From a virus: a stretch of 59,569 nucleotides of DNA. Below the pieces are notes generated by a model. The model was not told where the DNA came from. It did not search any database and saw only the letters and a program-made list of their open reading frames with translations. Of the stretch, positions 1 through 59,569 are shown piece by piece. How positions within the stretch are numbered: the first letter of the stretch is position 1; the number at the start of each line of letters is the position of its first letter. The position numbers were made by a program, and so were the translations under genes. The DNA lies in the IMG/VR virus record IMGVR_UViG_3300047560_000779, positions 1 to 59,569 of that record; one strand, given 5' to 3'.

Positions 1-127
1 GGGGGCGCAAGCCCCCGACCTTTTAGCGCACCTATCACGCCCCATAGTCGACAGCATCGGAGTACATCATGCGTACACATCTCGTGCCCAGCGGCACCAT
101 GCCCCAATCCATCAAGCGCGACAAGTT
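1..127. repeat. Left copy of 127-bp terminal overlap
   Basis: Bases 1-127 are identical to 59443-59569. The length equals a common maximum assembler k-mer, so this is most likely an uncollapsed overlap of a circular assembly and not a biological terminal repeat. It shows that the sequence closes on itself and that no gene is lost at the ends. Confidence 0.95.
29..40 (+). repeat. CACCTATCACGC motif copy 1
   Basis: Exact 12-mer, 28 bases upstream of the ATG at 69. It is also present in the terminal duplicate at 59471-59482. See the finding on this repeat. Confidence 0.7.
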
Positions 128-314
128 CGTGCCACTTAGTTTGCCCCAGCGTTTCATGGGCGGCCCAGCCCAACGCTCTGGTGTCAGTCAAGCATCAAGC
201 TATGCGTCCATACCTGTGTTCGGGTTCAATGGCAGCCCGATGCGGTCGGGCGGCACCAACGGCGAAGTCCAAATTCTGTCACGCCGCAATGTATCTAAAT
301 TTACTACTGTATAA
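69..314 (+). CDS. Doubtful 81-aa protein
   Basis: The ATG at 69 follows a CGGAG sequence at a suitable distance and lies just downstream of the terminator hairpin and a CACCTATCACGC copy. The product is Ser/Gly/Arg-rich with no recognisable domain, and it ends where the AT-rich iteron-like region begins. A competing frame (181-414) covers much of the same DNA. I do not recognise it. Either it is a small early gene or this stretch is a non-coding leader. Confidence 0.3.
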   Translation: MRTHLVPSGTMPQSIKRDKFVPLSLPQRFMGGPAQRSGVSQASSYASIPVFGFNGSPMRSGGTNGEVQILSRRNVSKFTTV

Positions 315-654
315 AGATACATGTCGAATTTGCTGGAATTGTCCAAAGTGCAAACCAGCAAAATACCCAGCAAATTCAAAGAATGGCTTAACCATGCGGG
401 TTAGCCAAGGGTAATTTTACGATTTTACGATTTGTTATGTATTTTGAGCCAGAAAGATATAGAAGAAGACAAGTCTATAAAGTGTATTACGCGGCGCGTA
501 ATACTCATGGTCACATACAACTCGCGTAACCCGTCTGACCCTCTGGAAAACCCAACAAATTGCAAAATTCAACGTAAGTCGTTGATTTATAAGGGTTTCA
601 AATTTTACGATTTTTTAGCCCCCTCAAATTCCAGCAAATTCACGTAGAAGAAAG
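315..654. other. AT-rich non-coding region with iteron-like repeats (possible origin or control region)
   Basis: No convincing gene is present here. The element CCAGCAAATTC occurs at 367-378 and 631-642 in direct orientation and at 327-338 inverted (CGAATTTGCTGG). Looser copies lie near 354 (CCAGCAAAAT) and 554 (CCAACAAATTG). ATTTTACGATTT occurs near 415 and 602. A 21-bp palindrome sits at 484-504. Clustered direct and inverted short repeats in an AT-rich gap are typical of initiator-binding origins or operator clusters. The role is inferred only. Confidence 0.45.
484..504. promoter_or_regulatory. 21-bp palindromic operator candidate
   Basis: GTATTACGC-GGC-GCGTAATAC has two perfect 9-bp arms around a 3-bp spacer. 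TATAAA, a possible -10 box, lies just upstream at 476-481, but no matching -35 was found. The symmetry fits a dimeric DNA-binding protein site. The ribbon-helix-helix protein at 58097-58228 is one candidate ligand, which is an inference. Confidence 0.5.
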
Positions 655-819
655 ATGTACAAAATGTTAATGCACCTTCAAATCCCGCAAAATCTCCAAG
701 ATCAGCCCATCGACCTGATGGATGACACCGAATACGTATTTGAGCTGCCCAGCGAGTCCGAGCTTTTGGATTCATTGGACGATGCAATACTTAATTCGTA
801 CAGAGCTATCTGGTCATAG
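655..819 (+). CDS. Small acidic protein, 54 aa
   Basis: The ATG at 655 follows AGAAG at good spacing and reads to a TAG at 817-819. The product starts MYKMLMHLQIPQN and is strongly acidic in its second half (ELPSESELLDSLDDA). It matches no family I recognise. It is the first plausible gene downstream of the repeat-rich region and could be an early host-interaction protein, without direct evidence. A CACCTATCACGC copy follows 10 bases after its stop. Confidence 0.5.
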   Translation: MYKMLMHLQIPQNLQDQPIDLMDDTEYVFELPSESELLDSLDDAILNSYRAIWS

Positions 820-828
820 CAACCACGT

Positions 829-840
829 CACCTATCACGC
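829..840 (+). repeat. CACCTATCACGC motif copy 2
   Basis: Exact 12-mer in a short intergenic gap, 15 bases upstream of the ATG at 856. Confidence 0.7.
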
Positions 841-855
841 CGCAGAGGTCTAAGC

Positions 856-1077
856 ATGTCGCATACACACAACTTAATCTGCACCCACTGTTACGCAGTC
901 CGTGTGGAACCACCACGAGCCCGCCTTGGATACACCACATGTATGGGATGCGGGGAAACCCTAGCCCGTAAGGTAAAGCACACATCGGTACCAATGCCCA
1001 AATCAAACTACATATTGGTGACAGACTTGTCTCTATTAAAGGGGCTCAACTCATCCCACAAGGGCGGGACATCGTGA
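856..1077 (+). CDS. Small zinc-ribbon protein, 73 aa
   Basis: Two CxxC knuckles (CTHC near residue 10 and CMGC near residue 32) separated by about 20 residues predict a zinc ribbon. The second half, with VPMPKSNYILVTD and NSSHKGG, resembles a small protein common in phages of aquatic proteobacteria and of unknown function. AGAGG precedes the ATG. The stop overlaps the start of the next gene by 4 bases, making this the first gene of the overlapping early chain. Confidence 0.75.
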   Translation: MSHTHNLICTHCYAVRVEPPRARLGYTTCMGCGETLARKVKHTSVPMPKSNYILVTDLSLLKGLNSSHKGGTS

Positions 1078-1325
1078 ACTGGATAGAGCAGAATCCACAC
1101 GCCTATGCTTCCAACGCCAGACCACTGCATATATTAGTTAGCGATGACAAGTATGTAGCGTTCGTGTCCAAAGAAGACGATGGGTTCAAAGCGTTTGTGC
1201 CAAACCTGAAAGTACTACCCCGAGGCCAATCCAACTCACCTAGCTACCACTTCACACACGACACACTCCAAGAAGCCAAAGACTGGTGCATAGCGGAGCT
1301 GTGGAAACGGAGGTTAGAGCAATGA
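1074..1325 (+). CDS. Early-array paralog, 83 aa, C-terminus EAKDWCIAEL..RRLE
   Basis: First member of the tandem small-protein family. It has a mixed-charge body and ends in TLQEAKDWCIAELWKRRLEQ. The EAK-helix and terminal Arg-Leu-Glu recur in the neighbours. Start and stop both overlap adjacent genes by 4 bases, so translation is probably coupled. The codons for RRLEQ contain the purine-rich site (GGTTAGAG) ahead of the next ATG. Function unknown. Confidence 0.75.
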   Translation: MNWIEQNPHAYASNARPLHILVSDDKYVAFVSKEDDGFKAFVPNLKVLPRGQSNSPSYHFTHDTLQEAKDWCIAELWKRRLEQ

Positions 1326-1600
1326 CACCACTAATAGTAGAGGGCAAAACGCTACTGGCAGTCAAGTGCATCCCAAAGTTCGAGTGCACAGACTGTGCCT
1401 GCGGCAACAAGCGAGGTGGCGGGGACAAGTGCGTGCGTATCCATCCAAAAACCAAAGAGCTGTACTTCGAGTCACTCCAAGGCAACGACCGAAACGGGCT
1501 TCTGTACTGCATCAATGCCACCGAGCATGACTTGGTATTCATCAACGACACACCTGAGGACATTGCACGCTACGTAGCGGCAAGACTGGAGAACACATGA
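1322..1600 (+). CDS. Cys-containing early-array paralog, 92 aa
   Basis: The ATG at 1322 is chosen because it overlaps the preceding stop (ATGA); an in-frame start at 1286 would lie inside the previous gene. Cysteines near residues 17, 23, 26 and 38 (CTDCACG and KC) could bind a metal. The C-terminus DTPEDIARYVAARLENT nearly matches that of the next protein (DTPEHIANYVSLRLENT), showing duplication. GGAG inside the LEN codons serves the next gene. Function unknown. Confidence 0.75.
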   Translation: MTPLIVEGKTLLAVKCIPKFECTDCACGNKRGGGDKCVRIHPKTKELYFESLQGNDRNGLLYCINATEHDLVFINDTPEDIARYVAARLENT

Positions 1601-1833
1601 CCAAGTATCAGTTCGAGGGGCAGGTATTCGTGATGATGCCAGCAATACTGCTAAACGATTGCCTTGGCTGTTACTTCGAGGACGGTGTGAACCTACCAAC
1701 CAATGACAACGGGACAACACCATGCCCACACACAAAAAAAGCATATGTATGTGACAGCGGGGCACCCGTCCTCATCTTGGACACACCCGAGCACATAGCC
1801 AACTATGTTTCACTCAGACTGGAGAACACATGA
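1597..1833 (+). CDS. Early-array paralog, 78 aa
   Basis: Close relative of the preceding 92-aa protein: both have a Cys-containing middle (CLGCYF here) and end in a DTPE-x-IAxYV-xx-RLENT helix. The last 15 nucleotides (CTGGAGAACACATGA) are identical in the two genes. ATGA overlaps occur at both ends. Function unknown; the pair is the clearest recent duplication in the array. Confidence 0.75.
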   Translation: MTKYQFEGQVFVMMPAILLNDCLGCYFEDGVNLPTNDNGTTPCPHTKKAYVCDSGAPVLILDTPEHIANYVSLRLENT

Positions 1834-2072
1834 GTTACATCATCGACAACGATGGCTTCTTCGAGGCCATAGAACAGGAGAGAGCTATGAACCCCAACAC
1901 AATCACAGTACGCATCAAGGATGTATACGGCACACAGAAGACATACCCCGTGTGCGACAAGGCCAAACTGTTCGCCAAGTTGGCAAACACGACAACGCTC
2001 ACCCATGACGCCCGCCAAATCATCCTAGCACTTGGATACAACATCGAGGTAGAGCCTCGTCACCTATCATGA
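1830..2072 (+). CDS. Small protein, 80 aa
   Basis: Starts at the ATGA overlap with the previous gene and ends in a stop overlapping the next start. Mixed alpha/beta composition, with the segment NTITVRIKDVYGTQKTYPVC followed by a helix and an IILALGYNIEVEP strand. It lacks the family C-terminal EAK-helix, so it is a different protein embedded in the array. A CACCTATCAT motif spans its stop codon. Function unknown. Confidence 0.7.
   Translation: MSYIIDNDGFFEAIEQERAMNPNTITVRIKDVYGTQKTYPVCDKAKLFAKLANTTTLTHDARQIILALGYNIEVEPRHLS
2061..2070 (+). repeat. CACCTATCAT motif variant
   Basis: Matches the first nine bases of the CACCTATCACGC repeat. It overlaps the start codon at 2069 and the end of the preceding gene (codes for HLS-stop). 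Confidence 0.5.
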
Positions 2073-2290
2073 CAACGACACACACGCTCAAAGACGGCAG
2101 AGTGCTTAAGTTGATAAACACTGATCGTGCTCATCCACGTAGTACATCTAATAGCTGTGCCTTTTGCGTAGCGTATCGAGCAGGCGAAGACACTGAGATG
2201 TGTGTCAGCTTACCGCCGTGCTCAGGGTTACGTGCATGGATGGATGACGAGGCGTGGGCTAAATATGTAGCGGAAGGGCTAATGAAATGA
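2069..2290 (+). CDS. Early-array paralog, 73 aa
   Basis: Begins MTTTHTLKDGRVLKL, a short beta-hairpin-like start, and ends in DDEAWAKYVAEGLMK, a degenerate form of the family helix. The Cys-x2-Cys segment near residue 28 and a later pair of cysteines could form a small metal site. Its start overlaps the previous stop by 4 bases. Function unknown. Confidence 0.65.
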   Translation: MTTTHTLKDGRVLKLINTDRAHPRSTSNSCAFCVAYRAGEDTEMCVSLPPCSGLRAWMDDEAWAKYVAEGLMK

Positions 2291-2352
2291 AGTCGCACAT
2301 CACTGTTAAAGGTACTAAGTACCGCATAGCTAAACGATTGGAGAAAGCATGA
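2287..2352 (+). CDS. Micro-protein or remnant paralog, 21 aa
   Basis: An ATG overlapping the preceding stop (AATGA) opens a 21-codon frame starting MKSHITVKGTKYRIAK and ending RLEKA, whose stop overlaps the next ATG. It keeps only the family's terminal R-L-E signature, encoded by TTGGAGAAAGCATGA. It may be a decayed array member kept as a translational relay (leader) that delivers ribosomes and a GGAG site to the next gene. Confidence 0.4.
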   Translation: MKSHITVKGTKYRIAKRLEKA

Positions 2353-2594
2353 AGTGGAAGAAGCATGGGCGTAACTCACGACGAGCTAACCACCTAGAGT
2401 TCTGGGACTTACTTAGTAATGGCGGTGCGCTACTCGCTTTCATTCGTATGGACACAAGGGCTGACCCACCTGCTATCTACACGTATGCAAACGATACGAA
2501 TGACCATGAGCTACAACGACGGTTTGACTCGGTTCGGGAGGCCAAGGACTACACAGTTGCGTACTTTGTAAACAAACGATTGGAGGAAGCATGA
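2349..2594 (+). CDS. Early-array paralog, 81 aa
   Basis: Basic N-terminus (MKWKKHGRNSRR), a central segment carrying FIRMD, and the family C-terminus VREAKDYTVAYFVNKRLEEA. TTGGAGGAAGC encodes the terminal LEEA and places GGAGG 6 bases before the next ATG. Coupled on both sides by ATGA. Function unknown. Confidence 0.7.
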   Translation: MKWKKHGRNSRRANHLEFWDLLSNGGALLAFIRMDTRADPPAIYTYANDTNDHELQRRFDSVREAKDYTVAYFVNKRLEEA

Positions 2595-2812
2595 ACATCG
2601 AATGGAGGCACAACAAAGCCCACCCATCGTGCTACGACATGTATATAAACGACAAGTACGCCCATGTATGGGTACAAGACGCTGGATTCTCATGGCATGC
2701 GTTGCAGTTCAGCCACTCTAATCAGCTCACATCACACCCAACAAAGAAAGAAGCGCAGGAATACCTGATTGCACAACTTGTACAAAGGAGACTCGATGGA
2801 AAAACCAACTGA
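2591..2812 (+). CDS. Early-array paralog, 73 aa, xEW N-terminus
   Basis: Starts MNIEWRHNKAHPS, showing the 'EW' signature near residue 4 shared with several array members, and ends KKEAQEYLIAQLVQRRLDG. The central part is Trp/His/Tyr-rich with a predicted beta-sheet (YINDKYAHVWV). AAGGAG within QRRLD is the ribosome binding site for the membrane protein that starts at 2796. Function unknown. Confidence 0.75.
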   Translation: MNIEWRHNKAHPSCYDMYINDKYAHVWVQDAGFSWHALQFSHSNQLTSHPTKKEAQEYLIAQLVQRRLDGKTN

Positions 2813-2900
2813 CGACTTAACCGAATTCCAAATCATCTGGTGCATCGCGCTTGCCATAGTCATTGGCGTAGCACTGTGGGCGCACCTATCACAGACATAG
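2796..2900 (+). CDS. Single-pass membrane micro-protein, 34 aa
   Basis: The ATG lies inside the previous gene, 6 bases after AAGGAG. The acidic N-terminus (MEKPTDDLTEFQ) precedes one hydrophobic segment (IIWCIALAIVIGVALWAHL), and the protein ends five residues later. A CACCTATCAC motif overlaps the last codons. A tiny inner-membrane protein of unknown role. Confidence 0.6.
   Translation: MEKPTDDLTEFQIIWCIALAIVIGVALWAHLSQT
2883..2892 (+). repeat. CACCTATCAC motif copy
   Basis: Ten-base match to the repeated motif at the end of the 34-aa membrane protein gene, 18 bases before a possible ATG at 2911. Confidence 0.6.
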
Positions 2901-2910
2901 CGGGGGGTTC

Positions 2911-3000
2911 ATGAATCACGGACGGACTAGCGTGGTTGATGTGACTGTCGTCTGTGGGTGCCTAGCTCCCCCCAAGGAAGTAATCAGCGAAGCACCTTGA
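2911..3000 (+). CDS. Possible 29-aa leader peptide
   Basis: The ATG at 2911 follows GGGGGG at good distance and opens a 29-codon frame (MNHGRTSVVDVTVV start). The rest of the gap to 3077 holds no clear promoter. The frame contains no domain and could be chance. If translated, it would lie just upstream of the MoxR-like gene as a leader. Confidence 0.25.
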   Translation: MNHGRTSVVDVTVVCGCLAPPKEVISEAP

Positions 3001-3076
3001 CCCTACAACTGTGACGAGGGGCACAGTACGAATCAACCAACCCCTCACCACCCTCAACTTACTTAGAAAGACTCTC

Positions 3077-4081
3077 ATGAAATACTCTGACATCAAACGC
3101 TCCGTCTTGGCTAACTTCGCCAAAGGCAACAACCTCGTGCCATTCATCGTAGGCAAACCCGGCGGCGGCAAGTCGTCTCTCGCTCGTTCAATCGTTGCAG
3201 AGCTTGGCATTGACCCAGCCCGTGTGACAGAATTCAACCCCTCACTGCGCGACCCAGTAGACATCATGGGCTTACCCAAGACTGACGGTGACCATTCCTC
3301 GTGGTTGCCTCCTTCAGAGTTCTGGCGTATTCGTGACGACGGCACTGACCAACCATGTGCACTCATCGTCGAAGAAATGTCCGATGCGGCTGTGCCTATG
3401 CAGAACCCACTGTGCCGTGTGTTGCTTGACCGCTATGCTGGCGAGCTGAAGCTCCACCCCAAACTGCACATCATTGCAACAGGTAACCGTACCGAAGACA
3501 AGTCTGGTGCGACTCGCATGACTACCAAGCTGGGTAACCGTGTGCAGACGCTGACCTTCGACGAGAACTTGGACGACTGGTGTGACTGGGCTCTCGACAA
3601 CAATATCGCTGTGGAGATGGTGCAGTTCCTGCGCTTCCGACCAAACATGCTGTCTGACTTCGACCCCAACCGTGCTATCAACCCAACGCCTCGTTCGTGG
3701 GAAATGGCTAACCAAGTTGCCACTGACCTGCCTAGTGACTTGTACTTCGCTAACTTGTCCGGCTTAGTCGGCGAGGGTGCGGCGGCTGAGTACGCTGGCT
3801 TCAAGCGTATCTTTGAAAACCTTCCGGACATTGATGGGATACTAATGAACCCTGCCAAAGCCAATGTGCCTGACGACATGCCCGTGTTGTTTGCTCTGAC
3901 TGGTGCGCTTGCTCATCGTGTATCCAAGGACAACTTCGACCGAGTGTGTGAGTACATCAACCGCATCCCCGCTGAGTTCCAAGTGATGTGTGTGCTTGAC
4001 TCCAAGAAGCTCAAGCCTGAGATTGTCAACACCAAAGCCTTCGTGCAGTGGGCGGTCAAGAACGCCAATGTCCTCTCTTGA
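3077..4081 (+). CDS. MoxR-like AAA+ ATPase
   Basis: Walker A GKPGGGKSS lies near residues 26-34, Walker B with a double Glu (ALIVEEM) near 95-101, and a sensor-1-type HIIATGNRTED near 131. The order and the N-T-G pattern fit the MoxR/CbbQ branch of AAA+ proteins, which remodel partners together with VWA-domain proteins. The ATG at 3077 (MKYSDIKRSVL) is preferred; a GTG at 3011 would add 22 untypical residues. A DUF3150-like gene (4780) and a VWA/HExxH gene (6354) follow in the same operon, as expected for a MoxR-VWA chaperone module. Its target in the phage cycle is unknown. Confidence 0.85.
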   Translation: MKYSDIKRSVLANFAKGNNLVPFIVGKPGGGKSSLARSIVAELGIDPARVTEFNPSLRDPVDIMGLPKTDGDHSSWLPPSEFWRIRDDGTDQPCALIVEEMSDAAVPMQNPLCRVLLDRYAGELKLHPKLHIIATGNRTEDKSGATRMTTKLGNRVQTLTFDENLDDWCDWALDNNIAVEMVQFLRFRPNMLSDFDPNRAINPTPRSWEMANQVATDLPSDLYFANLSGLVGEGAAAEYAGFKRIFENLPDIDGILMNPAKANVPDDMPVLFALTGALAHRVSKDNFDRVCEYINRIPAEFQVMCVLDSKKLKPEIVNTKAFVQWAVKNANVLS

Positions 4082-4334
4082 GTGGACAACGAATGTCTAC
4101 GTGACTTCATATCAAGCGGGTAGTGAGCCGACTACTTACCATGAATTGTGGTGGGTGGGTCAAGACCGCACCGCTTGGTACAACTTGCCTGCCGCAAGCA
4201 TACGCAAAGTCAGAGACCGCGTATGGGGGCTCACATTCCCTGACAAAAACGATGGTACCGAACTGTACTTTAAGACACTCAAAGAAGCCAAAGCAATGGG
4301 CATAGCCCTAGTAAGGATGGATGATGGAATATGA
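4068..4334 (+). CDS. Early-array paralog, 88 aa, LEW...EAKAMGIALVRMDDG
   Basis: The ATG at 4068 gives MSSLEWTTNVYV, matching the family's 'xEW' start; it lies 14 bases inside the MoxR-like gene. The centre is Trp-rich (ELWWVGQDRTAWYNL) and the end is TLKEAKAMGIALVRMDDGI. The codons for VRMDD (GTAAGGATGGATGAT) contain both an AAGGATG ribosome site and the next start. Function unknown. It sits inside the MoxR-VWA operon, so the family is interleaved with that module. Confidence 0.75.
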   Translation: MSSLEWTTNVYVTSYQAGSEPTTYHELWWVGQDRTAWYNLPAASIRKVRDRVWGLTFPDKNDGTELYFKTLKEAKAMGIALVRMDDGI

Positions 4335-4590
4335 ATGGCAAGAGGCTAGGGGATTGGCCGACTGGGTGCTACGAGAAGCACCCAAGCAAGAAGGTGATGT
4401 CAAAGTCATCAACGGCTTATCTCATGGCTTCATCATGAAGTCAGGCCCCACGTCATACACGGCGTGGGTTCCCAACGATGCAGGCAACCGCATGGAGTTC
4501 TTCGATGTGGAGACTGCGAAAGCATGGGTATTTACCCAAGTAAGGATGAACGATGGCTCAGCGCTTCTACGTACAGATAGTGTTTGCTGA
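4321..4590 (+). CDS. Early-array paralog, 89 aa, YEW...TAKAWVFTQVRMNDG
   Basis: ATGs at 4321 and 4324 are both usable; either gives the family MEYEW start. The C-terminal helix ETAKAWVFTQVRMNDGS matches the preceding paralog, but here the frame continues 9 residues past the motif, so the gene overlaps the next by 38 bases. AAGGATG within VRMN is the ribosome site for 4553. Function unknown. Confidence 0.75.
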   Translation: MMEYEWQEARGLADWVLREAPKQEGDVKVINGLSHGFIMKSGPTSYTAWVPNDAGNRMEFFDVETAKAWVFTQVRMNDGSALLRTDSVC

Positions 4591-4771
4591 TAACGACGGG
4601 ATGATTATCAGTGGCCCTCTAGCGACAGGACAAAAGAGTAGTTCAGCTAGGACGGTACACGTAATCAGAGACCTTGACCCGACAGAGATTGGGAAAGCGT
4701 TCTTGGTTTTCTATACCGACATCAAGCTGGAAGGCAAGATGCCTATCGACCTAGACAACATTGAATTTTAG
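4553..4771 (+). CDS. Small protein, 72 aa
   Basis: Starts inside the previous gene, 6 bases after AAGGATG. The N-terminus (MAQRFYVQIVFADNDGMI) suggests a beta strand; the C-terminus is acidic (MPIDLDNIEF). It lacks the EAK-helix. GGAGG follows the stop immediately and serves the DUF3150-like gene. Function unknown. Confidence 0.6.
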   Translation: MAQRFYVQIVFADNDGMIISGPLATGQKSSSARTVHVIRDLDPTEIGKAFLVFYTDIKLEGKMPIDLDNIEF

Positions 4772-4779
4772 GAGGACAC

Positions 4780-5655
4780 ATGCAACCGACAACACTCTCA
4801 AGCAAAGCGATGCTAGTAAAGCTGACAGTACGCCGAGCAAACTTAACACGCCGTGATGTAACGGCTGAGCTCATCATTCAGAATCAGATGGACGACACAT
4901 CACTCGTGGTCAACCGCAAACTGTTTCGTGACAAGCTCAACCCAATCAATCGCATCATGCAAAAGGCGAGCGAGGTGTACAACTATCACAAAGCGCACAC
5001 GCTGGCATACGTTGACAAAGGGCCACGCCTGCTACCCAACAGTCAATACATGGACTACACATCTGAGATGCGCCAACGTATCCAAGAGGTAGACAACATG
5101 CTCGACAAGTACATGCCTGACTACGACAACTATGTGCAGTTAGACATCAAGGCTCGTGCATTGGGCAACACGGGTGCGGCTAAGGTTGAGGACTATCCAA
5201 CAGCGGATGACTTCCGTAGCAAGATGGGGTTTGACTTGCGCTTCACTCCACTGCCTGATGCCAAGCACTTCCTGTTCGACATTAGTGACGAGGACATGGC
5301 TGAGTTCAATGCTTCGATGGAGCAAGTATCACAGGGCGCTAGAGCAGAGGTTATTAAAGGCATGCTCGAACCATTGCAACACTTAGTCGAGAAGCTCAAC
5401 AAGCCAATCGGTACTGAGGGTGCGATCTTCCGTGACACTGCTGTGGAGAACGTAGTCGATGGACTCAAACGTGCCAAGGCATTGAATGTAAACGCTGACC
5501 CTGATGTGGATGCTATGGCTGACACGTTACTGCAAGCGATTGACATCTACAACTTCAACAAGGACTCACTGCGCGAGTCACCGATGGTGCGTGAGCAAGC
5601 TGCCTCTAAGCTCGATGCGATTGCCAAGAAGATGGCTGCGTATGGATTGGCTTAA
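4780..5655 (+). CDS. DUF3150-like protein of the MoxR-VWA module
   Basis: 291 aa, mostly helical. Recognisable pattern: a conserved HKAHTLAYVDKGPRLLPNSQY segment near residues 68-88, followed by YMDYTSEMRQ, DYPTADDFRSKMG and FTPLPDAKHF. This arrangement, and the position between a MoxR-like ATPase and a VWA/metallopeptidase-like protein, are what I expect for phage DUF3150 proteins. The role is unknown; a bridging or substrate-binding subunit is an inference. AGGAGG 4 bases before the ATG supports the start. Confidence 0.65.
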   Translation: MQPTTLSSKAMLVKLTVRRANLTRRDVTAELIIQNQMDDTSLVVNRKLFRDKLNPINRIMQKASEVYNYHKAHTLAYVDKGPRLLPNSQYMDYTSEMRQRIQEVDNMLDKYMPDYDNYVQLDIKARALGNTGAAKVEDYPTADDFRSKMGFDLRFTPLPDAKHFLFDISDEDMAEFNASMEQVSQGARAEVIKGMLEPLQHLVEKLNKPIGTEGAIFRDTAVENVVDGLKRAKALNVNADPDVDAMADTLLQAIDIYNFNKDSLRESPMVREQAASKLDAIAKKMAAYGLA

Positions 5656-5833
5656 CAGCTGGATACGTGACATGGTGTACATGGCGTCGGGATTGCTACT
5701 GGCTTTCCTGATTGCCATTACATACACCTTGTATCAGATAGCTAGCGACTGGCTCCAACGCAAGTACACACAACAGGCCAAGCAACCACAGAAAGTGGAC
5801 GGCAAGGTCAAACAACCAATGGGGTTCTTATGA
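5642..5833 (+). CDS. Single-pass membrane protein, 63 aa
   Basis: The ATG at 5642 overlaps the end of the preceding gene. One hydrophobic segment spans about residues 9-33 (MVYMASGLLLAFLIAITYTL), followed by a basic, Gln-rich cytoplasmic tail. The stop overlaps the start of a second membrane protein. Function unknown. Confidence 0.6.
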   Translation: MDWLNSWIRDMVYMASGLLLAFLIAITYTLYQIASDWLQRKYTQQAKQPQKVDGKVKQPMGFL

Positions 5834-6042
5834 CAGACTTTGACTTACTGATCGTAAGCCTCGGGCTCAACGTGTGCTTCCTTGCATACATGTATGGACA
5901 GCGCGTGAAGATTGCCATCATGACTGTGGCGTTACGTGAAGTCTCGTACCTCATGGGACACATCGCTGATGGTAAGGCAATGCCCAAGCGTGACAGCAAG
6001 GGTGAGATTCGTATAAAGGATTTACGCAATGAGACTAATTGA
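5830..6042 (+). CDS. Small membrane-anchored protein, 70 aa
   Basis: The N-terminus LLIVSLGLNVCFLAYMYG is a probable membrane segment; the remainder is a charged tail. It overlaps by 4 bases with the 63-aa membrane protein upstream, so the two may act together. Function unknown. Confidence 0.6.
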   Translation: MTDFDLLIVSLGLNVCFLAYMYGQRVKIAIMTVALREVSYLMGHIADGKAMPKRDSKGEIRIKDLRNETN

Positions 6043-6364
6043 CATAGTGTTTCGACCAATCAAAACATCGCGCTTGATACTGCGCATCTTGCGTGAGAGC
6101 GAGATCAACATCGAGTTCAAACCCAAGCGGCCTCCATCAAAGATTGATAGCGGGTTCGTTGTCCTTGGTAGCAGTTACATGATGCCAGCATCGTCGTTCA
6201 AGTTAATTGCGCAAGACATTGTTAAGGTGGACTATGACGGATACGGCGATAGCCGCATATGGAGGCGACATAAAGATCAATCAATCAGCCCGACTACTGT
6301 GTCCTTCGAGCAAGCAGTAGCAATGTGTGTAAACGAAAAACTGGAGGCCGCAAATGGCAACTAA
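6029..6364 (+). CDS. Early-array relative, 111 aa, C-terminus EQAVAMCVNEKLEAANG
   Basis: Longer than other array members, with a basic N-terminal half (RPIKTSRLILRILRE) and a beta-rich middle. It ends in SFEQAVAMCVNEKLEAANGN, the family helix followed by Lys-Leu-Glu. CTGGAGGCC in the LEA codons places GGAGG before the ATG of the VWA-domain gene, which it overlaps by 11 bases. Function unknown. Confidence 0.65.
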   Translation: MRLIDIVFRPIKTSRLILRILRESEINIEFKPKRPPSKIDSGFVVLGSSYMMPASSFKLIAQDIVKVDYDGYGDSRIWRRHKDQSISPTTVSFEQAVAMCVNEKLEAANGN

Positions 6365-7460
6365 ACTAGAAAAAGCAAAAGCACAGATCGTGCTTGACCA
6401 TCCCTTCTTCGCAGCAATCTTGTTGCGTCGCAAGCTCATCTGTGACAACAGCATCCCAACATTGGCAGTCGATGCTCGTGCCAACATCTACTACAACAAT
6501 GACTTCATCGAGTCGTTGACTGTGCCTCAGATTGTGTGGGGCTTGTGCCACGAGGTAGGCCATGTCATCGGTCAGCATGCTGTGCGTAAGGGTGCTCGCA
6601 ATCACAAGAAGTGGAACTATGCAGGTGACGCATGGATTAACGACACACTCGATGACTCCAACGTAGGCCAACGCATCCAAGGCTGTGTGGACATCAAGGG
6701 TAGCAAGGACAAGACGACTGAGACTATCTATGACGAGTTGCCTGAAGACCACGGTGACAACGGCTTAGGTGATGATGTCATCTATGGCATCGGCCCTGAC
6801 GGTCAAGGTAGACCACTGACACCTGATGAGATCAAAGAGATCGAAGGTCAAATCAAAATCGAGATTGCCGAGGCTGCCCAAGCTGCCAAGATGCGTGGCA
6901 AGCTGTCTGGTAAGTTAGCTGAGATGGTCGCTGCCTTGCTCGAGGTCAAGACACCTTGGTATGAGATTCTCGAGAAGCACATGACTGCGTGTGTTGCACA
7001 AGGTCAGAGCTGGCGTCGTCCTAACCGTCGCTTCGTTGACCACTATCTGCCAAGCGTAGACAAGTTGCCACAGATGGGTGAGCTTGTTGTTCAGGTCGAC
7101 GTATCAGGTTCTATCAGCAAGAAAGAGCTCGACTATTACAACGGTCACCTATCACGCATCATCGAGCAGTGCCGTCCTGAGAAAGTTCATGTGTTGTACA
7201 CCGACACAGAAGTTCAGAAGCACGTTGAGTTCGACTGTGGTGAAGCAGTTGCCCTTGAGTTCTATTCAGGCGGTGGCACTGACATGCCAGCAGGCTTCGA
7301 CTTCCTCGCCACACAGGGAATTGAACCGCAGGTCTTTGTCTGCCTCACAGATGGTTATACAGACTTCGGTGCTGACCCCGGCTATCCCGTTGTGTGGTGT
7401 ATCAGTTCTGATGTCGATGCTCCATGGGGCGAGAACATCCACTTCGAGTTAGAGCAGTGA
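6354..7460 (+). CDS. VWA-like protein with HExxH metallopeptidase-type N-terminus
   Basis: 368 aa. An HEVGHVIGQH motif near residue 66 provides the HExxH zinc-site signature. The C-terminal third has a VWA-type metal site: DVSGS near 249, a GGGTDMPAG threonine near 306 and a CLTDGYTD segment. This architecture matches the DUF2201 family (putative metallopeptidase plus VWA-like domain), usually encoded with MoxR ATPases. A MoxR-like ATPase lies at 3077 and a DUF3150-like gene at 4780. Its substrate is unknown. A CACCTATCACGC repeat lies inside the gene at 7146. Confidence 0.8.
   Translation: MATKLEKAKAQIVLDHPFFAAILLRRKLICDNSIPTLAVDARANIYYNNDFIESLTVPQIVWGLCHEVGHVIGQHAVRKGARNHKKWNYAGDAWINDTLDDSNVGQRIQGCVDIKGSKDKTTETIYDELPEDHGDNGLGDDVIYGIGPDGQGRPLTPDEIKEIEGQIKIEIAEAAQAAKMRGKLSGKLAEMVAALLEVKTPWYEILEKHMTACVAQGQSWRRPNRRFVDHYLPSVDKLPQMGELVVQVDVSGSISKKELDYYNGHLSRIIEQCRPEKVHVLYTDTEVQKHVEFDCGEAVALEFYSGGGTDMPAGFDFLATQGIEPQVFVCLTDGYTDFGADPGYPVVWCISSDVDAPWGENIHFELEQ
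7146..7157 (+). repeat. CACCTATCACGC motif copy 3
   Basis: Exact 12-mer within the VWA-protein gene, read as part of GHLSRI. It falls in a different reading phase from the copy at 11173. Confidence 0.7.
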
Positions 7461-7708
7461 TAACTTGGAAGCGTGTAGGCGAGGCTAGCCGTGACAGGGC
7501 TGGCCACGCTCAGTGGTATCTATGCGATACAAGCTACGCGACAGGCAGGTCGATAGTAGGCGAGGTCGTCCTTCAAGACCCTGATGGGCTACAAACCTAC
7601 TACGCTGCCTTGTTTAATGGGAGCGCTGTTAAGTACTTTACTGATGTAGAAGTTGCCAAGGCTTGGCTGTTGGCGCTATACACATTGGAGAAAGCATCAT
7701 GCAACTAG
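7457..7708 (+). CDS. Early-array paralog, 83 aa, GTG start
   Basis: The GTG at 7457 overlaps the preceding stop (GTGA) and yields MITWKRVGEAS, which fits the family's early Trp; an ATG at 7424 would lie deep in the VWA gene. The C-terminal helix is DVEVAKAWLLALYTLEKAS. TTGGAGAAAGCATC encodes LEKAS and carries the GGAG for the next gene. Function unknown. Confidence 0.65.
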   Translation: MITWKRVGEASRDRAGHAQWYLCDTSYATGRSIVGEVVLQDPDGLQTYYAALFNGSAVKYFTDVEVAKAWLLALYTLEKASCN

Positions 7709-7944
7709 AGTGGCGCACATTCATAAAAGACAACATGCTTGGAGGCTGGCGGCTATACGACGTAGAGCAAACTATTTGGTCTTCGTGGCGAATCTTGGCT
7801 ACTGTGCGCCTCGAGTTATGTGAGACCAAGCAACCAATGAAACTGTGGAGGTTCAAAGTGGAAAGTCTAGACAAAGGCCCAGTGCGGCGGTTCGACACAG
7901 AGGACGAAGCCAAGGCGTTTGCTATCGCTATGGTGCGGCTATGA
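7699..7944 (+). CDS. Early-array paralog, 81 aa, LEW...EAKAFAIAMVRL
   Basis: The ATG at 7699 lies 12 bases after GGAG and produces MQLEWRTF, the canonical family start. The middle contains several Trp residues and the end is TEDEAKAFAIAMVRL. Its stop overlaps the next ATG. A typical member: a short Trp-rich beta part followed by one helix. Function unknown. Confidence 0.75.
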   Translation: MQLEWRTFIKDNMLGGWRLYDVEQTIWSSWRILATVRLELCETKQPMKLWRFKVESLDKGPVRRFDTEDEAKAFAIAMVRL

Positions 7945-8183
7945 CTTGGTATTACGCATGGCAGAACACTCCGTACGACACCCAACGCTGGGACTATATG
8001 TACACCAATGGACACCAGTTCCGCAGGCTAGGGCAAGTAGCTCGAGTCATCCGAGCAAGACAAAGCTACGACGAACCATTGCATGAGTACCAAGCACATG
8101 CCTTTGGTATGAAACAGAAGATGGTATTCCCTACAAGAGTAGAAGCCGAGGCATGGGTAACAGCATGTGAAAGGATGGAGTGA
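7941..8183 (+). CDS. Early-array paralog, 80 aa
   Basis: Starts at the ATGA overlap (MTWYYAWQNTPYDTQRWDYM), very Trp/Tyr-rich at the N-terminus. Ends RVEAEAWVTACERME, where AAAGGATGGAG encodes the terminus and forms the ribosome site of the next gene. Function unknown. Confidence 0.7.
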   Translation: MTWYYAWQNTPYDTQRWDYMYTNGHQFRRLGQVARVIRARQSYDEPLHEYQAHAFGMKQKMVFPTRVEAEAWVTACERME

Positions 8184-8401
8184 TGAAGCTCGAATGGTAC
8201 GAGAGCAGAGATTTCCAATGGGTGCTTGAAGACAGCGAAGGCTATTTGATTGGGCAGATCAAACACTACCCGATTGGGTGGGAGCTTCAATGGAGACCGA
8301 ATACGGCTCGGCGCTCCCGCTGGAACGCACAGTGGTGGCCCGACACCCAGCTCGAAGAAGCCAAAGCATGGGCAATCGCAATGATAAGGATGAGCCAATG
8401 A
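8183..8401 (+). CDS. Early-array paralog, 72 aa, LEW...EAKAWAIAMIRM
   Basis: The ATG at 8183 overlaps the preceding TGA; an upstream GTG at 8180 would add one residue. The start is MKLEWYESRDFQWVLED and the end LEEAKAWAIAMIRMSQ, the best match to the family consensus. ATAAGGATG encodes IRM and acts as the ribosome site. Function unknown. Confidence 0.75.
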   Translation: MKLEWYESRDFQWVLEDSEGYLIGQIKHYPIGWELQWRPNTARRSRWNAQWWPDTQLEEAKAWAIAMIRMSQ

Positions 8402-8682
8402 AAATGACTAGAGCAGAGAAACGGCGGCGCAAGATAGCCAAGCTCGTGGAGATGAAACTCGATGGACTCGAACCACCTGATGACTGGAGGACGATGAACT
8501 ATGAGGAGCTGTATCGCTACCATCAATTCGCACTACGAGAGGCGGATGTGTTCACCAACTACAAGTACTACGGTAAGAGTCTGGTGGACCACATCACGAA
8601 CCACAAAGCACAAGAGATACAACGCTCGATAGACAGAGCAATATTGGAGGAATTAAATGGCGAGCTTAGCAGACCAAGTTGA
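8398..8682 (+). CDS. Basic helical protein, 94 aa
   Basis: The ATG at 8398 overlaps the preceding stop. A strongly basic N-terminus (MKMTRAEKRRRKIAKLVEMK) is followed by helical, charged sequence. It could bind nucleic acid, judged by charge only. The last 26 bases overlap the next gene. Not an EAK-family member. Confidence 0.6.
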   Translation: MKMTRAEKRRRKIAKLVEMKLDGLEPPDDWRTMNYEELYRYHQFALREADVFTNYKYYGKSLVDHITNHKAQEIQRSIDRAILEELNGELSRPS

Positions 8683-8884
8683 AGAACTTGAGGAGAACTA
8701 CCAAGAGTCGCGCAATACAGTGCGAGAGCTTGAAGATCGTATTGAGGTAATGGACAACGTCATCTCAAATTTAAAGAGCATGGTGCATGACCTAGAAGAA
8801 CAGATCGACTGGATTCATACAACTTACCCAGACTTGGAGGTGGCCTTTGAAGTCAAACGAAGACTCGATTCAGCTGCGGTATGA
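8657..8884 (+). CDS. Coiled-coil protein, 75 aa
   Basis: Heptad-like sequence from the start (LADQVEELEENYQESRN) to about residue 60 predicts a coiled coil. It ends VAFEVKRRLDSAAV, whose R-R-L-D resembles the array C-terminus. GGAGG (ATTGGAGGAATTAA) precedes the ATG. Function unknown. Confidence 0.65.
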   Translation: MASLADQVEELEENYQESRNTVRELEDRIEVMDNVISNLKSMVHDLEEQIDWIHTTYPDLEVAFEVKRRLDSAAV

Positions 8885-9128
8885 GTGGGCTGACAGAGGG
8901 ATGCAACAGTATCTTCATCTCGTAGACCCTAATAAAGTGTGGAACTACCAACTAGCCAAGGTGTATTACCAAGGCGGGGAGATATGTAGCAGCACGAAGG
9001 CGCTGCCTGATTACGTTAACGCAAGCACAGTGGCAGAGCTAATACAAGAGCGCAAGCAATACCTCGAACAGAAAGTTGTTCAGTACGTTACCCGACGACT
9101 GGACGAAGCCAACACAGGAGAAATTTAA
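8847..9128 (+). CDS. Early-array relative, 93 aa, TTG start
   Basis: The TTG at 8847 follows GGAGG (8835-8839) and places RYEW near residue 12, close to the family's EW start; the next in-frame ATG would remove this. It ends LEQKVVQYVTRRLDEANTGEI. Overlaps the previous gene by 38 bases. The start is uncertain and the function unknown. Confidence 0.55.
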   Translation: MKSNEDSIQLRYEWADRGMQQYLHLVDPNKVWNYQLAKVYYQGGEICSSTKALPDYVNASTVAELIQERKQYLEQKVVQYVTRRLDEANTGEI

Positions 9129-10042
9129 TGGGCGCACCACTTACTTACAAATACACAGAAGCAATCTTCGCCACACGGCGCAAGAACAGAGACTTCAAGG
9201 CATACAAGACAGACACGCATCTCACCAAAGCAGATGACGGCACATTCACGTTCACGTACATGCAATTCAACTGGGAGCTGGACAAGAAGACCAACATGCA
9301 CAAGCGTAGTGATGCACGCGACGCGGTTCCATTGGTCAGCATTACACCGGATGACGTGGTAACTCTACTTGCACCTGAGACAAAGGCTTGGCCTAGTGTG
9401 CACCACATGACTATTCGCAATCGACTGCATGACATCACCGGCTTCGACATCTACTCAGATACTGGCCACCATCACAACAAAGAAACACCCATTCGCGTCA
9501 CGCATCGTTACTATGGACAGCATGGGTGGCAGAAGCCAGCATGGTGCGCAAACACCAACGACAAAACCATTCCATACAAAATGGGCACACAGTTCCGCAC
9601 CATTGATAGCAAATCAGGCCTCACCGAGTGCCTCAACACCCCTAAGGACATTAAGAGCGTCGTGAAGAATGAAGCAATCCAATCAGCCAAAGCTGACACA
9701 GTAATCATCCGCAAGCTGGCAATGGTTATGTTGCGTGTTGGCTTTGAAGAACACGTCGAGAAGAAGCTCAGCAGCTATTGGTATGCACCCCAGCAAATCA
9801 AGCTCATCAAAGACATTGACTACAAGAACCCAACGGGTGACGACGCAATGGCTGTGCTCGCTCATGGACTGCATATGGCGTCTCGTCCCGACACTCATGT
9901 ATGGAAGGATGGCAAGTACACCGAGCGCTCAAGGGAAGAACGTATCAGCCTGCTGCGTTCACGTACTCTTGAGAACGGTATGAAGGCACTGCGCCAGCAC
10001 ATCTATGCAACAACCAACGGTTATGAAAAGGTAGAGGTCTAA
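9128..10042 (+). CDS. Unknown 304-aa early protein
   Basis: Well-formed gene starting at ATG with AGGAG 12 bases upstream. No motif I can assign. The N-terminal 100 residues look beta-rich with a FTFTYMQFNWEL strand; a His-rich segment (DTGHHHNKETP) lies near residue 115; the C-terminal half is helical and ends in a repeated RSREERISLLRSRTLE type segment. It is one of the largest early genes and precedes a 67-bp gap, so it probably ends an operon segment. Confidence 0.6.
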   Translation: MGAPLTYKYTEAIFATRRKNRDFKAYKTDTHLTKADDGTFTFTYMQFNWELDKKTNMHKRSDARDAVPLVSITPDDVVTLLAPETKAWPSVHHMTIRNRLHDITGFDIYSDTGHHHNKETPIRVTHRYYGQHGWQKPAWCANTNDKTIPYKMGTQFRTIDSKSGLTECLNTPKDIKSVVKNEAIQSAKADTVIIRKLAMVMLRVGFEEHVEKKLSSYWYAPQQIKLIKDIDYKNPTGDDAMAVLAHGLHMASRPDTHVWKDGKYTERSREERISLLRSRTLENGMKALRQHIYATTNGYEKVEV

Positions 10043-10073
10043 TGAAAAAATAATCTATAGAACATACACACGT

Positions 10074-10088
10074 TTGATATATCATCAA
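10074..10088. promoter_or_regulatory. Small inverted repeat in an early intergenic leader
   Basis: TTGAT-N5-ATCAA lies in the AT-rich 67-bp gap (10043-10109) before the 217-aa gene. This gap interrupts the otherwise overlapping chain, so an internal promoter or operator is plausible, but no paired -35/-10 boxes could be assigned. Confidence 0.3.
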
Positions 10089-10109
10089 CTCACTTACTGA
10101 AAGAACACC

Positions 10110-10763
10110 ATGGCTTACGTAGCAATCTCCAATAACTTAATCGAATCCACGCAGTCCAACATCAACAAGATGCGTGACAAAGAGAAGGCCGCAGTCACTG
10201 CGCCTCCCGAGCGAATCAATGTGTCCAACAAGGACGCCAACCTCGAGCTCCTTATCTGGGGCAACCACTTGCACCTGCGTGACCAGATGCCTAACGAGTG
10301 GAAGAAGACATACAACCGCATCAATGCTCGCATCCAGTACGAGTGGGCACCTGAGAAGACATCCAGCTTCGAGTTCATCTTCGAGTCCGTTGACCCCATC
10401 GAAGTACCACAGTGCAATGAGAACAGCTACTACGGGCACAACATCAACGTACCTGAAGATAGCCACCTGCTGCCTAAGGCAGCTAAGGACGCGATAGAAC
10501 ACCAGAAGTTCTGCCGTCAGACTGACGCCAAGTGGAGTGGCATTAAGCAGCAAGTATCAGATTTCCTACGTGCAGCTAAGTCCTTGAACGAGGCACTCAA
10601 GCTGTGGCCAGCTCTGTCTTTGTATATCGACGATGACTATATTGACCGAGTTAACAACAACCCCAAGCGCGAGAAGACGGCATCGAAGGCCGAGGAAATC
10701 ATGGCGTCTATCTCAATCGACCAACTGACAGCAGCCGCTGTCGCATCTAAGCTAACTGTATGA
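10110..10763 (+). CDS. Unknown 217-aa protein
   Basis: Starts MAYVAISNNLIESTQSNINK after AGAACACC. The centre contains an acidic, aromatic patch (YEWAPEKTSSFEFIFES). The C-terminal third, with FLRAAKSLNEALKLWPALSL and EEIMASISIDQLTAAAVAS, resembles a phage protein of unknown function I have seen in related genomes. Its stop overlaps the start of a second frame (ATGA at 10760). A leading position after an intergenic gap suggests separate control. Confidence 0.6.
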   Translation: MAYVAISNNLIESTQSNINKMRDKEKAAVTAPPERINVSNKDANLELLIWGNHLHLRDQMPNEWKKTYNRINARIQYEWAPEKTSSFEFIFESVDPIEVPQCNENSYYGHNINVPEDSHLLPKAAKDAIEHQKFCRQTDAKWSGIKQQVSDFLRAAKSLNEALKLWPALSLYIDDDYIDRVNNNPKREKTASKAEEIMASISIDQLTAAAVASKLTV

Positions 10764-11035
10764 AAGACGACGAATGTCAATACTCACACTCGAAGAACGT
10801 GCGAAACGAATCTTCGCCTCCTACAACGTCAGCCCCGAAGTCCGTGACCGTTACGAAAGGGATTGGACCCGTAGTGTTAAAGCCCTCGGTGACAAGTGGT
10901 TCTTTGCCAAACACATCGAACGACTCACAGCCGAGCAACAAGGACTTAGAGCTGCGGATGGCACGTATGGAGTCGCGCCTCGTACAACTGATGATTCACT
11001 TCGGACTTGACCCACAAGAGAAAAGATATGGCTGA
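10760..11035 (+). CDS. Overlapping 91-aa frame, or 25-aa product from 10958
   Basis: The ATG is coupled to the preceding stop. The frame is Ser/Thr/Pro-rich for 60 residues, unlike a folded protein, then ends in an amphipathic stretch (MARMESRLVQLMIHFGLD) that looks genuine. It overlaps the better-looking frame 10774-11010 almost completely. The real product may be only the 25-aa tail from the ATG at 10958. Confidence 0.25.
   Translation: MKDDECQYSHSKNVRNESSPPTTSAPKSVTVTKGIGPVVLKPSVTSGSLPNTSNDSQPSNKDLELRMARMESRLVQLMIHFGLDPQEKRYG
10774..11010 (+). CDS. Unknown 78-aa protein
   Basis: Starts MSILTLEERAKRIFASYNVS; helical and charged in the first half (SPEVRDRYERDW, WFFAKHIERLTAEQQGL). Preferred over the alternative frame on protein-like composition. 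GAAAG lies 9 bases upstream of the ATG. Function unknown. Confidence 0.5.
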   Translation: MSILTLEERAKRIFASYNVSPEVRDRYERDWTRSVKALGDKWFFAKHIERLTAEQQGLRAADGTYGVAPRTTDDSLRT

Positions 11036-11417
11036 ATACTACCAACACATGAACCAATGCGACGCCACTGGATGTAAGTTTGACGAGGCCGATGTGTGCC
11101 CTGTCGTGCGTAACATCCGATTGGCAACAGGCATAAACGTAGAGCTTGCAGGTACAGCGTACCCATCCAAGTCACCTATCACGCAGCCAAGTCTGCGGCA
11201 AGTCGGCGGCGATCACTACAAGAGACTCGCGGTGCAACCGTGGGACGTGGTGGACACATGGCCTATCGACCAACAAATCGGCTACTACCGTGGCGGTGCT
11301 TTGAAATATCTAATGCGTATGGGGAGCAAAGATGAATCTATTCAAGAAATTGCAAAAGGGCTTCACTACTTGGAGAAGCTCATCGAGTGCCTCAAGCGCC
11401 AAAGAGAAGAAGCATGA
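11028..11417 (+). CDS. DUF3310-type protein
   Basis: 129 aa. The diagnostic QVGGDHYKRLAVQPWDVV segment near residue 62, followed by GYYRGGALKYLMRMGSKDE and HYLEKLIE, is the DUF3310 signature, a family widespread in phages and sometimes annotated as nucleotide kinase without strong support. The N-terminal 55 residues carry cysteines (CDATGC, DVC) of unknown role. The ATG at 11028 follows AAGAGAAAAG. A CACCTATCACGC copy lies inside at 11173. Confidence 0.75.
   Translation: MAEYYQHMNQCDATGCKFDEADVCPVVRNIRLATGINVELAGTAYPSKSPITQPSLRQVGGDHYKRLAVQPWDVVDTWPIDQQIGYYRGGALKYLMRMGSKDESIQEIAKGLHYLEKLIECLKRQREEA
11173..11184 (+). repeat. CACCTATCACGC motif copy 4
   Basis: Exact 12-mer within the DUF3310 gene, read as SPITQ, in a different phase from the copy at 7146. 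Confidence 0.7.
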
Positions 11418-11784
11418 TGACTATACGGACGCGATGGCGTATCTTAAGGAACGTGTCGCCCAAGAGGAATACAACAAGGCTCTTATGGAAAGGCACCCAC
11501 TAATGAACTCAGCAGCAAACATGGCAGGGCAGTCGTCAATATTGACAACGAACACAGGCGCTTCGATTGGTAGCGGAACATGGGCCCACCCCAATGCACC
11601 GTTACAGTTTGCCCCAAAAGGAGAAGGGTATGTAATCCCACAGCACCACTCTCAGTTTCATGTCGAGAAAGTCGACAACGGATTCATCATCCGCAGCGGC
11701 AAGTATTCAAAAATCTGCAAGGACATGACTGAGTTATCTGAGCAGTTCGTGGCCATCATGGTTGAAGCGCAACTGGACAAGTAA
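11332..11784 (+). CDS. Early protein with array-like C-terminus, up to 150 aa
   Basis: The ATG at 11332 has a strong GGGGAG site 8 bases upstream but lies 86 bases inside the DUF3310 gene; the next in-frame ATG is near 11434. The C-terminal 45 residues (FHVEKVDNGFIIRSGKYSK, then LSEQFVAIMVEAQLDK) form a short beta-hairpin plus helix like the array family. The first 90 residues are low-complexity. The start is uncertain and the function unknown. Confidence 0.55.
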   Translation: MNLFKKLQKGFTTWRSSSSASSAKEKKHDDYTDAMAYLKERVAQEEYNKALMERHPLMNSAANMAGQSSILTTNTGASIGSGTWAHPNAPLQFAPKGEGYVIPQHHSQFHVEKVDNGFIIRSGKYSKICKDMTELSEQFVAIMVEAQLDK

Positions 11785-11786
11785 CC

Positions 11787-12395
11787 ATGCCTAGCCTACA
11801 AACTGAAATCTTCACAAAGGTATTACCCAAAATGCAATCACTTACTAACCTCACCTTCGACGACCCTGAACAACCAGAGGTGCCAGCTACACCAGCTAAG
11901 TTAACCAACAACGAGCTTATCTTTGAGTGGATCAAAGCAAATCCTGCCAAGTACGCCAAAGACATCTGCACTGCGTTTGCTGATGAGATCAACTATGACT
12001 CTGTGCAATCACAAGTACACGCATTGGCAGCTCGTGGCATCCTCCACAAAGTGGTGTGCAGTTCAACAGGCAAGCTGATGTATTCAGCAGCAGTGGACAC
12101 GTACCCACGTAGTCCTCGTATGCAAGCCATAGCCAAGATGAACGAAGCACGGGAGAAGCTAGGCAAAGAAGAAATGGCTCGGCGTATCAGTGAAGGCCAC
12201 AAGGCCAGCAAGCATGCTGAGGCAGAGAAGCAACTCGAACCAGTTAAGCGTAAGGTCGTGCTGATTAAGCGACGAGTCAATCCACCAACAGACGTTGCTC
12301 CCGCAGTACAGGTCACACCAGTGGACTTGAACAAACTCTCAATCGTGCAAGCTCGCAAGTTGTACGACGAACTGAAACAAATCTTTGGGGCTTAA
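11787..12395 (+). CDS. Putative winged-helix DNA-binding protein
   Basis: 202 aa. Residues about 35-85 (LIFEWIKANPAKYAKDICTA, then SVQSQVHALAARGILHKVVC) fit a winged helix: helix, recognition helix and wing. The following region is highly basic (RRISEGHKASKHAEAEKQ, VKRKVVLIKRRVN), typical of a nucleic-acid-binding linker. It could be an early transcription regulator, but the target is not evident. Confidence 0.55.
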   Translation: MPSLQTEIFTKVLPKMQSLTNLTFDDPEQPEVPATPAKLTNNELIFEWIKANPAKYAKDICTAFADEINYDSVQSQVHALAARGILHKVVCSSTGKLMYSAAVDTYPRSPRMQAIAKMNEAREKLGKEEMARRISEGHKASKHAEAEKQLEPVKRKVVLIKRRVNPPTDVAPAVQVTPVDLNKLSIVQARKLYDELKQIFGA

Positions 12396-12396
12396 T

Positions 12397-12726
12397 ATGC
12401 ACAGCTACACAACACAACCAATCATCACAGAGAAGATGTACGACAGCAGTGGTACAGCGCATACCATCGTCAACCCAAATCGGCTAGAGACTTTTAAGGC
12501 AACGCTTGAGTCACATATCTCGATGCTGACCATGGAAGTGCAGACCTTGCAAGCCCATGCCAATTGGATTGAGCCCCGCCTCAACGATTTCCACAAGTTC
12601 ATGGAGTGGATGCAACGCGTTCATCCTGATGTCATCACTGCGTACACCGAGGCGACCAAAGTTGAGAAAGTGTTGGACAAAGCTAATGACATCGGCGAAC
12701 AAGTCTATGCGGAGACGTCAGCATGA
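12397..12726 (+). CDS. Helical protein, 109 aa
   Basis: The ATG at 12397 follows TTGGGG. Mostly helical, with a possible coiled coil in residues 30-60 (TFKATLESHISMLTMEVQTL). No family recognised. The stop overlaps the next ATG. Confidence 0.6.
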   Translation: MHSYTTQPIITEKMYDSSGTAHTIVNPNRLETFKATLESHISMLTMEVQTLQAHANWIEPRLNDFHKFMEWMQRVHPDVITAYTEATKVEKVLDKANDIGEQVYAETSA

Positions 12727-13016
12727 GATGGCTCAAAAGAAAACTACGCAACTGGCTGCGTGACGACGAAATTTGCATCTCTGAGACTCAGCCATACGCT
12801 GCGCCTCATCACAACATGGGCGAGACACAAACGTCTGTGCAGATATTTAAAGCCATGAACGGAACAATACTTGTGCTGCATAGCCAGAACACACTAGGTA
12901 AAAACTTAGTTGGTGGCCGTCAGGCTGGCCCGACCATGTACGTCCTCAAGGATGGCGAGAGTGTCCAAGATGCTGTTGCCACGTTGTTAGTCAAAGCAAG
13001 ATTGGATTCAATGTGA
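12723..13016 (+). CDS. Early-array relative, 97 aa
   Basis: Basic start (MRWLKRKLRNWLRDDE), then a beta-rich part and the C-terminal helix ESVQDAVATLLVKARLDSM. This resembles the array's terminal helix plus R-L-D, although the nearest members are 3.6 kb upstream. The stop overlaps a GTG start. Function unknown. Confidence 0.6.
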   Translation: MRWLKRKLRNWLRDDEICISETQPYAAPHHNMGETQTSVQIFKAMNGTILVLHSQNTLGKNLVGGRQAGPTMYVLKDGESVQDAVATLLVKARLDSM

Positions 13017-13183
13017 CTTACCATTCCCTCTACAACATCTTGTGCGTCTGTGCCGCTGGCGCGTTCTTAATGGGCGCGTTCTCGATGGTGTTCTTCACCA
13101 TTGGTTATGCTATGTGCTTCTTTCTCATGGCTATCTTCCTCCAGCTCCAAGCTATGGTGGCGCGTAATGCGAAAGAGGAGTAA
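13013..13183 (+). CDS. Two-helix membrane protein, 56 aa, GTG start
   Basis: GTGA overlaps the preceding stop. Almost all of residues 8-48 is hydrophobic (LCVCAAGAFLMGAFSMVFF, then MCFFLMAIFLQL), enough for two short membrane spans, with a charged ARNAKEE tail. Function unknown. As an early gene it is less likely to be a holin than the late membrane proteins. Confidence 0.5.
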   Translation: MTYHSLYNILCVCAAGAFLMGAFSMVFFTIGYAMCFFLMAIFLQLQAMVARNAKEE

Positions 13184-13682
13184 GTACAAGCCTAAAGGCG
13201 TACGCCTTGACACAATGACATGGGTGTTGAGTGGTATGAAGCCATTCACATCTGTGTCGTTAGCTGTGGACATCCGCATCAAGAACCATGTGGCTATTGA
13301 CCAACTCCGCAAGGGCGAGGCCAACAAGGAAGACATCGACATCATCATTGGCGCGTTCAATATGATGGAGGGCTTCGGTCGCATGGGTATTGGCAATGAT
13401 TGGGCTGAAGAAATTCGTCTGGGGCAGGATGCTCTGCTTGCCATAGCAAGACGTGGTGTTCGTATGAACATGCGTTTCGTGGCCACCGGCCCTGAGCTCA
13501 CAGCAATTAACTTAGCAATGGAAATTCATGATGCCCAACTCGACGTATGCACCGTCAGACAACTCGAGCAAGCGCTCGACATCGTCAAAGAAGACGTCAT
13601 CTATAAAAGAGCAAGAGCAATCAACGCCGAAGACGACTCTAGTACCGGGCGCACCTTGGCCGAGCTTGGAACCAGCAAATGA
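13167..13682 (+). CDS. Unknown 171-aa protein
   Basis: The ATG at 13167 lies 17 bases inside the membrane-protein gene and gives MRKRSKYKPKGVRLD. Helical. The segment IDQLRKGEANKEDIDIIIGA followed by MGIGNDWAEEIRLGQDA recalls a small phage protein of unknown function. The stop overlaps the next ATG. Confidence 0.6.
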   Translation: MRKRSKYKPKGVRLDTMTWVLSGMKPFTSVSLAVDIRIKNHVAIDQLRKGEANKEDIDIIIGAFNMMEGFGRMGIGNDWAEEIRLGQDALLAIARRGVRMNMRFVATGPELTAINLAMEIHDAQLDVCTVRQLEQALDIVKEDVIYKRARAINAEDDSSTGRTLAELGTSK

Positions 13683-13855
13683 CAAACCGCGCATCAAAAC
13701 CAAAAGACCCAAACCCCGACCCGTATTGGCCCTTCCCGGCAACGTGCTTGACTTCTTTGCAGAGACTCGTGAACAAATTGCCACGGGAAAAGCGCGGGGC
13801 AAAATCAAAAGCCCTGTCAACAACTTTATCAAACGTACCTGAAGCACTACTATGA
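13679..13855 (+). CDS. Small basic protein, 58 aa (alternative frame possible)
   Basis: Start and stop both form ATGA-type overlaps with their neighbours, which favours this frame: MTNRASKPKDPNPDPYWPFP, then Lys/Arg-rich sequence. A competing frame ending at 13842 (LPGNVLDFFAETREQIATGK) is also protein-like over the same DNA. Which is translated cannot be settled by eye. Confidence 0.4.
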   Translation: MTNRASKPKDPNPDPYWPFPATCLTSLQRLVNKLPREKRGAKSKALSTTLSNVPEALL

Positions 13856-14049
13856 GACAAGCACACCGCACTACAAAAGAAATGTGGGCGATCGAGATCA
13901 GAGACAGTGCCTTCCACAAGGCAGCATGGAGCACAGTGGGCTACTCACTGTATGAATACAAGAGCGAGGCGCAGGCAGACATCGACAGCTTTAAGATTGA
14001 TGGCCGTCCGATCAAAGTACGCATCACCATCCAACGAGCAACAGCATGA
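13852..14049 (+). CDS. Small protein, 65 aa
   Basis: Starts MRQAHRTTKEMWAIEIRDSA; the central Tyr-rich part (YSLYEYKSEAQADIDSFKI) is followed by a basic strand. Coupled by 4-base overlaps on both sides. Function unknown. Confidence 0.6.
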   Translation: MRQAHRTTKEMWAIEIRDSAFHKAAWSTVGYSLYEYKSEAQADIDSFKIDGRPIKVRITIQRATA

Positions 14050-14390
14050 GAAAAGAAATCGGGTTGTCCACGCCATACAGAAAGATGACCGCGTCTGACA
14101 TTGGTAGTAAAGACTGGTGGATGGTTGTGCAGACTATGCCACCTGAGGAAGCTCTGACACAACTAACTGACTACCGAGCCTCCCTGCTGACCTACAACGC
14201 TGGGCATCCGCAGTACATAGCTGCTGGCGCTCAAATCGCTAAGATCAACGTGGAGATAAAACGCCTCAACAGAATCATTGACGACTCACGTTGGTACAAG
14301 GCATGCAAGAACGTGCTCGATCAAGAAATGTTTGATGCTGTGCTGATAGAGAAGCGTATGCTAGAAGACGCATCAAGGAAAAACAAATGA
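14046..14390 (+). CDS. Helical protein before the DNA polymerase, 114 aa
   Basis: Helical, with a coiled-coil-like middle (AAGAQIAKINVEIKRLNRII). The stop overlaps the DNA polymerase start by 4 bases, so the two are co-translated. Function unknown; a replication accessory role is suggested only by position. Confidence 0.6.
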   Translation: MRKEIGLSTPYRKMTASDIGSKDWWMVVQTMPPEEALTQLTDYRASLLTYNAGHPQYIAAGAQIAKINVEIKRLNRIIDDSRWYKACKNVLDQEMFDAVLIEKRMLEDASRKNK

Positions 14391-16279
14391 CCCAACTCAT
14401 CACCCTCGACTTTGAGACGTACTACAGTAAGGACTATGGACTCAAAAAATACACCACCGAACACTACATCCGTGACGAGCAATTCCAAGTCATCGGATTC
14501 GCCTACAAAGTTGACGACGGAGAAACCCACTGGGTCACGGGGTCTGACCGGCAGATTACCGAAGCGCTTCACGAACTCGGAATTCCTAATGCCTACCTCA
14601 TTTGCCACAACATGGCGTTCGATGGAGCAATCCTTGCATGGCGCTACGGCATCCGCCCCAAGTACTATCTCGATACCCTATCAATGGCCCGCCCGGTTAC
14701 GGGCCTCACGGTTGGTGGCTCACTAGCCGCACTCGCTAAGAAGTACCTGCTGGACGAGAAGGGTACCGAAGTTGTCAATGCACTCGGCCTGCGCCGCGAA
14801 GACTTCAGCCCTGAGCAGATGGCTCGCTATGGTGAGTACTGCAAGCACGACGTTGACCTGACGTATGGGCTGTACCACATCTTCAAACAGTGGAACCCAC
14901 CAAAGGAACTCTACATCCAAGACCTGATGCTCCGCATGTTTACTGACCCAGTGCTAGTGCTGGACAAGAACGTGCTGGTTGATCATCTGTTCAACGTGCA
15001 AGACAAGAAGGCCAAACTGATGGAGCGCATTGACGCTACTGTTGGTCGTGATGCCCTGATGTCTAACCCGAAGTTTGCTGTCGTGTTGCAGAAGCTCGGG
15101 GTTGAGCCGCCCATGAAGATTAGTCTTCGTACAAACAAGGAGACATATGCGTTTGGCAAAACAGATCAAGAGTTCAAGGCTCTCGCCGACCATCATGATC
15201 CAAGGGTGCAGGCCGTCGTTGCTGCGCGTCTCGGCGTTAAGTCTACGCTTGAGGAAACAAGAACCGAGTCGTTCATTGGCATTGCCGAGCGTGGCGGCTT
15301 ACCAATCCTGCTTAACTATTGGGGAGCGCATACTGGTCGAGCGTCTGGCGGCGACAAGATGAACCTTCAGAACCTGCCGCGAGGCGGGGCACTGCGCCGA
15401 TCAATTACTGTGCCAGAGAATCACTCATTGGTAGCAGTTGACTCAGCACAGATCGAAGCCCGTGTCGTTGCATGGTGGGCTGGCCAAGATGACTTGGTCG
15501 AAGACTTCCGCAACAACGTGGACATCTATTCATCGTTTGCATCCGTGGTGTATGGCAGACCAGTTGACCGCAAAGCCAAGGCGATTGACGAGAACGGCAA
15601 AGAGTACAACCCAGACAAGATCGAAGGCTTCGTTGGCAAGACCTGTATCTTGGGCCTAGGCTACGGCATGGGGCCTGACAAGTTCAAGGCAACACTGAAG
15701 ATCGGAATGGGCGGTATCTCCGTGGACATGCCCATCGAGGACGCACAGAACACAGTCAAGCTGTACCGCGCCAAGTACGACAAGATTGCTCAGATATGGA
15801 AGGACGCACAGAACGCACTGGCTACCATGGCTCGTGGTCACGAGTGTGAACTAGGTGTTGGCATCGCACTGCGCTGTACCCCTGAGGGTGTGCACCTGCC
15901 TAACGGCACGATGATTCGTTATCCCAACCTGCGCAAGAACGCAGACGGCTACGAGTACGACGGACGCTACGGCCCTGTTAAAATCTACGGCGGCAAGATG
16001 GTGGAGAACATCGTGCAAGCGCTGGCTCGTATCGTTGTGTTTGACCAGATGGCCAAGATCGACATTGAGTTGCGCAAGAACGACAACCCTGATGCTGACC
16101 GCCGATACAAAGTTGCATTGACAGTGCATGATGAGGTAGTATCGGTAGTACCAACCCCAGCCTCTAAGTGGTGTCTTGAATTCATGCTCGACGTGATGAA
16201 AGTTCCACCTAAGTGGTGCTCTGACCTGCCTGTCTCCTGCGAAGGTGACATCGGGAAGAACTACGCAGACGCAAAATAA
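14387..16279 (+). CDS. Family A DNA polymerase with 3'-5' exonuclease domain
   Basis: 630 aa. The N-terminal exonuclease shows motif I LDFET near residue 8, motif II HNMAFDG near 72-78 and motif III YCKHDVD near 152. The polymerase domain shows motif A VDSAQIEAR near 351, motif B with Lys and GLGYG near 410-423 and motif C VHDEVV near 580. There is no 5'-3' exonuclease domain, as in T7-type phage polymerases. It copies the phage genome with the primase-helicase at 21006 and the SSB-like protein at 19729. It opens the replication block. Confidence 0.93.
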   Translation: MTQLITLDFETYYSKDYGLKKYTTEHYIRDEQFQVIGFAYKVDDGETHWVTGSDRQITEALHELGIPNAYLICHNMAFDGAILAWRYGIRPKYYLDTLSMARPVTGLTVGGSLAALAKKYLLDEKGTEVVNALGLRREDFSPEQMARYGEYCKHDVDLTYGLYHIFKQWNPPKELYIQDLMLRMFTDPVLVLDKNVLVDHLFNVQDKKAKLMERIDATVGRDALMSNPKFAVVLQKLGVEPPMKISLRTNKETYAFGKTDQEFKALADHHDPRVQAVVAARLGVKSTLEETRTESFIGIAERGGLPILLNYWGAHTGRASGGDKMNLQNLPRGGALRRSITVPENHSLVAVDSAQIEARVVAWWAGQDDLVEDFRNNVDIYSSFASVVYGRPVDRKAKAIDENGKEYNPDKIEGFVGKTCILGLGYGMGPDKFKATLKIGMGGISVDMPIEDAQNTVKLYRAKYDKIAQIWKDAQNALATMARGHECELGVGIALRCTPEGVHLPNGTMIRYPNLRKNADGYEYDGRYGPVKIYGGKMVENIVQALARIVVFDQMAKIDIELRKNDNPDADRRYKVALTVHDEVVSVVPTPASKWCLEFMLDVMKVPPKWCSDLPVSCEGDIGKNYADAK

Positions 16280-16280
16280 T

Positions 16281-16934
16281 ATGACTATCCCCGCTTGGAC
16301 ATATAGCCAGCTCGACAAGTTCGAGACTTGCCCCCGACAGTTCTACCACGTTCGCGTGTTGAAGGACATCAAAGAACCTCCTACCGAGGCAACGATGTGG
16401 GGCGAGAAAGTCCACAGTGCGATGGAGTACCGCATCAAAGACGGCACACCGCTACCCGAGGGCATGACACAGTGGGAAGGTATCGCGGCTAAGTTCGCGG
16501 CTCTCCCCGGTGAGAAACTCTGCGAAGAACAGATGGCTGTGGACAAGAACTTTCAACCTGCTGAGTGGGGTAACGCATGGTCACGCGGTATCGCTGACTT
16601 GCTGGTCATCCATGGTGACAGAGCTGGCGTGTTCGACTACAAGACTGGTAAGCGCAAAGTAACTGAGCAGCTCGAGTTGTATGTTGGATACACGTTTGCT
16701 ATCTACCCACAGGTTAACTATGTAACGACTGGCTTCGTGTGGCTGCGGGACAAGAAGATTGACAAGGCCACCTATCATCGTGACCAAGTTGCTGGTATCT
16801 GGAACGGCTTCCTACCAAGGGTGCGCAAGCTAGAGAGTGCGTATGAACGCGACGCATGGCCATGCCGTCCTAGTGGCTTGTGCCGTGGCTGGTGCCCAGT
16901 TAAATCGTGTGACTTCTATAAGGACAAAAAGTAA
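16281..16934 (+). CDS. Cas4/RecB-like PD-(D/E)XK nuclease with cysteine cluster
   Basis: 217 aa from the ATG at 16281, one base after the polymerase stop. The N-terminal YSQLDKFETCPRQFY box is typical of the PDDEXK_1 family. The catalytic core reads GIADLL then VFDYKTGK near 118. One cysteine near residue 16 and a C-terminal CRPSGLCRGWCPVKSC cluster near 194-209 resemble the Fe-S cluster of Cas4 and AddB. Likely a DNA end-processing or recombination exonuclease. A CACCTATCAT motif lies inside at 16769. Confidence 0.85.
   Translation: MTIPAWTYSQLDKFETCPRQFYHVRVLKDIKEPPTEATMWGEKVHSAMEYRIKDGTPLPEGMTQWEGIAAKFAALPGEKLCEEQMAVDKNFQPAEWGNAWSRGIADLLVIHGDRAGVFDYKTGKRKVTEQLELYVGYTFAIYPQVNYVTTGFVWLRDKKIDKATYHRDQVAGIWNGFLPRVRKLESAYERDAWPCRPSGLCRGWCPVKSCDFYKDKK
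16769..16778 (+). repeat. CACCTATCAT motif variant
   Basis: Nine of nine bases match the CACCTATCA core; read as TYHR in the Cas4-like gene. Confidence 0.45.
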
Positions 16935-17227
16935 TGGCTTCGACTCCTGAAGGCAAAGTCAAAGACGCAGTCAAGAAAGAACTGCGTAAGCGAGACATTT
17001 GGTACTTTATGCCTGTGTCTAATGGGATGGGGCAAGTAGGCATCCCTGATTTCATCTGCTGCTGGGAAGGAAAGTTTCTGGCAATCGAGACAAAGGCCCC
17101 CGGCAAGAGGGGTGACACCACGGCTAACCAAGACCGTGTCATCGCAGAAATCAAAGACCACTGGGGTAAGGCCATAGTGGTTGATGACGTATCTCAACTT
17201 ATTGAATTTTTGGAGTATCACAAATGA
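16934..17227 (+). CDS. VRR-NUC nuclease
   Basis: 97 aa, the full length of a stand-alone VRR-NUC domain. Signatures: an early EGKVKDAVKKELRKRD helix, GQVGIPDFICC with the catalytic Asp, AIETKAPG with the catalytic Glu-x-Lys, then TANQDRVIAEI. Phage proteins of this type act on branched or flapped DNA during replication. Its start overlaps the Cas4-like gene. Confidence 0.88.
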   Translation: MASTPEGKVKDAVKKELRKRDIWYFMPVSNGMGQVGIPDFICCWEGKFLAIETKAPGKRGDTTANQDRVIAEIKDHWGKAIVVDDVSQLIEFLEYHK

Positions 17228-17487
17228 ACAAAGGCGGACCGAAAAAAGCAGCGTATGACAAAAGTTATAACGCACGACCAGAGCAAGTGAAGAAGCGCGA
17301 GATGCGCAACCAAGCCCGAGCTGAGCTGATGAAAGAAGGCAAGGTTAAGAAGGGTGACGGCAAGGACGTTGACCACAAGAAGATGCTGGACGGCAATGGT
17401 ACGAACGCCAAAGGCAATCTCCGTGTGGTTGACCAAACTACCAACCGAGGATGGAGAAAAACTCATGGCGCTAACTACGGTAAGTGA
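17224..17487 (+). CDS. HNH-type endonuclease, small
   Basis: 87 aa. The Lys-rich N-terminus (NKGGPKKAAYDKSYN) leads to VDHKKMLDGNGTNAKGNLRV, then DQTTNRGWRKT: the D-H-K, N-x2-N-L and N-R positions of a minimal HNH fold without zinc knuckles. It could process DNA in replication or be mobile. The operon position beside two other nucleases suggests a working replication or recombination set. Confidence 0.65.
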   Translation: MNKGGPKKAAYDKSYNARPEQVKKREMRNQARAELMKEGKVKKGDGKDVDHKKMLDGNGTNAKGNLRVVDQTTNRGWRKTHGANYGK

Positions 17488-17704
17488 CCCAATCAAGCAC
17501 GTCGATACCGGGCGATATACGTTCTTCGGGTACCCCCTACCCGATAACGTGGCGGCTGCGACTATGCAAGACGACCGTCTCAACAACATGCAGAAAGTCA
17601 GGTGGCGAGTTAAGGGAGACCCTGACATCCACGAGATTGACTTCCCGCATGCAACAGAAGAAAACATTCTGGCGGTGCTTGCAGCAATGAGACTCTCATG
17701 CTAA
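17465..17704 (+). CDS. Small protein, 79 aa
   Basis: The ATG at 17465 lies inside the end of the HNH gene. The product begins MALTTVSDPIKHVDTGRY and ends in a helix (ATEENILAVLAAMRLSC) reminiscent of the array family's C-terminal helix. It overlaps the helicase gene by 7 bases. Function unknown. Confidence 0.6.
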   Translation: MALTTVSDPIKHVDTGRYTFFGYPLPDNVAAATMQDDRLNNMQKVRWRVKGDPDIHEIDFPHATEENILAVLAAMRLSC

Positions 17705-19263
17705 TTAGAAAAGACAAAAAAGCCCTCATCTTTAAACTGCGCAATCCTTCAAGAGTTACCACTGTCATCCCAACGGCACGTATGGTTACTCATGAGGGAG
17801 ACACGCTAGTGGCTGTGCCGCACCGACCAGAGGAAGTCAAGGTGCTCCGTAATCTGGGGTTCGATCCACCAGACCCGATGGAGTACTACTACCAATGGCC
17901 GGGACGGTTCAAACCATTTGCTGCACAGGTTGAGACTGCCAACTTCCTAGCTATGCACGACCGTGCTTTCTGTTTGAACTCTATGGGTTTGGGCAAGACA
18001 GTCACGTCGTTGTGGGCATATGACTACATGCGTGAGTGCAAGCTAGTGAAGAAGGCTTTGATTGTCTGTCCGCTGTCCACGATGGAGCGCACTTGGGCTG
18101 ATGAAGTATTCAAGACGTTCCCACATCTGGATGCAACAGTACTGTATGGAACTCGTGAACGCCGCAAGAAGTTGTTGGCGCAAGACGCTGATCTGTACAT
18201 CATCAACACGGACGGCATCAAGACCATCTTGGAAGACTTAGAGCAGCGTGATGACATTGACCTCATCATCGTGGACGAGATCGCCATGTTCCGTAACTCT
18301 GGCACTGACCGCTGGAAGACATTGAACGCCATCTGCAACAAACAGTCTGCCAGACGTGTATGGGGATTGACCGGTGCACCAACACCACATGAACCAACAG
18401 ACGCATGGGCGCAGTGCCGCATCGTTGTACCAACGAGCCCCTCAGTACCTAAGTACTTTGGCAAGTTCCGCGACATGGTGATGAAGCAGTTGACTCAGTT
18501 CAAGTGGGTGCCCCGTGCAGATGCAGTGGACACAGTGAAGGCCATCATGCAACCAGCGGTGCGCTTCGCACTAGATGACTGTATTGACTTGCCCGAGCAG
18601 ACGTTCATTACCCGCGACGTTGAGATGACCACTGAGCAGAAGGCAGCGTACAAGAACATGCTGGACAAACTCAAGATGGAGTACGAGGGCGGCCAAGTGC
18701 TTGCTGTTAACGAAGCTGTAAAGGCTAACAAATTGGTGCAGATCGCTTGCGGTGTGGCGTATGGTGCGCAGGGCGAGTACATCCACATTCCGAACAAGCC
18801 ACGCATCGACGTGCTCAAAGAGATCATTGAAGAATCTGAAGGCAAGGTGCTTGTGTTCGTTCCGTTGACTGGTGTGCTTGAACATCTGATGGATGAACTC
18901 AAAGACGATTGGGAGTGCGCGGCTATCCATGGTGGCACTTCAAAAATTGACCGTGACGAAATCTTTGGAACCTTCCAAAAGACTGATCGTATCCGTGTGA
19001 TCGTGGCCAACCCATCCACCATGTCCCATGGCTTAACACTGACTGCGGCAACGACCATCATCTGGTATGCGCCGATACACAGCAACGACGTGTACGAACA
19101 GGCATGCGCCCGAGTACGCCGACCCGGCCAGACACGCACAACAGTCATCGCCCATATAGCTGGCAGTGATATTGAACGGCGTATCTATAAGAGATTGCAA
19201 GGTAAACAGAAGCTGCAAGGCTCGCTGTTGGAAATTATGAAAGGAATTGAGAGCGACCAGTAA
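17698..19263 (+). CDS. SNF2-type superfamily 2 DNA helicase
   Basis: 521 aa. Walker A MGLGKTVTS lies near residue 96, the DEAD-box equivalent IIVDEIAM near 191, motif III LTGAPTPHEP near 223 and motif VI QACARVRRPGQTRT near 467-480, typical of the SNF2 branch. Such phage helicases are DNA-dependent ATPases that remodel DNA or proteins during replication or recombination. The start at 17698 overlaps the preceding gene. Confidence 0.9.
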   Translation: MLIRKDKKALIFKLRNPSRVTTVIPTARMVTHEGDTLVAVPHRPEEVKVLRNLGFDPPDPMEYYYQWPGRFKPFAAQVETANFLAMHDRAFCLNSMGLGKTVTSLWAYDYMRECKLVKKALIVCPLSTMERTWADEVFKTFPHLDATVLYGTRERRKKLLAQDADLYIINTDGIKTILEDLEQRDDIDLIIVDEIAMFRNSGTDRWKTLNAICNKQSARRVWGLTGAPTPHEPTDAWAQCRIVVPTSPSVPKYFGKFRDMVMKQLTQFKWVPRADAVDTVKAIMQPAVRFALDDCIDLPEQTFITRDVEMTTEQKAAYKNMLDKLKMEYEGGQVLAVNEAVKANKLVQIACGVAYGAQGEYIHIPNKPRIDVLKEIIEESEGKVLVFVPLTGVLEHLMDELKDDWECAAIHGGTSKIDRDEIFGTFQKTDRIRVIVANPSTMSHGLTLTAATTIIWYAPIHSNDVYEQACARVRRPGQTRTTVIAHIAGSDIERRIYKRLQGKQKLQGSLLEIMKGIESDQ

Positions 19264-19276
19264 AAACCACTATACA
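19247..19276 (+). promoter_or_regulatory. Candidate sigma70 promoter before the SSB operon
   Basis: TTGAGA (19247-19252), an 18-bp spacer and TATACA (19271-19276). It overlaps the end of the helicase gene and precedes the 62-bp gap before the gene at 19326. Five and four matches to the -35 and -10 consensus make it moderate. Confidence 0.45.
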
Positions 19277-19325
19277 CACTCACTGATTTGATGGTAATCT
19301 CCGTCCCCCTCACTGGAACACAACA

Positions 19326-19706
19326 ATGAAAATATCAGAACTGGTAGCCAAATACATTGAGCTACGCGATAAAAAAGCTGAGTTCAAAGCTGCTTATGAA
19401 AGCAAAGTAGAGAAATTGGATACAGTCCTTGACCAGATTGAATCCGCTTTACTTAAGACCTTCGAGCAGACCGGTATGGATTCCGTAAAGACCGAGTTCG
19501 GTACGGCCTATACTACTGAACGCAGCACTGCTTCTGTGGCTGACAAGGACGCCTTTATGGCCTTCGTCAAGTCCCGTGAAGACTGGCACCTGATGGAAGT
19601 TCGCGCTTCTAAGACAGCCATCCAACAATACAAAGATGAACACCAAGACTTACCGCCGGGCATCAACTGGCGCTCTGAGCGCGTGGTCAACATCCGTAGA
19701 ACTTAA
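19326..19706 (+). CDS. Conserved phage protein beside SSB, 126 aa
   Basis: The N-terminal coiled coil (VAKYIELRDKKAEFKAAYES) is followed by a conserved block (EFGTAYTTERSTASVADKDA, DLPPGINWRSERVVNIRR). I recognise the pattern as a common but uncharacterised phage protein found next to replication genes. The first gene after a promoter-like gap; the SSB-like gene follows 22 bases later. Confidence 0.65.
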   Translation: MKISELVAKYIELRDKKAEFKAAYESKVEKLDTVLDQIESALLKTFEQTGMDSVKTEFGTAYTTERSTASVADKDAFMAFVKSREDWHLMEVRASKTAIQQYKDEHQDLPPGINWRSERVVNIRRT

Positions 19707-19728
19707 CCCTCAACCACTGGAGTAAACG

Positions 19729-20655
19729 ATGAGCAACATCATCCCTTTCGATACCGCATCTGGCAACCTGCCAGCCTACCTCAAACAAGCTAACCGCTCC
19801 GCAGTCAACGAAGACTTGACGGCTCACGCTGGCACGGGCTTCCCTGTCATGTCCATCAAGGGCAAGAACTTCACAGTCGTTCGTGATGGCGAGCGCACTG
19901 TACTGACCAAAGACGTGGACGGCGAGAAGATCGCAGTACCGTCAATCGAAGTCGTGTTGGTCAAAGCCAACAAGGGCACATCCAAAGTGTTCTACATGAA
20001 GGGCTACCAAGAAGGCAGCGAGGCCACTAAGCCTGATTGCTTCTCTAACACTGGCGACCGTCCTGACTCATCCGTGGCTGAACCTCAGTCTAAGTCCTGC
20101 GCAATCTGCCCACACAACCAATGGGGCTCCAAGATCGGCGACAACGGCGGCAAAGGCAAGGCTTGCCAAGACAGCGTCCGTATGGCTATCGCTACGGCTG
20201 ACCAGATCAACGACCCATACCTGTTGCGTGTGCCTCCAGCATCCATCAAGTCATTGGGTGAGTACGGCAAGATGCTCGCTAAGCGCGGTGTTGGATACAA
20301 CATGGTTGTTACCCGCATTGGTTTCGACATGGAGTCACCCACTCCTAAGCTGACCTTCAAGCCCACAGGTTTGTTGAGCGACGCTGGCTACGCTCAAGTC
20401 CAAGAAGTTGCAGTGTCCGACGTTGTGCAATCCATCTTGGGTGCTGACGGTATCGCTGCTGCTGCGGCTGCCGAGGCTTCTCATGACGAGGAGTTGCCAA
20501 CAGTGGAAGTCAAGGCTGCTGCCCCAGCGCCTGTCGCTGAGAAACCCAAGGCTGTTGCTAAGCCTAAGGCTGAACCCAAGCCCGAGCCAAAGCCAGCACC
20601 TGTTGAGGTTGACATCCCTGACCTTAACCTCGACGATTTGAACTTCGACGACTAA
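19729..20655 (+). CDS. Putative single-stranded DNA-binding protein
   Basis: 308 aa. The body (residues 1-245) contains a CAICPHNQWGS segment and other cysteines near 105-145 that may bind zinc. A Pro/Ala/Lys-rich linker follows (EKPKAVAKPKAEPKPEPKPA), then an acidic tip (DIPDLNLDDLNFDD). A flexible linker ending in an acidic tail is the hallmark of SSBs that recruit partners, as in T7 gp2.5 and E. coli SSB. No OB fold can be confirmed by eye. GGAG lies upstream of the ATG. Confidence 0.6.
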   Translation: MSNIIPFDTASGNLPAYLKQANRSAVNEDLTAHAGTGFPVMSIKGKNFTVVRDGERTVLTKDVDGEKIAVPSIEVVLVKANKGTSKVFYMKGYQEGSEATKPDCFSNTGDRPDSSVAEPQSKSCAICPHNQWGSKIGDNGGKGKACQDSVRMAIATADQINDPYLLRVPPASIKSLGEYGKMLAKRGVGYNMVVTRIGFDMESPTPKLTFKPTGLLSDAGYAQVQEVAVSDVVQSILGADGIAAAAAAEASHDEELPTVEVKAAAPAPVAEKPKAVAKPKAEPKPEPKPAPVEVDIPDLNLDDLNFDD

Positions 20656-20664
20656 TGGTTTTCG

Positions 20665-20708
20665 GGGGGCTACGGGCAATTCCGCCCGCTGTAAAGTAGT
20701 AGTCCCCC
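20665..20708 (+). ncRNA. Structured RNA element after the SSB-like gene
   Basis: An outer stem GGGGG-CTAC (20665-20673) pairs with GTAG-CCCCC (20699-20702 and 20704-20708, one bulged T). It encloses an inner hairpin GGGC-AATTCC-GCCC (20674-20687). No T run follows directly. It may be a 3'-end protecting structure, an attenuator, or part of a double terminator with 20721-20740. Confidence 0.4.
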
Positions 20709-20720
20709 ACCTTCTTTCCG

Positions 20721-20740
20721 GCCCTTCGGGGCTTTCATTT
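20721..20740 (+). terminator. Short intrinsic terminator, GCCC-TTCG-GGGC
   Basis: A UUCG-type tetraloop closes a 4-bp GC stem (extendable with neighbouring bases), followed by TTTCATTTT. It lies between the SSB-like gene and the gene at 20753, and may be only partly effective because the primase-helicase is downstream. Confidence 0.45.
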
Positions 20741-20752
20741 TCTGGAGAAATC

Positions 20753-21004
20753 ATGTCATATCAAGTTGACCAGCGCAAAGTCGCCGGTGTCGTAGTTGAA
20801 GCGAACCTTGCCCTCAGTGGCAAAGACTTTAACCACGGAGAAATCATCATCGGATTGGCAGAGCTGTTGGCCCGTGTCATCGTTGAGGCTTCGGATACAA
20901 ACATCCAAGCGAAGGAGTTGGTGAAGGTAGCCATGGCACACATGGATCGCACCATCACTATTGGGGCTCACGCCACGGGCAAATCAATCATCGCGCAGGC
21001 ATAA
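20753..21004 (+). CDS. Small protein, 83 aa
   Basis: Starts after TGGAG. Helical, with GEIIIGLAELLARVIVEA near residue 28-46. No family recognised. It lies between the terminator-like hairpins and the primase-helicase, separated from the latter by one base. Confidence 0.6.
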   Translation: MSYQVDQRKVAGVVVEANLALSGKDFNHGEIIIGLAELLARVIVEASDTNIQAKELVKVAMAHMDRTITIGAHATGKSIIAQA

Positions 21005-21005
21005 C

Positions 21006-23999
21006 ATGGACGCACTCACCTTCCTCAAAACAATCTTGCCGGAAGATGGGTATAAGTTCGTTGGCCTGAGTCGTGCCGGTACCCCCGGCATCGCCCACAA
21101 GGCGTATGAATCTTTGGAGCTGATGGCTGAGGCCATCGCTTCCTATGACAAGCAAACTAACTTAACTGTCTATCACGCATGCGCTGCGTACAAAGAGCCG
21201 TCCTACGAAGCCGTAGTGAACGGTGAAACAAAAAGGAAATACCGTGGAGAACCTAACTGGTACAAGGCCAAAGCTTTCTGGGCGGATATCGACTGTGGTG
21301 AATCAAAGGCAGCAGAAGGCAAAGGCTATGCGACTCAGAAGGATGCAGCACGAGCGATCCTTGGCTTCTGCCAAGCGAACCAGTTTCCTTCCCCTATGCT
21401 TGTTAGCTCTGGTGGTGGTCTTCACTGCTATTGGGTGCTTAGTCAACCTGTGGGCCCTAATAGTTGGCGACGAATCGCTAGCAGCTTTAAGTCAGTCTTG
21501 GCTGGAGCTGGCCTCATCGTTGATCCAACCCGCACTGCTGATCTGTCTTCTGTGCTTCGCCCTGTGGGGACTCATAACCGAAAGCCCGGACGAGACCCAC
21601 GACAAGTAAAGGTTGTGCGCGAAGGTGATGTTGTATCACCACAAGAATTCAATGCGGCAGTCCAAGCGGCTGTTGCTAAGTACGACGTCATCCCTCAACA
21701 ACTGATTAGCCGTGCCCCAGTGGAAGGCTTAAACGATGACTTGATCGGCCACCTTGGCCCACAGATTGAATCGTCTGCCCATGAAGTCGCAAACCATTGC
21801 GCTCAAGTTGGCAAGATGCGTGACACCAAAGGAGACGTTGACTATGAAACATGGCGCGGAGTCATTGGAATCATTAAGCACTGCGTCGAGGGAGAACCTC
21901 TGGCACATGAGTGGAGCGAACATAGAGCGGCTACTGGCCACTCTAATGTGGATGTTGATACCCGTTATAACACTTGGGATAGCGGCCCTGCTACTTGTGA
22001 ATTTTTTCAAAAGTGTAACCCGTCCGCCTGCGATGGCTGTGTTCATAAAGGAAACATCAAGTCACCAATCGTGCTGGGACGACTTCTGCCTGAACCAGCA
22101 GAATCAACGGTCGGAGTAATCGACGAAGCCAAGCCTGACCAAGTGTTGGAAGCCATCGTGCCTCCAATGCCTGAGGGGTATGAATACCAAGCAGACCACA
22201 TGCTGCGCTTCATCAAAGACAAAGATGGTGTGCTCCAACCCTACACGTTCTGCAACACGCTGTTCTATCCAATCCAACGGATCAAGAAGTCTGATGGGTC
22301 GTTCGCATCTACGATTCGTATGCACTTGCCTGACCAACGTATCCGTGACTTTGAGATGGACACTGCATCATTGGCGTCACCATCCGATCTGCTGAAGGCT
22401 TTGTCCAAGTACGAACTGATGCCGTCCAACAACAAGGATTCAACTATGCACATGACTGCATATTTGCGTGACTCTATTCGCAAGCTGATGGCCGAGCAAC
22501 GCGAGACAGATACATTAACTGCGTTTGGCTGGCGCGACAACATGAGTGGGGTGTTACTTGGAGACAGGCTCTATCACCAAGATGGTTCAATTCGTAAAGT
22601 GTTTATCGGTGGCGCTGCCGCTGACCACCGCAATGCTTATCCTGAACCTCGTGGGTCTCTTGCTGCTTATTCCGCTGCTGTTAATTACATCTACAACCGA
22701 GAAAACAGCCAAGCCGCTCAATACGTGTTCTGTAACGTCTACGGCTCACTCATCACACCCTTCGGAGAAGACAGTTATAACGGTGCTCTTGTCGCCGTAA
22801 ACTCTGGTGCGTCGGGCAAAGGCAAGACTTCTGTGTGGCGTTCTGCGCTGTACGGTATCTGCGATGCTAACAAGATGATCTTCGCTGGCAAGGAAGGCGC
22901 AACTCGCAATGCGCGGTGGGCAATCGTCGGCGCACACAAGAACATCCCAGTGGTGTTTGACGAGATGACTGACATGGATGCAGCCGAGGTATCGGCCATG
23001 GCCTATACAACATCGCAAGGTACTGACCGTGCTCGCTTGACTTCTGCTGGCGGTAAGGTTGGCTTCGCTGAACAGCACACTTGGAAGACTGTGGTTGGCT
23101 TAACTGCTAACGAAGACATGCACTCCAAGCTGGCTGGCCACAACGCCAACACACAAGCGGAAGCCGTGCGGATGATCGGCATTAACTTCGCCACCTACAA
23201 CGTGCCCATCATTGACCCAGCGGTTGAAGTGTCCAACGCCATCGACATCATGCGCGAGAACATGGGCAACGCAGGGCATGAATTCGTGAAGTACATCGTG
23301 ACCCACCAGCAGGAAGTCGCTGACCTCTACGCCAAGATCGAGAACAAGATGAGCCGCTTGATGCCGCAGTCTGAATATCGTTTCTTCCGTAGCCATGCGA
23401 CTTGCACATTGGTGGCTGCCAAGATTCTGGTGGATCACAACATCGTGGACTTTGACTTCCAAAAGCTGGAAGACTTCACTGTTACTCTGATGACTGACCT
23501 GACTGCTGCGGTATCCAAGGGTAACGTGACTGACCCGGGCGAAGCGATTAGCCGCATGATCCGTGAGATGTCTAGCCGCATCTTGGTGACTGTGGGCTAC
23601 CGCGACACTCGTGCTGATGCTCGTGGCCCTGAGGAATCTTTGTCCCGCATCAATGGCGTGGCGGTTGGTCGTCGCATACTGGGTTCACCCAACAAGAACT
23701 CTGGTGAGACTGTCGATCCCAAGCTGGTGGGCAAGCTGTTCATCGCCAAGAAGGACTTCTACGACTGGTGTTCCAAGAACCGCATGGAGCCCAAAGAAGT
23801 ATTGAAGTATGCCCAAGAGAAGAAGTGGGTCGGTAAGAACTCAGAGCGATTCAACATCGGTCGTGGCACTGCCCACTCAACAGGTGCGTGTGTCTGCTAC
23901 GCGTTTGATTTTGCTGCGATGGAAGGCGTTGTTGAGAAAACAAGTGGCCCGACTGTTGTCAGCTTGGAGACTGCTGCGGTATCATCCGCTGGCCAGTAA
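21006..23999 (+). CDS. Primase-helicase with archaeo-eukaryotic-type primase domain
   Basis: 997 aa from the ATG at 21006. The N-terminal 200 residues carry primase-type signatures: FWADIDCG near 91, SSGGGLHCYW near 133 (small-Gly-x-His), VDPTR near 172 and RPVGTHNRKP near 185. A cysteine cluster CEFFQKCNPSACDGCVH near 331-350 may bind zinc or Fe-S. The ATPase part has Walker A SGASGKGKTS near 600 and Walker B VVFDEMT near 649, like DUF927/D5-type phage helicases. It would prime and unwind at the fork. A strong terminator follows. Confidence 0.85.
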   Translation: MDALTFLKTILPEDGYKFVGLSRAGTPGIAHKAYESLELMAEAIASYDKQTNLTVYHACAAYKEPSYEAVVNGETKRKYRGEPNWYKAKAFWADIDCGESKAAEGKGYATQKDAARAILGFCQANQFPSPMLVSSGGGLHCYWVLSQPVGPNSWRRIASSFKSVLAGAGLIVDPTRTADLSSVLRPVGTHNRKPGRDPRQVKVVREGDVVSPQEFNAAVQAAVAKYDVIPQQLISRAPVEGLNDDLIGHLGPQIESSAHEVANHCAQVGKMRDTKGDVDYETWRGVIGIIKHCVEGEPLAHEWSEHRAATGHSNVDVDTRYNTWDSGPATCEFFQKCNPSACDGCVHKGNIKSPIVLGRLLPEPAESTVGVIDEAKPDQVLEAIVPPMPEGYEYQADHMLRFIKDKDGVLQPYTFCNTLFYPIQRIKKSDGSFASTIRMHLPDQRIRDFEMDTASLASPSDLLKALSKYELMPSNNKDSTMHMTAYLRDSIRKLMAEQRETDTLTAFGWRDNMSGVLLGDRLYHQDGSIRKVFIGGAAADHRNAYPEPRGSLAAYSAAVNYIYNRENSQAAQYVFCNVYGSLITPFGEDSYNGALVAVNSGASGKGKTSVWRSALYGICDANKMIFAGKEGATRNARWAIVGAHKNIPVVFDEMTDMDAAEVSAMAYTTSQGTDRARLTSAGGKVGFAEQHTWKTVVGLTANEDMHSKLAGHNANTQAEAVRMIGINFATYNVPIIDPAVEVSNAIDIMRENMGNAGHEFVKYIVTHQQEVADLYAKIENKMSRLMPQSEYRFFRSHATCTLVAAKILVDHNIVDFDFQKLEDFTVTLMTDLTAAVSKGNVTDPGEAISRMIREMSSRILVTVGYRDTRADARGPEESLSRINGVAVGRRILGSPNKNSGETVDPKLVGKLFIAKKDFYDWCSKNRMEPKEVLKYAQEKKWVGKNSERFNIGRGTAHSTGACVCYAFDFAAMEGVVEKTSGPTVVSLETAAVSSAGQ

Positions 24000-24030
24000 G
24001 CAGTTGCTGGCTGTCTCCGATGAGGGTTTT

Positions 24031-24060
24031 CTCCCCGGCGTAAAACCCGGGGAGTTTTTT
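24031..24060 (+). terminator. Strong intrinsic terminator of the early/replication block
   Basis: CTCCCCGG (24031-24038), an 8-base loop, CCGGGGAG (24047-24054) and six T. It lies 31 bases after the primase-helicase stop and overlaps the stop codon of the convergent minus-strand gene, marking the boundary between the blocks. Confidence 0.9.
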
Positions 24061-24304
24061 ACTTACCCCAAGGCAGGCTGTGGATCACCTGAGTAAGAAC
24101 TGCCCCAAGAGCACCGCCTGCTCCGCCAATCATCATTAAGACTTTCCACCCGCCCTTGGCCTCAGACAACGTAGTGTTGATCTCGGCCAATGATTTTTGC
24201 ATGGCAGCCATGCTCTCAACGAGCTTGTCCATGTCATCTTGCAAGTGGCGGATGTCGGCAGCGTGGGTGGCCAACTCGCGGGCCGTTTCGATTGAGTCAG
24301 ACAT
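24059..24304 (-). CDS. Small coiled-coil/membrane protein, XhlA-like holin candidate
   Basis: 81 aa. The N-terminal two thirds form a coiled coil (LATHAADIRHLQDDMDKLVE), then one C-terminal hydrophobic segment (WKVLMMIGGAGGALGAVLTQ). This layout matches small phage XhlA/holin-accessory proteins. It is the last gene of the late block, 13 kb from the endolysin, so a lysis role is uncertain. Confidence 0.5.
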   Translation of the reverse strand: MSDSIETARELATHAADIRHLQDDMDKLVESMAAMQKSLAEINTTLSEAKGGWKVLMMIGGAGGALGAVLTQVIHSLPWGK

Positions 24305-24559
24305 TTAGCAGTTCCAAGCGCGGAGAGATTTGTTGATACGGGAGTTCGGGTCTTTGGCCGTCTTCTCGCTGGTCAGCTTTTTCTTCATGCCTTCCATGCG
24401 AGCGCAGAACGAATCCTTGCGTGGGCCGCCCTCAGGTTGCGGAGCCTTCAACCCGGGCTTGCCGGGGTTTGCCTTGTTATAAGAAGCGCGACCCTTGGCG
24501 TTCAGACCGCCCTCTGGGTTCTTGCCTTCTTTGCGTTGCCATGCTGGTGATTTAGCCAC
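24305..24559 (-). CDS. DUF6321-like conserved phage protein, 84 aa, GTG start
   Basis: The GTG at 24559 lies 6 bases after AAGGAG. Conserved blocks KSPAWQRKEGKNPEGGLNAK, then APQPEGGPRKDSFCARMEGM and SRINKSLRAWNC, identify a short, basic, highly conserved phage protein family of unknown function. Longer upstream starts would run into the 2725-aa gene. Confidence 0.75.
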   Translation of the reverse strand: MAKSPAWQRKEGKNPEGGLNAKGRASYNKANPGKPGLKAPQPEGGPRKDSFCARMEGMKKKLTSEKTAKDPNSRINKSLRAWNC

Positions 24560-24569
24560 GGGTTGCTCC

Positions 24570-27500
24570 TTAGATAATGCCAGCCACAAACTGTTTGTTG
24601 GCTTTGGTTGTCTCGATACCGCCGACCACTGAAGCTTCACGCTTCCTAGCAGCCACGATGGCTTTGAACAGGTCTGACATTGGCTGTCTAGTGTACCCGT
24701 TCTTAGCCCGAGCATCCTGCAATTCCTGCCAACTTTGGCGGGCTTCTGCCATGGCTGCGGTGTCACCTTCGCGGTTAGCTGCAACGTAGTCACCCTTGAT
24801 CTCAGATGCCTTGGTTGAGTAGAACTTGTCGAATTCTTTCTCCACGTTCTGGCGGTACTGACGTTGGGTAATGGTATTTGTTGGCAGACCAACAGCTTGG
24901 AACGCTGCATCCACCATGCTGACTTCTTCTGGGCTGAGCACGATGTCGCCGTTACGCATTGTGATGCCCTCGGTAGCAAACCGGTAGCCCTTCATGGCAT
25001 TGGCAAAACCTGTTGGCAGGGCTTGCTCCATACCTTTGTACAGCTCACCTTGGCCAACTAGACCCAGTGCATCGGCAAACTTCAAGCCAAGGGCAGCGGT
25101 TGGGCCCATCAAACCAACCAACATCTTCTCTGCGCCAGAACGGCTAGTCAGGTCAACGTCAGTAAATGGCAGGATCGAGGCAACGTTTTCCATAGCCAGC
25201 TTCTTGCCAATGGATTCAGCACCGAAGTATGCAGGCACACCGCGCAACAGTAAGTTGGCCAGCTCTGGATCACCGATGGCTTGACGCAGTTGGTACTCCA
25301 AGTCCTTGGGTTCGTCATCGTCGCCAAAGATATTGACCAGCAAGTTGCCGATCTGAGAAGCAAACGGTACACCCAGTGCACCGCCCAACACAGACATGTG
25401 AGCCGTGATGAACTTGAGGGAACGACGCGCCACCATACGTTCCTCAGCGGATGCACCCTTGAACGCGTTCTTGATGAGCTTGCCCAACATGGACAACTGG
25501 ATGATCTGGAAGCGCTTGAACTGACCGACCACCTTACCCACGTTGGAGTTCAGGATACGAGGTGTGTTGAAACCGTCGTATGAACCATGGGTGTTGGACA
25601 CAGTCTCAGCGGCAAACTTAGTAGCAGCTTCAGTGTTGTTGACTCCGTAGCGTTGGAGGTATCCGCGATAGGCAGCCACGGCAGCCGTTGCACGGTTGAC
25701 CGCTTCAATGCGGTTGTTGACTCCGTTGAGCTTGCGCATCACAGAGCTAGTCAGGGTACGCTCGTTGGCGTATACGACTGCGTCGGCATCAATACCAATG
25801 TCGATCTTGCCCATACGGACAAGTTTCAAGAGCATATCGCGCACGTCGGCTGGAGCTTTGGAGAAATCCAAGTGCTCGTTGACGTTGGTGTCTTTCACCA
25901 AGCTGACAACATCTTTGTATGCGGCGTTGATCGAACGCAGTGAACGGTGATAACCCAAACGGCCAGCCATGTAAGGCAGAGACAAGACGTAGGTCTGAGT
26001 CATCTGTTGCAGGTAGAACGCAGGGTTGAACGCCAAGAACCAAGTGTGGCCAAGTCGAGTCAATGCTCGTGCTAGTGGCGCTGGTGTCTTGTAGTTGATG
26101 TCGTTAGCGTAGCGCTTGAGCAACTCGTTCAGGTATGGACGAGCGTTGGTTGGATCGCCCTTGGCCTCGTCGCGCATGTTGCTGATGGCGTCAGTGATGT
26201 CACCGTTGTGCTTTAAGCTAGCCAAGAAGTGAGCGTCGGCACGGCCACGGGTGGCCAAGTTGCGCATCATGTCCTTGTCAGCACCGGAGATGTTCTTACG
26301 CTGCATTGCTGTGCGGTGGGCGCTAGCCTCAGACACAGTGGCCAAGTACAGGTCAGACACAGTCTTATTCAGAGCGGTCAGGACTTCTTGGTCAGCCATA
26401 GTGATCTCACCAGACTTGATGCGGCGAGTCAGCATGTTGCGCAGACGGGTGATACCCATGAACAAGTCGCTACCGCCGACAAAGGCTTCGCTGACTTCCT
26501 TCTCTGCACCGTACACCTGCTGGTAACGACCGGATGCTTTCCACTGCTCAGCCTTGTTCTGGGCTTCAGCCATGGTCTCAGCAAACTCAACGATGTAGTG
26601 GTTGGCGTCCGACTGGTTCTGCTCGAGCCACTTAGTAGCATCGAGGTCGCCTTGAGCGGCCAGCTTCTCAGCATCCGCGTAAGTCTCGGACTTGGCCACG
26701 GCCACGTAATCGCCATAACGACCGAGGTAGGCGTAAGGCATGTCGTTCTTGATGTTCATCAAGCGGTCGAACTTGGACTTCCATGCACTGCGGTCAGCAG
26801 CGATGTTGTTCAGTTGCTCTTGGTCGCCATTGGCATCCAGCTCGCGTTGAGAGAACTCTTTGTCCGCAGCAGCCGTGACGGCTTGCTGTTTTAAACGCAG
26901 GGATTGGTAGCCATGGTCAAACACCATCTTGATGACTTGCTGCGCGGCAGCAGGCATTGCGTCAAAGCGACGGGCCATCTCATCGTCAGGCTTGATGTTT
27001 GGGTTGTATGCGGGTACGTAGCCCCACTTGCTGTCTGAGGTGGAGTCAAAAATGAACTCGTTCACGCTACCACGGCCAGTGCCTTGCAGCTCTGTGGGCA
27101 GCTTCTCAAACGCTTCTTCAATCTTCTGGATGCGTTGCTCATGCTCAATGCGAGTACCTTGGCGCTCGTACTGGTTGGCCAGATAGTCTTGGGCCGAAGG
27201 CATGTACTTGCTAGCACCATTGACCACGTCTTCAGTAATACCAGCAGCCAACAGGATGTGCTTGACGTCCTCATTGCGGTTGACCAGTGCGTCTTTACCG
27301 GAGTTCATCAAGGTGTCCACAACTGTTTTGGTTGTGGGTTGGAGCGGCTTAGGCAGACCAGCAATCTTGCGAGCTATTACCGCACGGCCTTTGTACAACA
27401 GTTGGTTTTCAGCCGCAACATGCTCTGGAGCGATCTTAGCCAGCTCCGCAGCTGGGTAGTTAGCACGTAGCATGACGGTATTGGCTTCGGCTTCCCCGCC

Positions 27501-30500
27501 GATCATCTCGTACAGCTCTTGGCGTAACTGCATTACGAATCGGTTTCCACCTAGTGGAGCCCATGCGCGGCTTACTTTGTGCGACAGTGCCCCGGCAGCG
27601 TCAGCCAGTTTGTCATAGAGGTCTTCCATTTGCATGACTTGAGCATGCGTTGGGTTGTCCCCGCTCTTTTCTTCGAGCGCACTGACCTTGTCCTCCATAT
27701 CGCGGATGGCCTGATGCTCAGCTGCAAATGGTTTTAAGAGTTGAATGGCTCTACGGATGTTCTCGGAGTACTCTCCGCTGAACACGTCTTCTTTTTGGCG
27801 AGCAAGTTTCTCAAGAGCCTGTGGATCATATGGGTCCACAGCTTCTAGATTACCGCCTTTAGCAAAGCCTTCGCGTTCTTGGATTGCGTGTTGGACCTCG
27901 TGCAACAAAGTATGGAAAGCCCCCAGTTCGGCGGTGGGGCCAAAAACCTCGTCAGCACCGATCCGAATGACATCGTTAGCTGAGTCGTAAGACCCATGGC
28001 CAGCGGGCAAGTTGGAGCTACGGATAACTTCAATATCGCGCAGTGAAGGAATGGTCTTGAACAGCGTAGGGTGGTCGAGCACGTCGTCCAACATCATTGG
28101 GCGGTCTTCAGGGAAATCTTCCCATGTAACGCCACCTACAAACTTGGCATCTGTATCTGGCACTTCGTAGCGCCATTTACCTTCTGGGCCCTTGTACCAG
28201 CCCGTGCGATTCCAGATGTCCCAAGCATTGTCACCAGTACTATCCATGACTTTTGCTACTGCCAGACGTCCCTTGAACTCCGCTTTAGCGTCACGGTCCA
28301 TCTCATTTACACTGCGCACACCGGCCAGCATTGACTGGCTAGCTGTATCAGAGTCGACGTTCTTAGGTGCAATGATGAGCTTGCGGTCAGCCACTGAGTC
28401 CAAGAACTTCTTCATGGTCTCGGTTGGTAGATATTGCTGGCCTTTGAGCGAATAGTAGAACTTCTTCAAAGCAGCGCCAAGCTTGGCAAAGAATGTCTCC
28501 ACCACACCAACTGGTTTCTCAGATGTAGTCGCCCACTTGGACACTTGATCTGCGTACCACTCGGAGAAGCTTTTCCAGTATCCAGTGAGCTCTGACGCTT
28601 GGATATCGCCGGAAGACTTAGTTGTGCGTCCTGTTGTTCGAGCGCGAAGCGCAGTAATGAACTCACGCCCTGTCCCACCAATATTGGCCTTGATGAACTT
28701 GCTATGCTCATCACGAATAGCTTGCTTTAGTTCCGCAGGTGCATTCTCGAACGCTACCCGTTCATGGACGTGCCCAAGCTCGTGGGCCAATGTTTCAAGC
28801 ATCTTCAGGTAGCTAGTACCTTTGGTGAACGCAATGTAGTAGTCGTCACCCATCTTGCGCATAGAGCCAGCCTCGTTGGCGTCTAGTCCAGCAGAACTGA
28901 TAGCACGATGAGGCCCAGTGAACTTGTCTTTGTCCGCACGAGCATCTTCCATTGTCGTGACATAGACATTGGCTTTGATGTTTAGCAGGTTCTTCCAGCC
29001 AGCAATTACGCCACCAAGTCGGCGGTCAACACCGCTAGAAATTGCTATGCCATTACCACTGAACTTAATGAATGGATTGGCAGCATGTTGGGCTGCATCG
29101 GCAGTTTCAATTTCTTGTTTGGCAGCAAGCAGCTTAGCCCGCATGTCTTCAGGGATTGCCGCGACGTTGCCTAAGCTCCCAATATCCATACGCCAACGAG
29201 TAGTTCCATTTGCAGGAACGTAGACAGGCTGGCCAGACAGGATGGAATATCCACGGATCAAAGCCCATGGGCCTTCTTGCCATACAACAGAGCCGCCAGT
29301 TGCAGCAGCATGGTCTTCTGCATTCTTACGTTCTTCGTCGGTAGTGGCAGCTTTAATCGGCTGGGCAGCATTGAGCTTCTTCAGTTCAGCAACCACATCA
29401 GCACGAGTCCAGTTTTCCTCGCCGTACTCAATGAACGTCTCTTGCTCATCCTTGGTCAATGCCATGAACGGAGGCGCACCGGGGATGTCCTTAACGACAG
29501 AGTCCCATGCGTCAGCAGCTTTCTCTGCGTCGGTCTTTATTTCTTTGGCTTCTGCTTGGGCTTCACCTTCGGCGGCAGCTTGGCCCCCTTCGGCGTTTCC
29601 TTTGCCCACCGCTTTGCGACCTCCGGCTCGTTTGCGAACAGGAACTTTCTCTGTGCTTGGCTCTTGAACGGCATTTGGTTTCCCCTGTAGTTTCTTGGCG
29701 GCTTCACCTGCTAGGCGCTTCTCGTCCTTAGCAATTTCTTCTTCGGTCTGCTCAAAGTCAGCGCCGTACTCACCCTTGAGTTTGTTGCGGGCATACAACT
29801 GTTTGGCGTAATCCATCTCCACAGCCAGACGCGCTTCCAGTTCTTCCACTGGAGTCTTAGGAGTTTTGCCAGCCTCGACAGCCTCTTTGGCTTTCTCAAG
29901 GGCTTCCATCGTCTTCAGGATGCGGGCGTTGTTTGTCTCGATAGCGTTGTATCGTTCTTGGACACTAATGCTCTTACGAGTACGGATGCTCAGGTTAGGA
30001 GCAGCCTCTGCTTCGCTAGCAGTTTCAGGTGTTGGGCCTTCATCACGGCCACCTTCAGAAGTCAACTCGCCAACAGCGAATTCTTCCTCACCAGTGGTGT
30101 CAGACTCAACGGGTTCTTCAGTAGCAGATGTGCTCTGGCCGGTGTCTTCTTCCTCGCCAGTGGCTTGGGCAGCCGCAGTGGCTTTGGTCTGGCGCTTGGC
30201 TTCAATGCCTTCGAGCAGCTGCTCCAAGTCGCGCATGGTCATGCCTTGGCTCTCGGCCACGGTAGTGGCAGCCGCAATGATCTTGGCGCTGTTCTTCTCT
30301 AGGAAGTTGGGCAGTTCAGCATGCCATTTAGCCGCTTGGTCAGGAGTAATGTCCATGGCCTCTGCGATCTCAGGCAGCGAGTCGAGCTTAGCGCCACCCC
30401 AGAAGGCTTGGAAGAACTCACGTTTCTTCTGTGCAGAGGCTTCGTTCAAACGACCATATGGGCGGATGACCATCTGCAACACGCCAGCGATGAGGCGGTC

Positions 30501-32747
30501 GGCTTTGTTCTCTTGCTCACGGTCACCGGCTTGGTCCGCGATCTGCTCTTGGATGTCGCCAGTGGCTTGGTTGGTTTCGACAGCCCGCTCCCATGCTTGT
30601 TTGAGCGCAGGAGTGAGCGACGCGTACGGTGTATCCGTAGCGTCCATGTCGTTCCACAATTCCTCAGCCGGGCTTAGCTTGGCTTCTTGGCGTTGTGCTG
30701 CTTGAGGAGCTGGAGCAGGTGTTGGTTGAACACTTGGAGCCCCTTGTTTACCTGTTGCTTTAACTCTGACGGGTACGCCGAGTTTGGCTTTGGGCTTGGT
30801 AGGCTGAGCTTCTTCACTTGGTGTCTCGCTTACTTGCGCTTGCGGGGCATTGCCACCGCCAACATTGGATACATTTCCGGTGCTTGTCCGTACTCCGCCT
30901 GCTGGTGGCTGTCCAACTTGGAGGCCAAGCGGTCCCTCTCCGACACTTGCTGCTCCGACGGGTTGAACGCCAGTGGGTCGTACACCCCCATCTTCTCCAG
31001 CGACTGTTTCTGTTGTTCCGCCTGCGATTGGAACTTCTCGAATCCCGGCATTGTCTTGCAGTGGCAATTTTCCATTTTTAGCTCCTTTAGTAGCTTGGGC
31101 TTGTTGAGCGGCTGTGTAGCCAGTGGTATCTTCGCCGGTCAAGGCGTAGTGGATAGCGTTGAGCTGGTCTAGCTTAGCGCCCTTCTCGGTCTGAGACAAG
31201 GTCTCAAGAATCGTTGCGGCCTGCTGTACGTTCTGTACATGACCAATTTGAAACGCGTCGGCAGTCTTGGCCAATGCTTTCATGACTTTGTCTGCGGCAC
31301 CCACTGGATTGCCTGCGTCCAGCTTGACGCTAATTACTTTACCGCCTGTCAGCTCGTTGGCTTGCGCAATGGCGTCGGCCACAGTATGGGCAGTCTCTGG
31401 AAGCGCGTTGAACTTGGCAGCCAAGGTGTTACCGAACGCATTGATCTTCGCATCGTCAAACAGCGTAGCGCCAAAGATGTTGAGCTGGCCAGTGTTCTCA
31501 GGCGAGTACTGTGCGCCAAGTGTTTGGAATGTCTTGTCACGGGCAAGGCGGTTGGCGTCATCTTGCTGCTGACGCTGTTGGGCAGCAAACTCAGCCTGCG
31601 AAATACCTGTGGCCGCTTGGGCGACGTCAGTCGTGCCGCCTGTAACCGCTGGAGCCGTGATAGGTGTTTTTTGTGGAGGCAGCACTGGGAGCTCACCACC
31701 ATACATAGTCGAACGACCAGCCAATGGATCAGCCGCACGGCCAAGCAGACCAGCAATGCGGGAGTCAGGAGCAACCGTATCATTAGCTTGGAACGCCTGT
31801 GCTACATCGTTCGCTGGGGGTGCAACTTCACCAGCAGCTTGGCTACGACGCCATCCACCACCCACACCACCGGCCAGACCACCAAGGGTCGCGCCACCAA
31901 TGAAAGACTCTTTGAATCGCTCTTGGGCAGCATCGCTTAGGAACGCTTCATTTGGGTCGACCGACATGCGGCCAACTTGGTTCAGCATCTCTTGGCCAGT
32001 TTCCGAGGCACCTTCTTTGAGGCCAACGCCAGTAGCAGTAGCCGCAGTACGAGCAGCAGCACCAGTCAATCCAGTGCCACGGTCAAGGAGGTTTACTGTG
32101 TTCTTGAACGCAGTGCCCTTCATCAGAGCGCCTTCAACGCCAACAGCGTTTAGAGCGGCATAAGGTACGGCCAAGGCAGCAGCGACGCCGCCACGGGTCT
32201 CGCCGGATTGCTCACGTTGGTTGCTCAGCACATCGCCAACGGCAGATGGGTAAGAAGCCGCTGTACCTCCAGCCAATGCAGCACGGGCAGTACCGCCAAT
32301 GGCACGACCAGCAACACCGCCAACTAAAGCCTCAGCAGCATATGGGAGAGATTGAATGGCCAAGCCTTTGGCGTAGCTACCAAAGTCGCCTACACCACGA
32401 ACGTTTTCCCAAGAGTCAACTGCGCCCATTTCACGGGCACGTTGTGATGCGATGTCAGCGCGGAGTTCATTTTCCTGACGACCTTTGGTCATCCAGTTCG
32501 CCACCCCTTGTGCGCCCAATCCTTCAGCAGCCGCTTCGCCGACACCATACAAACCAGCTTGGTAGCGGTCAATGGAAGACGAGCCTTGCTGCTTTGTGAT
32601 CCCACCCTTTACTTCGCCAAATCCAAGTTTGCCTGCGATGTCTTTAGGGTCAGCGCCGATTAGTTTCGAGACTTCGTCAACGACATCGAAGTCTGACATT
32701 TTGCTCCCGTTGGGGAGCATCGCTCTTAATTGGTCAATCGACGCCAT
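24570..32747 (-). CDS. Giant polyvalent internal virion protein, 2725 aa
   Basis: It fills about 14% of the genome. N-terminal Gly/Ala-rich stretches (residues 135-300) precede an acidic, low-complexity region rich in Pro, Glu and Ala (roughly 600-1150). A first zinc-peptidase-type motif LAHELGHVHERV lies near 1320. A second, LLHEVQHAIQEREGFAKGG near 1619, is preceded by WRYEVPDTDAKF, the pattern of LPD23-type domains. The C-terminal 800 residues contain FNTPRILNSNVGKVVGQFKR and an IGNLLVNIFGDDDEPKDL segment typical of LPD38. Such polyvalent proteins are carried in the capsid and injected with DNA. The start follows GGGCCCTCC (GGAGGGCC on the coding strand). Confidence 0.8.
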   Translation of the reverse strand: MASIDQLRAMLPNGSKMSDFDVVDEVSKLIGADPKDIAGKLGFGEVKGGITKQQGSSSIDRYQAGLYGVGEAAAEGLGAQGVANWMTKGRQENELRADIASQRAREMGAVDSWENVRGVGDFGSYAKGLAIQSLPYAAEALVGGVAGRAIGGTARAALAGGTAASYPSAVGDVLSNQREQSGETRGGVAAALAVPYAALNAVGVEGALMKGTAFKNTVNLLDRGTGLTGAAARTAATATGVGLKEGASETGQEMLNQVGRMSVDPNEAFLSDAAQERFKESFIGGATLGGLAGGVGGGWRRSQAAGEVAPPANDVAQAFQANDTVAPDSRIAGLLGRAADPLAGRSTMYGGELPVLPPQKTPITAPAVTGGTTDVAQAATGISQAEFAAQQRQQQDDANRLARDKTFQTLGAQYSPENTGQLNIFGATLFDDAKINAFGNTLAAKFNALPETAHTVADAIAQANELTGGKVISVKLDAGNPVGAADKVMKALAKTADAFQIGHVQNVQQAATILETLSQTEKGAKLDQLNAIHYALTGEDTTGYTAAQQAQATKGAKNGKLPLQDNAGIREVPIAGGTTETVAGEDGGVRPTGVQPVGAASVGEGPLGLQVGQPPAGGVRTSTGNVSNVGGGNAPQAQVSETPSEEAQPTKPKAKLGVPVRVKATGKQGAPSVQPTPAPAPQAAQRQEAKLSPAEELWNDMDATDTPYASLTPALKQAWERAVETNQATGDIQEQIADQAGDREQENKADRLIAGVLQMVIRPYGRLNEASAQKKREFFQAFWGGAKLDSLPEIAEAMDITPDQAAKWHAELPNFLEKNSAKIIAAATTVAESQGMTMRDLEQLLEGIEAKRQTKATAAAQATGEEEDTGQSTSATEEPVESDTTGEEEFAVGELTSEGGRDEGPTPETASEAEAAPNLSIRTRKSISVQERYNAIETNNARILKTMEALEKAKEAVEAGKTPKTPVEELEARLAVEMDYAKQLYARNKLKGEYGADFEQTEEEIAKDEKRLAGEAAKKLQGKPNAVQEPSTEKVPVRKRAGGRKAVGKGNAEGGQAAAEGEAQAEAKEIKTDAEKAADAWDSVVKDIPGAPPFMALTKDEQETFIEYGEENWTRADVVAELKKLNAAQPIKAATTDEERKNAEDHAAATGGSVVWQEGPWALIRGYSILSGQPVYVPANGTTRWRMDIGSLGNVAAIPEDMRAKLLAAKQEIETADAAQHAANPFIKFSGNGIAISSGVDRRLGGVIAGWKNLLNIKANVYVTTMEDARADKDKFTGPHRAISSAGLDANEAGSMRKMGDDYYIAFTKGTSYLKMLETLAHELGHVHERVAFENAPAELKQAIRDEHSKFIKANIGGTGREFITALRARTTGRTTKSSGDIQASELTGYWKSFSEWYADQVSKWATTSEKPVGVVETFFAKLGAALKKFYYSLKGQQYLPTETMKKFLDSVADRKLIIAPKNVDSDTASQSMLAGVRSVNEMDRDAKAEFKGRLAVAKVMDSTGDNAWDIWNRTGWYKGPEGKWRYEVPDTDAKFVGGVTWEDFPEDRPMMLDDVLDHPTLFKTIPSLRDIEVIRSSNLPAGHGSYDSANDVIRIGADEVFGPTAELGAFHTLLHEVQHAIQEREGFAKGGNLEAVDPYDPQALEKLARQKEDVFSGEYSENIRRAIQLLKPFAAEHQAIRDMEDKVSALEEKSGDNPTHAQVMQMEDLYDKLADAAGALSHKVSRAWAPLGGNRFVMQLRQELYEMIGGEAEANTVMLRANYPAAELAKIAPEHVAAENQLLYKGRAVIARKIAGLPKPLQPTTKTVVDTLMNSGKDALVNRNEDVKHILLAAGITEDVVNGASKYMPSAQDYLANQYERQGTRIEHEQRIQKIEEAFEKLPTELQGTGRGSVNEFIFDSTSDSKWGYVPAYNPNIKPDDEMARRFDAMPAAAQQVIKMVFDHGYQSLRLKQQAVTAAADKEFSQRELDANGDQEQLNNIAADRSAWKSKFDRLMNIKNDMPYAYLGRYGDYVAVAKSETYADAEKLAAQGDLDATKWLEQNQSDANHYIVEFAETMAEAQNKAEQWKASGRYQQVYGAEKEVSEAFVGGSDLFMGITRLRNMLTRRIKSGEITMADQEVLTALNKTVSDLYLATVSEASAHRTAMQRKNISGADKDMMRNLATRGRADAHFLASLKHNGDITDAISNMRDEAKGDPTNARPYLNELLKRYANDINYKTPAPLARALTRLGHTWFLAFNPAFYLQQMTQTYVLSLPYMAGRLGYHRSLRSINAAYKDVVSLVKDTNVNEHLDFSKAPADVRDMLLKLVRMGKIDIGIDADAVVYANERTLTSSVMRKLNGVNNRIEAVNRATAAVAAYRGYLQRYGVNNTEAATKFAAETVSNTHGSYDGFNTPRILNSNVGKVVGQFKRFQIIQLSMLGKLIKNAFKGASAEERMVARRSLKFITAHMSVLGGALGVPFASQIGNLLVNIFGDDDEPKDLEYQLRQAIGDPELANLLLRGVPAYFGAESIGKKLAMENVASILPFTDVDLTSRSGAEKMLVGLMGPTAALGLKFADALGLVGQGELYKGMEQALPTGFANAMKGYRFATEGITMRNGDIVLSPEEVSMVDAAFQAVGLPTNTITQRQYRQNVEKEFDKFYSTKASEIKGDYVAANREGDTAAMAEARQSWQELQDARAKNGYTRQPMSDLFKAIVAARKREASVVGGIETTKANKQFVAGII
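31657..31666 (-). repeat. CACCTATCAC motif on the late sense strand
   Basis: The only late-block copy found; it is sense with respect to the 2725-aa gene (read TPITAP). Confidence 0.45.
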
Positions 32748-32756
32748 GGAGGGCCT

Positions 32757-34211
32757 TTATTTCATCACTGGATTGGCGAGAATTTTATCTCTTTCTTGCG
32801 TCAGCGCTTGCAATTCTTGCGCAGCCTCTAGTCCGCCGCCCGAGCGAATTTTTCTCTGTGCTTGTTCAATAAGCGGAGTCAACTCAGTAAGGCGTTGGTA
32901 ATATGGAGCGGCGACGTTAGCCAAAGCAGCCGTCTGTGGCTTAGGAGCGACCGGTGCAGCGGGAGTAACTGGCACCGCAGCTGCGGGTTTATTACTTGTG
33001 TCAGGCTTATCTTTCTTCCCCGCTTCAGCCTTAGCCTTAGCTTCCACAGCTTCGCGAACTTGCTTGACCAGTGGGTCTTCCCCAAATACGTCTTGGTATT
33101 GCGATTTTGCAAAGTCAATTTTCTTCTGGTCGCCGGTCTCGATTGCAGCGTTGAGAGCAGCATGTGCCGCTTTATCTCGCTCAGGAGACACAGCAGCGCG
33201 ATCAGGTTTGCGAAGCATAGACACGATGCCAGACAAGTCCTTAGACTTCTGAGCACCAGCAGTAGCGCCCTTGAGTAGAACTGCTTGGCCTTTAGCCCCA
33301 GATTGTTCTTCTGGAGTCAGAGCAGCAAACTCGTCGAGATACGGCTTCATCGCTTCGCCAGCAGCCTTATTCTCTTTAGCAGTTGTGAGCAAGTTGTTGT
33401 ACACGTTAGCGTGGGCGTTAGCTTGGCTAGCCAATGCTTGGTTCTTAGCGATCTCGGATGGGACCAAGGCTTCCTTCGCACCAACTTCACGAGACTTGAG
33501 GTCTTCTTCGCGAGACTTCCACCAGCTAGCTGGGGATGACGAAGCCATCATTGCGCCAGCCCATTTCTGAGTCAGCGCTTGAATAGTGTCCACGTTCAGA
33601 GGGATAGTCTTAGTGACCTTGCCTTTTGCGTCTTTCAGTACAATGCTTTGCCCGCCAGTAGCCGCAGGGACTACTTCAGCGGTTTTGCCGTCGCCTAAGC
33701 CGGGCAGCTTGCCTTCGTTGTATTGCCCTTGGAAGTGTTTCTTAAATACAACGCCCAAGTCAGTTGGGTTGGCTTTGATGTCATCCATGACCTGCTGGCT
33801 AAAGCCGAGGGCCATTTCTTCTTTCTCAGCATACTTTTCAGCTCGCTGGGCGCTAGCCGTAGCAGTAACTTTTTGGAGGGGTACTCCAGCAGACAGAGCT
33901 CGTTGCTTGAAGTCTGCCATCTTTTGCTGGGGCGTATAGGCCTCCGTCTTAAGCGCAGGTTCCGCAGTGTCAATACCGCCAGTTACGCCGGTGTAGTCTT
34001 GGCCAGTTACACGGGTGTCACCCATGCCTAGAGTCTGGCTCGTAATCTCATTGAGCTTACGCTCTTGTTGGCGCAGTTCTTCTTGGTAAGCAGCTTCCTG
34101 CTTACGCATCGCCAGTTCTTCTTCCTGACGCTGAGCTTCGCCCATGCGGAAATATGTGTTGGCCCCGCCTTGTGCGAGACCGCCTGCGAACGCGCCTAGA
34201 TTAAATCCCAT
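32757..34211 (-). CDS. Putative internal virion protein, 484 aa
   Basis: Starts MGFNLGAFAGGLAQGGANTY, then a Gln/Glu-rich coiled coil (residues 25-60). The middle is Ala/Lys-rich and helical and ends with a Pro/Ala linker and another helix (RLTELTPLIEQAQRKIRSGG). It lies directly upstream of the 2725-aa protein in transcription order, where T7- and P22-like phages place ejection proteins. Assignment rests on position and composition. Confidence 0.6.
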   Translation of the reverse strand: MGFNLGAFAGGLAQGGANTYFRMGEAQRQEEELAMRKQEAAYQEELRQQERKLNEITSQTLGMGDTRVTGQDYTGVTGGIDTAEPALKTEAYTPQQKMADFKQRALSAGVPLQKVTATASAQRAEKYAEKEEMALGFSQQVMDDIKANPTDLGVVFKKHFQGQYNEGKLPGLGDGKTAEVVPAATGGQSIVLKDAKGKVTKTIPLNVDTIQALTQKWAGAMMASSSPASWWKSREEDLKSREVGAKEALVPSEIAKNQALASQANAHANVYNNLLTTAKENKAAGEAMKPYLDEFAALTPEEQSGAKGQAVLLKGATAGAQKSKDLSGIVSMLRKPDRAAVSPERDKAAHAALNAAIETGDQKKIDFAKSQYQDVFGEDPLVKQVREAVEAKAKAEAGKKDKPDTSNKPAAAVPVTPAAPVAPKPQTAALANVAAPYYQRLTELTPLIEQAQRKIRSGGGLEAAQELQALTQERDKILANPVMK

Positions 34212-35346
34212 GGTTCATCACCTTTGTATAATTGACCAGCTTGTAGCCGTCAGCGTGGAAAGATACGGCTATTGGGTCGATCAGCTCGACTTCATGTGCC
34301 ATAACGCCAATCTGTGGGCCGTGGCCCCATGTGTCGCGATACTCAGGCAAATACTGGTAGCTATAGAGGTTCAAGCCATTGTCCAGCTGACCGACGCGGA
34401 CTACATCTTGCTTGATGCGGATGTCAGAACCCTTCATAGCGTAGGCCATACCGATAGTACCGATAGCTTGACCCATACCGGCAGAGCTTGCAGCTGCTGC
34501 TTGGTTAGACGCATTAAACGCAGAAATGTCTGCACCGTACTTGCTAACACCGAGCTGGCCCATTGAGCCCCAGCCTTGGTTGGCTGTTTGTGCGGATTGG
34601 TTAGCAGCAGTATTGATACCCAGTGTGTTGCCAATAGCGGTCTGGCCACCAGCAATACCTTGTCCTGACGCGCCTAGAGCGATGCCTGTAGACGTGTTAC
34701 CTTGCGCTGGCAGACCTGCGTACATGTTGTACACGTTGGCTTGTTTTTGCAGGCCGATGTCCTTAGCAGCTTGGCGTGTTTGGTTAGCAGCTTGTGCTTG
34801 CATTAAGGCTTGCGTTGCTGCCATGGCGTTGCTATTAAACTGAGTAGCACCAGAAGTTGGATCAATCCCATAAGCACGTTGACGCATCTCTTGCTGCTGG
34901 CGTTGATTGTCCATTGCCGAAGCCACATCAGCACGAGCTCCTTCAGCTAAGCGCTCTTGTTCAGCTTGAGTGTTATAGAGATCAGCGTCAGCTTTGAGTT
35001 TCTCCATGGCTGGAATAGCACCAGCTTCATAGCGAGCGCGATCTTGATCGGCGTAAGCTTGTTGCTTCTTGACAATCTCGCTGGTTAAATCGTATTGATC
35101 TTGGGCACGAGCTTCTTGTGCTCTAGCCTGACGCATTAACTCTGGATACGTATCAGTCTTGAACGTGTTCCATTGGTCAGCCGTCACCTCGGCAATTTTC
35201 TTTTGCGCCTCTCCAATAGCGGGGTCAACCGCAGGCATAGATACGCTACTTCCCCCACCGAACAAGCCGTCGAGAAACCCAAGCGTAAACTTCTTGGTAA
35301 TATGTGTTGGGCTTACTAAGCTGAGTAATAGGTCTAAGTGTTTCAT
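34201..35346 (-). CDS. Gln/Ala-rich virion protein with S74-type C-terminal domain
   Basis: 381 aa. Residues 40-200 are helical and Gln-rich; residues 200-300 are Gly/Asn/Ala-rich. The last 75 residues begin at SDIRIKQDVVRVG and include YSYQYLPE and GVMAHEVELIDP, the signature of the S74 intramolecular chaperone/auto-protease. The Ser and Lys of SDxRxK form the expected catalytic dyad. In fibres this domain trimerises and is then cleaved off; here it terminates a protein lying among the ejection-type genes. GGAGG precedes the ATG. Confidence 0.65.
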   Translation of the reverse strand: MKHLDLLLSLVSPTHITKKFTLGFLDGLFGGGSSVSMPAVDPAIGEAQKKIAEVTADQWNTFKTDTYPELMRQARAQEARAQDQYDLTSEIVKKQQAYADQDRARYEAGAIPAMEKLKADADLYNTQAEQERLAEGARADVASAMDNQRQQQEMRQRAYGIDPTSGATQFNSNAMAATQALMQAQAANQTRQAAKDIGLQKQANVYNMYAGLPAQGNTSTGIALGASGQGIAGGQTAIGNTLGINTAANQSAQTANQGWGSMGQLGVSKYGADISAFNASNQAAAASSAGMGQAIGTIGMAYAMKGSDIRIKQDVVRVGQLDNGLNLYSYQYLPEYRDTWGHGPQIGVMAHEVELIDPIAVSFHADGYKLVNYTKVMNHGI

Positions 35347-35371
35347 GGGTGCGCCTCCATAGGGGGAGAGT

Positions 35372-35575
35372 TTAACCTGACTGGTTGATTCTGGAAAGAA
35401 TTGCGTTTAACTGCGTGATGACTTGCTCAAGCGTAGCTGTAGTGGCCAAGGGCGACAGCGCCGTAGACCCGGGACGAGCGCCTGACATGATTTCCACGTT
35501 GGCTTTGATCGGCTCCAAGACACGTGCCACATCAAGTGGCAACGTACTGGTTGGTGGGATAGCAGGCTTCTTCAT
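35372..35575 (-). CDS. Small virion-associated protein, 67 aa
   Basis: Starts MKKPAIPPTSTLPLDVARVL. It ends in a helix with heptad character (LEQVITQLNAILSRINQSG), possibly trimeric. It overlaps the hub-protein gene by 4 bases and is of a type commonly found beside it in related phages. Function unknown. Confidence 0.55.
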   Translation of the reverse strand: MKKPAIPPTSTLPLDVARVLEPIKANVEIMSGARPGSTALSPLATTATLEQVITQLNAILSRINQSG

Positions 35576-37410
35576 ATCATTCGAAGCTCAGTGATGTCTG
35601 TGGCCATGCGGAACTCGCGCAACCCCACGTTGCCAGTGATCTTGACTTCCCAGATGTAGTCTTTTTCCGAGGCTGGCAGGCGTTGTGGTTCTTGGCTGGT
35701 CACACCGATGGAGTACACCTGAACACCGTTGGCGAACAGAAGAATTTGAACGTTTCTGACGTCTTGGAGTGTAGGGATTGGCTGCAAGATGCTGCCGTTA
35801 AGCGCGTATGTATTAAGCGGCGTCCGGTTTATCGTACTAAAACGAGTTGCTCCTGTAGCCCAGTAGGCTTGGTTTGCAGCAATGATCTCATCGACAACAG
35901 CGTTGTAGGCAGCCACGCTAGCAATAGCATCCCAGTCTGCTTGAGCCTTCATCACAGAGAAATTCAAGGGGGCTGGCAGCACAAACTTTTTGGACTTCCA
36001 CTCGTAGAACATGTTGTTCACAGGGTCGGCGTCAAGCTGGTAGATGTTGTTGTCCGAGGGATTAACCACGTACACGTTGGCCGTAGAGCGTTCCACGAAC
36101 ACCGCTTGGGCGGACACATCTAAGTTAACCAGAGGCGGGGTGTCCCCGCGCATCAGGATAAGGGCAGCCTTTGTGTCTCCGGCTTGGTAGAAACCGAGGT
36201 ACATGTTTTGGTAAATGACACCCACCAAGCTCGATGGGATGTATGTCTGCCATTCGTCACGGGTAAACAATGCACGACTGATAACGTCTTGCGTACCGGG
36301 AGCGATAGACACCAAGCCGTTAGGGCTGGCGTACAAGACACCAAACTGGTCAGAAGTGATGGACTTCTTGGAAACGCATGGCTCAGGCAGCGGCACCTTT
36401 TCCTGTGACATTGCACCGGGCTGAGAGCCGGTAATCAAGTATGGAGTCTGTGTCGTACAAACAACAAGGGTTTGCCCGAATACGCCAAGTCCGACGATGG
36501 GTGCACCCACTGTCATCATGTAGCCAACAGGCCAAGCATGCGGAAGATACGGCTCGCAGAACCATACTTCGTTGTTTGTGAAGCCCGCCAAGATACCGTT
36601 AGGCATGGCGATCAAGCCTTTGAGCGTAGCAGGAGGCGGTGTGTAGTACAGCGATGGTAGCGAGACACCCAGATTGGCTGCGAGCACCGTGTCAGCAAAC
36701 GAGCCAGAGGCCACGCCAGTCGAAGGAGTTACGGAGACAGTGCCCACATACAGATAGACTGCGCTAGTCGTGCTTGTCACCGAGCGGTATATGCGAATGG
36801 CAGTGATGTTGTACCCAGCAGCCGTTGTGGGGGCCGTAGCAAATGAGTCTACTGTGACTGTGGCGTCAGGTTCAACATGCACAACCGTATTTGCGGGGCT
36901 TGGGGCAGATTCTTCAAGTACAGAACCAAAGGTGCTGACATACGTATACACATAGGCACGGTCTTCCTGAACAGTGCCAGTACCGCCTGTCTTCACAAGT
37001 GAAGGAGCCGTAGTTGGGGCTGGAACGCCCATGTTGTATTGAGTATCAGGGAACGGCTTCGTGCCTGTTCCGCTTGTTGTGGCCAACGCCCAGTTAGTTT
37101 TCTTTGGGGCTACGCCGTCTGTGTAGTACACACGAAAGTCGGTCGTGTCAGCCACGGGGCCGGGAACAACGTCAACGTCGGTAGTCCATTCCAGCCAAGA
37201 GCTTAAGCCGAGAGTGGTGTTCTCCAGCTTGTAAATTGTTTGTACGTTGGAGTTGCCGGGGGTGTACGTAAAGTAGGGGTTGCGCCATGGGCGGATTTCA
37301 CCTGACTGCAACTTTACGTTTTTAGCAATCTGTGCCTGATTAGGCGCAAGGTTAGTCGGCCCAGTACGGGGCGAGAGCCCAGAGAAGTTATCTAGCTTCA
37401 AATATGGCAT
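35572..37410 (-). CDS. Probable tail hub/nozzle structural protein, 612 aa
   Basis: Begins MPYLKLDNFSGLSPRTGPTN with an N-terminal APNQAQIAKNVKLQSGEIRP segment, then repeated beta-strand sequence with Pro/Gly turns to the end, suggesting a beta-propeller. This N-terminal pattern, size and position before the ejection-type genes fit the nozzle/stabilisation proteins of short-tailed phages (T7 gp12, P22 gp10). No catalytic motif is visible. Confidence 0.6.
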   Translation of the reverse strand: MPYLKLDNFSGLSPRTGPTNLAPNQAQIAKNVKLQSGEIRPWRNPYFTYTPGNSNVQTIYKLENTTLGLSSWLEWTTDVDVVPGPVADTTDFRVYYTDGVAPKKTNWALATTSGTGTKPFPDTQYNMGVPAPTTAPSLVKTGGTGTVQEDRAYVYTYVSTFGSVLEESAPSPANTVVHVEPDATVTVDSFATAPTTAAGYNITAIRIYRSVTSTTSAVYLYVGTVSVTPSTGVASGSFADTVLAANLGVSLPSLYYTPPPATLKGLIAMPNGILAGFTNNEVWFCEPYLPHAWPVGYMMTVGAPIVGLGVFGQTLVVCTTQTPYLITGSQPGAMSQEKVPLPEPCVSKKSITSDQFGVLYASPNGLVSIAPGTQDVISRALFTRDEWQTYIPSSLVGVIYQNMYLGFYQAGDTKAALILMRGDTPPLVNLDVSAQAVFVERSTANVYVVNPSDNNIYQLDADPVNNMFYEWKSKKFVLPAPLNFSVMKAQADWDAIASVAAYNAVVDEIIAANQAYWATGATRFSTINRTPLNTYALNGSILQPIPTLQDVRNVQILLFANGVQVYSIGVTSQEPQRLPASEKDYIWEVKITGNVGLREFRMATDITELRMI

Positions 37411-37425
37411 GTCGCCCCCTACTTA

Positions 37426-37656
37426 TTACTCAGCAGCTTCGGCAGGAGCGTCAGCTTTTTTCTTGCGTGTAGCTTTCTCGGCAGGAGTGGCTTCCAATTC
37501 TTCAGCCAAAGCCTTGCCTTCGTCGTTCAAGTTGAACACCCCGTCGTCGCCCAAAGCGCCTACTTTTTTGCGGTCGCCCATGATGCCAACGATGATGTTG
37601 CCAGCGCACAGTTCTGCACCAGACGCTTCCATAAACTGCTCATAGCTTAGTGCCAT
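37426..37656 (-). CDS. Small protein, 76 aa
   Basis: Begins MALSYEQFMEASGAELCAGN; the C-terminal 30 residues are charged and low-complexity (Ala/Glu/Lys). It follows a weak hairpin terminator after the endolysin and precedes the hub-protein gene. Possibly a virion component. Function unknown. Confidence 0.55.
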   Translation of the reverse strand: MALSYEQFMEASGAELCAGNIIVGIMGDRKKVGALGDDGVFNLNDEGKALAEELEATPAEKATRKKKADAPAEAAE

Positions 37657-37678
37657 TTAATTCTCCAGAGGGGTTAAA

Positions 37679-37701
37679 CACGGGTTGATTGTATCCCCGT
37701 G
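37679..37701 (-). terminator. Weak hairpin after the endolysin gene
   Basis: On the minus strand CACGGG, an 11-base loop and CCCGTG are followed by TTTAACC. The short U tract makes it a weak terminator or attenuator between the lysis and structural genes. Confidence 0.4.
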
Positions 37702-37707
37702 CTGTGC

Positions 37708-38322
37708 TTACGCAAGTGCTGTTCCGTGGTCAATTAACCCTAAGGCCAACTGAGTGTGTTTCACGCGATCGTCTAGACCAATCGTGCCACCGTTAATTTT
37801 TTTAGTAAGTCCTACCCAGTCTCCGGCCTCGGCCAGAGCGTTGCAGTTATGCGTGCTCCAGAACCAGCCAGCAGTAAGCGCGGCGTACTTCGGTGTAGAC
37901 ACCAAGTCAGGGTTGGCTACAAAGTCCACCCCAAGAGCCTTACTAGCGTGGAAGTAATTAGCGTGGCCAGTGAGTTGGATACAGCCACGACCGCGAAAAC
38001 GCCAGCCATCACCAGAAGCTTCGTCACGATTTCCCATACGTGAGCTGTACACGTTGTTGGCGATTTTTCGTGGATTACCGGCGTAGGCATTTGCGACTTC
38101 AAGGGTAGGGAACCGTTTGGCCCACAGCTTCATCAGCGTGGCGGCTTTGTAGTTGAGGTTTTCTTCAAGGATACGGAATTGAGCGCACTCGTGGCCACAC
38201 TGGCCAATGAATGCTGCCTGTTTTTTAGGCGTGTCGATTCCGAATTTCTCAAAGGTATCGTTGAGCGCATCAACCCAGACTGGGTCAATGTGCATAGCTT
38301 TAAGTTGTTCAGCGGTTACCAT
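37708..38322 (-). CDS. Endolysin, GH19 chitinase-like muramidase/chitinase fold
   Basis: 204 aa. Catalytic region: GQCGHECAQF with Glu45, then ILEENLNYKA with the second acidic pair at 53-54. Further GH19 marks are AGNPRKIANNVYSSRMGN, the WRFRGRGCIQLTGHANY glycine-rich loop and a C-terminal DRVKHTQLALG. It hydrolyses peptidoglycan sugar bonds. No signal peptide, so it needs a holin for export. Overlaps the Rz gene by 14 bases. Confidence 0.9.
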   Translation of the reverse strand: MVTAEQLKAMHIDPVWVDALNDTFEKFGIDTPKKQAAFIGQCGHECAQFRILEENLNYKAATLMKLWAKRFPTLEVANAYAGNPRKIANNVYSSRMGNRDEASGDGWRFRGRGCIQLTGHANYFHASKALGVDFVANPDLVSTPKYAALTAGWFWSTHNCNALAEAGDWVGLTKKINGGTIGLDDRVKHTQLALGLIDHGTALA

Positions 38323-38767
38323 TTGCGGCCTCCCTTACTTGCTCGTAGGCTGCGATGCAGGCGTTGAGCTGGTTGATGGCGCGGTCCCCGTCTGCTGCGA
38401 TTTGAGCAATAAGTCGGAGAGTCTCGATGTCAGATTCGCTTCCCGCTTGGTTCCCACTTCCACTGGGAGCGGGGGCACCTGCAACGGCTTGTATGCAACC
38501 TGAGGAGGGGAGGCGCACCCGGCCAGCGTTGATAAGGCGATCAAGGTCAGACTGTTTTTTAGCGATAGCATCATTTGCATCCTTCAGTTCGGTTGAGGTA
38601 GCGCTGAGTTGTTCATTCAGCTTGTGCTCGGCTTGGCGAACTTGTTCGTTCTTGAGAGCAATCTCCGCTTGCATCTCTTGATCTCGTTGCTCAAAACCGG
38701 CATGGTGGCCATAGAAGTAAGAGGCGATCGCTAGAAAGATCGCCCCCAGAATTAAATGGGGGTTCAT
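38309..38767 (-). CDS. Rz: Rz-like i-spanin
   Basis: 152 aa. A short N-terminal membrane anchor (LILGAIFLAIASYFYGHHAG, residues 5-24) precedes a periplasmic coiled coil (EIALKNEQVRQAEHKLNEQL) and a conserved RLPSSGC element. This is the inner-membrane partner of the spanin complex, which fuses inner and outer membranes at lysis. A second, lipoprotein frame is nested inside (38335-38580), as for lambda Rz/Rz1. Confidence 0.88.
   Translation of the reverse strand: MNPHLILGAIFLAIASYFYGHHAGFEQRDQEMQAEIALKNEQVRQAEHKLNEQLSATSTELKDANDAIAKKQSDLDRLINAGRVRLPSSGCIQAVAGAPAPSGSGNQAGSESDIETLRLIAQIAADGDRAINQLNACIAAYEQVREAANGNR
38335..38580 (-). CDS. Rz1: Rz1-like outer-membrane spanin lipoprotein, nested in Rz
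   Basis: 81 aa in a different frame inside Rz. The signal sequence NSLTLIALSTLAGCASPP ends in an LAGC lipobox; the mature part is Pro-rich (YKPLQVPPLPVEVG), as in o-spanins. Size, lipobox and full nesting in Rz make this a secure call. A start at the second Met gives almost the same product. Confidence 0.85.
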   Translation of the reverse strand: MQMMLSLKNSLTLIALSTLAGCASPPQVAYKPLQVPPLPVEVGTKREANLTSRLSDLLLKSQQTGTAPSTSSTPASQPTSK

Positions 38768-39270
38768 GCTGCCTCCTGCTTAGCGGCTGCTCGTTCGTGG
38801 GCAATTTCCTCTACGGCAGGGTCGATGAAGTCAGGTGGGGTTGTTGGCGGTGGGGGCGCACGCCATGTCTCATCCAGCTCAGGGTTCTTGAACCCATTGA
38901 AGCTGAAGTCGAACATGCCCGAAGAAGCCGTAGGCGCGGGGCTAGGACTTGGCGCTACGGCTTGGGGCTGTGGGGGTGGAGTCACCGGATGGGCAGCCAA
39001 TTTCTCAGCTGCGGCCTGTACACCTTTACGGCTCATCACACCACCGATACCACCGACGACCAACAACACAATGTCATTGAGCATCTTGGCAAAGGCTTGG
39101 TCCATTGGAGCCATAGACTTCAATGGCTGGACGACAAACGCCAAGCTGTACAACATGAAGGCCACGATGCCAGCCAAGATCAGCGTGACAACGATTACGA
39201 CGAAACCCCAGATACGGGTCTCAAATTCTTCAGCGGTCAGACGACGCTGGGGGTGCTGGTTGTTGGACAA
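38764..39270 (-). CDS. Two-span membrane protein, holin candidate
   Basis: 168 aa. Two hydrophobic spans: residues about 21-45 (FVVIVVTLILAGIVAFMLYS) and 66-82 (DIVLLVVGGIGGVMS). A Pro-rich tail of about 85 residues follows. Directly upstream of Rz and endolysin in transcription order, overlapping Rz by 4 bases, so a holin is the best reading, although the long tail is unusual. Confidence 0.6.
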   Translation of the reverse strand: MSNNQHPQRRLTAEEFETRIWGFVVIVVTLILAGIVAFMLYSLAFVVQPLKSMAPMDQAFAKMLNDIVLLVVGGIGGVMSRKGVQAAAEKLAAHPVTPPPQPQAVAPSPSPAPTASSGMFDFSFNGFKNPELDETWRAPPPPTTPPDFIDPAVEEIAHERAAAKQEAA

Positions 39271-39448
39271 TTTGTTTCTCCAATACAGGGGCTACGAGGT
39301 AATCTGGGCAGTCTTGAGTGAACAGACAGTCAGGACGTTGGCATCGTTTCTGCGGCCAATTCGCAGGGTCTTGGCAATGGTACCGGTATCGGTCATCACA
39401 GCCCGCGATGCTAATCAGCATCAATAGGGTCAACACGAGGTTTCGCAT
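39230..39448 (-). CDS. Small Cys-rich lipoprotein, 72 aa
   Basis: The signal sequence LVLTLLMLISIAGCDD has a lipobox ending IAGC. The mature part has paired cysteines (YHCQDPANWPQKRCQRPDC, then CPDY). This pattern (RY-x-CQDPANW) recurs in phages of aquatic bacteria. Placement among lysis genes suggests an envelope role, for example superinfection control or spanin regulation; this is inferred. Confidence 0.6.
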   Translation of the reverse strand: MRNLVLTLLMLISIAGCDDRYRYHCQDPANWPQKRCQRPDCLFTQDCPDYLVAPVLEKQIVQQPAPPASSDR

Positions 39449-39596
39449 TACGTTTCTTCTCCTTTTCTTCGAGACGTTGGATCATGGCTTCCGCCTTCTT
39501 GAGTTGCTTGTCCGTATGGATGACCACGAACGACAGCATCATGATGCAGAAAATGATGAGCGTCACGATAGCAACCCAAAACCAAAATTCCCTCAT
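39411..39596 (-). CDS. Single-span membrane protein, 61 aa
   Basis: The ATG at 39596 overlaps the preceding stop (ATGA). The membrane span FWFWVAIVTLIIFCIMMLSF is followed by a charged helix (KQLKKAEAMIQRLEEKEKKR). An earlier start at 39698 would lie in the neighbouring gene. Possible holin or antiholin; otherwise unknown. Confidence 0.55.
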   Translation of the reverse strand: MREFWFWVAIVTLIIFCIMMLSFVVIHTDKQLKKAEAMIQRLEEKEKKRNAKPRVDPIDAD

Positions 39597-40327
39597 AGAG
39601 TGAAATACATTCCAATCACTTGCAGGAACCCCATTGCCACTGCTACCACGTAGGTCGCCTTGGCTACCAGAATTTCGTTGCGGTGCTCTAGTCGCCATCT
39701 GTTGTCCCGTTCCCTTTTTGCTTTCAGTTCACGAGCAACTTCCTGCTCCTCAAGAATCTCATCGTACTTAGCCAGAAACTCTTTGTACATCGACCCCAGC
39801 CCCAGAGACTCTGGCGTGCCGTAGATCATGGCTTGCTTCAGCTGGGCAGACAGTTGGTTCATCTGCCATTGCATCTCAATCCTGTCAATCGCACTATCGG
39901 CAACTCGGTCTGTAGTCAACGCTTCTTCCTCAAGTTCCCGGCAGTGGGCTTTGAGCTGGCGCATAGCCTCAAAGTAGACCTTTAAATTCTCACAGATGTC
40001 GTGCACCGCACGAGCCTGAAATTCCTCGTAGCTCAGCTCTGGTTCTGGCTCTTGCTTTTTCTTTTTGGCTGGCTTGGGGGCTTCGACGATTGCGGCTGGC
40101 TTGGGAGCAGGGCTTCCATTATGTTTAGCAGGCGCTCCCAATAAACCCTTAATCCATCCCCAGATTCCAGTGACTTCTGCATAGATCGCTTTAGCGTCCG
40201 CAATTCCGCCTTCAACTTGCTTTTTGAATTTTCCAATTTCTGCCTTCCCTTCTGAAAGCATCTGGCAACCGGCGCGAATAGCACCGACTGCGCTTTGAGC
40301 CATAAGAAGGAGACTGATTGGGTCCAC
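39593..40327 (-). CDS. Coiled-coil membrane-tail protein, 244 aa
   Basis: The N-terminus (LLLMAQSAVGAIRAGCQMLS) is mildly hydrophobic, the middle Pro/Lys-rich then coiled coil (FEAMRQLKAHCRELEEEALT). The C-terminus has one hydrophobic segment (ATYVVAVAMGFLQVIGMYFT). It heads the cluster of membrane proteins before the lysis genes. Function unknown. Confidence 0.55.
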   Translation of the reverse strand: MDPISLLLMAQSAVGAIRAGCQMLSEGKAEIGKFKKQVEGGIADAKAIYAEVTGIWGWIKGLLGAPAKHNGSPAPKPAAIVEAPKPAKKKKQEPEPELSYEEFQARAVHDICENLKVYFEAMRQLKAHCRELEEEALTTDRVADSAIDRIEMQWQMNQLSAQLKQAMIYGTPESLGLGSMYKEFLAKYDEILEEQEVARELKAKRERDNRWRLEHRNEILVAKATYVVAVAMGFLQVIGMYFTL

Positions 40328-40330
40328 ATC

Positions 40331-40729
40331 TTACGCCTTTTCTTTTTGGTGGGGGCAATAGCCATACCACCCGTGAGCACAGTTGCAGTTATGGCATAAG
40401 ACTCTGTATTTTGCAGGGAATCCTTCATTTACAGCGCGTCGTGCTATCTGCGCAGTTGAGAGCGTTTTTCTTTCTTCACGTCCACCGCCATTAACATGGT
40501 CAAGCGCTAGAAACTCAAACCTCTTTTCCCCGCAACAGCTGCACGCGCCACCATATCCTGCAAACAGCTTTTCACGTATTTCACGGTGTTGCTCAGCACG
40601 TCTTTGACGAGTTGTTGGGAGCTTGTTTCTTTCACTAAGATACTGTTTACGGCACAGCTTACACCGAACTGCGTCTGATCTAGACGCAGCGAATACAACC
40701 CCACAAAAATTGCAGGTGCAGTTTTTCAT
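40331..40729 (-). CDS. HNH endonuclease with zinc knuckles, probably mobile
   Basis: 132 aa. Four CxxC-like sites (CNFC, CKLC, CSCC, CHNCNC). The HNH core is LALDHVNGGGREERK, then YRVLCHNCNCAHGWYGYC. Free-standing phage HNH genes of this kind are usually homing endonucleases. It starts with an ATGA overlap on the 305-aa tail gene and separates tail from lysis genes, with no sign of disruption of either neighbour. Confidence 0.8.
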   Translation of the reverse strand: MKNCTCNFCGVVFAASRSDAVRCKLCRKQYLSERNKLPTTRQRRAEQHREIREKLFAGYGGACSCCGEKRFEFLALDHVNGGGREERKTLSTAQIARRAVNEGFPAKYRVLCHNCNCAHGWYGYCPHQKEKA

Positions 40730-41643
40730 GAAACCCTATTCCACATATACACAACGACGTATGGCTGCAAGTTAGCGCCAGTCGCGGATACACCGGTCGA
40801 AGTCACTGTGGTTGCGGCGGTGATGCCGGTTGTTGCACTGTTGGTGCTCATTGTCACTGGGTTATTAAACGAGTCGCCGGAAGGAGTGCTCGTCACATGG
40901 TCGTAACCGCCACCATAGCCGTTGATAGTGTGGTAGTGGCCGGGGTCAGTAATTGCAGTAGTTGCTGTGTGCGTGTGGGCGGGGACAATTGCATCTGCGC
41001 TACCGCCTGTGCTTCCAGCAGTGTAGGTACTACCATCAGTACCCATCAAAACACGACCAGCGCCAAAGGCCACCCATGTGCCAAACCCAAACAACGTTGC
41101 CGGGCTAGTACTTACCGTGCTGGTGTAGATGGAGCCTACGGGATAAATAGTAGCAAGAGTCAAAGCAGCTGCTTGTACGAATGCAGTAGTAGCCACCTGA
41201 GTTGTATTTGTCCCGGGGGAAGCAGTAGGCGCGACAGGAGTTCCCGTCATCGTTGGGCTTGCAAGCGAGGTAGCCCCAGAAAATGTACTCGTGCCAGAAA
41301 ACGTATTTGCACCAGAGAAAGTCTGGTCAGCGGCCAGCTGAGGCAAGCTAGTCATTACAGCAGCAGTTACACGAAGTTCCAGCTTGTCAGCAGCGGCGTA
41401 AGCACGGCCAGTTGTGCCTTCCTGCGCACGAACCACAGTCAACACGTCAGTCGCACGAGCAGTGACTTTCACGATCTCCAAGTTGTTGGATGAATCGGTC
41501 AGCGTAGCGTAGAAGTAGTTACTACCAGAGATAGCAGGGAACTGAGCGCCAGCGCCTGTAGTCAATGTAATTGTGGTTGCGGTCGAAGTGATCGACGAGG
41601 CAAGCGCCCCGGATGCGTTATTGGAAAAGAGTATGGAAGCCAT
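40726..41643 (-). CDS. Tail fibre with collar-type receptor-binding C-terminus, 305 aa
   Basis: The N-terminal 90 residues form a beta-rich attachment domain. Residues 105-130 have FSGANTFSGTSTFSG-type repeats, followed by a VATTAFVQAA element common in phage fibres. The C-terminus (TIYPVGSIY, then PAHTHT and GHYHTINGYGG) is a tail-collar domain with metal-binding histidines, ending in QPYVVVYMWNR. Probably the host-receptor fibre. Confidence 0.75.
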   Translation of the reverse strand: MASILFSNNASGALASSITSTATTITLTTGAGAQFPAISGSNYFYATLTDSSNNLEIVKVTARATDVLTVVRAQEGTTGRAYAAADKLELRVTAAVMTSLPQLAADQTFSGANTFSGTSTFSGATSLASPTMTGTPVAPTASPGTNTTQVATTAFVQAAALTLATIYPVGSIYTSTVSTSPATLFGFGTWVAFGAGRVLMGTDGSTYTAGSTGGSADAIVPAHTHTATTAITDPGHYHTINGYGGGYDHVTSTPSGDSFNNPVTMSTNSATTGITAATTVTSTGVSATGANLQPYVVVYMWNRVS

Positions 41644-41652
41644 GGCCGCCCT

Positions 41653-42012
41653 TTACTTGAGGTTCTTGAGTTTGTACAACGTACTGAGATACAAAGCCAC
41701 GGCTTCGTCAATCAGGTTCTGAATCGCCGTTTCGTCTTTGCCTACAGCTGTGTAGCGAAGTTTCTCGATGGCTGCCAGTTGTTTCTCTAGTACGGAGATG
41801 ATGTCACCGCCAGAGGTTTCCGTCAACATTGGGATGCTGTCAATAATTCCGTTGCGACCTTGGTAGGCTTCAGCGATGGAGTCAGCAATGTCCACAATGC
41901 CGTCGTAAAACGAACCGAGCGCAGAGTGCTGCGCGAATGATTTTGTGCGTAGGTGTTCACGGTGAGCCAGCTCACGGCCCAAGAACAGCAAAGCGATTAG
42001 ACGTCCAATCAT
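41653..42012 (-). CDS. DUF5856-like helical protein, 119 aa
   Basis: A helical protein with AHREHLRTKSFAQHSALGSF near residue 16 and IVDIADSIAEAYQGR, resembling the four-helix DUF5856 family (ferritin-like in appearance). It sits between fibre genes, but nothing suggests it is a fibre. Function unknown. Confidence 0.5.
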   Translation of the reverse strand: MIGRLIALLFLGRELAHREHLRTKSFAQHSALGSFYDGIVDIADSIAEAYQGRNGIIDSIPMLTETSGGDIISVLEKQLAAIEKLRYTAVGKDETAIQNLIDEAVALYLSTLYKLKNLK

Positions 42013-42047
42013 GGTAACTCCTTAGTTTGTCCGATTGTACCGGCGGC

Positions 42048-42836
42048 TTACGCAGCCTCCAAGTACGTTGCATACTCCACTGACTCAACTGTGGCGTAGA
42101 TGTTTGAATCATTCCACGAAACGCTGATCTCACCCGACGTGTGCGTGACATACACACATCCAGACTGCGTAACACTGCCATAGATGGTCTTGTCAAGCCA
42201 TGAAATATCTGGGTAGACGACTTCTGCGGTTGCAAAAATCTGTGTGTAGGAGGCCTCAAACGAAGTCTGAGTGCTGTGATTTACGTCGTTTAGATGACTG
42301 TAGACCAGCGGAGCGTTAGGTACAGTAGCAACTGCGGTGACTGCCGAAGCGAAGTGCAGGCCTAGTTTTGCGTTACCGACCAGTGTGGCCGTGGCCAGCG
42401 CAATTACAGACAGCGGGACATCCAGCTTCACGGCGGATGCTGTAGTTGCAGTACCGGCAAGATCGCCAACCAAGTTTTTGCTGAGAGATAGGGGCGCGAC
42501 AACGGTAGCCGTAGTGTTTACGGCAGCAGCAATACTTAAACCTAAGCTGACATTTGCGCTAGCAGTTGCAAGCGTTGTAATGGCCGCAGCCAATGGCTTG
42601 ACAATCTGAATATCACCGGTCGCAATAACCGTGGTGTTTGTAGCGTCAGCTAAGTTATCTGTTTTAGCAAGTGCAGCAGTAGCAGTAGCTGAGACGTTGA
42701 TCGCCCCAGCGAAATGCAAGTCACTTACAAGCGACGCATCAGCGGTCGCTGTTACATAAACACTCGCAGTAATATACGCCGCACTCCCAGCTAACGACGA
42801 GAACGGTGCTTGGGATAACGCGGACGAGCCGAGCAT
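42048..42836 (-). CDS. Repeat-rich beta protein of the tail module, 262 aa
   Basis: Residues about 25-180 consist of seven loose 20-22 residue repeats of the form 'L-hydrophobic-A-A-I-x-x-x-A-T-A' (for example PLAAAITTLATASANVSLG and LSIAAAVNTTATVVAPLSL). This implies a stacked beta solenoid. The C-terminal 80 residues are a separate domain with Trp and Tyr. A probable spike or fibre component. Confidence 0.55.
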   Translation of the reverse strand: MLGSSALSQAPFSSLAGSAAYITASVYVTATADASLVSDLHFAGAINVSATATAALAKTDNLADATNTTVIATGDIQIVKPLAAAITTLATASANVSLGLSIAAAVNTTATVVAPLSLSKNLVGDLAGTATTASAVKLDVPLSVIALATATLVGNAKLGLHFASAVTAVATVPNAPLVYSHLNDVNHSTQTSFEASYTQIFATAEVVYPDISWLDKTIYGSVTQSGCVYVTHTSGEISVSWNDSNIYATVESVEYATYLEAA

Positions 42837-42858
42837 AGCGAGTGTTTACTAAGTTAGA

Positions 42859-43128
42859 TTACGCGTCTTCAGCGCCTTCGAACTCAGGGCGTTGCTTGAT
42901 GACGGCGTACAGAGCAGCACGATCGGCGCCAGCCACGTATTCTTCACCAGTGATCTGTGCCTTGCCTGCGGCCAAAGGTTGCTTGCCGTCTTCGCGGGCT
43001 GCTTTACTTGCGTAGCCGTAGAAGGTCACTTCTGTGCCTTGGCCTTTGAAGTCTTCTTGGACAGCACCAATGTTCCAGTAGGTAGCTTGGATGCCGAAGT
43101 CTGTATCGACTGCTTTGATGAGAGCCAT
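42859..43128 (-). CDS. Small tail-module protein, 89 aa
   Basis: Begins MALIKAVDTDFGIQATYWNI. The length and 'MAL' start match the 89-aa gene at 45007, and both follow a large fibre gene region. It may be a small structural or assembly protein for the neighbouring spike. Function unknown. Confidence 0.5.
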   Translation of the reverse strand: MALIKAVDTDFGIQATYWNIGAVQEDFKGQGTEVTFYGYASKAAREDGKQPLAAGKAQITGEEYVAGADRAALYAVIKQRPEFEGAEDA

Positions 43129-43169
43129 TGGGGTTTCTCCGTTATGAAAATAAATTTAGTTGCGTTTGT

Positions 43170-43430
43170 TTACACGGCTTCCTGATTATTCATTTCGTCA
43201 ATGAACGTCGGGTGTACCGTGTTTGGATTATAGGCGTCAGCGCCGCTAGGCGTAGTCCAAGTTTCTACGCCATTTTCGTCGGTATCAACGACCGAGTAAA
43301 AAACGTCATGCGTATGTGACTTGTAAAATTTAAGCGCTAACTGTGCGATCAGCGTGTCTCGTCCTGTTTCCGTATCGGAAAACTCGTAGCCACCAGTTGT
43401 TGGATCAAGTACAGCAAATTTTTTAGTCAT
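43170..43430 (-). CDS. Small tail-module protein, 86 aa
   Basis: Begins MTKKFAVLDPTTGGYEFSDT. No known family. It lies immediately after the Gly-rich adhesin in transcription order, so a fibre-assembly or cap role is possible. Function unknown. Confidence 0.5.
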   Translation of the reverse strand: MTKKFAVLDPTTGGYEFSDTETGRDTLIAQLALKFYKSHTHDVFYSVVDTDENGVETWTTPSGADAYNPNTVHPTFIDEMNNQEAV

Positions 43431-43440
43431 GTTTTGTCCT

Positions 43441-44430
43441 TTAACTTACAGCGCCGTATGTTGTGCCTGAGCCAGATGTTGAAGCAGAGTAGCCGTTAAG
43501 CGCAATGGCCTTACCACCAGAACCACCAGAGATGTTAGTCGCTCCGCTTGCACCACCTGCACCACCAGAAGCCCCCCAACCACCGCCGCCGCCGCCAGCA
43601 CCGCCGCCAGCAGCACCTGACACCCTAGCCCCATTACTGCCACTCGATCCAGCAGAACCGCCTGTACCGCCTTGGTATTCTCCATAGTTCGTAGGAGATT
43701 TAGAAACACCGCCACCACCACCAGAACCTCCGCCAAGACCGGGGTTAGTACCACCTTGGCCGTTAATCAAATTAAGATAACCTCCAGCGCCGCCAGTTCC
43801 GGGCAAGATCCTGCCGCCTCCACCGCCTCCGTTGCCTGTACCGTTTGCGCCTGATGAACCAACTGCACCGCCAGCAGCACCGCTTGCGCCTGAGCCTACT
43901 CCTCCGCCAGCTCCGCCACCGCCAAGATAACCGCCACCGCCACCGCCACCAGCAATATAGCCGTTGTTGACAACTGTGGAATTTATCTGTAGGTTAATCG
44001 CTGGGCCTCCGCTTGCACCTGCGGATGAAATAACGCCATTACCACCTTTGCCGATAATGTTTCCGTTGTTTGTGATGGCGACTGTTCCGCCTGACAAAGC
44101 ACCAGTATCAAACGCTGGCGTAGCTGTGGAATCTGACCACACATAAACACCACTGTTAACAGTGACTGTCGCAGTAAACGCCCCAGAGCCTGAATATCCA
44201 GCGGCGGTCATCGCTGTGAGCAGGTTGTAGTTTTGTGTGTTAGATGAAATAGTCGCGCTGAAACTGAACGCACTAGATTTACTTTGTAGGTTACTCATCG
44301 AGATAGCGCCAGAAGCTACTGACGCAAGTGAACGCACCGAAGCATCGTTCATGGTAATCACCGCAGTAGAGGAATACCCTAGTTCAGTGTTTATGTCTGA
44401 CAGTGATATTTGCCCAGATGGTGTTGTCAT
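43441..44430 (-). CDS. Glycine-rich tail adhesin, 329 aa
   Basis: The N-terminus SGQISLSDINTELGYS recurs in phage tail-tip proteins. Residues about 115-300 are dominated by Gly-rich runs (GGGGGGGYLGGGGAGGG, then GNGGGGGGRILPG and GAAGGGAGGGGGG). Such polyglycine blocks form stacked polyglycine-II helices, as in the S16-type gp38 adhesin, with hypervariable loops between that contact the receptor. A distal receptor-binding protein is likely. No cleavage motif. Confidence 0.7.
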   Translation of the reverse strand: MTTPSGQISLSDINTELGYSSTAVITMNDASVRSLASVASGAISMSNLQSKSSAFSFSATISSNTQNYNLLTAMTAAGYSGSGAFTATVTVNSGVYVWSDSTATPAFDTGALSGGTVAITNNGNIIGKGGNGVISSAGASGGPAINLQINSTVVNNGYIAGGGGGGGYLGGGGAGGGVGSGASGAAGGAVGSSGANGTGNGGGGGGRILPGTGGAGGYLNLINGQGGTNPGLGGGSGGGGGVSKSPTNYGEYQGGTGGSAGSSGSNGARVSGAAGGGAGGGGGGWGASGGAGGASGATNISGGSGGKAIALNGYSASTSGSGTTYGAVS

Positions 44431-44438
44431 GCTAGTGG

Positions 44439-45005
44439 TTACTTACCAAGTGTGCTGGCCAAAGAATCTACCTTTGCGTCGAGCGCTTTTATGGCTTCGA
44501 TCAACAGAGGCACAAGTCGCTCATAGCGAACCGTTAAATATTTGTCGTCGATGGGAGCTGGAGCAACCGTGTGTGGCTGCACCTTTTGTACAGACTGCGC
44601 ATCAAGGCCAACTTCAATAATAGAAGCGTCATACCCAAGAGAAACAGCAAGCTCGTTGGCGTGATAAATCAGAGTTTTAATCTGGTGTACCTGCTCCAAC
44701 GGATTCTCGATGTCACCAATCTTTGTCTTCAGGCGGTTGTCCGAATAATACGCAGTGATGTTGTTAGTTGCACGAATCTCTCCCGAAGTGCCAGAAGCCG
44801 CAGTGCCGACACCGAATGACCCAAACTGGACATTACTGGTTGTATCAATAGCTTGCCCAGAGAAGGAAAGCGTGCCCGATCCATTGGTGGATAAAACCTG
44901 TCCACTTGTACCGTCAGCACCGGGAAGGGTGTACGTCACCGCGCCGCTAGTCGGCGACTTTAACGTAACCGACCCAGCACCAGCATGGTTTATTGGGATT
45001 GGCAT
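44439..45005 (-). CDS. Fibre C-terminus with S74 auto-cleaving chaperone domain, 188 aa
   Basis: The N-terminal 75 residues are a beta-rich stalk (SGAVTYTLPGADGTSGQVLS). The catalytic motif is YSDNRLKTKIG near residue 82, then LEQVHQIKTLIYHANELAV and a C-terminal YERLVPLLIEAIKALDAKVD coiled coil. This is a complete peptidase S74 domain, which trimerises the fibre and then removes itself at the Ser. The short stalk suggests a small spike. Confidence 0.8.
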   Translation of the reverse strand: MPIPINHAGAGSVTLKSPTSGAVTYTLPGADGTSGQVLSTNGSGTLSFSGQAIDTTSNVQFGSFGVGTAASGTSGEIRATNNITAYYSDNRLKTKIGDIENPLEQVHQIKTLIYHANELAVSLGYDASIIEVGLDAQSVQKVQPHTVAPAPIDDKYLTVRYERLVPLLIEAIKALDAKVDSLASTLGK

Positions 45006-45006
45006 C

Positions 45007-45276
45007 TTAGATGTCCTGTGCGCCTTGGTAGGGAGTCAGCGTCTTCAGAACGCCATAGATTGCAGGGATTAAGTCGCCTTGCAGGTCTTCCATGTTGATG
45101 TAGTGGGCGTGTTGGGCAACTGAAGGCCAGCCGGATTGGCGAGCTTGCTCAGTAGCGTGGACTTCCACTTGTACTTGCAGTTGGTCTTTTGTACCAAAGA
45201 AGTTGGTGATGCGTGCGTATGCAGCGGGTTCGGTTTGGCCGTTTGTGTTGTTCACGGCTGAGATTACGAGTGCCAT
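45007..45276 (-). CDS. Small tail-module protein, 89 aa
   Basis: Begins MALVISAVNNTNGQTEPAAY. Beta-rich N-terminal half, helical C-terminus (IPAIYGVLKTLTPYQG). It lies immediately downstream of the long fibre gene, where small fibre-assembly or tip proteins are common. Function unknown. Confidence 0.5.
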   Translation of the reverse strand: MALVISAVNNTNGQTEPAAYARITNFFGTKDQLQVQVEVHATEQARQSGWPSVAQHAHYINMEDLQGDLIPAIYGVLKTLTPYQGAQDI

Positions 45277-45285
45277 ATTAGCTCC

Positions 45286-48200
45286 TTAGAAAGTCATTTC
45301 GGTTGTTTCGATTTTGGCAACCCAACGAATTGTTGTGGAAGCCTGTCCTGTAACTGTCACTGCAAGTCCACCGTTGGTGGTGTCTGCTGTCAATGCAACA
45401 ACCCATGTAGATGCACCTGAGTCTTGCCCAATAAGGTTAAGCACTGGCGTACCAACAAGAGCTGTTGATGCTGCGTTAGCGCCTCGCTTGATTGTTCCTT
45501 CAAAGCTCCAAGACGATGTGTTACCCGCACCAGTTACACCAGCAACCACAGTTCCTCTGAAATAATAGGCTGAGTTGTTGGGTAGGATTACTTGGTTGGT
45601 TGTACCCGCTGCACTTCCATCAGAACAAAGAACTGTTGCTGTTGCGTCTGTGGTTTGACGAGCCAAAATTAACAGGGCGCCTTGAGATGCCCCGTTTATC
45701 GTAGACATTGGTTGGTTACAAGATGGGAAAACTGAGTACCCAGATACGCCTCTTGTGCTTCCATAACGGCCGCCATTTATTGTGGCTAATGTTGAGTTTG
45801 CACCGTTGTTGTACCCGCCTGTAATTGTTGAACCTACTCCACTTGCAGTGTTTGATGTTCCTCCAGAAACAACAGACAATATTCCAGACGCTGTATTGCC
45901 GCTAATAAAACTTCCATCAAAACCACCACCAGCCACAACAGATGCTGTGCCTGTTGCTTGATTTTTTAAACCACCCGCAACAGTAGACCAATCCCCACTA
46001 GCCACGTTCCTATTCGCAGCAGTACCAGCATCACCACCACCACCGATGAAACTGTAAGAGCCTGTGGCTTGGTTGTTACCTCCACCTACTACTACTCCGT
46101 GAGGGGTGTAGAAAGATAGGGTTGGTGTACCGCTTGCTGCGGCGTTTTGACTAAGCGTCAGGGATGTGCCGCTAATGGCTGCAACATAGGTTGGCGTGTT
46201 TATTCCTGTGCCTGAAATTAACTGACCAACCTTAATGTTGGCGTTTGAGCCACTCAATGTAACAGCAGTTGAGCCAGAAGTTACTGTAGTTGTGGCTTGT
46301 GTAGTTACTGTTGTACCACTTGTTGCTGAATTGGTAAATCCGCCTCCAACAAAGTTAAACCAACCACCAGCAGCGTTGGCTTGCCCGCCGACAACTACAC
46401 CACCATACTGAGATACGCTGTTTGCGGCTCCTCCAGATATAACGGCGTATTGACCAGACAGGCCGTTAAAACCGCCACCAGCAAGTACTGACAGAGCGCC
46501 AGAAAGTACGTTGTCTCTACCGCCGCCAAGAACCGAAAGCTGACCCGAAGAAACTTGGTTTGCCGCACTTCTCAGTGTCTGCCAATCAACAGCATTAGCA
46601 CCCCTAGCATTACCACCTGTGGCTGTAGAGTCTGTCTGTTGGGCTTGTAAGGCTCCTGTGCCTTTTGGTTGAAGGACTAGGGGGATGTTTGTGTCTGAGC
46701 CAACAGCTTCTAAAGCGGGGCCAGTACCAGCAGCATTACCTCTAGCATTTAAATAGTTGACAGCAGAACTTGTACCTCCAGCAGAGAATTGAACTGTTGT
46801 TCCAGCGTTTCGCAAATAAATAAAACTTGTACCCTTGCTTGCAATGCTTAAACCAACAGTAGTGTCACTTCCTTGAGCTGTAATGTATGGTTGCCCACCA
46901 GTAGCCGCACCAGTAACCTGTACGTAGTTCACAGCAGAGGCTGTGTGGGTAATACGGAGTTGTTCTAAGCTGGTACTTGTTTTAAATTGAATTGGAACAG
47001 CACTAGCGGTTTCTATTGAACCAGAAACTGCTGAAACAGCCCTTAATGAAGGCGTGGAAGACGTCCCGTAAGCAGTCCAATAAGATGTTGATGTAGAACC
47101 CCCATCTTGAACTCTAAAACCTTCTCCGTTAGGTGTGTAAAACGAAACTTGCGCCCCAAGAGCGCGAACAATAGTTTGTCCACCCACAGTAGCATAAGCA
47201 GCAGCACCAGAGCCACCACCACCTGAGAAGGTCACTGTTGGTTGTTCTACGTAGCCACTACCTGCGTTGGTGATGACAAACGTGCCTGAACGCATAGTCC
47301 ATTGCATTGTCAATGTAGCACCAGAGCCTGTGCCGCCTGTTACAGATGCAGGACTTGATGGAACAACAGAATAATTACCAGCAACCGTCTGTGTCAAACT
47401 TGTAATAGCACCAGCAGAAACAGTTGCAACGCTAAATTGCGCCTGAGTAACAAAAGTTCCACCGCTAACAGTAATAACGTCTCCAACTGTGTAGCCAGAA
47501 CCTCCAGATGCAAGAGTTGTCCCCGAAGTGGCCTGAACACTTACTGTGGCTGTTGCTTGTACGCCACCAGCCGTAGTAGGGGCTGAAATTGCAACAGTAG
47601 GGATTGACGTATAAGACCCGCCTGAAGTTTGAGTCAAAGCAGTAACAGTACCGCCGTTACTAATGTTCACACCGCTTGAGCCAGCAGCTAGGTCAATGGC
47701 TCCTGTGCCTTTGCTTTGGAATACTTGGGAGATGTTGGTGTCTGTGCCAGTAGCAGATAAGACGGGAGAAAGAGTTGTGGCAGAACCTTGCGCTTGAAGG
47801 TTGTTTACAACTGTTGCTCCTGCGTAACCAACGGCTCTAAAGTTAACGCCGAAAGGAGAACCCAATACAACACTACCTGCGCTACCTTTTGCAATTACAG
47901 TCAAAGGAATAGTCGCATCGCTGCCTTGAGCAGAAATTGTTGGCCCGTTTGCGTTAGCAGTAGCAGCACCTGTTACTTGAACATAGTTGACTGCCGATGC
48001 TGTGTTGGAGACACGAAATTGCTCGCTGCCTGAAGACGATCCAATTGTGGCGGCAGTATTAAAACTTAATATGTTCCCGCCTATGTTAGAAATAGCCGAT
48101 GTACCGCCAGAAGATTGAAAGAATAAACGAGCAGCGTTTGCCGCAGTCCCTGCATTTGATAAAACTAATCCACTTGCACTGTTCTGCCCTTGGTTTATAA

Positions 48201-48975
48201 AAACACTTCCACTTCCTTTTGTGTTTATACTAAAGTTAATATTTGTGTCGCTACCTTGAACAGAAACGATAGGGCCAGAGCCTGTGGCTCCGCCTGTTAC
48301 TTGAACATAGTTGACTGCGGAGGCTGTGTGGGAGACGCGCATTTGATCTATACCTGCATACCCCAAGGTAGATGCAGTTTGAAAAATCAAAGGCGATGTG
48401 TTACCTGTGGTAATAAAAAGTTGCGTAGAAGAACGCAAAATACCAGCGCCATAACCAGATTGCGGTGGGATAAATGATAATGCTGGAGCCGTGAAAGAAG
48501 TAGTTTGACCTGTGATCGTATTGTCTTTGTAGACGCGAACAACATCCGTATTATCGCTAGAACGACCACCCAAAGATGTCTGACCAGTAGCAGTCAACGT
48601 AGTAAACGTGCCAGCAGCAGGGGTTGTTTCACCGATGGCAGGTGGATAGGCCAGAGTATCAGTCGTTACAGCTTTACCTGCGGCGTAGTCAACCCAGACG
48701 TCTTTAGTGCCGGATGAAAACGTAACCAGTGAACCTGAGTTGCTTGACGACAAGACTGTGTCGCGGCTGAGCGTGTTACTTGCGGACGTGTATGTACCAA
48801 TGCCGACTTCCCACTCGGAAGTACCTTGGCCCGCAATAACGTAGTACGTGGTATTGCCGTCACCGACAGTCGAAAGGAATGTTTGAAAGCCAGCCGAAGC
48901 GCCAGCAAGTGTTACGGCACCCGTACCTGCTGTTGTCGTAGTCTCTTTAACCCGGTCCGCGAGTACAAGCGCCAT
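45286..48975 (-). CDS. Long tail fibre with two repeat types, 1229 aa
   Basis: The N-terminal 110 residues resemble an attachment domain. Residues about 215-790 hold five copies of a unit built on 'TASAVNYVQVTG' followed by 'AQGSDTxIxLxIxxKGxG'. Residues about 810-1075 hold YadA-head-like repeats with 'VxGGxxNxASG' (for example SVLAGGGFNGLSGQYAVISG), as in trimeric autotransporter adhesins. The last 130 residues are a compact beta domain (QATDATATVLCSDGS). No S74 domain here; the next fibre gene carries one. Likely the main long fibre. Confidence 0.75.
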   Translation of the reverse strand: MALVLADRVKETTTTAGTGAVTLAGASAGFQTFLSTVGDGNTTYYVIAGQGTSEWEVGIGTYTSASNTLSRDTVLSSSNSGSLVTFSSGTKDVWVDYAAGKAVTTDTLAYPPAIGETTPAAGTFTTLTATGQTSLGGRSSDNTDVVRVYKDNTITGQTTSFTAPALSFIPPQSGYGAGILRSSTQLFITTGNTSPLIFQTASTLGYAGIDQMRVSHTASAVNYVQVTGGATGSGPIVSVQGSDTNINFSINTKGSGSVFINQGQNSASGLVLSNAGTAANAARLFFQSSGGTSAISNIGGNILSFNTAATIGSSSGSEQFRVSNTASAVNYVQVTGAATANANGPTISAQGSDATIPLTVIAKGSAGSVVLGSPFGVNFRAVGYAGATVVNNLQAQGSATTLSPVLSATGTDTNISQVFQSKGTGAIDLAAGSSGVNISNGGTVTALTQTSGGSYTSIPTVAISAPTTAGGVQATATVSVQATSGTTLASGGSGYTVGDVITVSGGTFVTQAQFSVATVSAGAITSLTQTVAGNYSVVPSSPASVTGGTGSGATLTMQWTMRSGTFVITNAGSGYVEQPTVTFSGGGGSGAAAYATVGGQTIVRALGAQVSFYTPNGEGFRVQDGGSTSTSYWTAYGTSSTPSLRAVSAVSGSIETASAVPIQFKTSTSLEQLRITHTASAVNYVQVTGAATGGQPYITAQGSDTTVGLSIASKGTSFIYLRNAGTTVQFSAGGTSSAVNYLNARGNAAGTGPALEAVGSDTNIPLVLQPKGTGALQAQQTDSTATGGNARGANAVDWQTLRSAANQVSSGQLSVLGGGRDNVLSGALSVLAGGGFNGLSGQYAVISGGAANSVSQYGGVVVGGQANAAGGWFNFVGGGFTNSATSGTTVTTQATTTVTSGSTAVTLSGSNANIKVGQLISGTGINTPTYVAAISGTSLTLSQNAAASGTPTLSFYTPHGVVVGGGNNQATGSYSFIGGGGDAGTAANRNVASGDWSTVAGGLKNQATGTASVVAGGGFDGSFISGNTASGILSVVSGGTSNTASGVGSTITGGYNNGANSTLATINGGRYGSTRGVSGYSVFPSCNQPMSTINGASQGALLILARQTTDATATVLCSDGSAAGTTNQVILPNNSAYYFRGTVVAGVTGAGNTSSWSFEGTIKRGANAASTALVGTPVLNLIGQDSGASTWVVALTADTTNGGLAVTVTGQASTTIRWVAKIETTEMTF

Positions 48976-48991
48976 AAAATCCCTTTAAGCA

Positions 48992-49426
48992 TTAAGCAAA
49001 CGTGACAGACAAGGAAGCGGCGGGGAAAGAAACTGTGTCGCTGATGTTAATTGTCTTAGCAATAGTCAGTGCGCCCCAGAACAGCTCGTTGCCGCCCGTT
49101 GATGCGTCATAGATCGCAAAGTGAGTCACAGTACCCCAAGTACCAGTAGGTGTTGGGAATGTAATTGAGCTATTGTTTGATGTAGCGCCGCTTGTTCCAG
49201 TCGAAACAGTTGTCGAACCCGCTGCCTGAGTACCGGCCCAAGCTGTCAAGCTAGAGGGCACAGCAACGCGGGAATAGCTGCCGCCAGATACTTCAGTACC
49301 GCCGCCTGTGTCATTAGGAGCGGCAGTGTACAAAGCAATGTACAACGTAGACGTTGTGGGGGCGGCCTGAGCGCGGAACAACTGGTCAACCAGCTTGTTC
49401 TCAAGATAATCTGACATTGCTGACAT
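48992..49426 (-). CDS. Tail-fibre-associated structural protein, 144 aa
   Basis: Begins MSAMSDYLENKLVDQLFRAQ, an N-terminal helix seen in a family of phage tail proteins, then a Thr/Ser/Gly-rich beta domain (TLYIALYTAAPNDTGGGTEV). It may be a fibre-to-hub connector. It precedes the long fibre. Confidence 0.55.
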   Translation of the reverse strand: MSAMSDYLENKLVDQLFRAQAAPTTSTLYIALYTAAPNDTGGGTEVSGGSYSRVAVPSSLTAWAGTQAAGSTTVSTGTSGATSNNSSITFPTPTGTWGTVTHFAIYDASTGGNELFWGALTIAKTINISDTVSFPAASLSVTFA

Positions 49427-49437
49427 AGCAAATTCCT

Positions 49438-49764
49438 TTAAGCAAATTGTTCACGAACTTGGAACTTAAGCACATCATAAACCGTTTGGTTTTCTGCGCC
49501 AAAGTCAATTTCAATTTCGCCTTCGTAAGACCCTGCTGGCACGTCAAGAGTAGTACCGGGAAAATTAAACGTAACCTGTCCCGTTGTACCGCCACTGACC
49601 AGTGAGCAGGTCAATGTAGCTAGGACAGTTGTTGTGCCAGAGGCACGGAAATAAATCCGCACTGTGGTCCCCGACAGATTGATCGGAGTGCCGTCGGCGT
49701 CCTTCAATGTCAGTGTGATGTAAGGGCGGTTGTCGCCCGAGACAAGCTTAATTTTGTCACTCAT
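49438..49764 (-). CDS. Immunoglobulin-like tail protein, BppU-N-type, 108 aa
   Basis: An all-beta sequence: RPYITLTLKDADGTPINLSG near residue 13, then VRIYFRASGTTTV and DVPAGSYEGEIEIDFG. This matches the N-terminal beta-sandwich of baseplate-upper (DUF2479-like) proteins. It could hold fibres on the virion. Overlaps the connector gene by 4 bases. Confidence 0.55.
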   Translation of the reverse strand: MSDKIKLVSGDNRPYITLTLKDADGTPINLSGTTVRIYFRASGTTTVLATLTCSLVSGGTTGQVTFNFPGTTLDVPAGSYEGEIEIDFGAENQTVYDVLKFQVREQFA

Positions 49765-50411
49765 GCGAACCTCTGGAATTCCACTCGTGCGGCTGCACGG
49801 GTAAGGCCTTTGTACACGCGGGTACGAACTTCAGCCATATTGTCGTTGAAGCGCTTGGTGTAATCCATTGCTGTCTTCGGATCGTAGTATGGCTGGTTTG
49901 GTGTGTTGTACAAACGGGCGCGTGCGCCGTGTGCGATGTACTCAAGGAACACCTCGAACAACTCTGAATCTACAGTGGTAGAAGCACGAGATGGGGCAAC
50001 CGCTGCTTTGATCTTTAGCTTGTTGGCCTCAGTGATGACAGGCTTTGTAACAAGACGGATCACGCTCACCCGAGGGCGATAGTAATAGTAGGGATTACCC
50101 GTAAGGTCTTCCCAGTTTGATGTGCGGTAAATCTGGTTCAGTTCTTCCTGCGCCTTAGGGATCAACAACTGATCGCCATAGTACGCCTGCATGATCTCCA
50201 CTACTTTGTAGTTAGAGTCATTGGCATCCAAGTCGTACTCGCCTACATCTTCTTGACCTGTGATTGGGTCAAGGTTCTCTTGCAGGTAGTGTGTCTCGGT
50301 GCAAAATTCGATGCACGCATTGCGGATAGCCTGCACGGCAACCGTGTCGGGCACGTCCTGAACGTACGGCAGAACCTCTGGCAGAAAGACTTCGTAGGAA
50401 ACGGCGGTCAT
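49761..50411 (-). CDS. Putative head-tail connector/adaptor, 216 aa
   Basis: Begins MTAVSYEVFLPEVLPYVQDV. The helical N-terminal IRNACIEFCTETHYLQENLD segment precedes a beta-rich middle, and the last part has FLEYIAHGARARLYNTPNQP. This layout is common in tail-tube or adaptor proteins after the capsid in short-tailed phages. Two similar-sized connectors lie in tandem (with 50408). Confidence 0.6.
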   Translation of the reverse strand: MTAVSYEVFLPEVLPYVQDVPDTVAVQAIRNACIEFCTETHYLQENLDPITGQEDVGEYDLDANDSNYKVVEIMQAYYGDQLLIPKAQEELNQIYRTSNWEDLTGNPYYYYRPRVSVIRLVTKPVITEANKLKIKAAVAPSRASTTVDSELFEVFLEYIAHGARARLYNTPNQPYYDPKTAMDYTKRFNDNMAEVRTRVYKGLTRAAARVEFQRFA

Positions 50412-51094
50412 TGTGCGCTACCTCGGGCTGGTGGGTTACGTGGGCCAAGAGACATGGAGGGGTTACCCGAGATTTCCGACACGTTCTTACCTTGAATGGC
50501 AGCCACGAAAGAAGCAGAATACTGCGAAGCCAGCTGAAGGCCCGGCGCGTACTCAGCATCCTTGCTACAAGCACGATACAGAATGTAGTCGAGCAATGCA
50601 GTCTGGAAGACGTCAAAAATTGGGATAGGCTGCGTTTCCGCAGTCAGGTCAGCAGGCTGAACTGAGTAGTTCAACTCAATATACTGAGTGCCAGTGTTTG
50701 GCGGGTAGACGTAGAACGCGGTCTGGTCTTGGTCAGTATAGATGTAGTTACGGACTTCAGCTTTCGCTGTGTCGGTGTGCCAGTTAGGGTTAAAGCCATC
50801 GAGAACTTCACGCGAAATAATACGAATAGCTCGCCCGGGCGTAGTACCAGCGGTGCCCATGTTGCGGTAGATAGACAGCAACAGCCATCCATCGGTTGGA
50901 ATAGTCTGGCGGGTTCCAACCACCAACTGCTTTACTACAGTGGTGGAGGAAGCGCTCGGCTGAATGGTCACGATTTGGCGCATGCCGTCGTTGAGCCAGC
51001 CTAGCAACTCGGCTCGAGTCCAACGGATGTTGGCTAAGTCGATCAGCTGAATCGTAGCTTTGTCGATGATGGCTTTTGCTGTTACCGTGCCCAT
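50408..51094 (-). CDS. Putative head-tail adaptor, 228 aa
   Basis: Starts MGTVTAKAIIDKATIQLIDL, then RAELLGWLNDGMRQIVTIQP and a long beta-rich region (QYIELNYSVQPADL). The end is helical (LDYILYRACSKDAEYAPGLQ). The order helix, sheet, helix resembles phage DUF6682-like adaptor proteins. Overlaps the next gene by 4 bases. Assignment by position and pattern. Confidence 0.6.
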   Translation of the reverse strand: MGTVTAKAIIDKATIQLIDLANIRWTRAELLGWLNDGMRQIVTIQPSASSTTVVKQLVVGTRQTIPTDGWLLLSIYRNMGTAGTTPGRAIRIISREVLDGFNPNWHTDTAKAEVRNYIYTDQDQTAFYVYPPNTGTQYIELNYSVQPADLTAETQPIPIFDVFQTALLDYILYRACSKDAEYAPGLQLASQYSASFVAAIQGKNVSEISGNPSMSLGPRNPPARGSAQ

Positions 51095-51101
51095 TTTTGC
51101 C

Positions 51102-51344
51102 TTACGGTGTTACTGCCAATGCGGCGGTAATTGCGGGAACTTGCGTGCCTGCCCACAAACCTTGAACAACGAGGTTGTTCTCAGTTGCAGTACCTGCATC
51201 AAGACCAGTGATTCCCAAAGCTTGAGTGTATGTAAAACCTGCGGAAACCAAGCCATCAATGTTGGCGGTGGTGTCTTCAGCGATTACAGCTTGAGCTTGA
51301 GGGAGTGATAAGCCGCTGGCGATCAGATCGTCAATAACTGCCAT
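51102..51344 (-). CDS. Small protein after the capsid gene, 80 aa
   Basis: Ala/Thr-rich. The phrase LIASGLSLPQAQAVIAEDTT near the N-terminus parallels LVSAGFTYTQALGITGLDAG in the second half, suggesting an internal duplication of about 25 residues. Sited between the capsid terminator and the connectors. A head decoration or completion role is possible; not shown. Confidence 0.5.
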   Translation of the reverse strand: MAVIDDLIASGLSLPQAQAVIAEDTTANIDGLVSAGFTYTQALGITGLDAGTATENNLVVQGLWAGTQVPAITAALAVTP

Positions 51345-51362
51345 GTCGTTCTCCTAAAGGTT

Positions 51363-51387
51363 AAAAAGTAGGGGCCGGAGCCCCTAC
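51363..51387 (-). terminator. Strong intrinsic terminator after the major capsid gene
   Basis: On the minus strand GTAGGGGC-TCCG-GCCCCTAC is a perfect 8-bp stem with a 4-base loop, followed by TTTTT. It lies 18 bases after the capsid stop. Partial read-through would set capsid far above connector expression. Confidence 0.85.
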
Positions 51388-51404
51388 GACGCTTGGGGAA
51401 GCGA

Positions 51405-52427
51405 TTAACCTGCGGCGACCAACAATGCCAAGCCTTTGGCTTGAGCAACTTGAGTACCGTACACGTTCAAGCCGCGCACCAGAGTACCGAAGTCGTTGGG
51501 GTTTTGCAGGCTTTCCACTTTGGCGATTTGCGAAGCGAAAGTGATTGCAGACTTGTGGCCAGCGATAACAGCGTGACGCTTGACAGCGGATGTCAAAGTA
51601 GCGTCAGTGCCAGTGTTGGGGTTCATCCAAGTCTTGCCAGCTGCACCGCGTGGAACCAAGTTCGACACGTACACAGTGAAACGGTCGATCATGCCGATCT
51701 TGCCGTTGCGCAAAACGCTAGACGAGTCACCCATGAACTGGGCTTGAGCCAAGTTCGATTGCATCAAGATTTGACGCTCTGTTGGAGTGATGATCAACCA
51801 GCGGTCTGTCTCAGGCACGTTGGCTTCGTCCAACACGCTTGACAAAGCAGTGATGCTAGACAAGATGTTAGAAGCAGTCAAAGTCACGGCAGCCAAGTCG
51901 GTACCGAGGTTGTAACCACCAGAGATCGCACCAGCGGTAGCGCCTTGGTTAGCTGCGTCGCCTTGGTTGAAAGTCGAATACAACACGTCTTTGTCGATGT
52001 TGATCTTCATTTGCATTGCAGCGTCGTTGGTGAACATGTCCATCAACTTAGGCTTGGCTTGCAATTCCAACACGTTGTTCACGTTCACGCCGAAGTACTT
52101 ACCCTTGTTAATCACCAAAGTGATGGTCGAAGGAGCTGGAACTTCGTAAGCCAAGTTTTGGCCAACAGAGTAGCTGTTGATGGTGATCGAAGGGATCGTG
52201 TTGATGATGACGGTATCACCCATGCCGGTGATGTCGCCTTGCCAGTCGGTGTTAGCGATTTCGCCGAACACTGTGGCTGCGTAGAACTTCTGAGCCAACT
52301 TGCCAGACCAGAGGGCTGGGATGAAGGAACCAGAATAGGCCGTGCCGGAATAGGCTACTTGGCCGCCGGGGGTGTTGAAACCACCGGAGTTAATGGGATA
52401 GGCTGCTGCTGCGGTAATAGTAGACAT
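51405..52427 (-). CDS. Major capsid protein, HK97 fold
   Basis: 340 aa. An Ala/Gly-rich N-terminal arm (residues 1-30) is followed by SGSFIPALWSGKLAQKFYAA, an MQMKINIDKDVLYSTF helix and RWLIITPTERQILMQS near 215. The C-terminal part includes HAVIAGHKSAITFASQIAKV, typical of HK97-fold coat proteins such as those annotated 'phage capsid' beside a separate scaffold. GAGG precedes the ATG. Terminators on both sides and a scaffold gene immediately upstream support the call. Confidence 0.88.
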   Translation of the reverse strand: MSTITAAAAYPINSGGFNTPGGQVAYSGTAYSGSFIPALWSGKLAQKFYAATVFGEIANTDWQGDITGMGDTVIINTIPSITINSYSVGQNLAYEVPAPSTITLVINKGKYFGVNVNNVLELQAKPKLMDMFTNDAAMQMKINIDKDVLYSTFNQGDAANQGATAGAISGGYNLGTDLAAVTLTASNILSSITALSSVLDEANVPETDRWLIITPTERQILMQSNLAQAQFMGDSSSVLRNGKIGMIDRFTVYVSNLVPRGAAGKTWMNPNTGTDATLTSAVKRHAVIAGHKSAITFASQIAKVESLQNPNDFGTLVRGLNVYGTQVAQAKGLALLVAAG

Positions 52428-52445
52428 GGAGGTCCTCTTTCAGTT

Positions 52446-52468
52446 AAAAAACGGTTTGGTTTGAACCG
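52446..52468 (-). terminator. Intrinsic terminator between scaffold and capsid genes
   Basis: Minus strand CGGTT-CAAACCA-AACCG followed by six T. The stem is only 5 bp, so attenuation is more likely than full termination. It sits 19 bases upstream of the capsid start. Confidence 0.5.
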
Positions 52469-52487
52469 CCATGTCTAGGTTGCTTGC

Positions 52488-53444
52488 TTAGTAGCGAATG
52501 CGTCCTTCGACGGTGGCGGCATGGATATCTTTTTCAATCTGCACCGCTTCTGCCTCGTCGATGAACCCACGTCTCCATTCAGCGTAGAACGTATCAATAT
52601 CCTGCTGGGTATAAACACGTTTGTCCAAGTTTGGATTCGTAGGAGCTGGCGACGTACGCGAGCGGGTCGGTGCTACTTGACGCTGAAGATCGGCACGGTT
52701 GTTCGACTGAGCTGGTGGTGCTACAGACTTCTTGTACTGGTTAAAAATCGTGGCGGTACGGACTGCATCTAGTGCTTCATACGCGTTTGTGAGCGCGTAC
52801 TGGCGAGGCATGCCGTAGACGGGGTCCACTTCTGCTAACCAATTCAAGAAACCTTGGTCCACATTCAGGGCTTGCCAATCTGGTACTGCGGTTGTCAAAG
52901 CGCTTTCGTAGCGGTCTTTATCAGACACCACTTGACGCTCAGTCACATTACCTAGCTTGCCCTTCAGTTCGGCGATCTCTGCGGTCAACTTAGCTTCCAG
53001 ACTGCGGCTTCCCGCCATCTTCGCTTCAGTTGCTCGCTCAATCAAGTCGATCAAGTCGGAGCCAAATGCTTCTTTGTCTTGTTCAGTGATTAGAGACGGA
53101 GTCGAGGCCGGTACAGGTTGCGCCGCTTGTGCATTGGCTACAGCGAGGTCTGATGTCAACTGAGTCACTTGCGTGTTCAATTCACGGACTTGCGCGTATA
53201 GGCGAGGCACTTCAGCATCAAACTTGCCCTTCAGAGTGTGGTACTTCTGTTCCCACGTTTCTTCGGACACCGCTGGCTTCGGTTCTGGCTCTGGCGAAAT
53301 ATCCTGCGGTTGTGGCTCAGGAGCGGGTTGAGGGATTTCAATTGGTTCACCAGTATCCGGGTTAACAGGCTGGGTTCCATTTAACTGCGCGACAAGCGCG
53401 TCAGCATCTTCAACTTGCTGTTGAACAGCACGAGGCAATGACAT
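52488..53444 (-). CDS. Scaffolding protein
   Basis: 318 aa. Acidic, Pro/Glu/Gln-rich N-terminus (QPAPEPQPQDISPEPEPKPA), long coiled coil (residues 85-160, LYAQVRELNTQVTQLTSDLA), helical middle and a basic C-terminus typical of the capsid-binding end. Position just before the capsid gene fits phage scaffolds. It directs procapsid assembly and leaves before packaging. Confidence 0.8.
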   Translation of the reverse strand: MSLPRAVQQQVEDADALVAQLNGTQPVNPDTGEPIEIPQPAPEPQPQDISPEPEPKPAVSEETWEQKYHTLKGKFDAEVPRLYAQVRELNTQVTQLTSDLAVANAQAAQPVPASTPSLITEQDKEAFGSDLIDLIERATEAKMAGSRSLEAKLTAEIAELKGKLGNVTERQVVSDKDRYESALTTAVPDWQALNVDQGFLNWLAEVDPVYGMPRQYALTNAYEALDAVRTATIFNQYKKSVAPPAQSNNRADLQRQVAPTRSRTSPAPTNPNLDKRVYTQQDIDTFYAEWRRGFIDEAEAVQIEKDIHAATVEGRIRY

Positions 53445-53560
53445 TTCTATCTCCTTCGCTCCGACTACGCTGGAGGGCTCCAGTTACGGTGTGCCCACTC
53501 ACGCTTACGGTCAGCTACTACGGTTAATTTTGAATCCAAGCGCCCTTGCGGGTGAGCCCT

Positions 53561-53791
53561 TCATCGGCGGGTTTTAGTTAACAAAGTGCTACCTTCGTCA
53601 ACAAGGTCAAGGAACTCCTTAACCTGCAACGCCCGACCTTGCAGTCGGAGCATTTCATCTTTGTCTCTCGCTTCACACAGGCGCATTAGCGTGTCTGCGT
53701 GTTGCTTTTGCATGAATTCTACCAGTGGCTGGAACTCTTGCGTTTTCAATAGTGTAAGGCAACGAGCAACTCGCTCGTCAACTCGCACCAT
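53561..53791 (-). CDS. Helical protein, 76 aa
   Basis: Helical throughout (MVRVDERVARCLTLLKTQEF start; QVKEFLDLVDEG end). A protein of this type often lies between portal and scaffold in related phages; a head-completion role is plausible. It follows the 63-aa gene by 2 bases. Function unknown. Confidence 0.55.
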   Translation of the reverse strand: MVRVDERVARCLTLLKTQEFQPLVEFMQKQHADTLMRLCEARDKDEMLRLQGRALQVKEFLDLVDEGSTLLTKTRR

Positions 53792-53793
53792 TT

Positions 53794-53985
53794 TTATTTA
53801 CACATGCCGTCAGTCTTTGCAGACTCTTGGGCAACTTCTTTACCGCCGCGCTTCAGGGTACCGAAGATACCGCCGTCGCTGCCGCCGTTGCCTTGCTGGG
53901 CTGGGCCCTTAGACATGCCGTCGGTCTTGGCTGAAGTCTGAGCGTACTCTTTAGAGCGTGACTCGTTTGGATTGATTGCTTGCAT
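53794..53985 (-). CDS. Small Gly/Ser-rich protein, 63 aa
   Basis: Two copies of a near-identical segment, (Q)TSAKTDGMSK and ESAKTDGMCK, flank a GNGGSDGGIFGTLKRGGKE middle. First gene after the promoter at 54011-54038. No domain recognised; it may be disordered. Function unknown. Confidence 0.5.
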   Translation of the reverse strand: MQAINPNESRSKEYAQTSAKTDGMSKGPAQQGNGGSDGGIFGTLKRGGKEVAQESAKTDGMCK

Positions 53986-54010
53986 AGGATTACTCCGTTA
54001 AGTTGATGCG

Positions 54011-54038
54011 ATTATGTACAACATTTTACTGTTGTCAA
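54011..54038 (-). promoter_or_regulatory. Near-consensus sigma70 promoter for scaffold/capsid genes
   Basis: On the minus strand TTGACA (54038-54033), a 16-bp spacer and CATAAT (54016-54011). The -35 is perfect and the -10 differs by one base. The spacer holds an inverted repeat ACAAC-N8-GTTGT (54018-54035), a possible operator. It overlaps the portal stop and lies 26 bases upstream of the ATG at 53985. Confidence 0.8.
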
Positions 54039-56170
54039 GAGCTAACTCCACTCATAGGAGCAAAGTTATTTGTGACCGGGGCTCCAGTTTCAAGTGTAGC
54101 ACCGGGTTGTGGGGTTGGTGGTGTACCACCGGCTTGAGCTTGACCGTTCTGTTGTTCAAGCATTAGCTGCTGTTGCTGCATGGCTTGCGCCTGCTGTTGG
54201 GCCATACGTGCCTTAATGATCTCCACTGGAGGTACGATGTTGTCTGGGTTGAGGTCAAGCGTCTTAGCTGCTTGGCGCAACAGTTCTGCGATGCCTTCAA
54301 CACCGACGATCTGCTGAGTGAGCGGGTTAGACAACGCGATCTGCAAGAACTGGTTCTGGCGCATCTGGGCTTGTTCTTTCACCAACAGTGAGGTCGCGCC
54401 GCGTGCAACGATATTGACGTCGCCCTTCAAGTCTGGGTCATCACCGTAACGCATGTTGTAGAAATACAACCGTTCGATCGCAAGACGGATGACGTTCTCG
54501 TCGATGTTGGCGATAACCTGCTTGATGGCCTTGCCAGCGTTGGACATCATCATGCTCATGCCGGAGGCTGTACGGCCTGCGCCGCCTGCCATGCTCTCGC
54601 CGGTCATGTACTTGGGAATACCGGTGTACTCGTCAGCCAACGTAGCAAACTTCTCGTACACGTTCATGAGTTCAGCAGACAAGCTCGATGGTTGGAAGAA
54701 CTGCATAGGAGCAGCGCCACCGGCCATTGGATCGCTCGTGACTTGCCATACCTTCCATGGGTACATCTGCGTGATGTTCTCGCCTTGGGGCAAGCGGTCA
54801 ATGTTGTAGACCACCTGAGGACCCGAGGCAATAGACATGTTGTTTACCAGCGCACGTGCAGCTGCATTGCAGATGTCCTGCGCATCGCGACACAGATCAG
54901 CAACAGAATTACCCCAATACGCGCCCGGAACTTCTTCATAGGATGCCTTGTAGTAAGGTTTGCGACCCAATGGATCGGGATTGATAACGGCCTTGATGAC
55001 CCAGTGCCCAATGACCCAAGCCTCGATGGGATAGTCCATCAGTGGGTCAGGAACTTCTTCCTCAGTCATGCCCCAGTCACGCAGGAGCTGACCTTGCACG
55101 TTGCCCCAGTACTGGAGAGCGTCGATCAACTGCGATGGGTTCTGTTGCACGCCCATAGTCGACTTGCCTTCAGCCGCAGCCTTGTTCATGTCAACGTAAA
55201 TCCAGTCGCGCAGACCGCCCTTGCCGTACTCCTCGAGCACCATGCGGATCGCGCCGTCGCTGTAGCCTTCAACACCGAGCAGAGCTTGCAAGTCAGCACG
55301 ATGCAGTTTGTGCCGCTCGATCAGAGCACCGTCGTCAACGGTAGATGCGTCAGCAGCGGGGTAAATGTTGAATGGGTCAACGCGTTCCCACTCTAAGCAC
55401 AACTCATCCTGCACATCAAGCGTGTACTGGCCGTTCTGGCCGGGCACCCAGTTCATCTTAGGGCGCTTACGTACAACTGGGCCTTTGATGAAGGCAGATG
55501 GGAATGTGGTGATGTCATCTAGAAAGTCGCTGAACGCTTTTTGCCAGTTACCTTCTTGCAGCTGGTCAGTCATCTTGACTTCCATGCGCTCTGCGGTACG
55601 GCCAGCTAAGTCCTTCAAGTGAGACATCGCCATGTCTTTCATCTCAAGCAAACGCTCACGCACTTGTTGATCTGTTGGAGGCTGCCCCATCGCATATAAC
55701 TGGGTAACTTCTTGCTGAGCCTGAGCCATGATTGACTCAACTTGATTTGGAGGCAGATCAGGGATCGCTCCGGGTTTGATGGTCCAAGGCTTCTCATCAG
55801 CAGCCGTAACCAGCGTGTCGCGCAACCAGCTCGATGCAGCACGGCATTTGTTCGATGTCAACATCATGTAGATGGTGGAACTGCCTTGCTCCCGAAGCTG
55901 AGCGAGCTTATCGGGGTCATACTCTCCGCGACGTGCGCGAACAGATTTGAGCATTTTGATTTCTGAAGTCATCTGCTTCGCCATCATTGAGCTCATCCAC
56001 GTCTTGCGGATAAACCCGGCTAGGGCTTGCACTACAGGCTGAGAGTTCTGCTCTTGAGCTTTCGCTCTCTGCTCCTCTTGTAGCGCCTTCAGAGATTTGA
56101 TCGTGACCATACCACCCGTGGTAATAGTACCCGGGGCGTTTGAATTGGTAATGTTCAAGCCAAGTTGCAT
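54035..56170 (-). CDS. Portal protein, P22/T7-like size
   Basis: 711 aa. Helical N-terminus, a YDPDKLAQLREQGSS segment near residue 83, a core with GAYWGNSVADLCRDAQDICN and a Gln-rich coiled-coil C-terminus (RMAQQQAQAMQQQQLMLEQQ) as in barrel-bearing portals. Large portals of about 700 residues are usual in short-tailed phages. It forms the dodecameric DNA channel at one vertex, docking the terminase (gene upstream) and adaptors. Confidence 0.85.
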   Translation of the reverse strand: MQLGLNITNSNAPGTITTGGMVTIKSLKALQEEQRAKAQEQNSQPVVQALAGFIRKTWMSSMMAKQMTSEIKMLKSVRARRGEYDPDKLAQLREQGSSTIYMMLTSNKCRAASSWLRDTLVTAADEKPWTIKPGAIPDLPPNQVESIMAQAQQEVTQLYAMGQPPTDQQVRERLLEMKDMAMSHLKDLAGRTAERMEVKMTDQLQEGNWQKAFSDFLDDITTFPSAFIKGPVVRKRPKMNWVPGQNGQYTLDVQDELCLEWERVDPFNIYPAADASTVDDGALIERHKLHRADLQALLGVEGYSDGAIRMVLEEYGKGGLRDWIYVDMNKAAAEGKSTMGVQQNPSQLIDALQYWGNVQGQLLRDWGMTEEEVPDPLMDYPIEAWVIGHWVIKAVINPDPLGRKPYYKASYEEVPGAYWGNSVADLCRDAQDICNAAARALVNNMSIASGPQVVYNIDRLPQGENITQMYPWKVWQVTSDPMAGGAAPMQFFQPSSLSAELMNVYEKFATLADEYTGIPKYMTGESMAGGAGRTASGMSMMMSNAGKAIKQVIANIDENVIRLAIERLYFYNMRYGDDPDLKGDVNIVARGATSLLVKEQAQMRQNQFLQIALSNPLTQQIVGVEGIAELLRQAAKTLDLNPDNIVPPVEIIKARMAQQQAQAMQQQQLMLEQQNGQAQAGGTPPTPQPGATLETGAPVTNNFAPMSGVSS

Positions 56171-56219
56171 ATGTGCGTCACTTTGTGCGAATGGGATGTA
56201 CTATGGCACAGTCTCGGCG

Positions 56220-57620
56220 TCACGTCCATACATAGTTGGATTTGTGCACCTCAACCGCCTTGCGGCCCCAAGCATCGCCTGTGACGTTTCCATCAGCGTG
56301 CAGACACGCGTACTGATGGGCATCTGCAATGTGGGAATGTGAGTTCTTCTCGGGCTTATCGTCCGTCTCACCATTTTGACGGATTTTATACCTATATCCG
56401 CCTCGTAGTGCAGCAATTAGTTTTGTACAGCACGGATCAATCAAATGACCGGGTTTGCCGTCGACCGTGCGCGTGAGCATTTTGTCCACCGCGTTCACCC
56501 GTGCAACCACGCTGTTCGTCTTGGCTGGAATGACTCGAAAGCCTTCCTGTTTCAGAATATCGAACACCGAGCGCTCGTCAGTCTGAGCCCGCTGCTGCCC
56601 TGCCGGGTCACCAATAATCAACACGTTCATCCCCGGGAAACGGTTAGCCAGTAAGGGTTTCAACTTCTCGCGGCAAAACCGCAACGTCCCCATACCGTCT
56701 GACGTCAGGTCTGCGAATGTGAGCAATCGTCCTTGTGCGTCGACTTGGTTGATCGTGCATGCAGGTGTGAGACCGAAGTCCATCCCGATGATGAGGGGGT
56801 GGGTCTGGAGTTTGATGTGATTGAGAGTCTGGCTGGCAACGTGAGTATCTCGATCAAAAGCTCGGAATACAGGCTGTCCCGAGAGCGATCTCCCAAACTT
56901 CCCGTGCACGTAGACGTCGATCCAGTCTTCACTTTTGCCCTCACACAAGTTCTCGTAGTAGCCGTCAGGCAGGTACTGCACCCAGTCTGCTTCCGTAGCC
57001 AGTCCGCTAGGCTGGATGGTAACGTGCATGTTGTCAGGCGGATCGTTGAGCAAGTTCTCCCAGAACGTATCAGCATCGGGTGGGTTGGTAGCGCCCCACA
57101 CCTTGTGAATCTGTTTGCCTGCGTCATCGCAAGCACCCACACCGTTCATCGTCTTGTCCGGATAACGACCAAGGCGACCAGTAAGAGCATTGTAAATGTC
57201 AGGGTTGATTTCTCGAAATTCGTCCATGACGCCGAAGGTGAGCTGCAAAGACAACAGGCGACGAGCATCATTAGCATCATCCAGACCACGGAAAAGCACT
57301 TCGCACTCCACGTCGTCGAACTTAAGAAGAAACTTTGAGTTGGTTTTTTCAAGGACACCGGCTTCTCCGTCTGGGTACCACTTCAGGAAGTCTGGGATGG
57401 TCGTGTCCCACAGCATCTGACGGGTGTTACGAATAACAGCGCAGCGCGAACGACGTATGCCGTCCGGACTGGCCTTGATGCGTGCAGCCTCGTAGCCGAT
57501 CTTAATCAGCGACGCGGTTGTCTTTGTCGAACCCACCGGCCCCACGATGAAGTTCGCAAACTTGTCTGACGTGAGGAATGGGACCACCGACAGGGGCGGT
57601 GTGTAGACTAGGTTAGCCAT
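56220..57620 (-). CDS. Terminase large subunit
   Basis: 466 aa. ATPase: Walker A GPVGSTKTT at residues 27-35; Walker B LTFGVMDEFREI near 130. Nuclease: GMDFGLTP near 276 (first Asp), VLIIGDPAGQQR near 330, and HIADAHQYACLH near the C-terminus (third Asp). The motor packages DNA into the procapsid and cuts it. The start lies 8 bases inside the small terminase gene. Confidence 0.93.
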   Translation of the reverse strand: MANLVYTPPLSVVPFLTSDKFANFIVGPVGSTKTTASLIKIGYEAARIKASPDGIRRSRCAVIRNTRQMLWDTTIPDFLKWYPDGEAGVLEKTNSKFLLKFDDVECEVLFRGLDDANDARRLLSLQLTFGVMDEFREINPDIYNALTGRLGRYPDKTMNGVGACDDAGKQIHKVWGATNPPDADTFWENLLNDPPDNMHVTIQPSGLATEADWVQYLPDGYYENLCEGKSEDWIDVYVHGKFGRSLSGQPVFRAFDRDTHVASQTLNHIKLQTHPLIIGMDFGLTPACTINQVDAQGRLLTFADLTSDGMGTLRFCREKLKPLLANRFPGMNVLIIGDPAGQQRAQTDERSVFDILKQEGFRVIPAKTNSVVARVNAVDKMLTRTVDGKPGHLIDPCCTKLIAALRGGYRYKIRQNGETDDKPEKNSHSHIADAHQYACLHADGNVTGDAWGRKAVEVHKSNYVWT

Positions 57621-58104
57621 CTATGGTTATTGGTGTTGGCCCGCCTGTCTGCGGGATGTTGATCGTAATACTGAACTTCGGAGCCGACGGCGCACTGGCT
57701 GCCTCAGCCTTCTTGTCGGGCTTCAAGCCTGCGACGTCCACCAGACTGTTGAACACGCTCAGCTTCTGCATGATTGACGTGTCGTTAGCGATGGCCTGCT
57801 TGAACATCTGGCTCATCATCTCCTCAGCCATCAGTCCAGCCTTGAGCCGGAACGTCATGCCATTACGCTCAAACTCTGCGCGTTGCTGTTGCACGGCTTG
57901 AATGAACGGGGGCCACTGCTTGAGCCGCTCCCATTTGGCGTCGGTGAAGTTGAACCGTGCTGCGATGGAGTCAGGGTCTTCCAATCCTGCGGCGCACTCC
58001 CAGACTAGCTGGGGTGGCACATCCAACGTGACATGAGCCTCGGGTGCTTGAGGCGCAAGCGCAAACTCTGTGTGGTCTGCGAAGTGTTCGAGGTCGTCAT
58101 TCAT
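57613..58104 (-). CDS. Terminase small subunit
   Basis: 163 aa. An early helix-turn-helix-like part (DSIAARFNFTDAKWERLKQW) could bind the packaging site, then an oligomerisation helix (FRLKAGLMAEEMMSQMFKQA) and an Ala/Lys linker with a beta-like C-terminal tail. Direct overlap with the large subunit gene confirms the pair. It overlaps the ribbon-helix-helix gene by 8 bases. Confidence 0.78.
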   Translation of the reverse strand: MNDDLEHFADHTEFALAPQAPEAHVTLDVPPQLVWECAAGLEDPDSIAARFNFTDAKWERLKQWPPFIQAVQQQRAEFERNGMTFRLKAGLMAEEMMSQMFKQAIANDTSIMQKLSVFNSLVDVAGLKPDKKAEAASAPSAPKFSITINIPQTGGPTPITIDG

Positions 58105-58228
58105 ACTTCTTCAGCCCGTCGATCAGGATACGGCGAATCAGCTCAGACATGGTTAGCCCAGTGCGCTCCGCTTCTTTGCGCAAAGCATCCACGACCTGTT
58201 CGGGTAGGAAGAAGTTGTACCGCTTCAC
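58097..58228 (-). CDS. Ribbon-helix-helix DNA-binding protein, 43 aa, GTG start
   Basis: A GTG overlapping the previous stop (GTGA) opens a 43-codon frame. It has a basic beta strand at the start (KRYNFFLPEQVVDALRKEAE), then the turn and helix TGLTMSELIRRILIDG. This is the Arc/CopG/MetJ-type ribbon-helix-helix fold, a dimeric repressor. It may control the divergent region upstream or the terminase operon. Too short for routine annotation. Confidence 0.75.
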   Translation of the reverse strand: MKRYNFFLPEQVVDALRKEAERTGLTMSELIRRILIDGLKKYE

Positions 58229-58374
58229 TTCTTTTTGGCCTTAGGCATTTCTTTTTCGTACTTAGCTTCGGCCTTCTTGTAGCCAGCTTTTGTCGGGAAC
58301 GCTTTCTTCTCAGCTTTTTCTTCCTTCTTGGATTCTTTACCTTTGAACAGGAAGGACGGTTTCATAGTGGCCAT
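58225..58374 (-). CDS. Lys-rich small protein, 49 aa
   Basis: The ATG at 58374 follows AAGGAG. The product is strongly basic and Lys/Ala/Glu-rich (KKEEKAEKKAFPTKAGYKKA), probably disordered or helical. First gene of the late block, coupled by GTGA to the ribbon-helix-helix gene. It could neutralise or bind nucleic acid; no family known. Confidence 0.65.
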   Translation of the reverse strand: MATMKPSFLFKGKESKKEEKAEKKAFPTKAGYKKAEAKYEKEMPKAKKK

Positions 58375-58419
58375 TGCAAGCTCCTTGTGGTTGATGTGTG
58401 TATGTTACACCCGATTAAG

Positions 58420-58473
58420 TTTACAACGCAAGTTTTTAAGTATTCAATGCCCGGGGTAGGTGTGGCGATTATA
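58420..58473 (-). promoter_or_regulatory. Candidate late promoter(s) before the terminase operon
   Basis: On the minus strand TTGAAT (58447-58442), a 16-bp spacer and TGTAAA (58425-58420) make a moderate sigma70 site 46 bases upstream of the first late ATG. A perfect TATAAT lies at 58473-58468 but lacks a clear -35. Confidence 0.45.
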
Positions 58474-58546
58474 CACACCTAGTAATTTTTTACCTTTGAT
58501 GGATGAGCGATACGTAAGGATGGGCGCGGGGTGCTCTGGACCGTGT

Positions 58547-58571
58547 CCCTCCCCCCGTCCCCCCTACCCCC
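58547..58571 (-). promoter_or_regulatory. Potential G-quadruplex
   Basis: The minus strand reads G5-TA-G6-AC-G6-A-G3, four G-tracts of at least three with 1-2 base loops, a strong G-quadruplex pattern in the divergent control region. Confidence 0.55.
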
Positions 58572-58721
58572 ATTGGCATGATGCGGGCTGTATATGGAAG
58601 AACCGATATCCAGCACGAAATAATGCGAACAATCGGGTTGCGAGTAGGTCACACCACCGAAGGGGAATCCACGCCCTGTAAGCGGTCGACAGCCGAGGCA
58701 TCATGGTACGGACGTGCAAAA

Positions 58722-58872
58722 CACCCGAAATGGGTGACACCAGCCTAATCCATACACTACTCAGTAGACGCAAAGCGCATGAGCGCGCCAAAGGGTTCAG
58801 TCCCAAGGTGCATATCGAGGATTGACGAGTCCTACCAACAAAAAGACGTTGCGCCAACAACACGGGGCGCAA
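58722..58872 (+). ncRNA. Multi-hairpin leader upstream of the first early gene
   Basis: Five consecutive hairpins: CACCC-GAAAT-GGGTG (58722-58736), CTAC-TCA-GTAG (58757-58767), GCGC-ATGA-GCGC (58775-58786), AGGA-N8-TCCT (58818-58833) and TTGCGCC-N10-GGCGCAA (58849-58872). The last ends 46 bases before the ATG at 58919. It may be a structured 5' untranslated region or an independent small RNA; no known family recognised. Confidence 0.4.
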
Positions 58873-58918
58873 ATTCCGTGCACCAAATTCATTCACTTAT
58901 TTAACCGGAGTAATCATC

Positions 58919-59437
58919 ATGGATAAAGCACAAATCTTGAAGAATATCGGCGCAATCGGTAAAGCCGCAAAAGCACTGACCGCCAATATTCAAATCACCG
59001 CAGTTGGCTGTGTTGAACACGCAGTCAAGCATGGCGACATCACGCTGTGCGATCAACTGGTTGAAGCACTCGGCAAGGGTATGCGCCGCGCATCACTCCG
59101 CGCTTGGTTCGAGACCAATGGCCCAATGTATTTGCCCAAAGGCAAAGACAAATTTGCGTTCGATAAAGAACGCCGTGGCGAGTGGTCACAAGACCGCGAA
59201 GACGCGTTACTGGCAACACCTTGGGAAGAAGCCAAGCCCGAAGAAGCCGTTGTTAGCGTGTTCGATGTATCCGAAGCGTTTGACCGCTTCATGAAGCGCA
59301 TCGAGGCAACCGTCAAGGATGCCAACATCACAGTCCGCAACCGCGAACTCATGGAGTTGCTTGGTCAACAAGCGGCTATCTACCATGCCGAGAAGGTGCT
59401 TAGCCAGCGCATCGACACACCAGCCGATGCAAAGTAA
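58919..59437 (+). CDS. First early protein, 172 aa, unknown
   Basis: The ATG follows CCGGAG. Helical N-terminal half (QILKNIGAIGKAAKALTANI, then LCDQLVEALGKGMRRASLRA), a Trp/Phe-containing centre (YLPKGKDKFAFDKERRGEW) and a helical C-terminus. I recall related sequences in other phages annotated only as hypothetical. It stands alone between the structured leader and the hairpin terminator at 59443, as expected for a strongly expressed immediate-early gene. Confidence 0.6.
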   Translation: MDKAQILKNIGAIGKAAKALTANIQITAVGCVEHAVKHGDITLCDQLVEALGKGMRRASLRAWFETNGPMYLPKGKDKFAFDKERRGEWSQDREDALLATPWEEAKPEEAVVSVFDVSEAFDRFMKRIEATVKDANITVRNRELMELLGQQAAIYHAEKVLSQRIDTPADAK

Positions 59438-59442
59438 GGGAA

Positions 59443-59458
59443 GGGGGCGCAAGCCCCC
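59443..59458 (+). terminator. Hairpin with GCAA tetraloop after the 172-aa early gene
   Basis: GGGGGC-GCAA-GCCCCC forms a perfect 6-bp GC stem closed by a GNRA tetraloop, 5 bases after the stop codon at 59437. It is followed by GACCTTTTAG, a weak T tract. The same hairpin lies at 1-16. It would end or attenuate the transcript of the preceding gene before the early array starts. Confidence 0.6.
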
Positions 59459-59569
59459 GACCTTTTAGCGCACCTATCACGCCCCATAGTCGACAGCATC
59501 GGAGTACATCATGCGTACACATCTCGTGCCCAGCGGCACCATGCCCCAATCCATCAAGCGCGACAAGTT
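59443..59569. repeat. Right copy of 127-bp terminal overlap
   Basis: This is the exact duplicate of bases 1-127. It repeats the terminator hairpin, one CACCTATCACGC motif and the first 19 codons of the 81-aa reading frame that starts at 69. Confidence 0.95.

Follow-up and report, generated by a model that had tools for sequence, protein, structure and literature searches.

How far is the end of a protein shaped by the start of the gene that follows it? The question is raised by the early genes of an uncultured aquatic phage, in which small proteins end again and again in R-L-E, R-L-D or R-M at the point where the next gene begins. A preliminary description of this DNA (IMGVR_UViG_3300047560_000779; all 59,569 bases were analysed and are called the window here) proposed that the codons of these residues double as the Shine-Dalgarno (SD) site of the following gene, that such joints are a property of one protein family, and that they drive module shuffling.

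The early array and its joints

The window encodes an SU10-type portal protein with about 39% identity to the portal of Rhizobium phage RHph_TM27A, and no near DNA match to the window was found among named phages. Its initial 24 kb are read rightward, and many small overlapping genes there surround an AAA ATPase gene (3077-4081) and a metallopeptidase/VWA protein gene (6354-7460; DUF2201). The MoxR-like ATPase and the VWA protein form a conserved pair around and between which the small genes are inserted, and a comparable pair is annotated in RHph_TM27A. The late half of the window is read leftward and contains a single 2725-codon open frame on the minus strand (24570-32747).

Two IMG/VR scans yielded 62 related loci, some of which share one contig, and thereby made comparative tests possible; use of the protein 9128-10042 as a scan query did not find relatives. 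Genes were called with a small home-made program that deliberately takes no account of SD sites. It missed some starts, among them those at 4553, 4780, 8657 and 8847 of the window and, in one run, 2069, and counts per class are therefore approximate. SD sites were scored by their pairing energy with ACCUCCUUA, a good site being one at -5 kcal/mol or lower; all SD energies assume this canonical anti-SD, and that of the host may differ. Orthologue clusters are single-linkage clusters, and the event counts given below are phylogenetically non-independent.

Most joints in the gene chain 1074-10042 are -4, -1 or deeper overlaps, with stop and start codons overlapping or nearly touching. A good SD is present at 20 of the 25 joints, nearly always within the upstream gene; the five joints without one precede the starts at 2069, 3077, 5642, 7457 and 7941. 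All eight joint words quoted in the preliminary description are present on the plus strand only, with none on the minus strand, and each lies at a start codon: CTGGAGAACACATGA at 1586 and 1819, TTGGAGAAAGCATGA at 2338, TTGGAGGAAGCATGA at 2580, CTGGAGGCCGCAAATGG at 6341, AGGAGACTCGATGG at 2786, GTAAGGATGGATGATG at 4311 and ATAAGGATGAGCCAATGA at 8384. Further joint words are CGGAGGTTAGAGCAATGA (1308), GTAAGGATGAACGATGG (4540), TTGGAGAAAGCATCATG (7685) and GAAAGGATGGAGTGATG (8169).

The genes themselves, all on the plus strand, show how varied these joints are. The family member at 1074..1325 ends CGG AGG TTA GAG CAA TGA, which holds the SD of gene 1322. The small ORF 1322..1600 (end ARLENT) carries the SD CTGGAG within its last codons, and the next one, 1597..1833 (end LRLENT), matches the end of gene 1322 at 41 of its terminal 55 nt and at all of the last 18. 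The small ORF 1830..2072 (end EPRHLS) has an ATGA overlap that lacks an SD and is instead preceded by CACCTATC, and 2069..2290 (end VAEGLMK) has its SD, GGAAGGG, farther upstream in its own codons. A 21-codon ORF at 2287..2352 is barely more than a C-terminal RIAKRLEKA plus the joint. It is followed by two family members, 2349..2594 (end VNKRLEEA, SD TTGGAGG), after which a different gene stands in related locus L005, and 2591..2812 (end QRRLDGKTN, SD AAGGAGA), which overlaps the next start by 17 nt; the 34-codon ORF 2796..2900 starts from this SD within gene 2591. Beyond the ATPase, the family member 4068..4334 (end VRMDDGI, SD AAGGATG) overlaps the next start by 14 nt, and in 4321..4590 VRMND is followed by a tail of about 12 residues that reads through the start of the next gene. 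After the VWA gene come the family members 7457..7708 (end TLEKASCN, SD TTGGAGAA), 7699..7944 (end MVRL; an exception, with an ATGA overlap but hardly any SD, at -2.8), 7941..8183 (end ERME, SD AAAGGATGGAG) and 8183..8401 (end IRMSQ, SD AAGGATG). Finally, the ORF 8847..9128, with TRRLDEANTGEI at its end, keeps RRLD but has its SD later, in CACAGGAGAAATTTAATG. Ends in R-L-E, R-L-D or R-M are thus not universal, since EPRHLS, VAEGLMK, ENIHFELEQ and AFAIAMVRL are likewise found at joints. Where the end is of the R-M or R-L-D type, the SD is followed by a variable tail (DDGI, NDGSALL..., GKTN) that lies partly within the start of the next gene, so that the true C-terminus varies gene by gene.

A profile built from nine window members of the small-protein family matched 56 related ORFs in the window and the first 28 loci, and called family genes number 89 (redundant) over all loci. 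Their C-terminal helix, EAKAW..A..R(M/RL), is conserved over divergent paralogues, and in the predicted structures of two members an antiparallel sheet is followed by one C-terminal helix ending at R-M: the model of 4321..4590 has the sheet, a C-terminal helix at 63-77 and a disordered tail, and that of 8183..8401 (pLDDT 88) has five strands and a C-terminal helix at 57-71. As modelled, the helix ends at R-M with the disordered tail beyond it, which plausibly makes this a cheap place in which to write an SD and the next start. The family is unannotated: no convincing Pfam or PHROGs profile match was obtained for any of 40 members, the small paralogues gave no PDB sequence match, and a Foldseek comparison of the family models with PDB gave nothing better than E 0.2; Foldseek matches were weak, with a best E of 0.016, and led to small, uncharacterised proteins of phages.

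Other repeated words occur in the same regions. CACCTATC stands directly before the ATG at a few SD-less joints (window 2061-2072; L005 122; L056 3720 and 5006), where a different signal may possibly have replaced the SD. CACCTATCAC is the most strand-biased 9-mer in the early regions of this phage group, and lies on the plus strand of the window at 29, 829, 2061, 2883, 7146, 11173, 16769 and 59471. Over 632 kb, CACCTATCA occurs 171 times on the early-transcribed strand and once on the other; its occurrences include 35 intergenic contexts and, in many genes, all three frames. CACCTATCAC is found in most related loci with an AAA identity above about 68% (L002-L021, L027, L030, L033-L063) and is absent from the more distant L022-L026, L028 and L029, from the sequenced part of RHph_TM27A and from lambda; it may act as a signal, in DNA or RNA, that is specific to one strand. 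The stretch at window positions 320-650 looks A-T-rich. It holds the direct repeats ATTTTACGATTT and CCAGCAAATTCA as well as GAATTTGCTGGAATT, a perfect inverted repeat of 15 nt whose copies are 286 nt apart, and is possibly an origin or regulatory region.

Codon choice at gene ends

Over all loci, SD energy at overlapping joints has a mean of -5.9, with 62-70% at or below -5, as compared with -2.1 and 14% at random positions. In a synonymous null, the upstream amino acids were held fixed and synonymous codons were redrawn. Family joints bind more strongly than this null (-6.67 observed versus -3.42, z = -8.4, n = 24), and so do the non-family overlaps of the same phages (-5.84 versus -4.00, z = -16.2, n = 356); control gene ends without a nearby start show no SD signal (z = -0.9, n = 271). 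The preliminary description had suggested comparing the codons of these residues with those of the same residues elsewhere, and the comparison is decisive. The Arg codon of Arg-Met is AGG in 19 of 23 cases when terminal with a start 7-16 nt past it and in 2 of 236 when internal, and it is CGT at terminal Arg-Met with the start 19-20 nt off; AGG makes up 6.4% of Arg codons in long genes. Likewise, GAG is used in terminal R-L-E/D in 12 of 16 cases with a start nearby and in 2 of 18 without. Codons at gene ends are clearly selected for the SD beyond the demands of the amino acids, and a single DNA word does encode the end of one protein while providing its stop codon together with the ribosome site and the start of the next gene.

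Selection of this kind is not confined to the family. The presence of SD-bearing ends in non-family genes, and also in lambda, rules out a family-specific mechanism, and the idea of the joint as a property of genes ending R-L-E or R-M is not supported in that form. In non-family genes with a 4-nt overlap, E is enriched at residue -3 and E and G at residue -4, with the codons GAG, GGA, AGG, AAG and GGG, and the conserved tails KGGK, YKDK and WRP of unrelated genes carry the SD themselves. An SD is also present at nine family ends for which no downstream start was called; for most of them the starts are taken to have been missed by the caller. Such missed starts also account in part for the borderline difference in SD between overlapping and non-overlapping orthologues within clusters (38 clusters, p = 0.054). 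Inside long genes, GAG is avoided in Leu-Glu after G-ending Leu codons (46 GAG, 62 GAA) as compared with other Leu codons (247 GAG, 104 GAA), which is consistent with avoidance of an internal SD-like GGAG.

Relatives also show that residues and SD can part. A family member in L013 ends CGT ATG AAT CAC TAA with no overlap, and the next gene is 12 nt away with its own SD outside; L022 and L025 end AGA ATG GGC TGA, with R-M kept and no SD in the codons; and L016, L017, L018 and L021 end CTC AGA ATT TAA, with no SD in the codons and one between the genes. An obligate coupling of the residues to the SD is therefore refuted. The preliminary description had named observations that would speak against its proposal, and one of these, the same terminal residues in codons that form no SD, was made in some relatives lacking the overlap, which refutes the proposal in part; the SD is lost where it is not needed. 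These exceptions fit SD selection that would act upon a moderately conserved helix end.

Could the terminal residues instead be kept for protein function, as the last turn of a C-terminal helix, with the SD a by-product? Conservation of the helix EAKAW..A..R(M/RL) in divergent paralogues, its high-confidence modelled end at R-M, and the persistence of R-M or R-L in some members without an overlapping gene all speak for a role of the residues, and residues alone do give -3.4 as compared with -2.5 for random peptides. However, the codons are biased as well as the residues, and both the AGG counts and the excess over the synonymous null at fixed residues rule out a pure by-product as a full account; we regard this explanation as quite improbable. 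Nor do the joints look like a neutral result of compaction, with ATGA overlaps arising passively and SD matches arising by chance from purine-rich ends. Although short overlaps are common in compact genomes generally (PMC3887535, PMC6728339), SD pairing here lies far above that at random sites and above both the synonymous and the random-peptide nulls, and it is gone at gene ends with no following start. Chance SD matches are ruled out by these nulls and controls, and the neutral explanation has next to no probability left.

The reading that we consider very probable, as judged from the sequence comparisons, is that the small genes of the array, which overlap tightly, would form an early polycistronic unit in which each downstream start would use an SD in the last codons of the preceding gene. 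A ribosome finishing one gene would thus be placed to start the next, by translational coupling through termination-reinitiation, a known way of packing genes and most likely the mechanism here; we infer both that the array is one single transcript and that coupling operates. Wherever genes overlap in these phages, selection for the SD would fix the terminal codons of the upstream gene and partly also its terminal residues. The ends R-L-E and R-M would arise when an SD is fitted into the last helical turn and loose tail of an ancestral family with an amphipathic helix end (EAKAW..A..RRL). Because the SD remains with the upstream gene, a downstream gene could disappear, be newly acquired or give way to another at the ATG, and whatever follows the joint would still be translated.

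Gene exchange at the ATG

For at least 32 upstream clusters, the gene that follows with a 4-nt overlap differs among the phages, with two or more partners per cluster, and 70 of 92 partner sets retain an SD at or below -5. The end CGG AGG TTA GA(G/C) CAATGA, with GAG in the window and GAC in L003 and L009, has three different genes after it in these three genomes. Sequence identity between joints with different partners drops to background right past the ATGA. In six one-gene insertions, both flanks of the extra gene and the corresponding uninterrupted site are -4 joints, and the extra unit runs exactly from ATG to ATG. In L057, for example, the end GTGGAGGCAGC is joined to ATGACTAACTTAAC; in L056 the same end is joined to ATGACTGAACTA, and ATGACTAACTTAAC resumes about 300 bases on. 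The gene inserted in L056 contributes a weak SD only, so a strong SD is not brought by every insertion.

The opposite polarity is also seen. The VWA gene is preceded by different genes whose ends are EKANG(N), EAANGN or similar (window 6341-6364, L007 3485, L014, L038), because these genes read through the ribosome site of the VWA gene, GGAGAAAGCAAATGGC; in the window this is the small ORF 6029..6364 (end KLEAANGN), which reads through the site of the VWA gene at 6354. These are convergent C-termini on bodies that are not shared.

The preliminary proposal that the joints drive module shuffling thus holds in part: comparison of the phages supports exchange exactly at joints, but for genes of every kind, and the joints would be no more than a candidate cause. 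Insertion and swap borders are not confined to the family, and they may be no more than what selection for intact genes leaves after exchange at random places. Another possibility is that the short shared word would itself be the site of exchange, through homologous recombination or phage-recombinase annealing, the joint being an evolved recombination cassette. Within a genome, 2.0% of joint 14-mer pairs from unrelated genes match at 10 or more of their 14 positions, as compared with 0.5% between genomes, a small excess that is missing from most neighbouring 14-mers. Together with the shared ends of genes 1322 and 1597, the ATG-to-ATG insertions and a mycobacteriophage precedent, Island3 genes 67 and 68 (PMC3029335), this is suggestive of joint words acting as recombination sites. 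However, insertions leave both genes intact only at gene boundaries, and precise ATG-to-ATG ends are therefore expected from random exchange plus selection; shared words are scarce, and their origin may lie in C-terminal homology that went undetected or in a clade-wide preference for SD and spacer; and the 14-mer just past the start is also in some excess (4/1627 versus 0.1%). We consider a recombination cassette unlikely. A related idea is that the joint would be a standard connector, in which a unit from one ATG to the next uses the preceding SD and carries an SD onward, so that single units could enter, leave or be exchanged, with exchange helped by the similarity of connectors; this is a tentative and improbable suggestion. 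On the reading favoured above, we infer that the insertions are explained by a joint that is retained, and not by chance together with selection.

Known systems and the meaning of the joints

The individual elements of these joints are known elsewhere. An internal SD in the upstream gene, the resulting constraint on its 3' end, and coupling have been published across hundreds of genomes by Palleja et al. 2009 (PMC2784483), whose paper cites Eyre-Walker on the SD inside the upstream ORF. In 20 of 24 prokaryote groups, roughly half of the overlapping pairs, or more, have an SD (PMC6728339; PMC2784483), and Huber et al. 2019 (PMC6728339) found coupling in 13 of 14 overlapping pairs tested. Such termination-reinitiation coupled pairs have the same ATGA/TGATG overlaps, with the SD inside the upstream ORF. 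The present case differs in that many consecutive, small paralogous phage genes are joined in this manner, and in that the joint is retained while the downstream gene changes. In lambda (nin region, H/M, P/ren) an SD at or below -5 lies in the upstream gene at 10 of 12 annotated -4 joints, and the nin genes have their own recurring tails at joints (DRAA, REAA, SEAA and GEGA); unlike the window, lambda has no shared small-protein family ending R-L-E or R-M.

The Start Associated Sequences (SAS) of cluster K mycobacteriophages are copies of a single fixed 13-bp word, whose conservation extends past the SD (PMC3203893). They resemble the joints as a repeated SD-containing word just upstream of many starts in a non-structural region (PMC3203893), but the joint words vary, with only the SD and the frame in common; the small fraction (2%) of unrelated within-genome joint pairs that agree at 10 or more of 14 positions is not one fixed word with conserved non-pairing bases, and the joints are not SAS. 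In Island3 the neighbouring genes 67 and 68 share their C-terminal 18 residues (PMC3029335), and short boundary sequences at phage module borders are attributed in that paper to Clark 2001 and to Susskind and Botstein 1978. There, too, neighbours share C-terminal residues and DNA where genes are gained and lost; here the SD and the overlapping start are part of the shared end as well, and beyond this end most joints have little in common.

At the level of transcription, five sigma-70-like sites were found in 1-10100 as compared with 10 expected, in a scan that covered sigma-70-like rather than phage-specific promoters, and terminator-like sites numbered 9 as compared with 9.3 expected. The PeSL mobile regulatory cassettes of T4-type phages, reportedly described by Arbiol in 2010 and Comeau in 2014, are said to combine an early promoter with a stem-loop terminator and to have been proposed to allow small-ORF shuffling. 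Both are small regulatory units at gene borders, but the signal here is translational and lies inside genes, and, with no excess of promoter-like or terminator-like sites in these scans of 1-10100, the joints do not look like a PeSL-type cassette.

An SD embedded in an overlap is thus a known mode of gene packing, which recurs in overlaps of every kind, both in these phages and in lambda, and these joints provide a clean, quantified natural example of protein ends shaped by selection on ribosome sites. They also carry a warning: when neighbouring phage genes end alike, the cause can be read-through of a ribosome site instead of homology, as with the EKANG(N) ends before the VWA gene. If the connector reading is true, the translational chain would stay unbroken through insertion, deletion and swap of one unit after another. 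The ATG-to-ATG insertions make the old idea of phage modules joined at their borders specific, in the form of a testable rule on where the translation signal travels.
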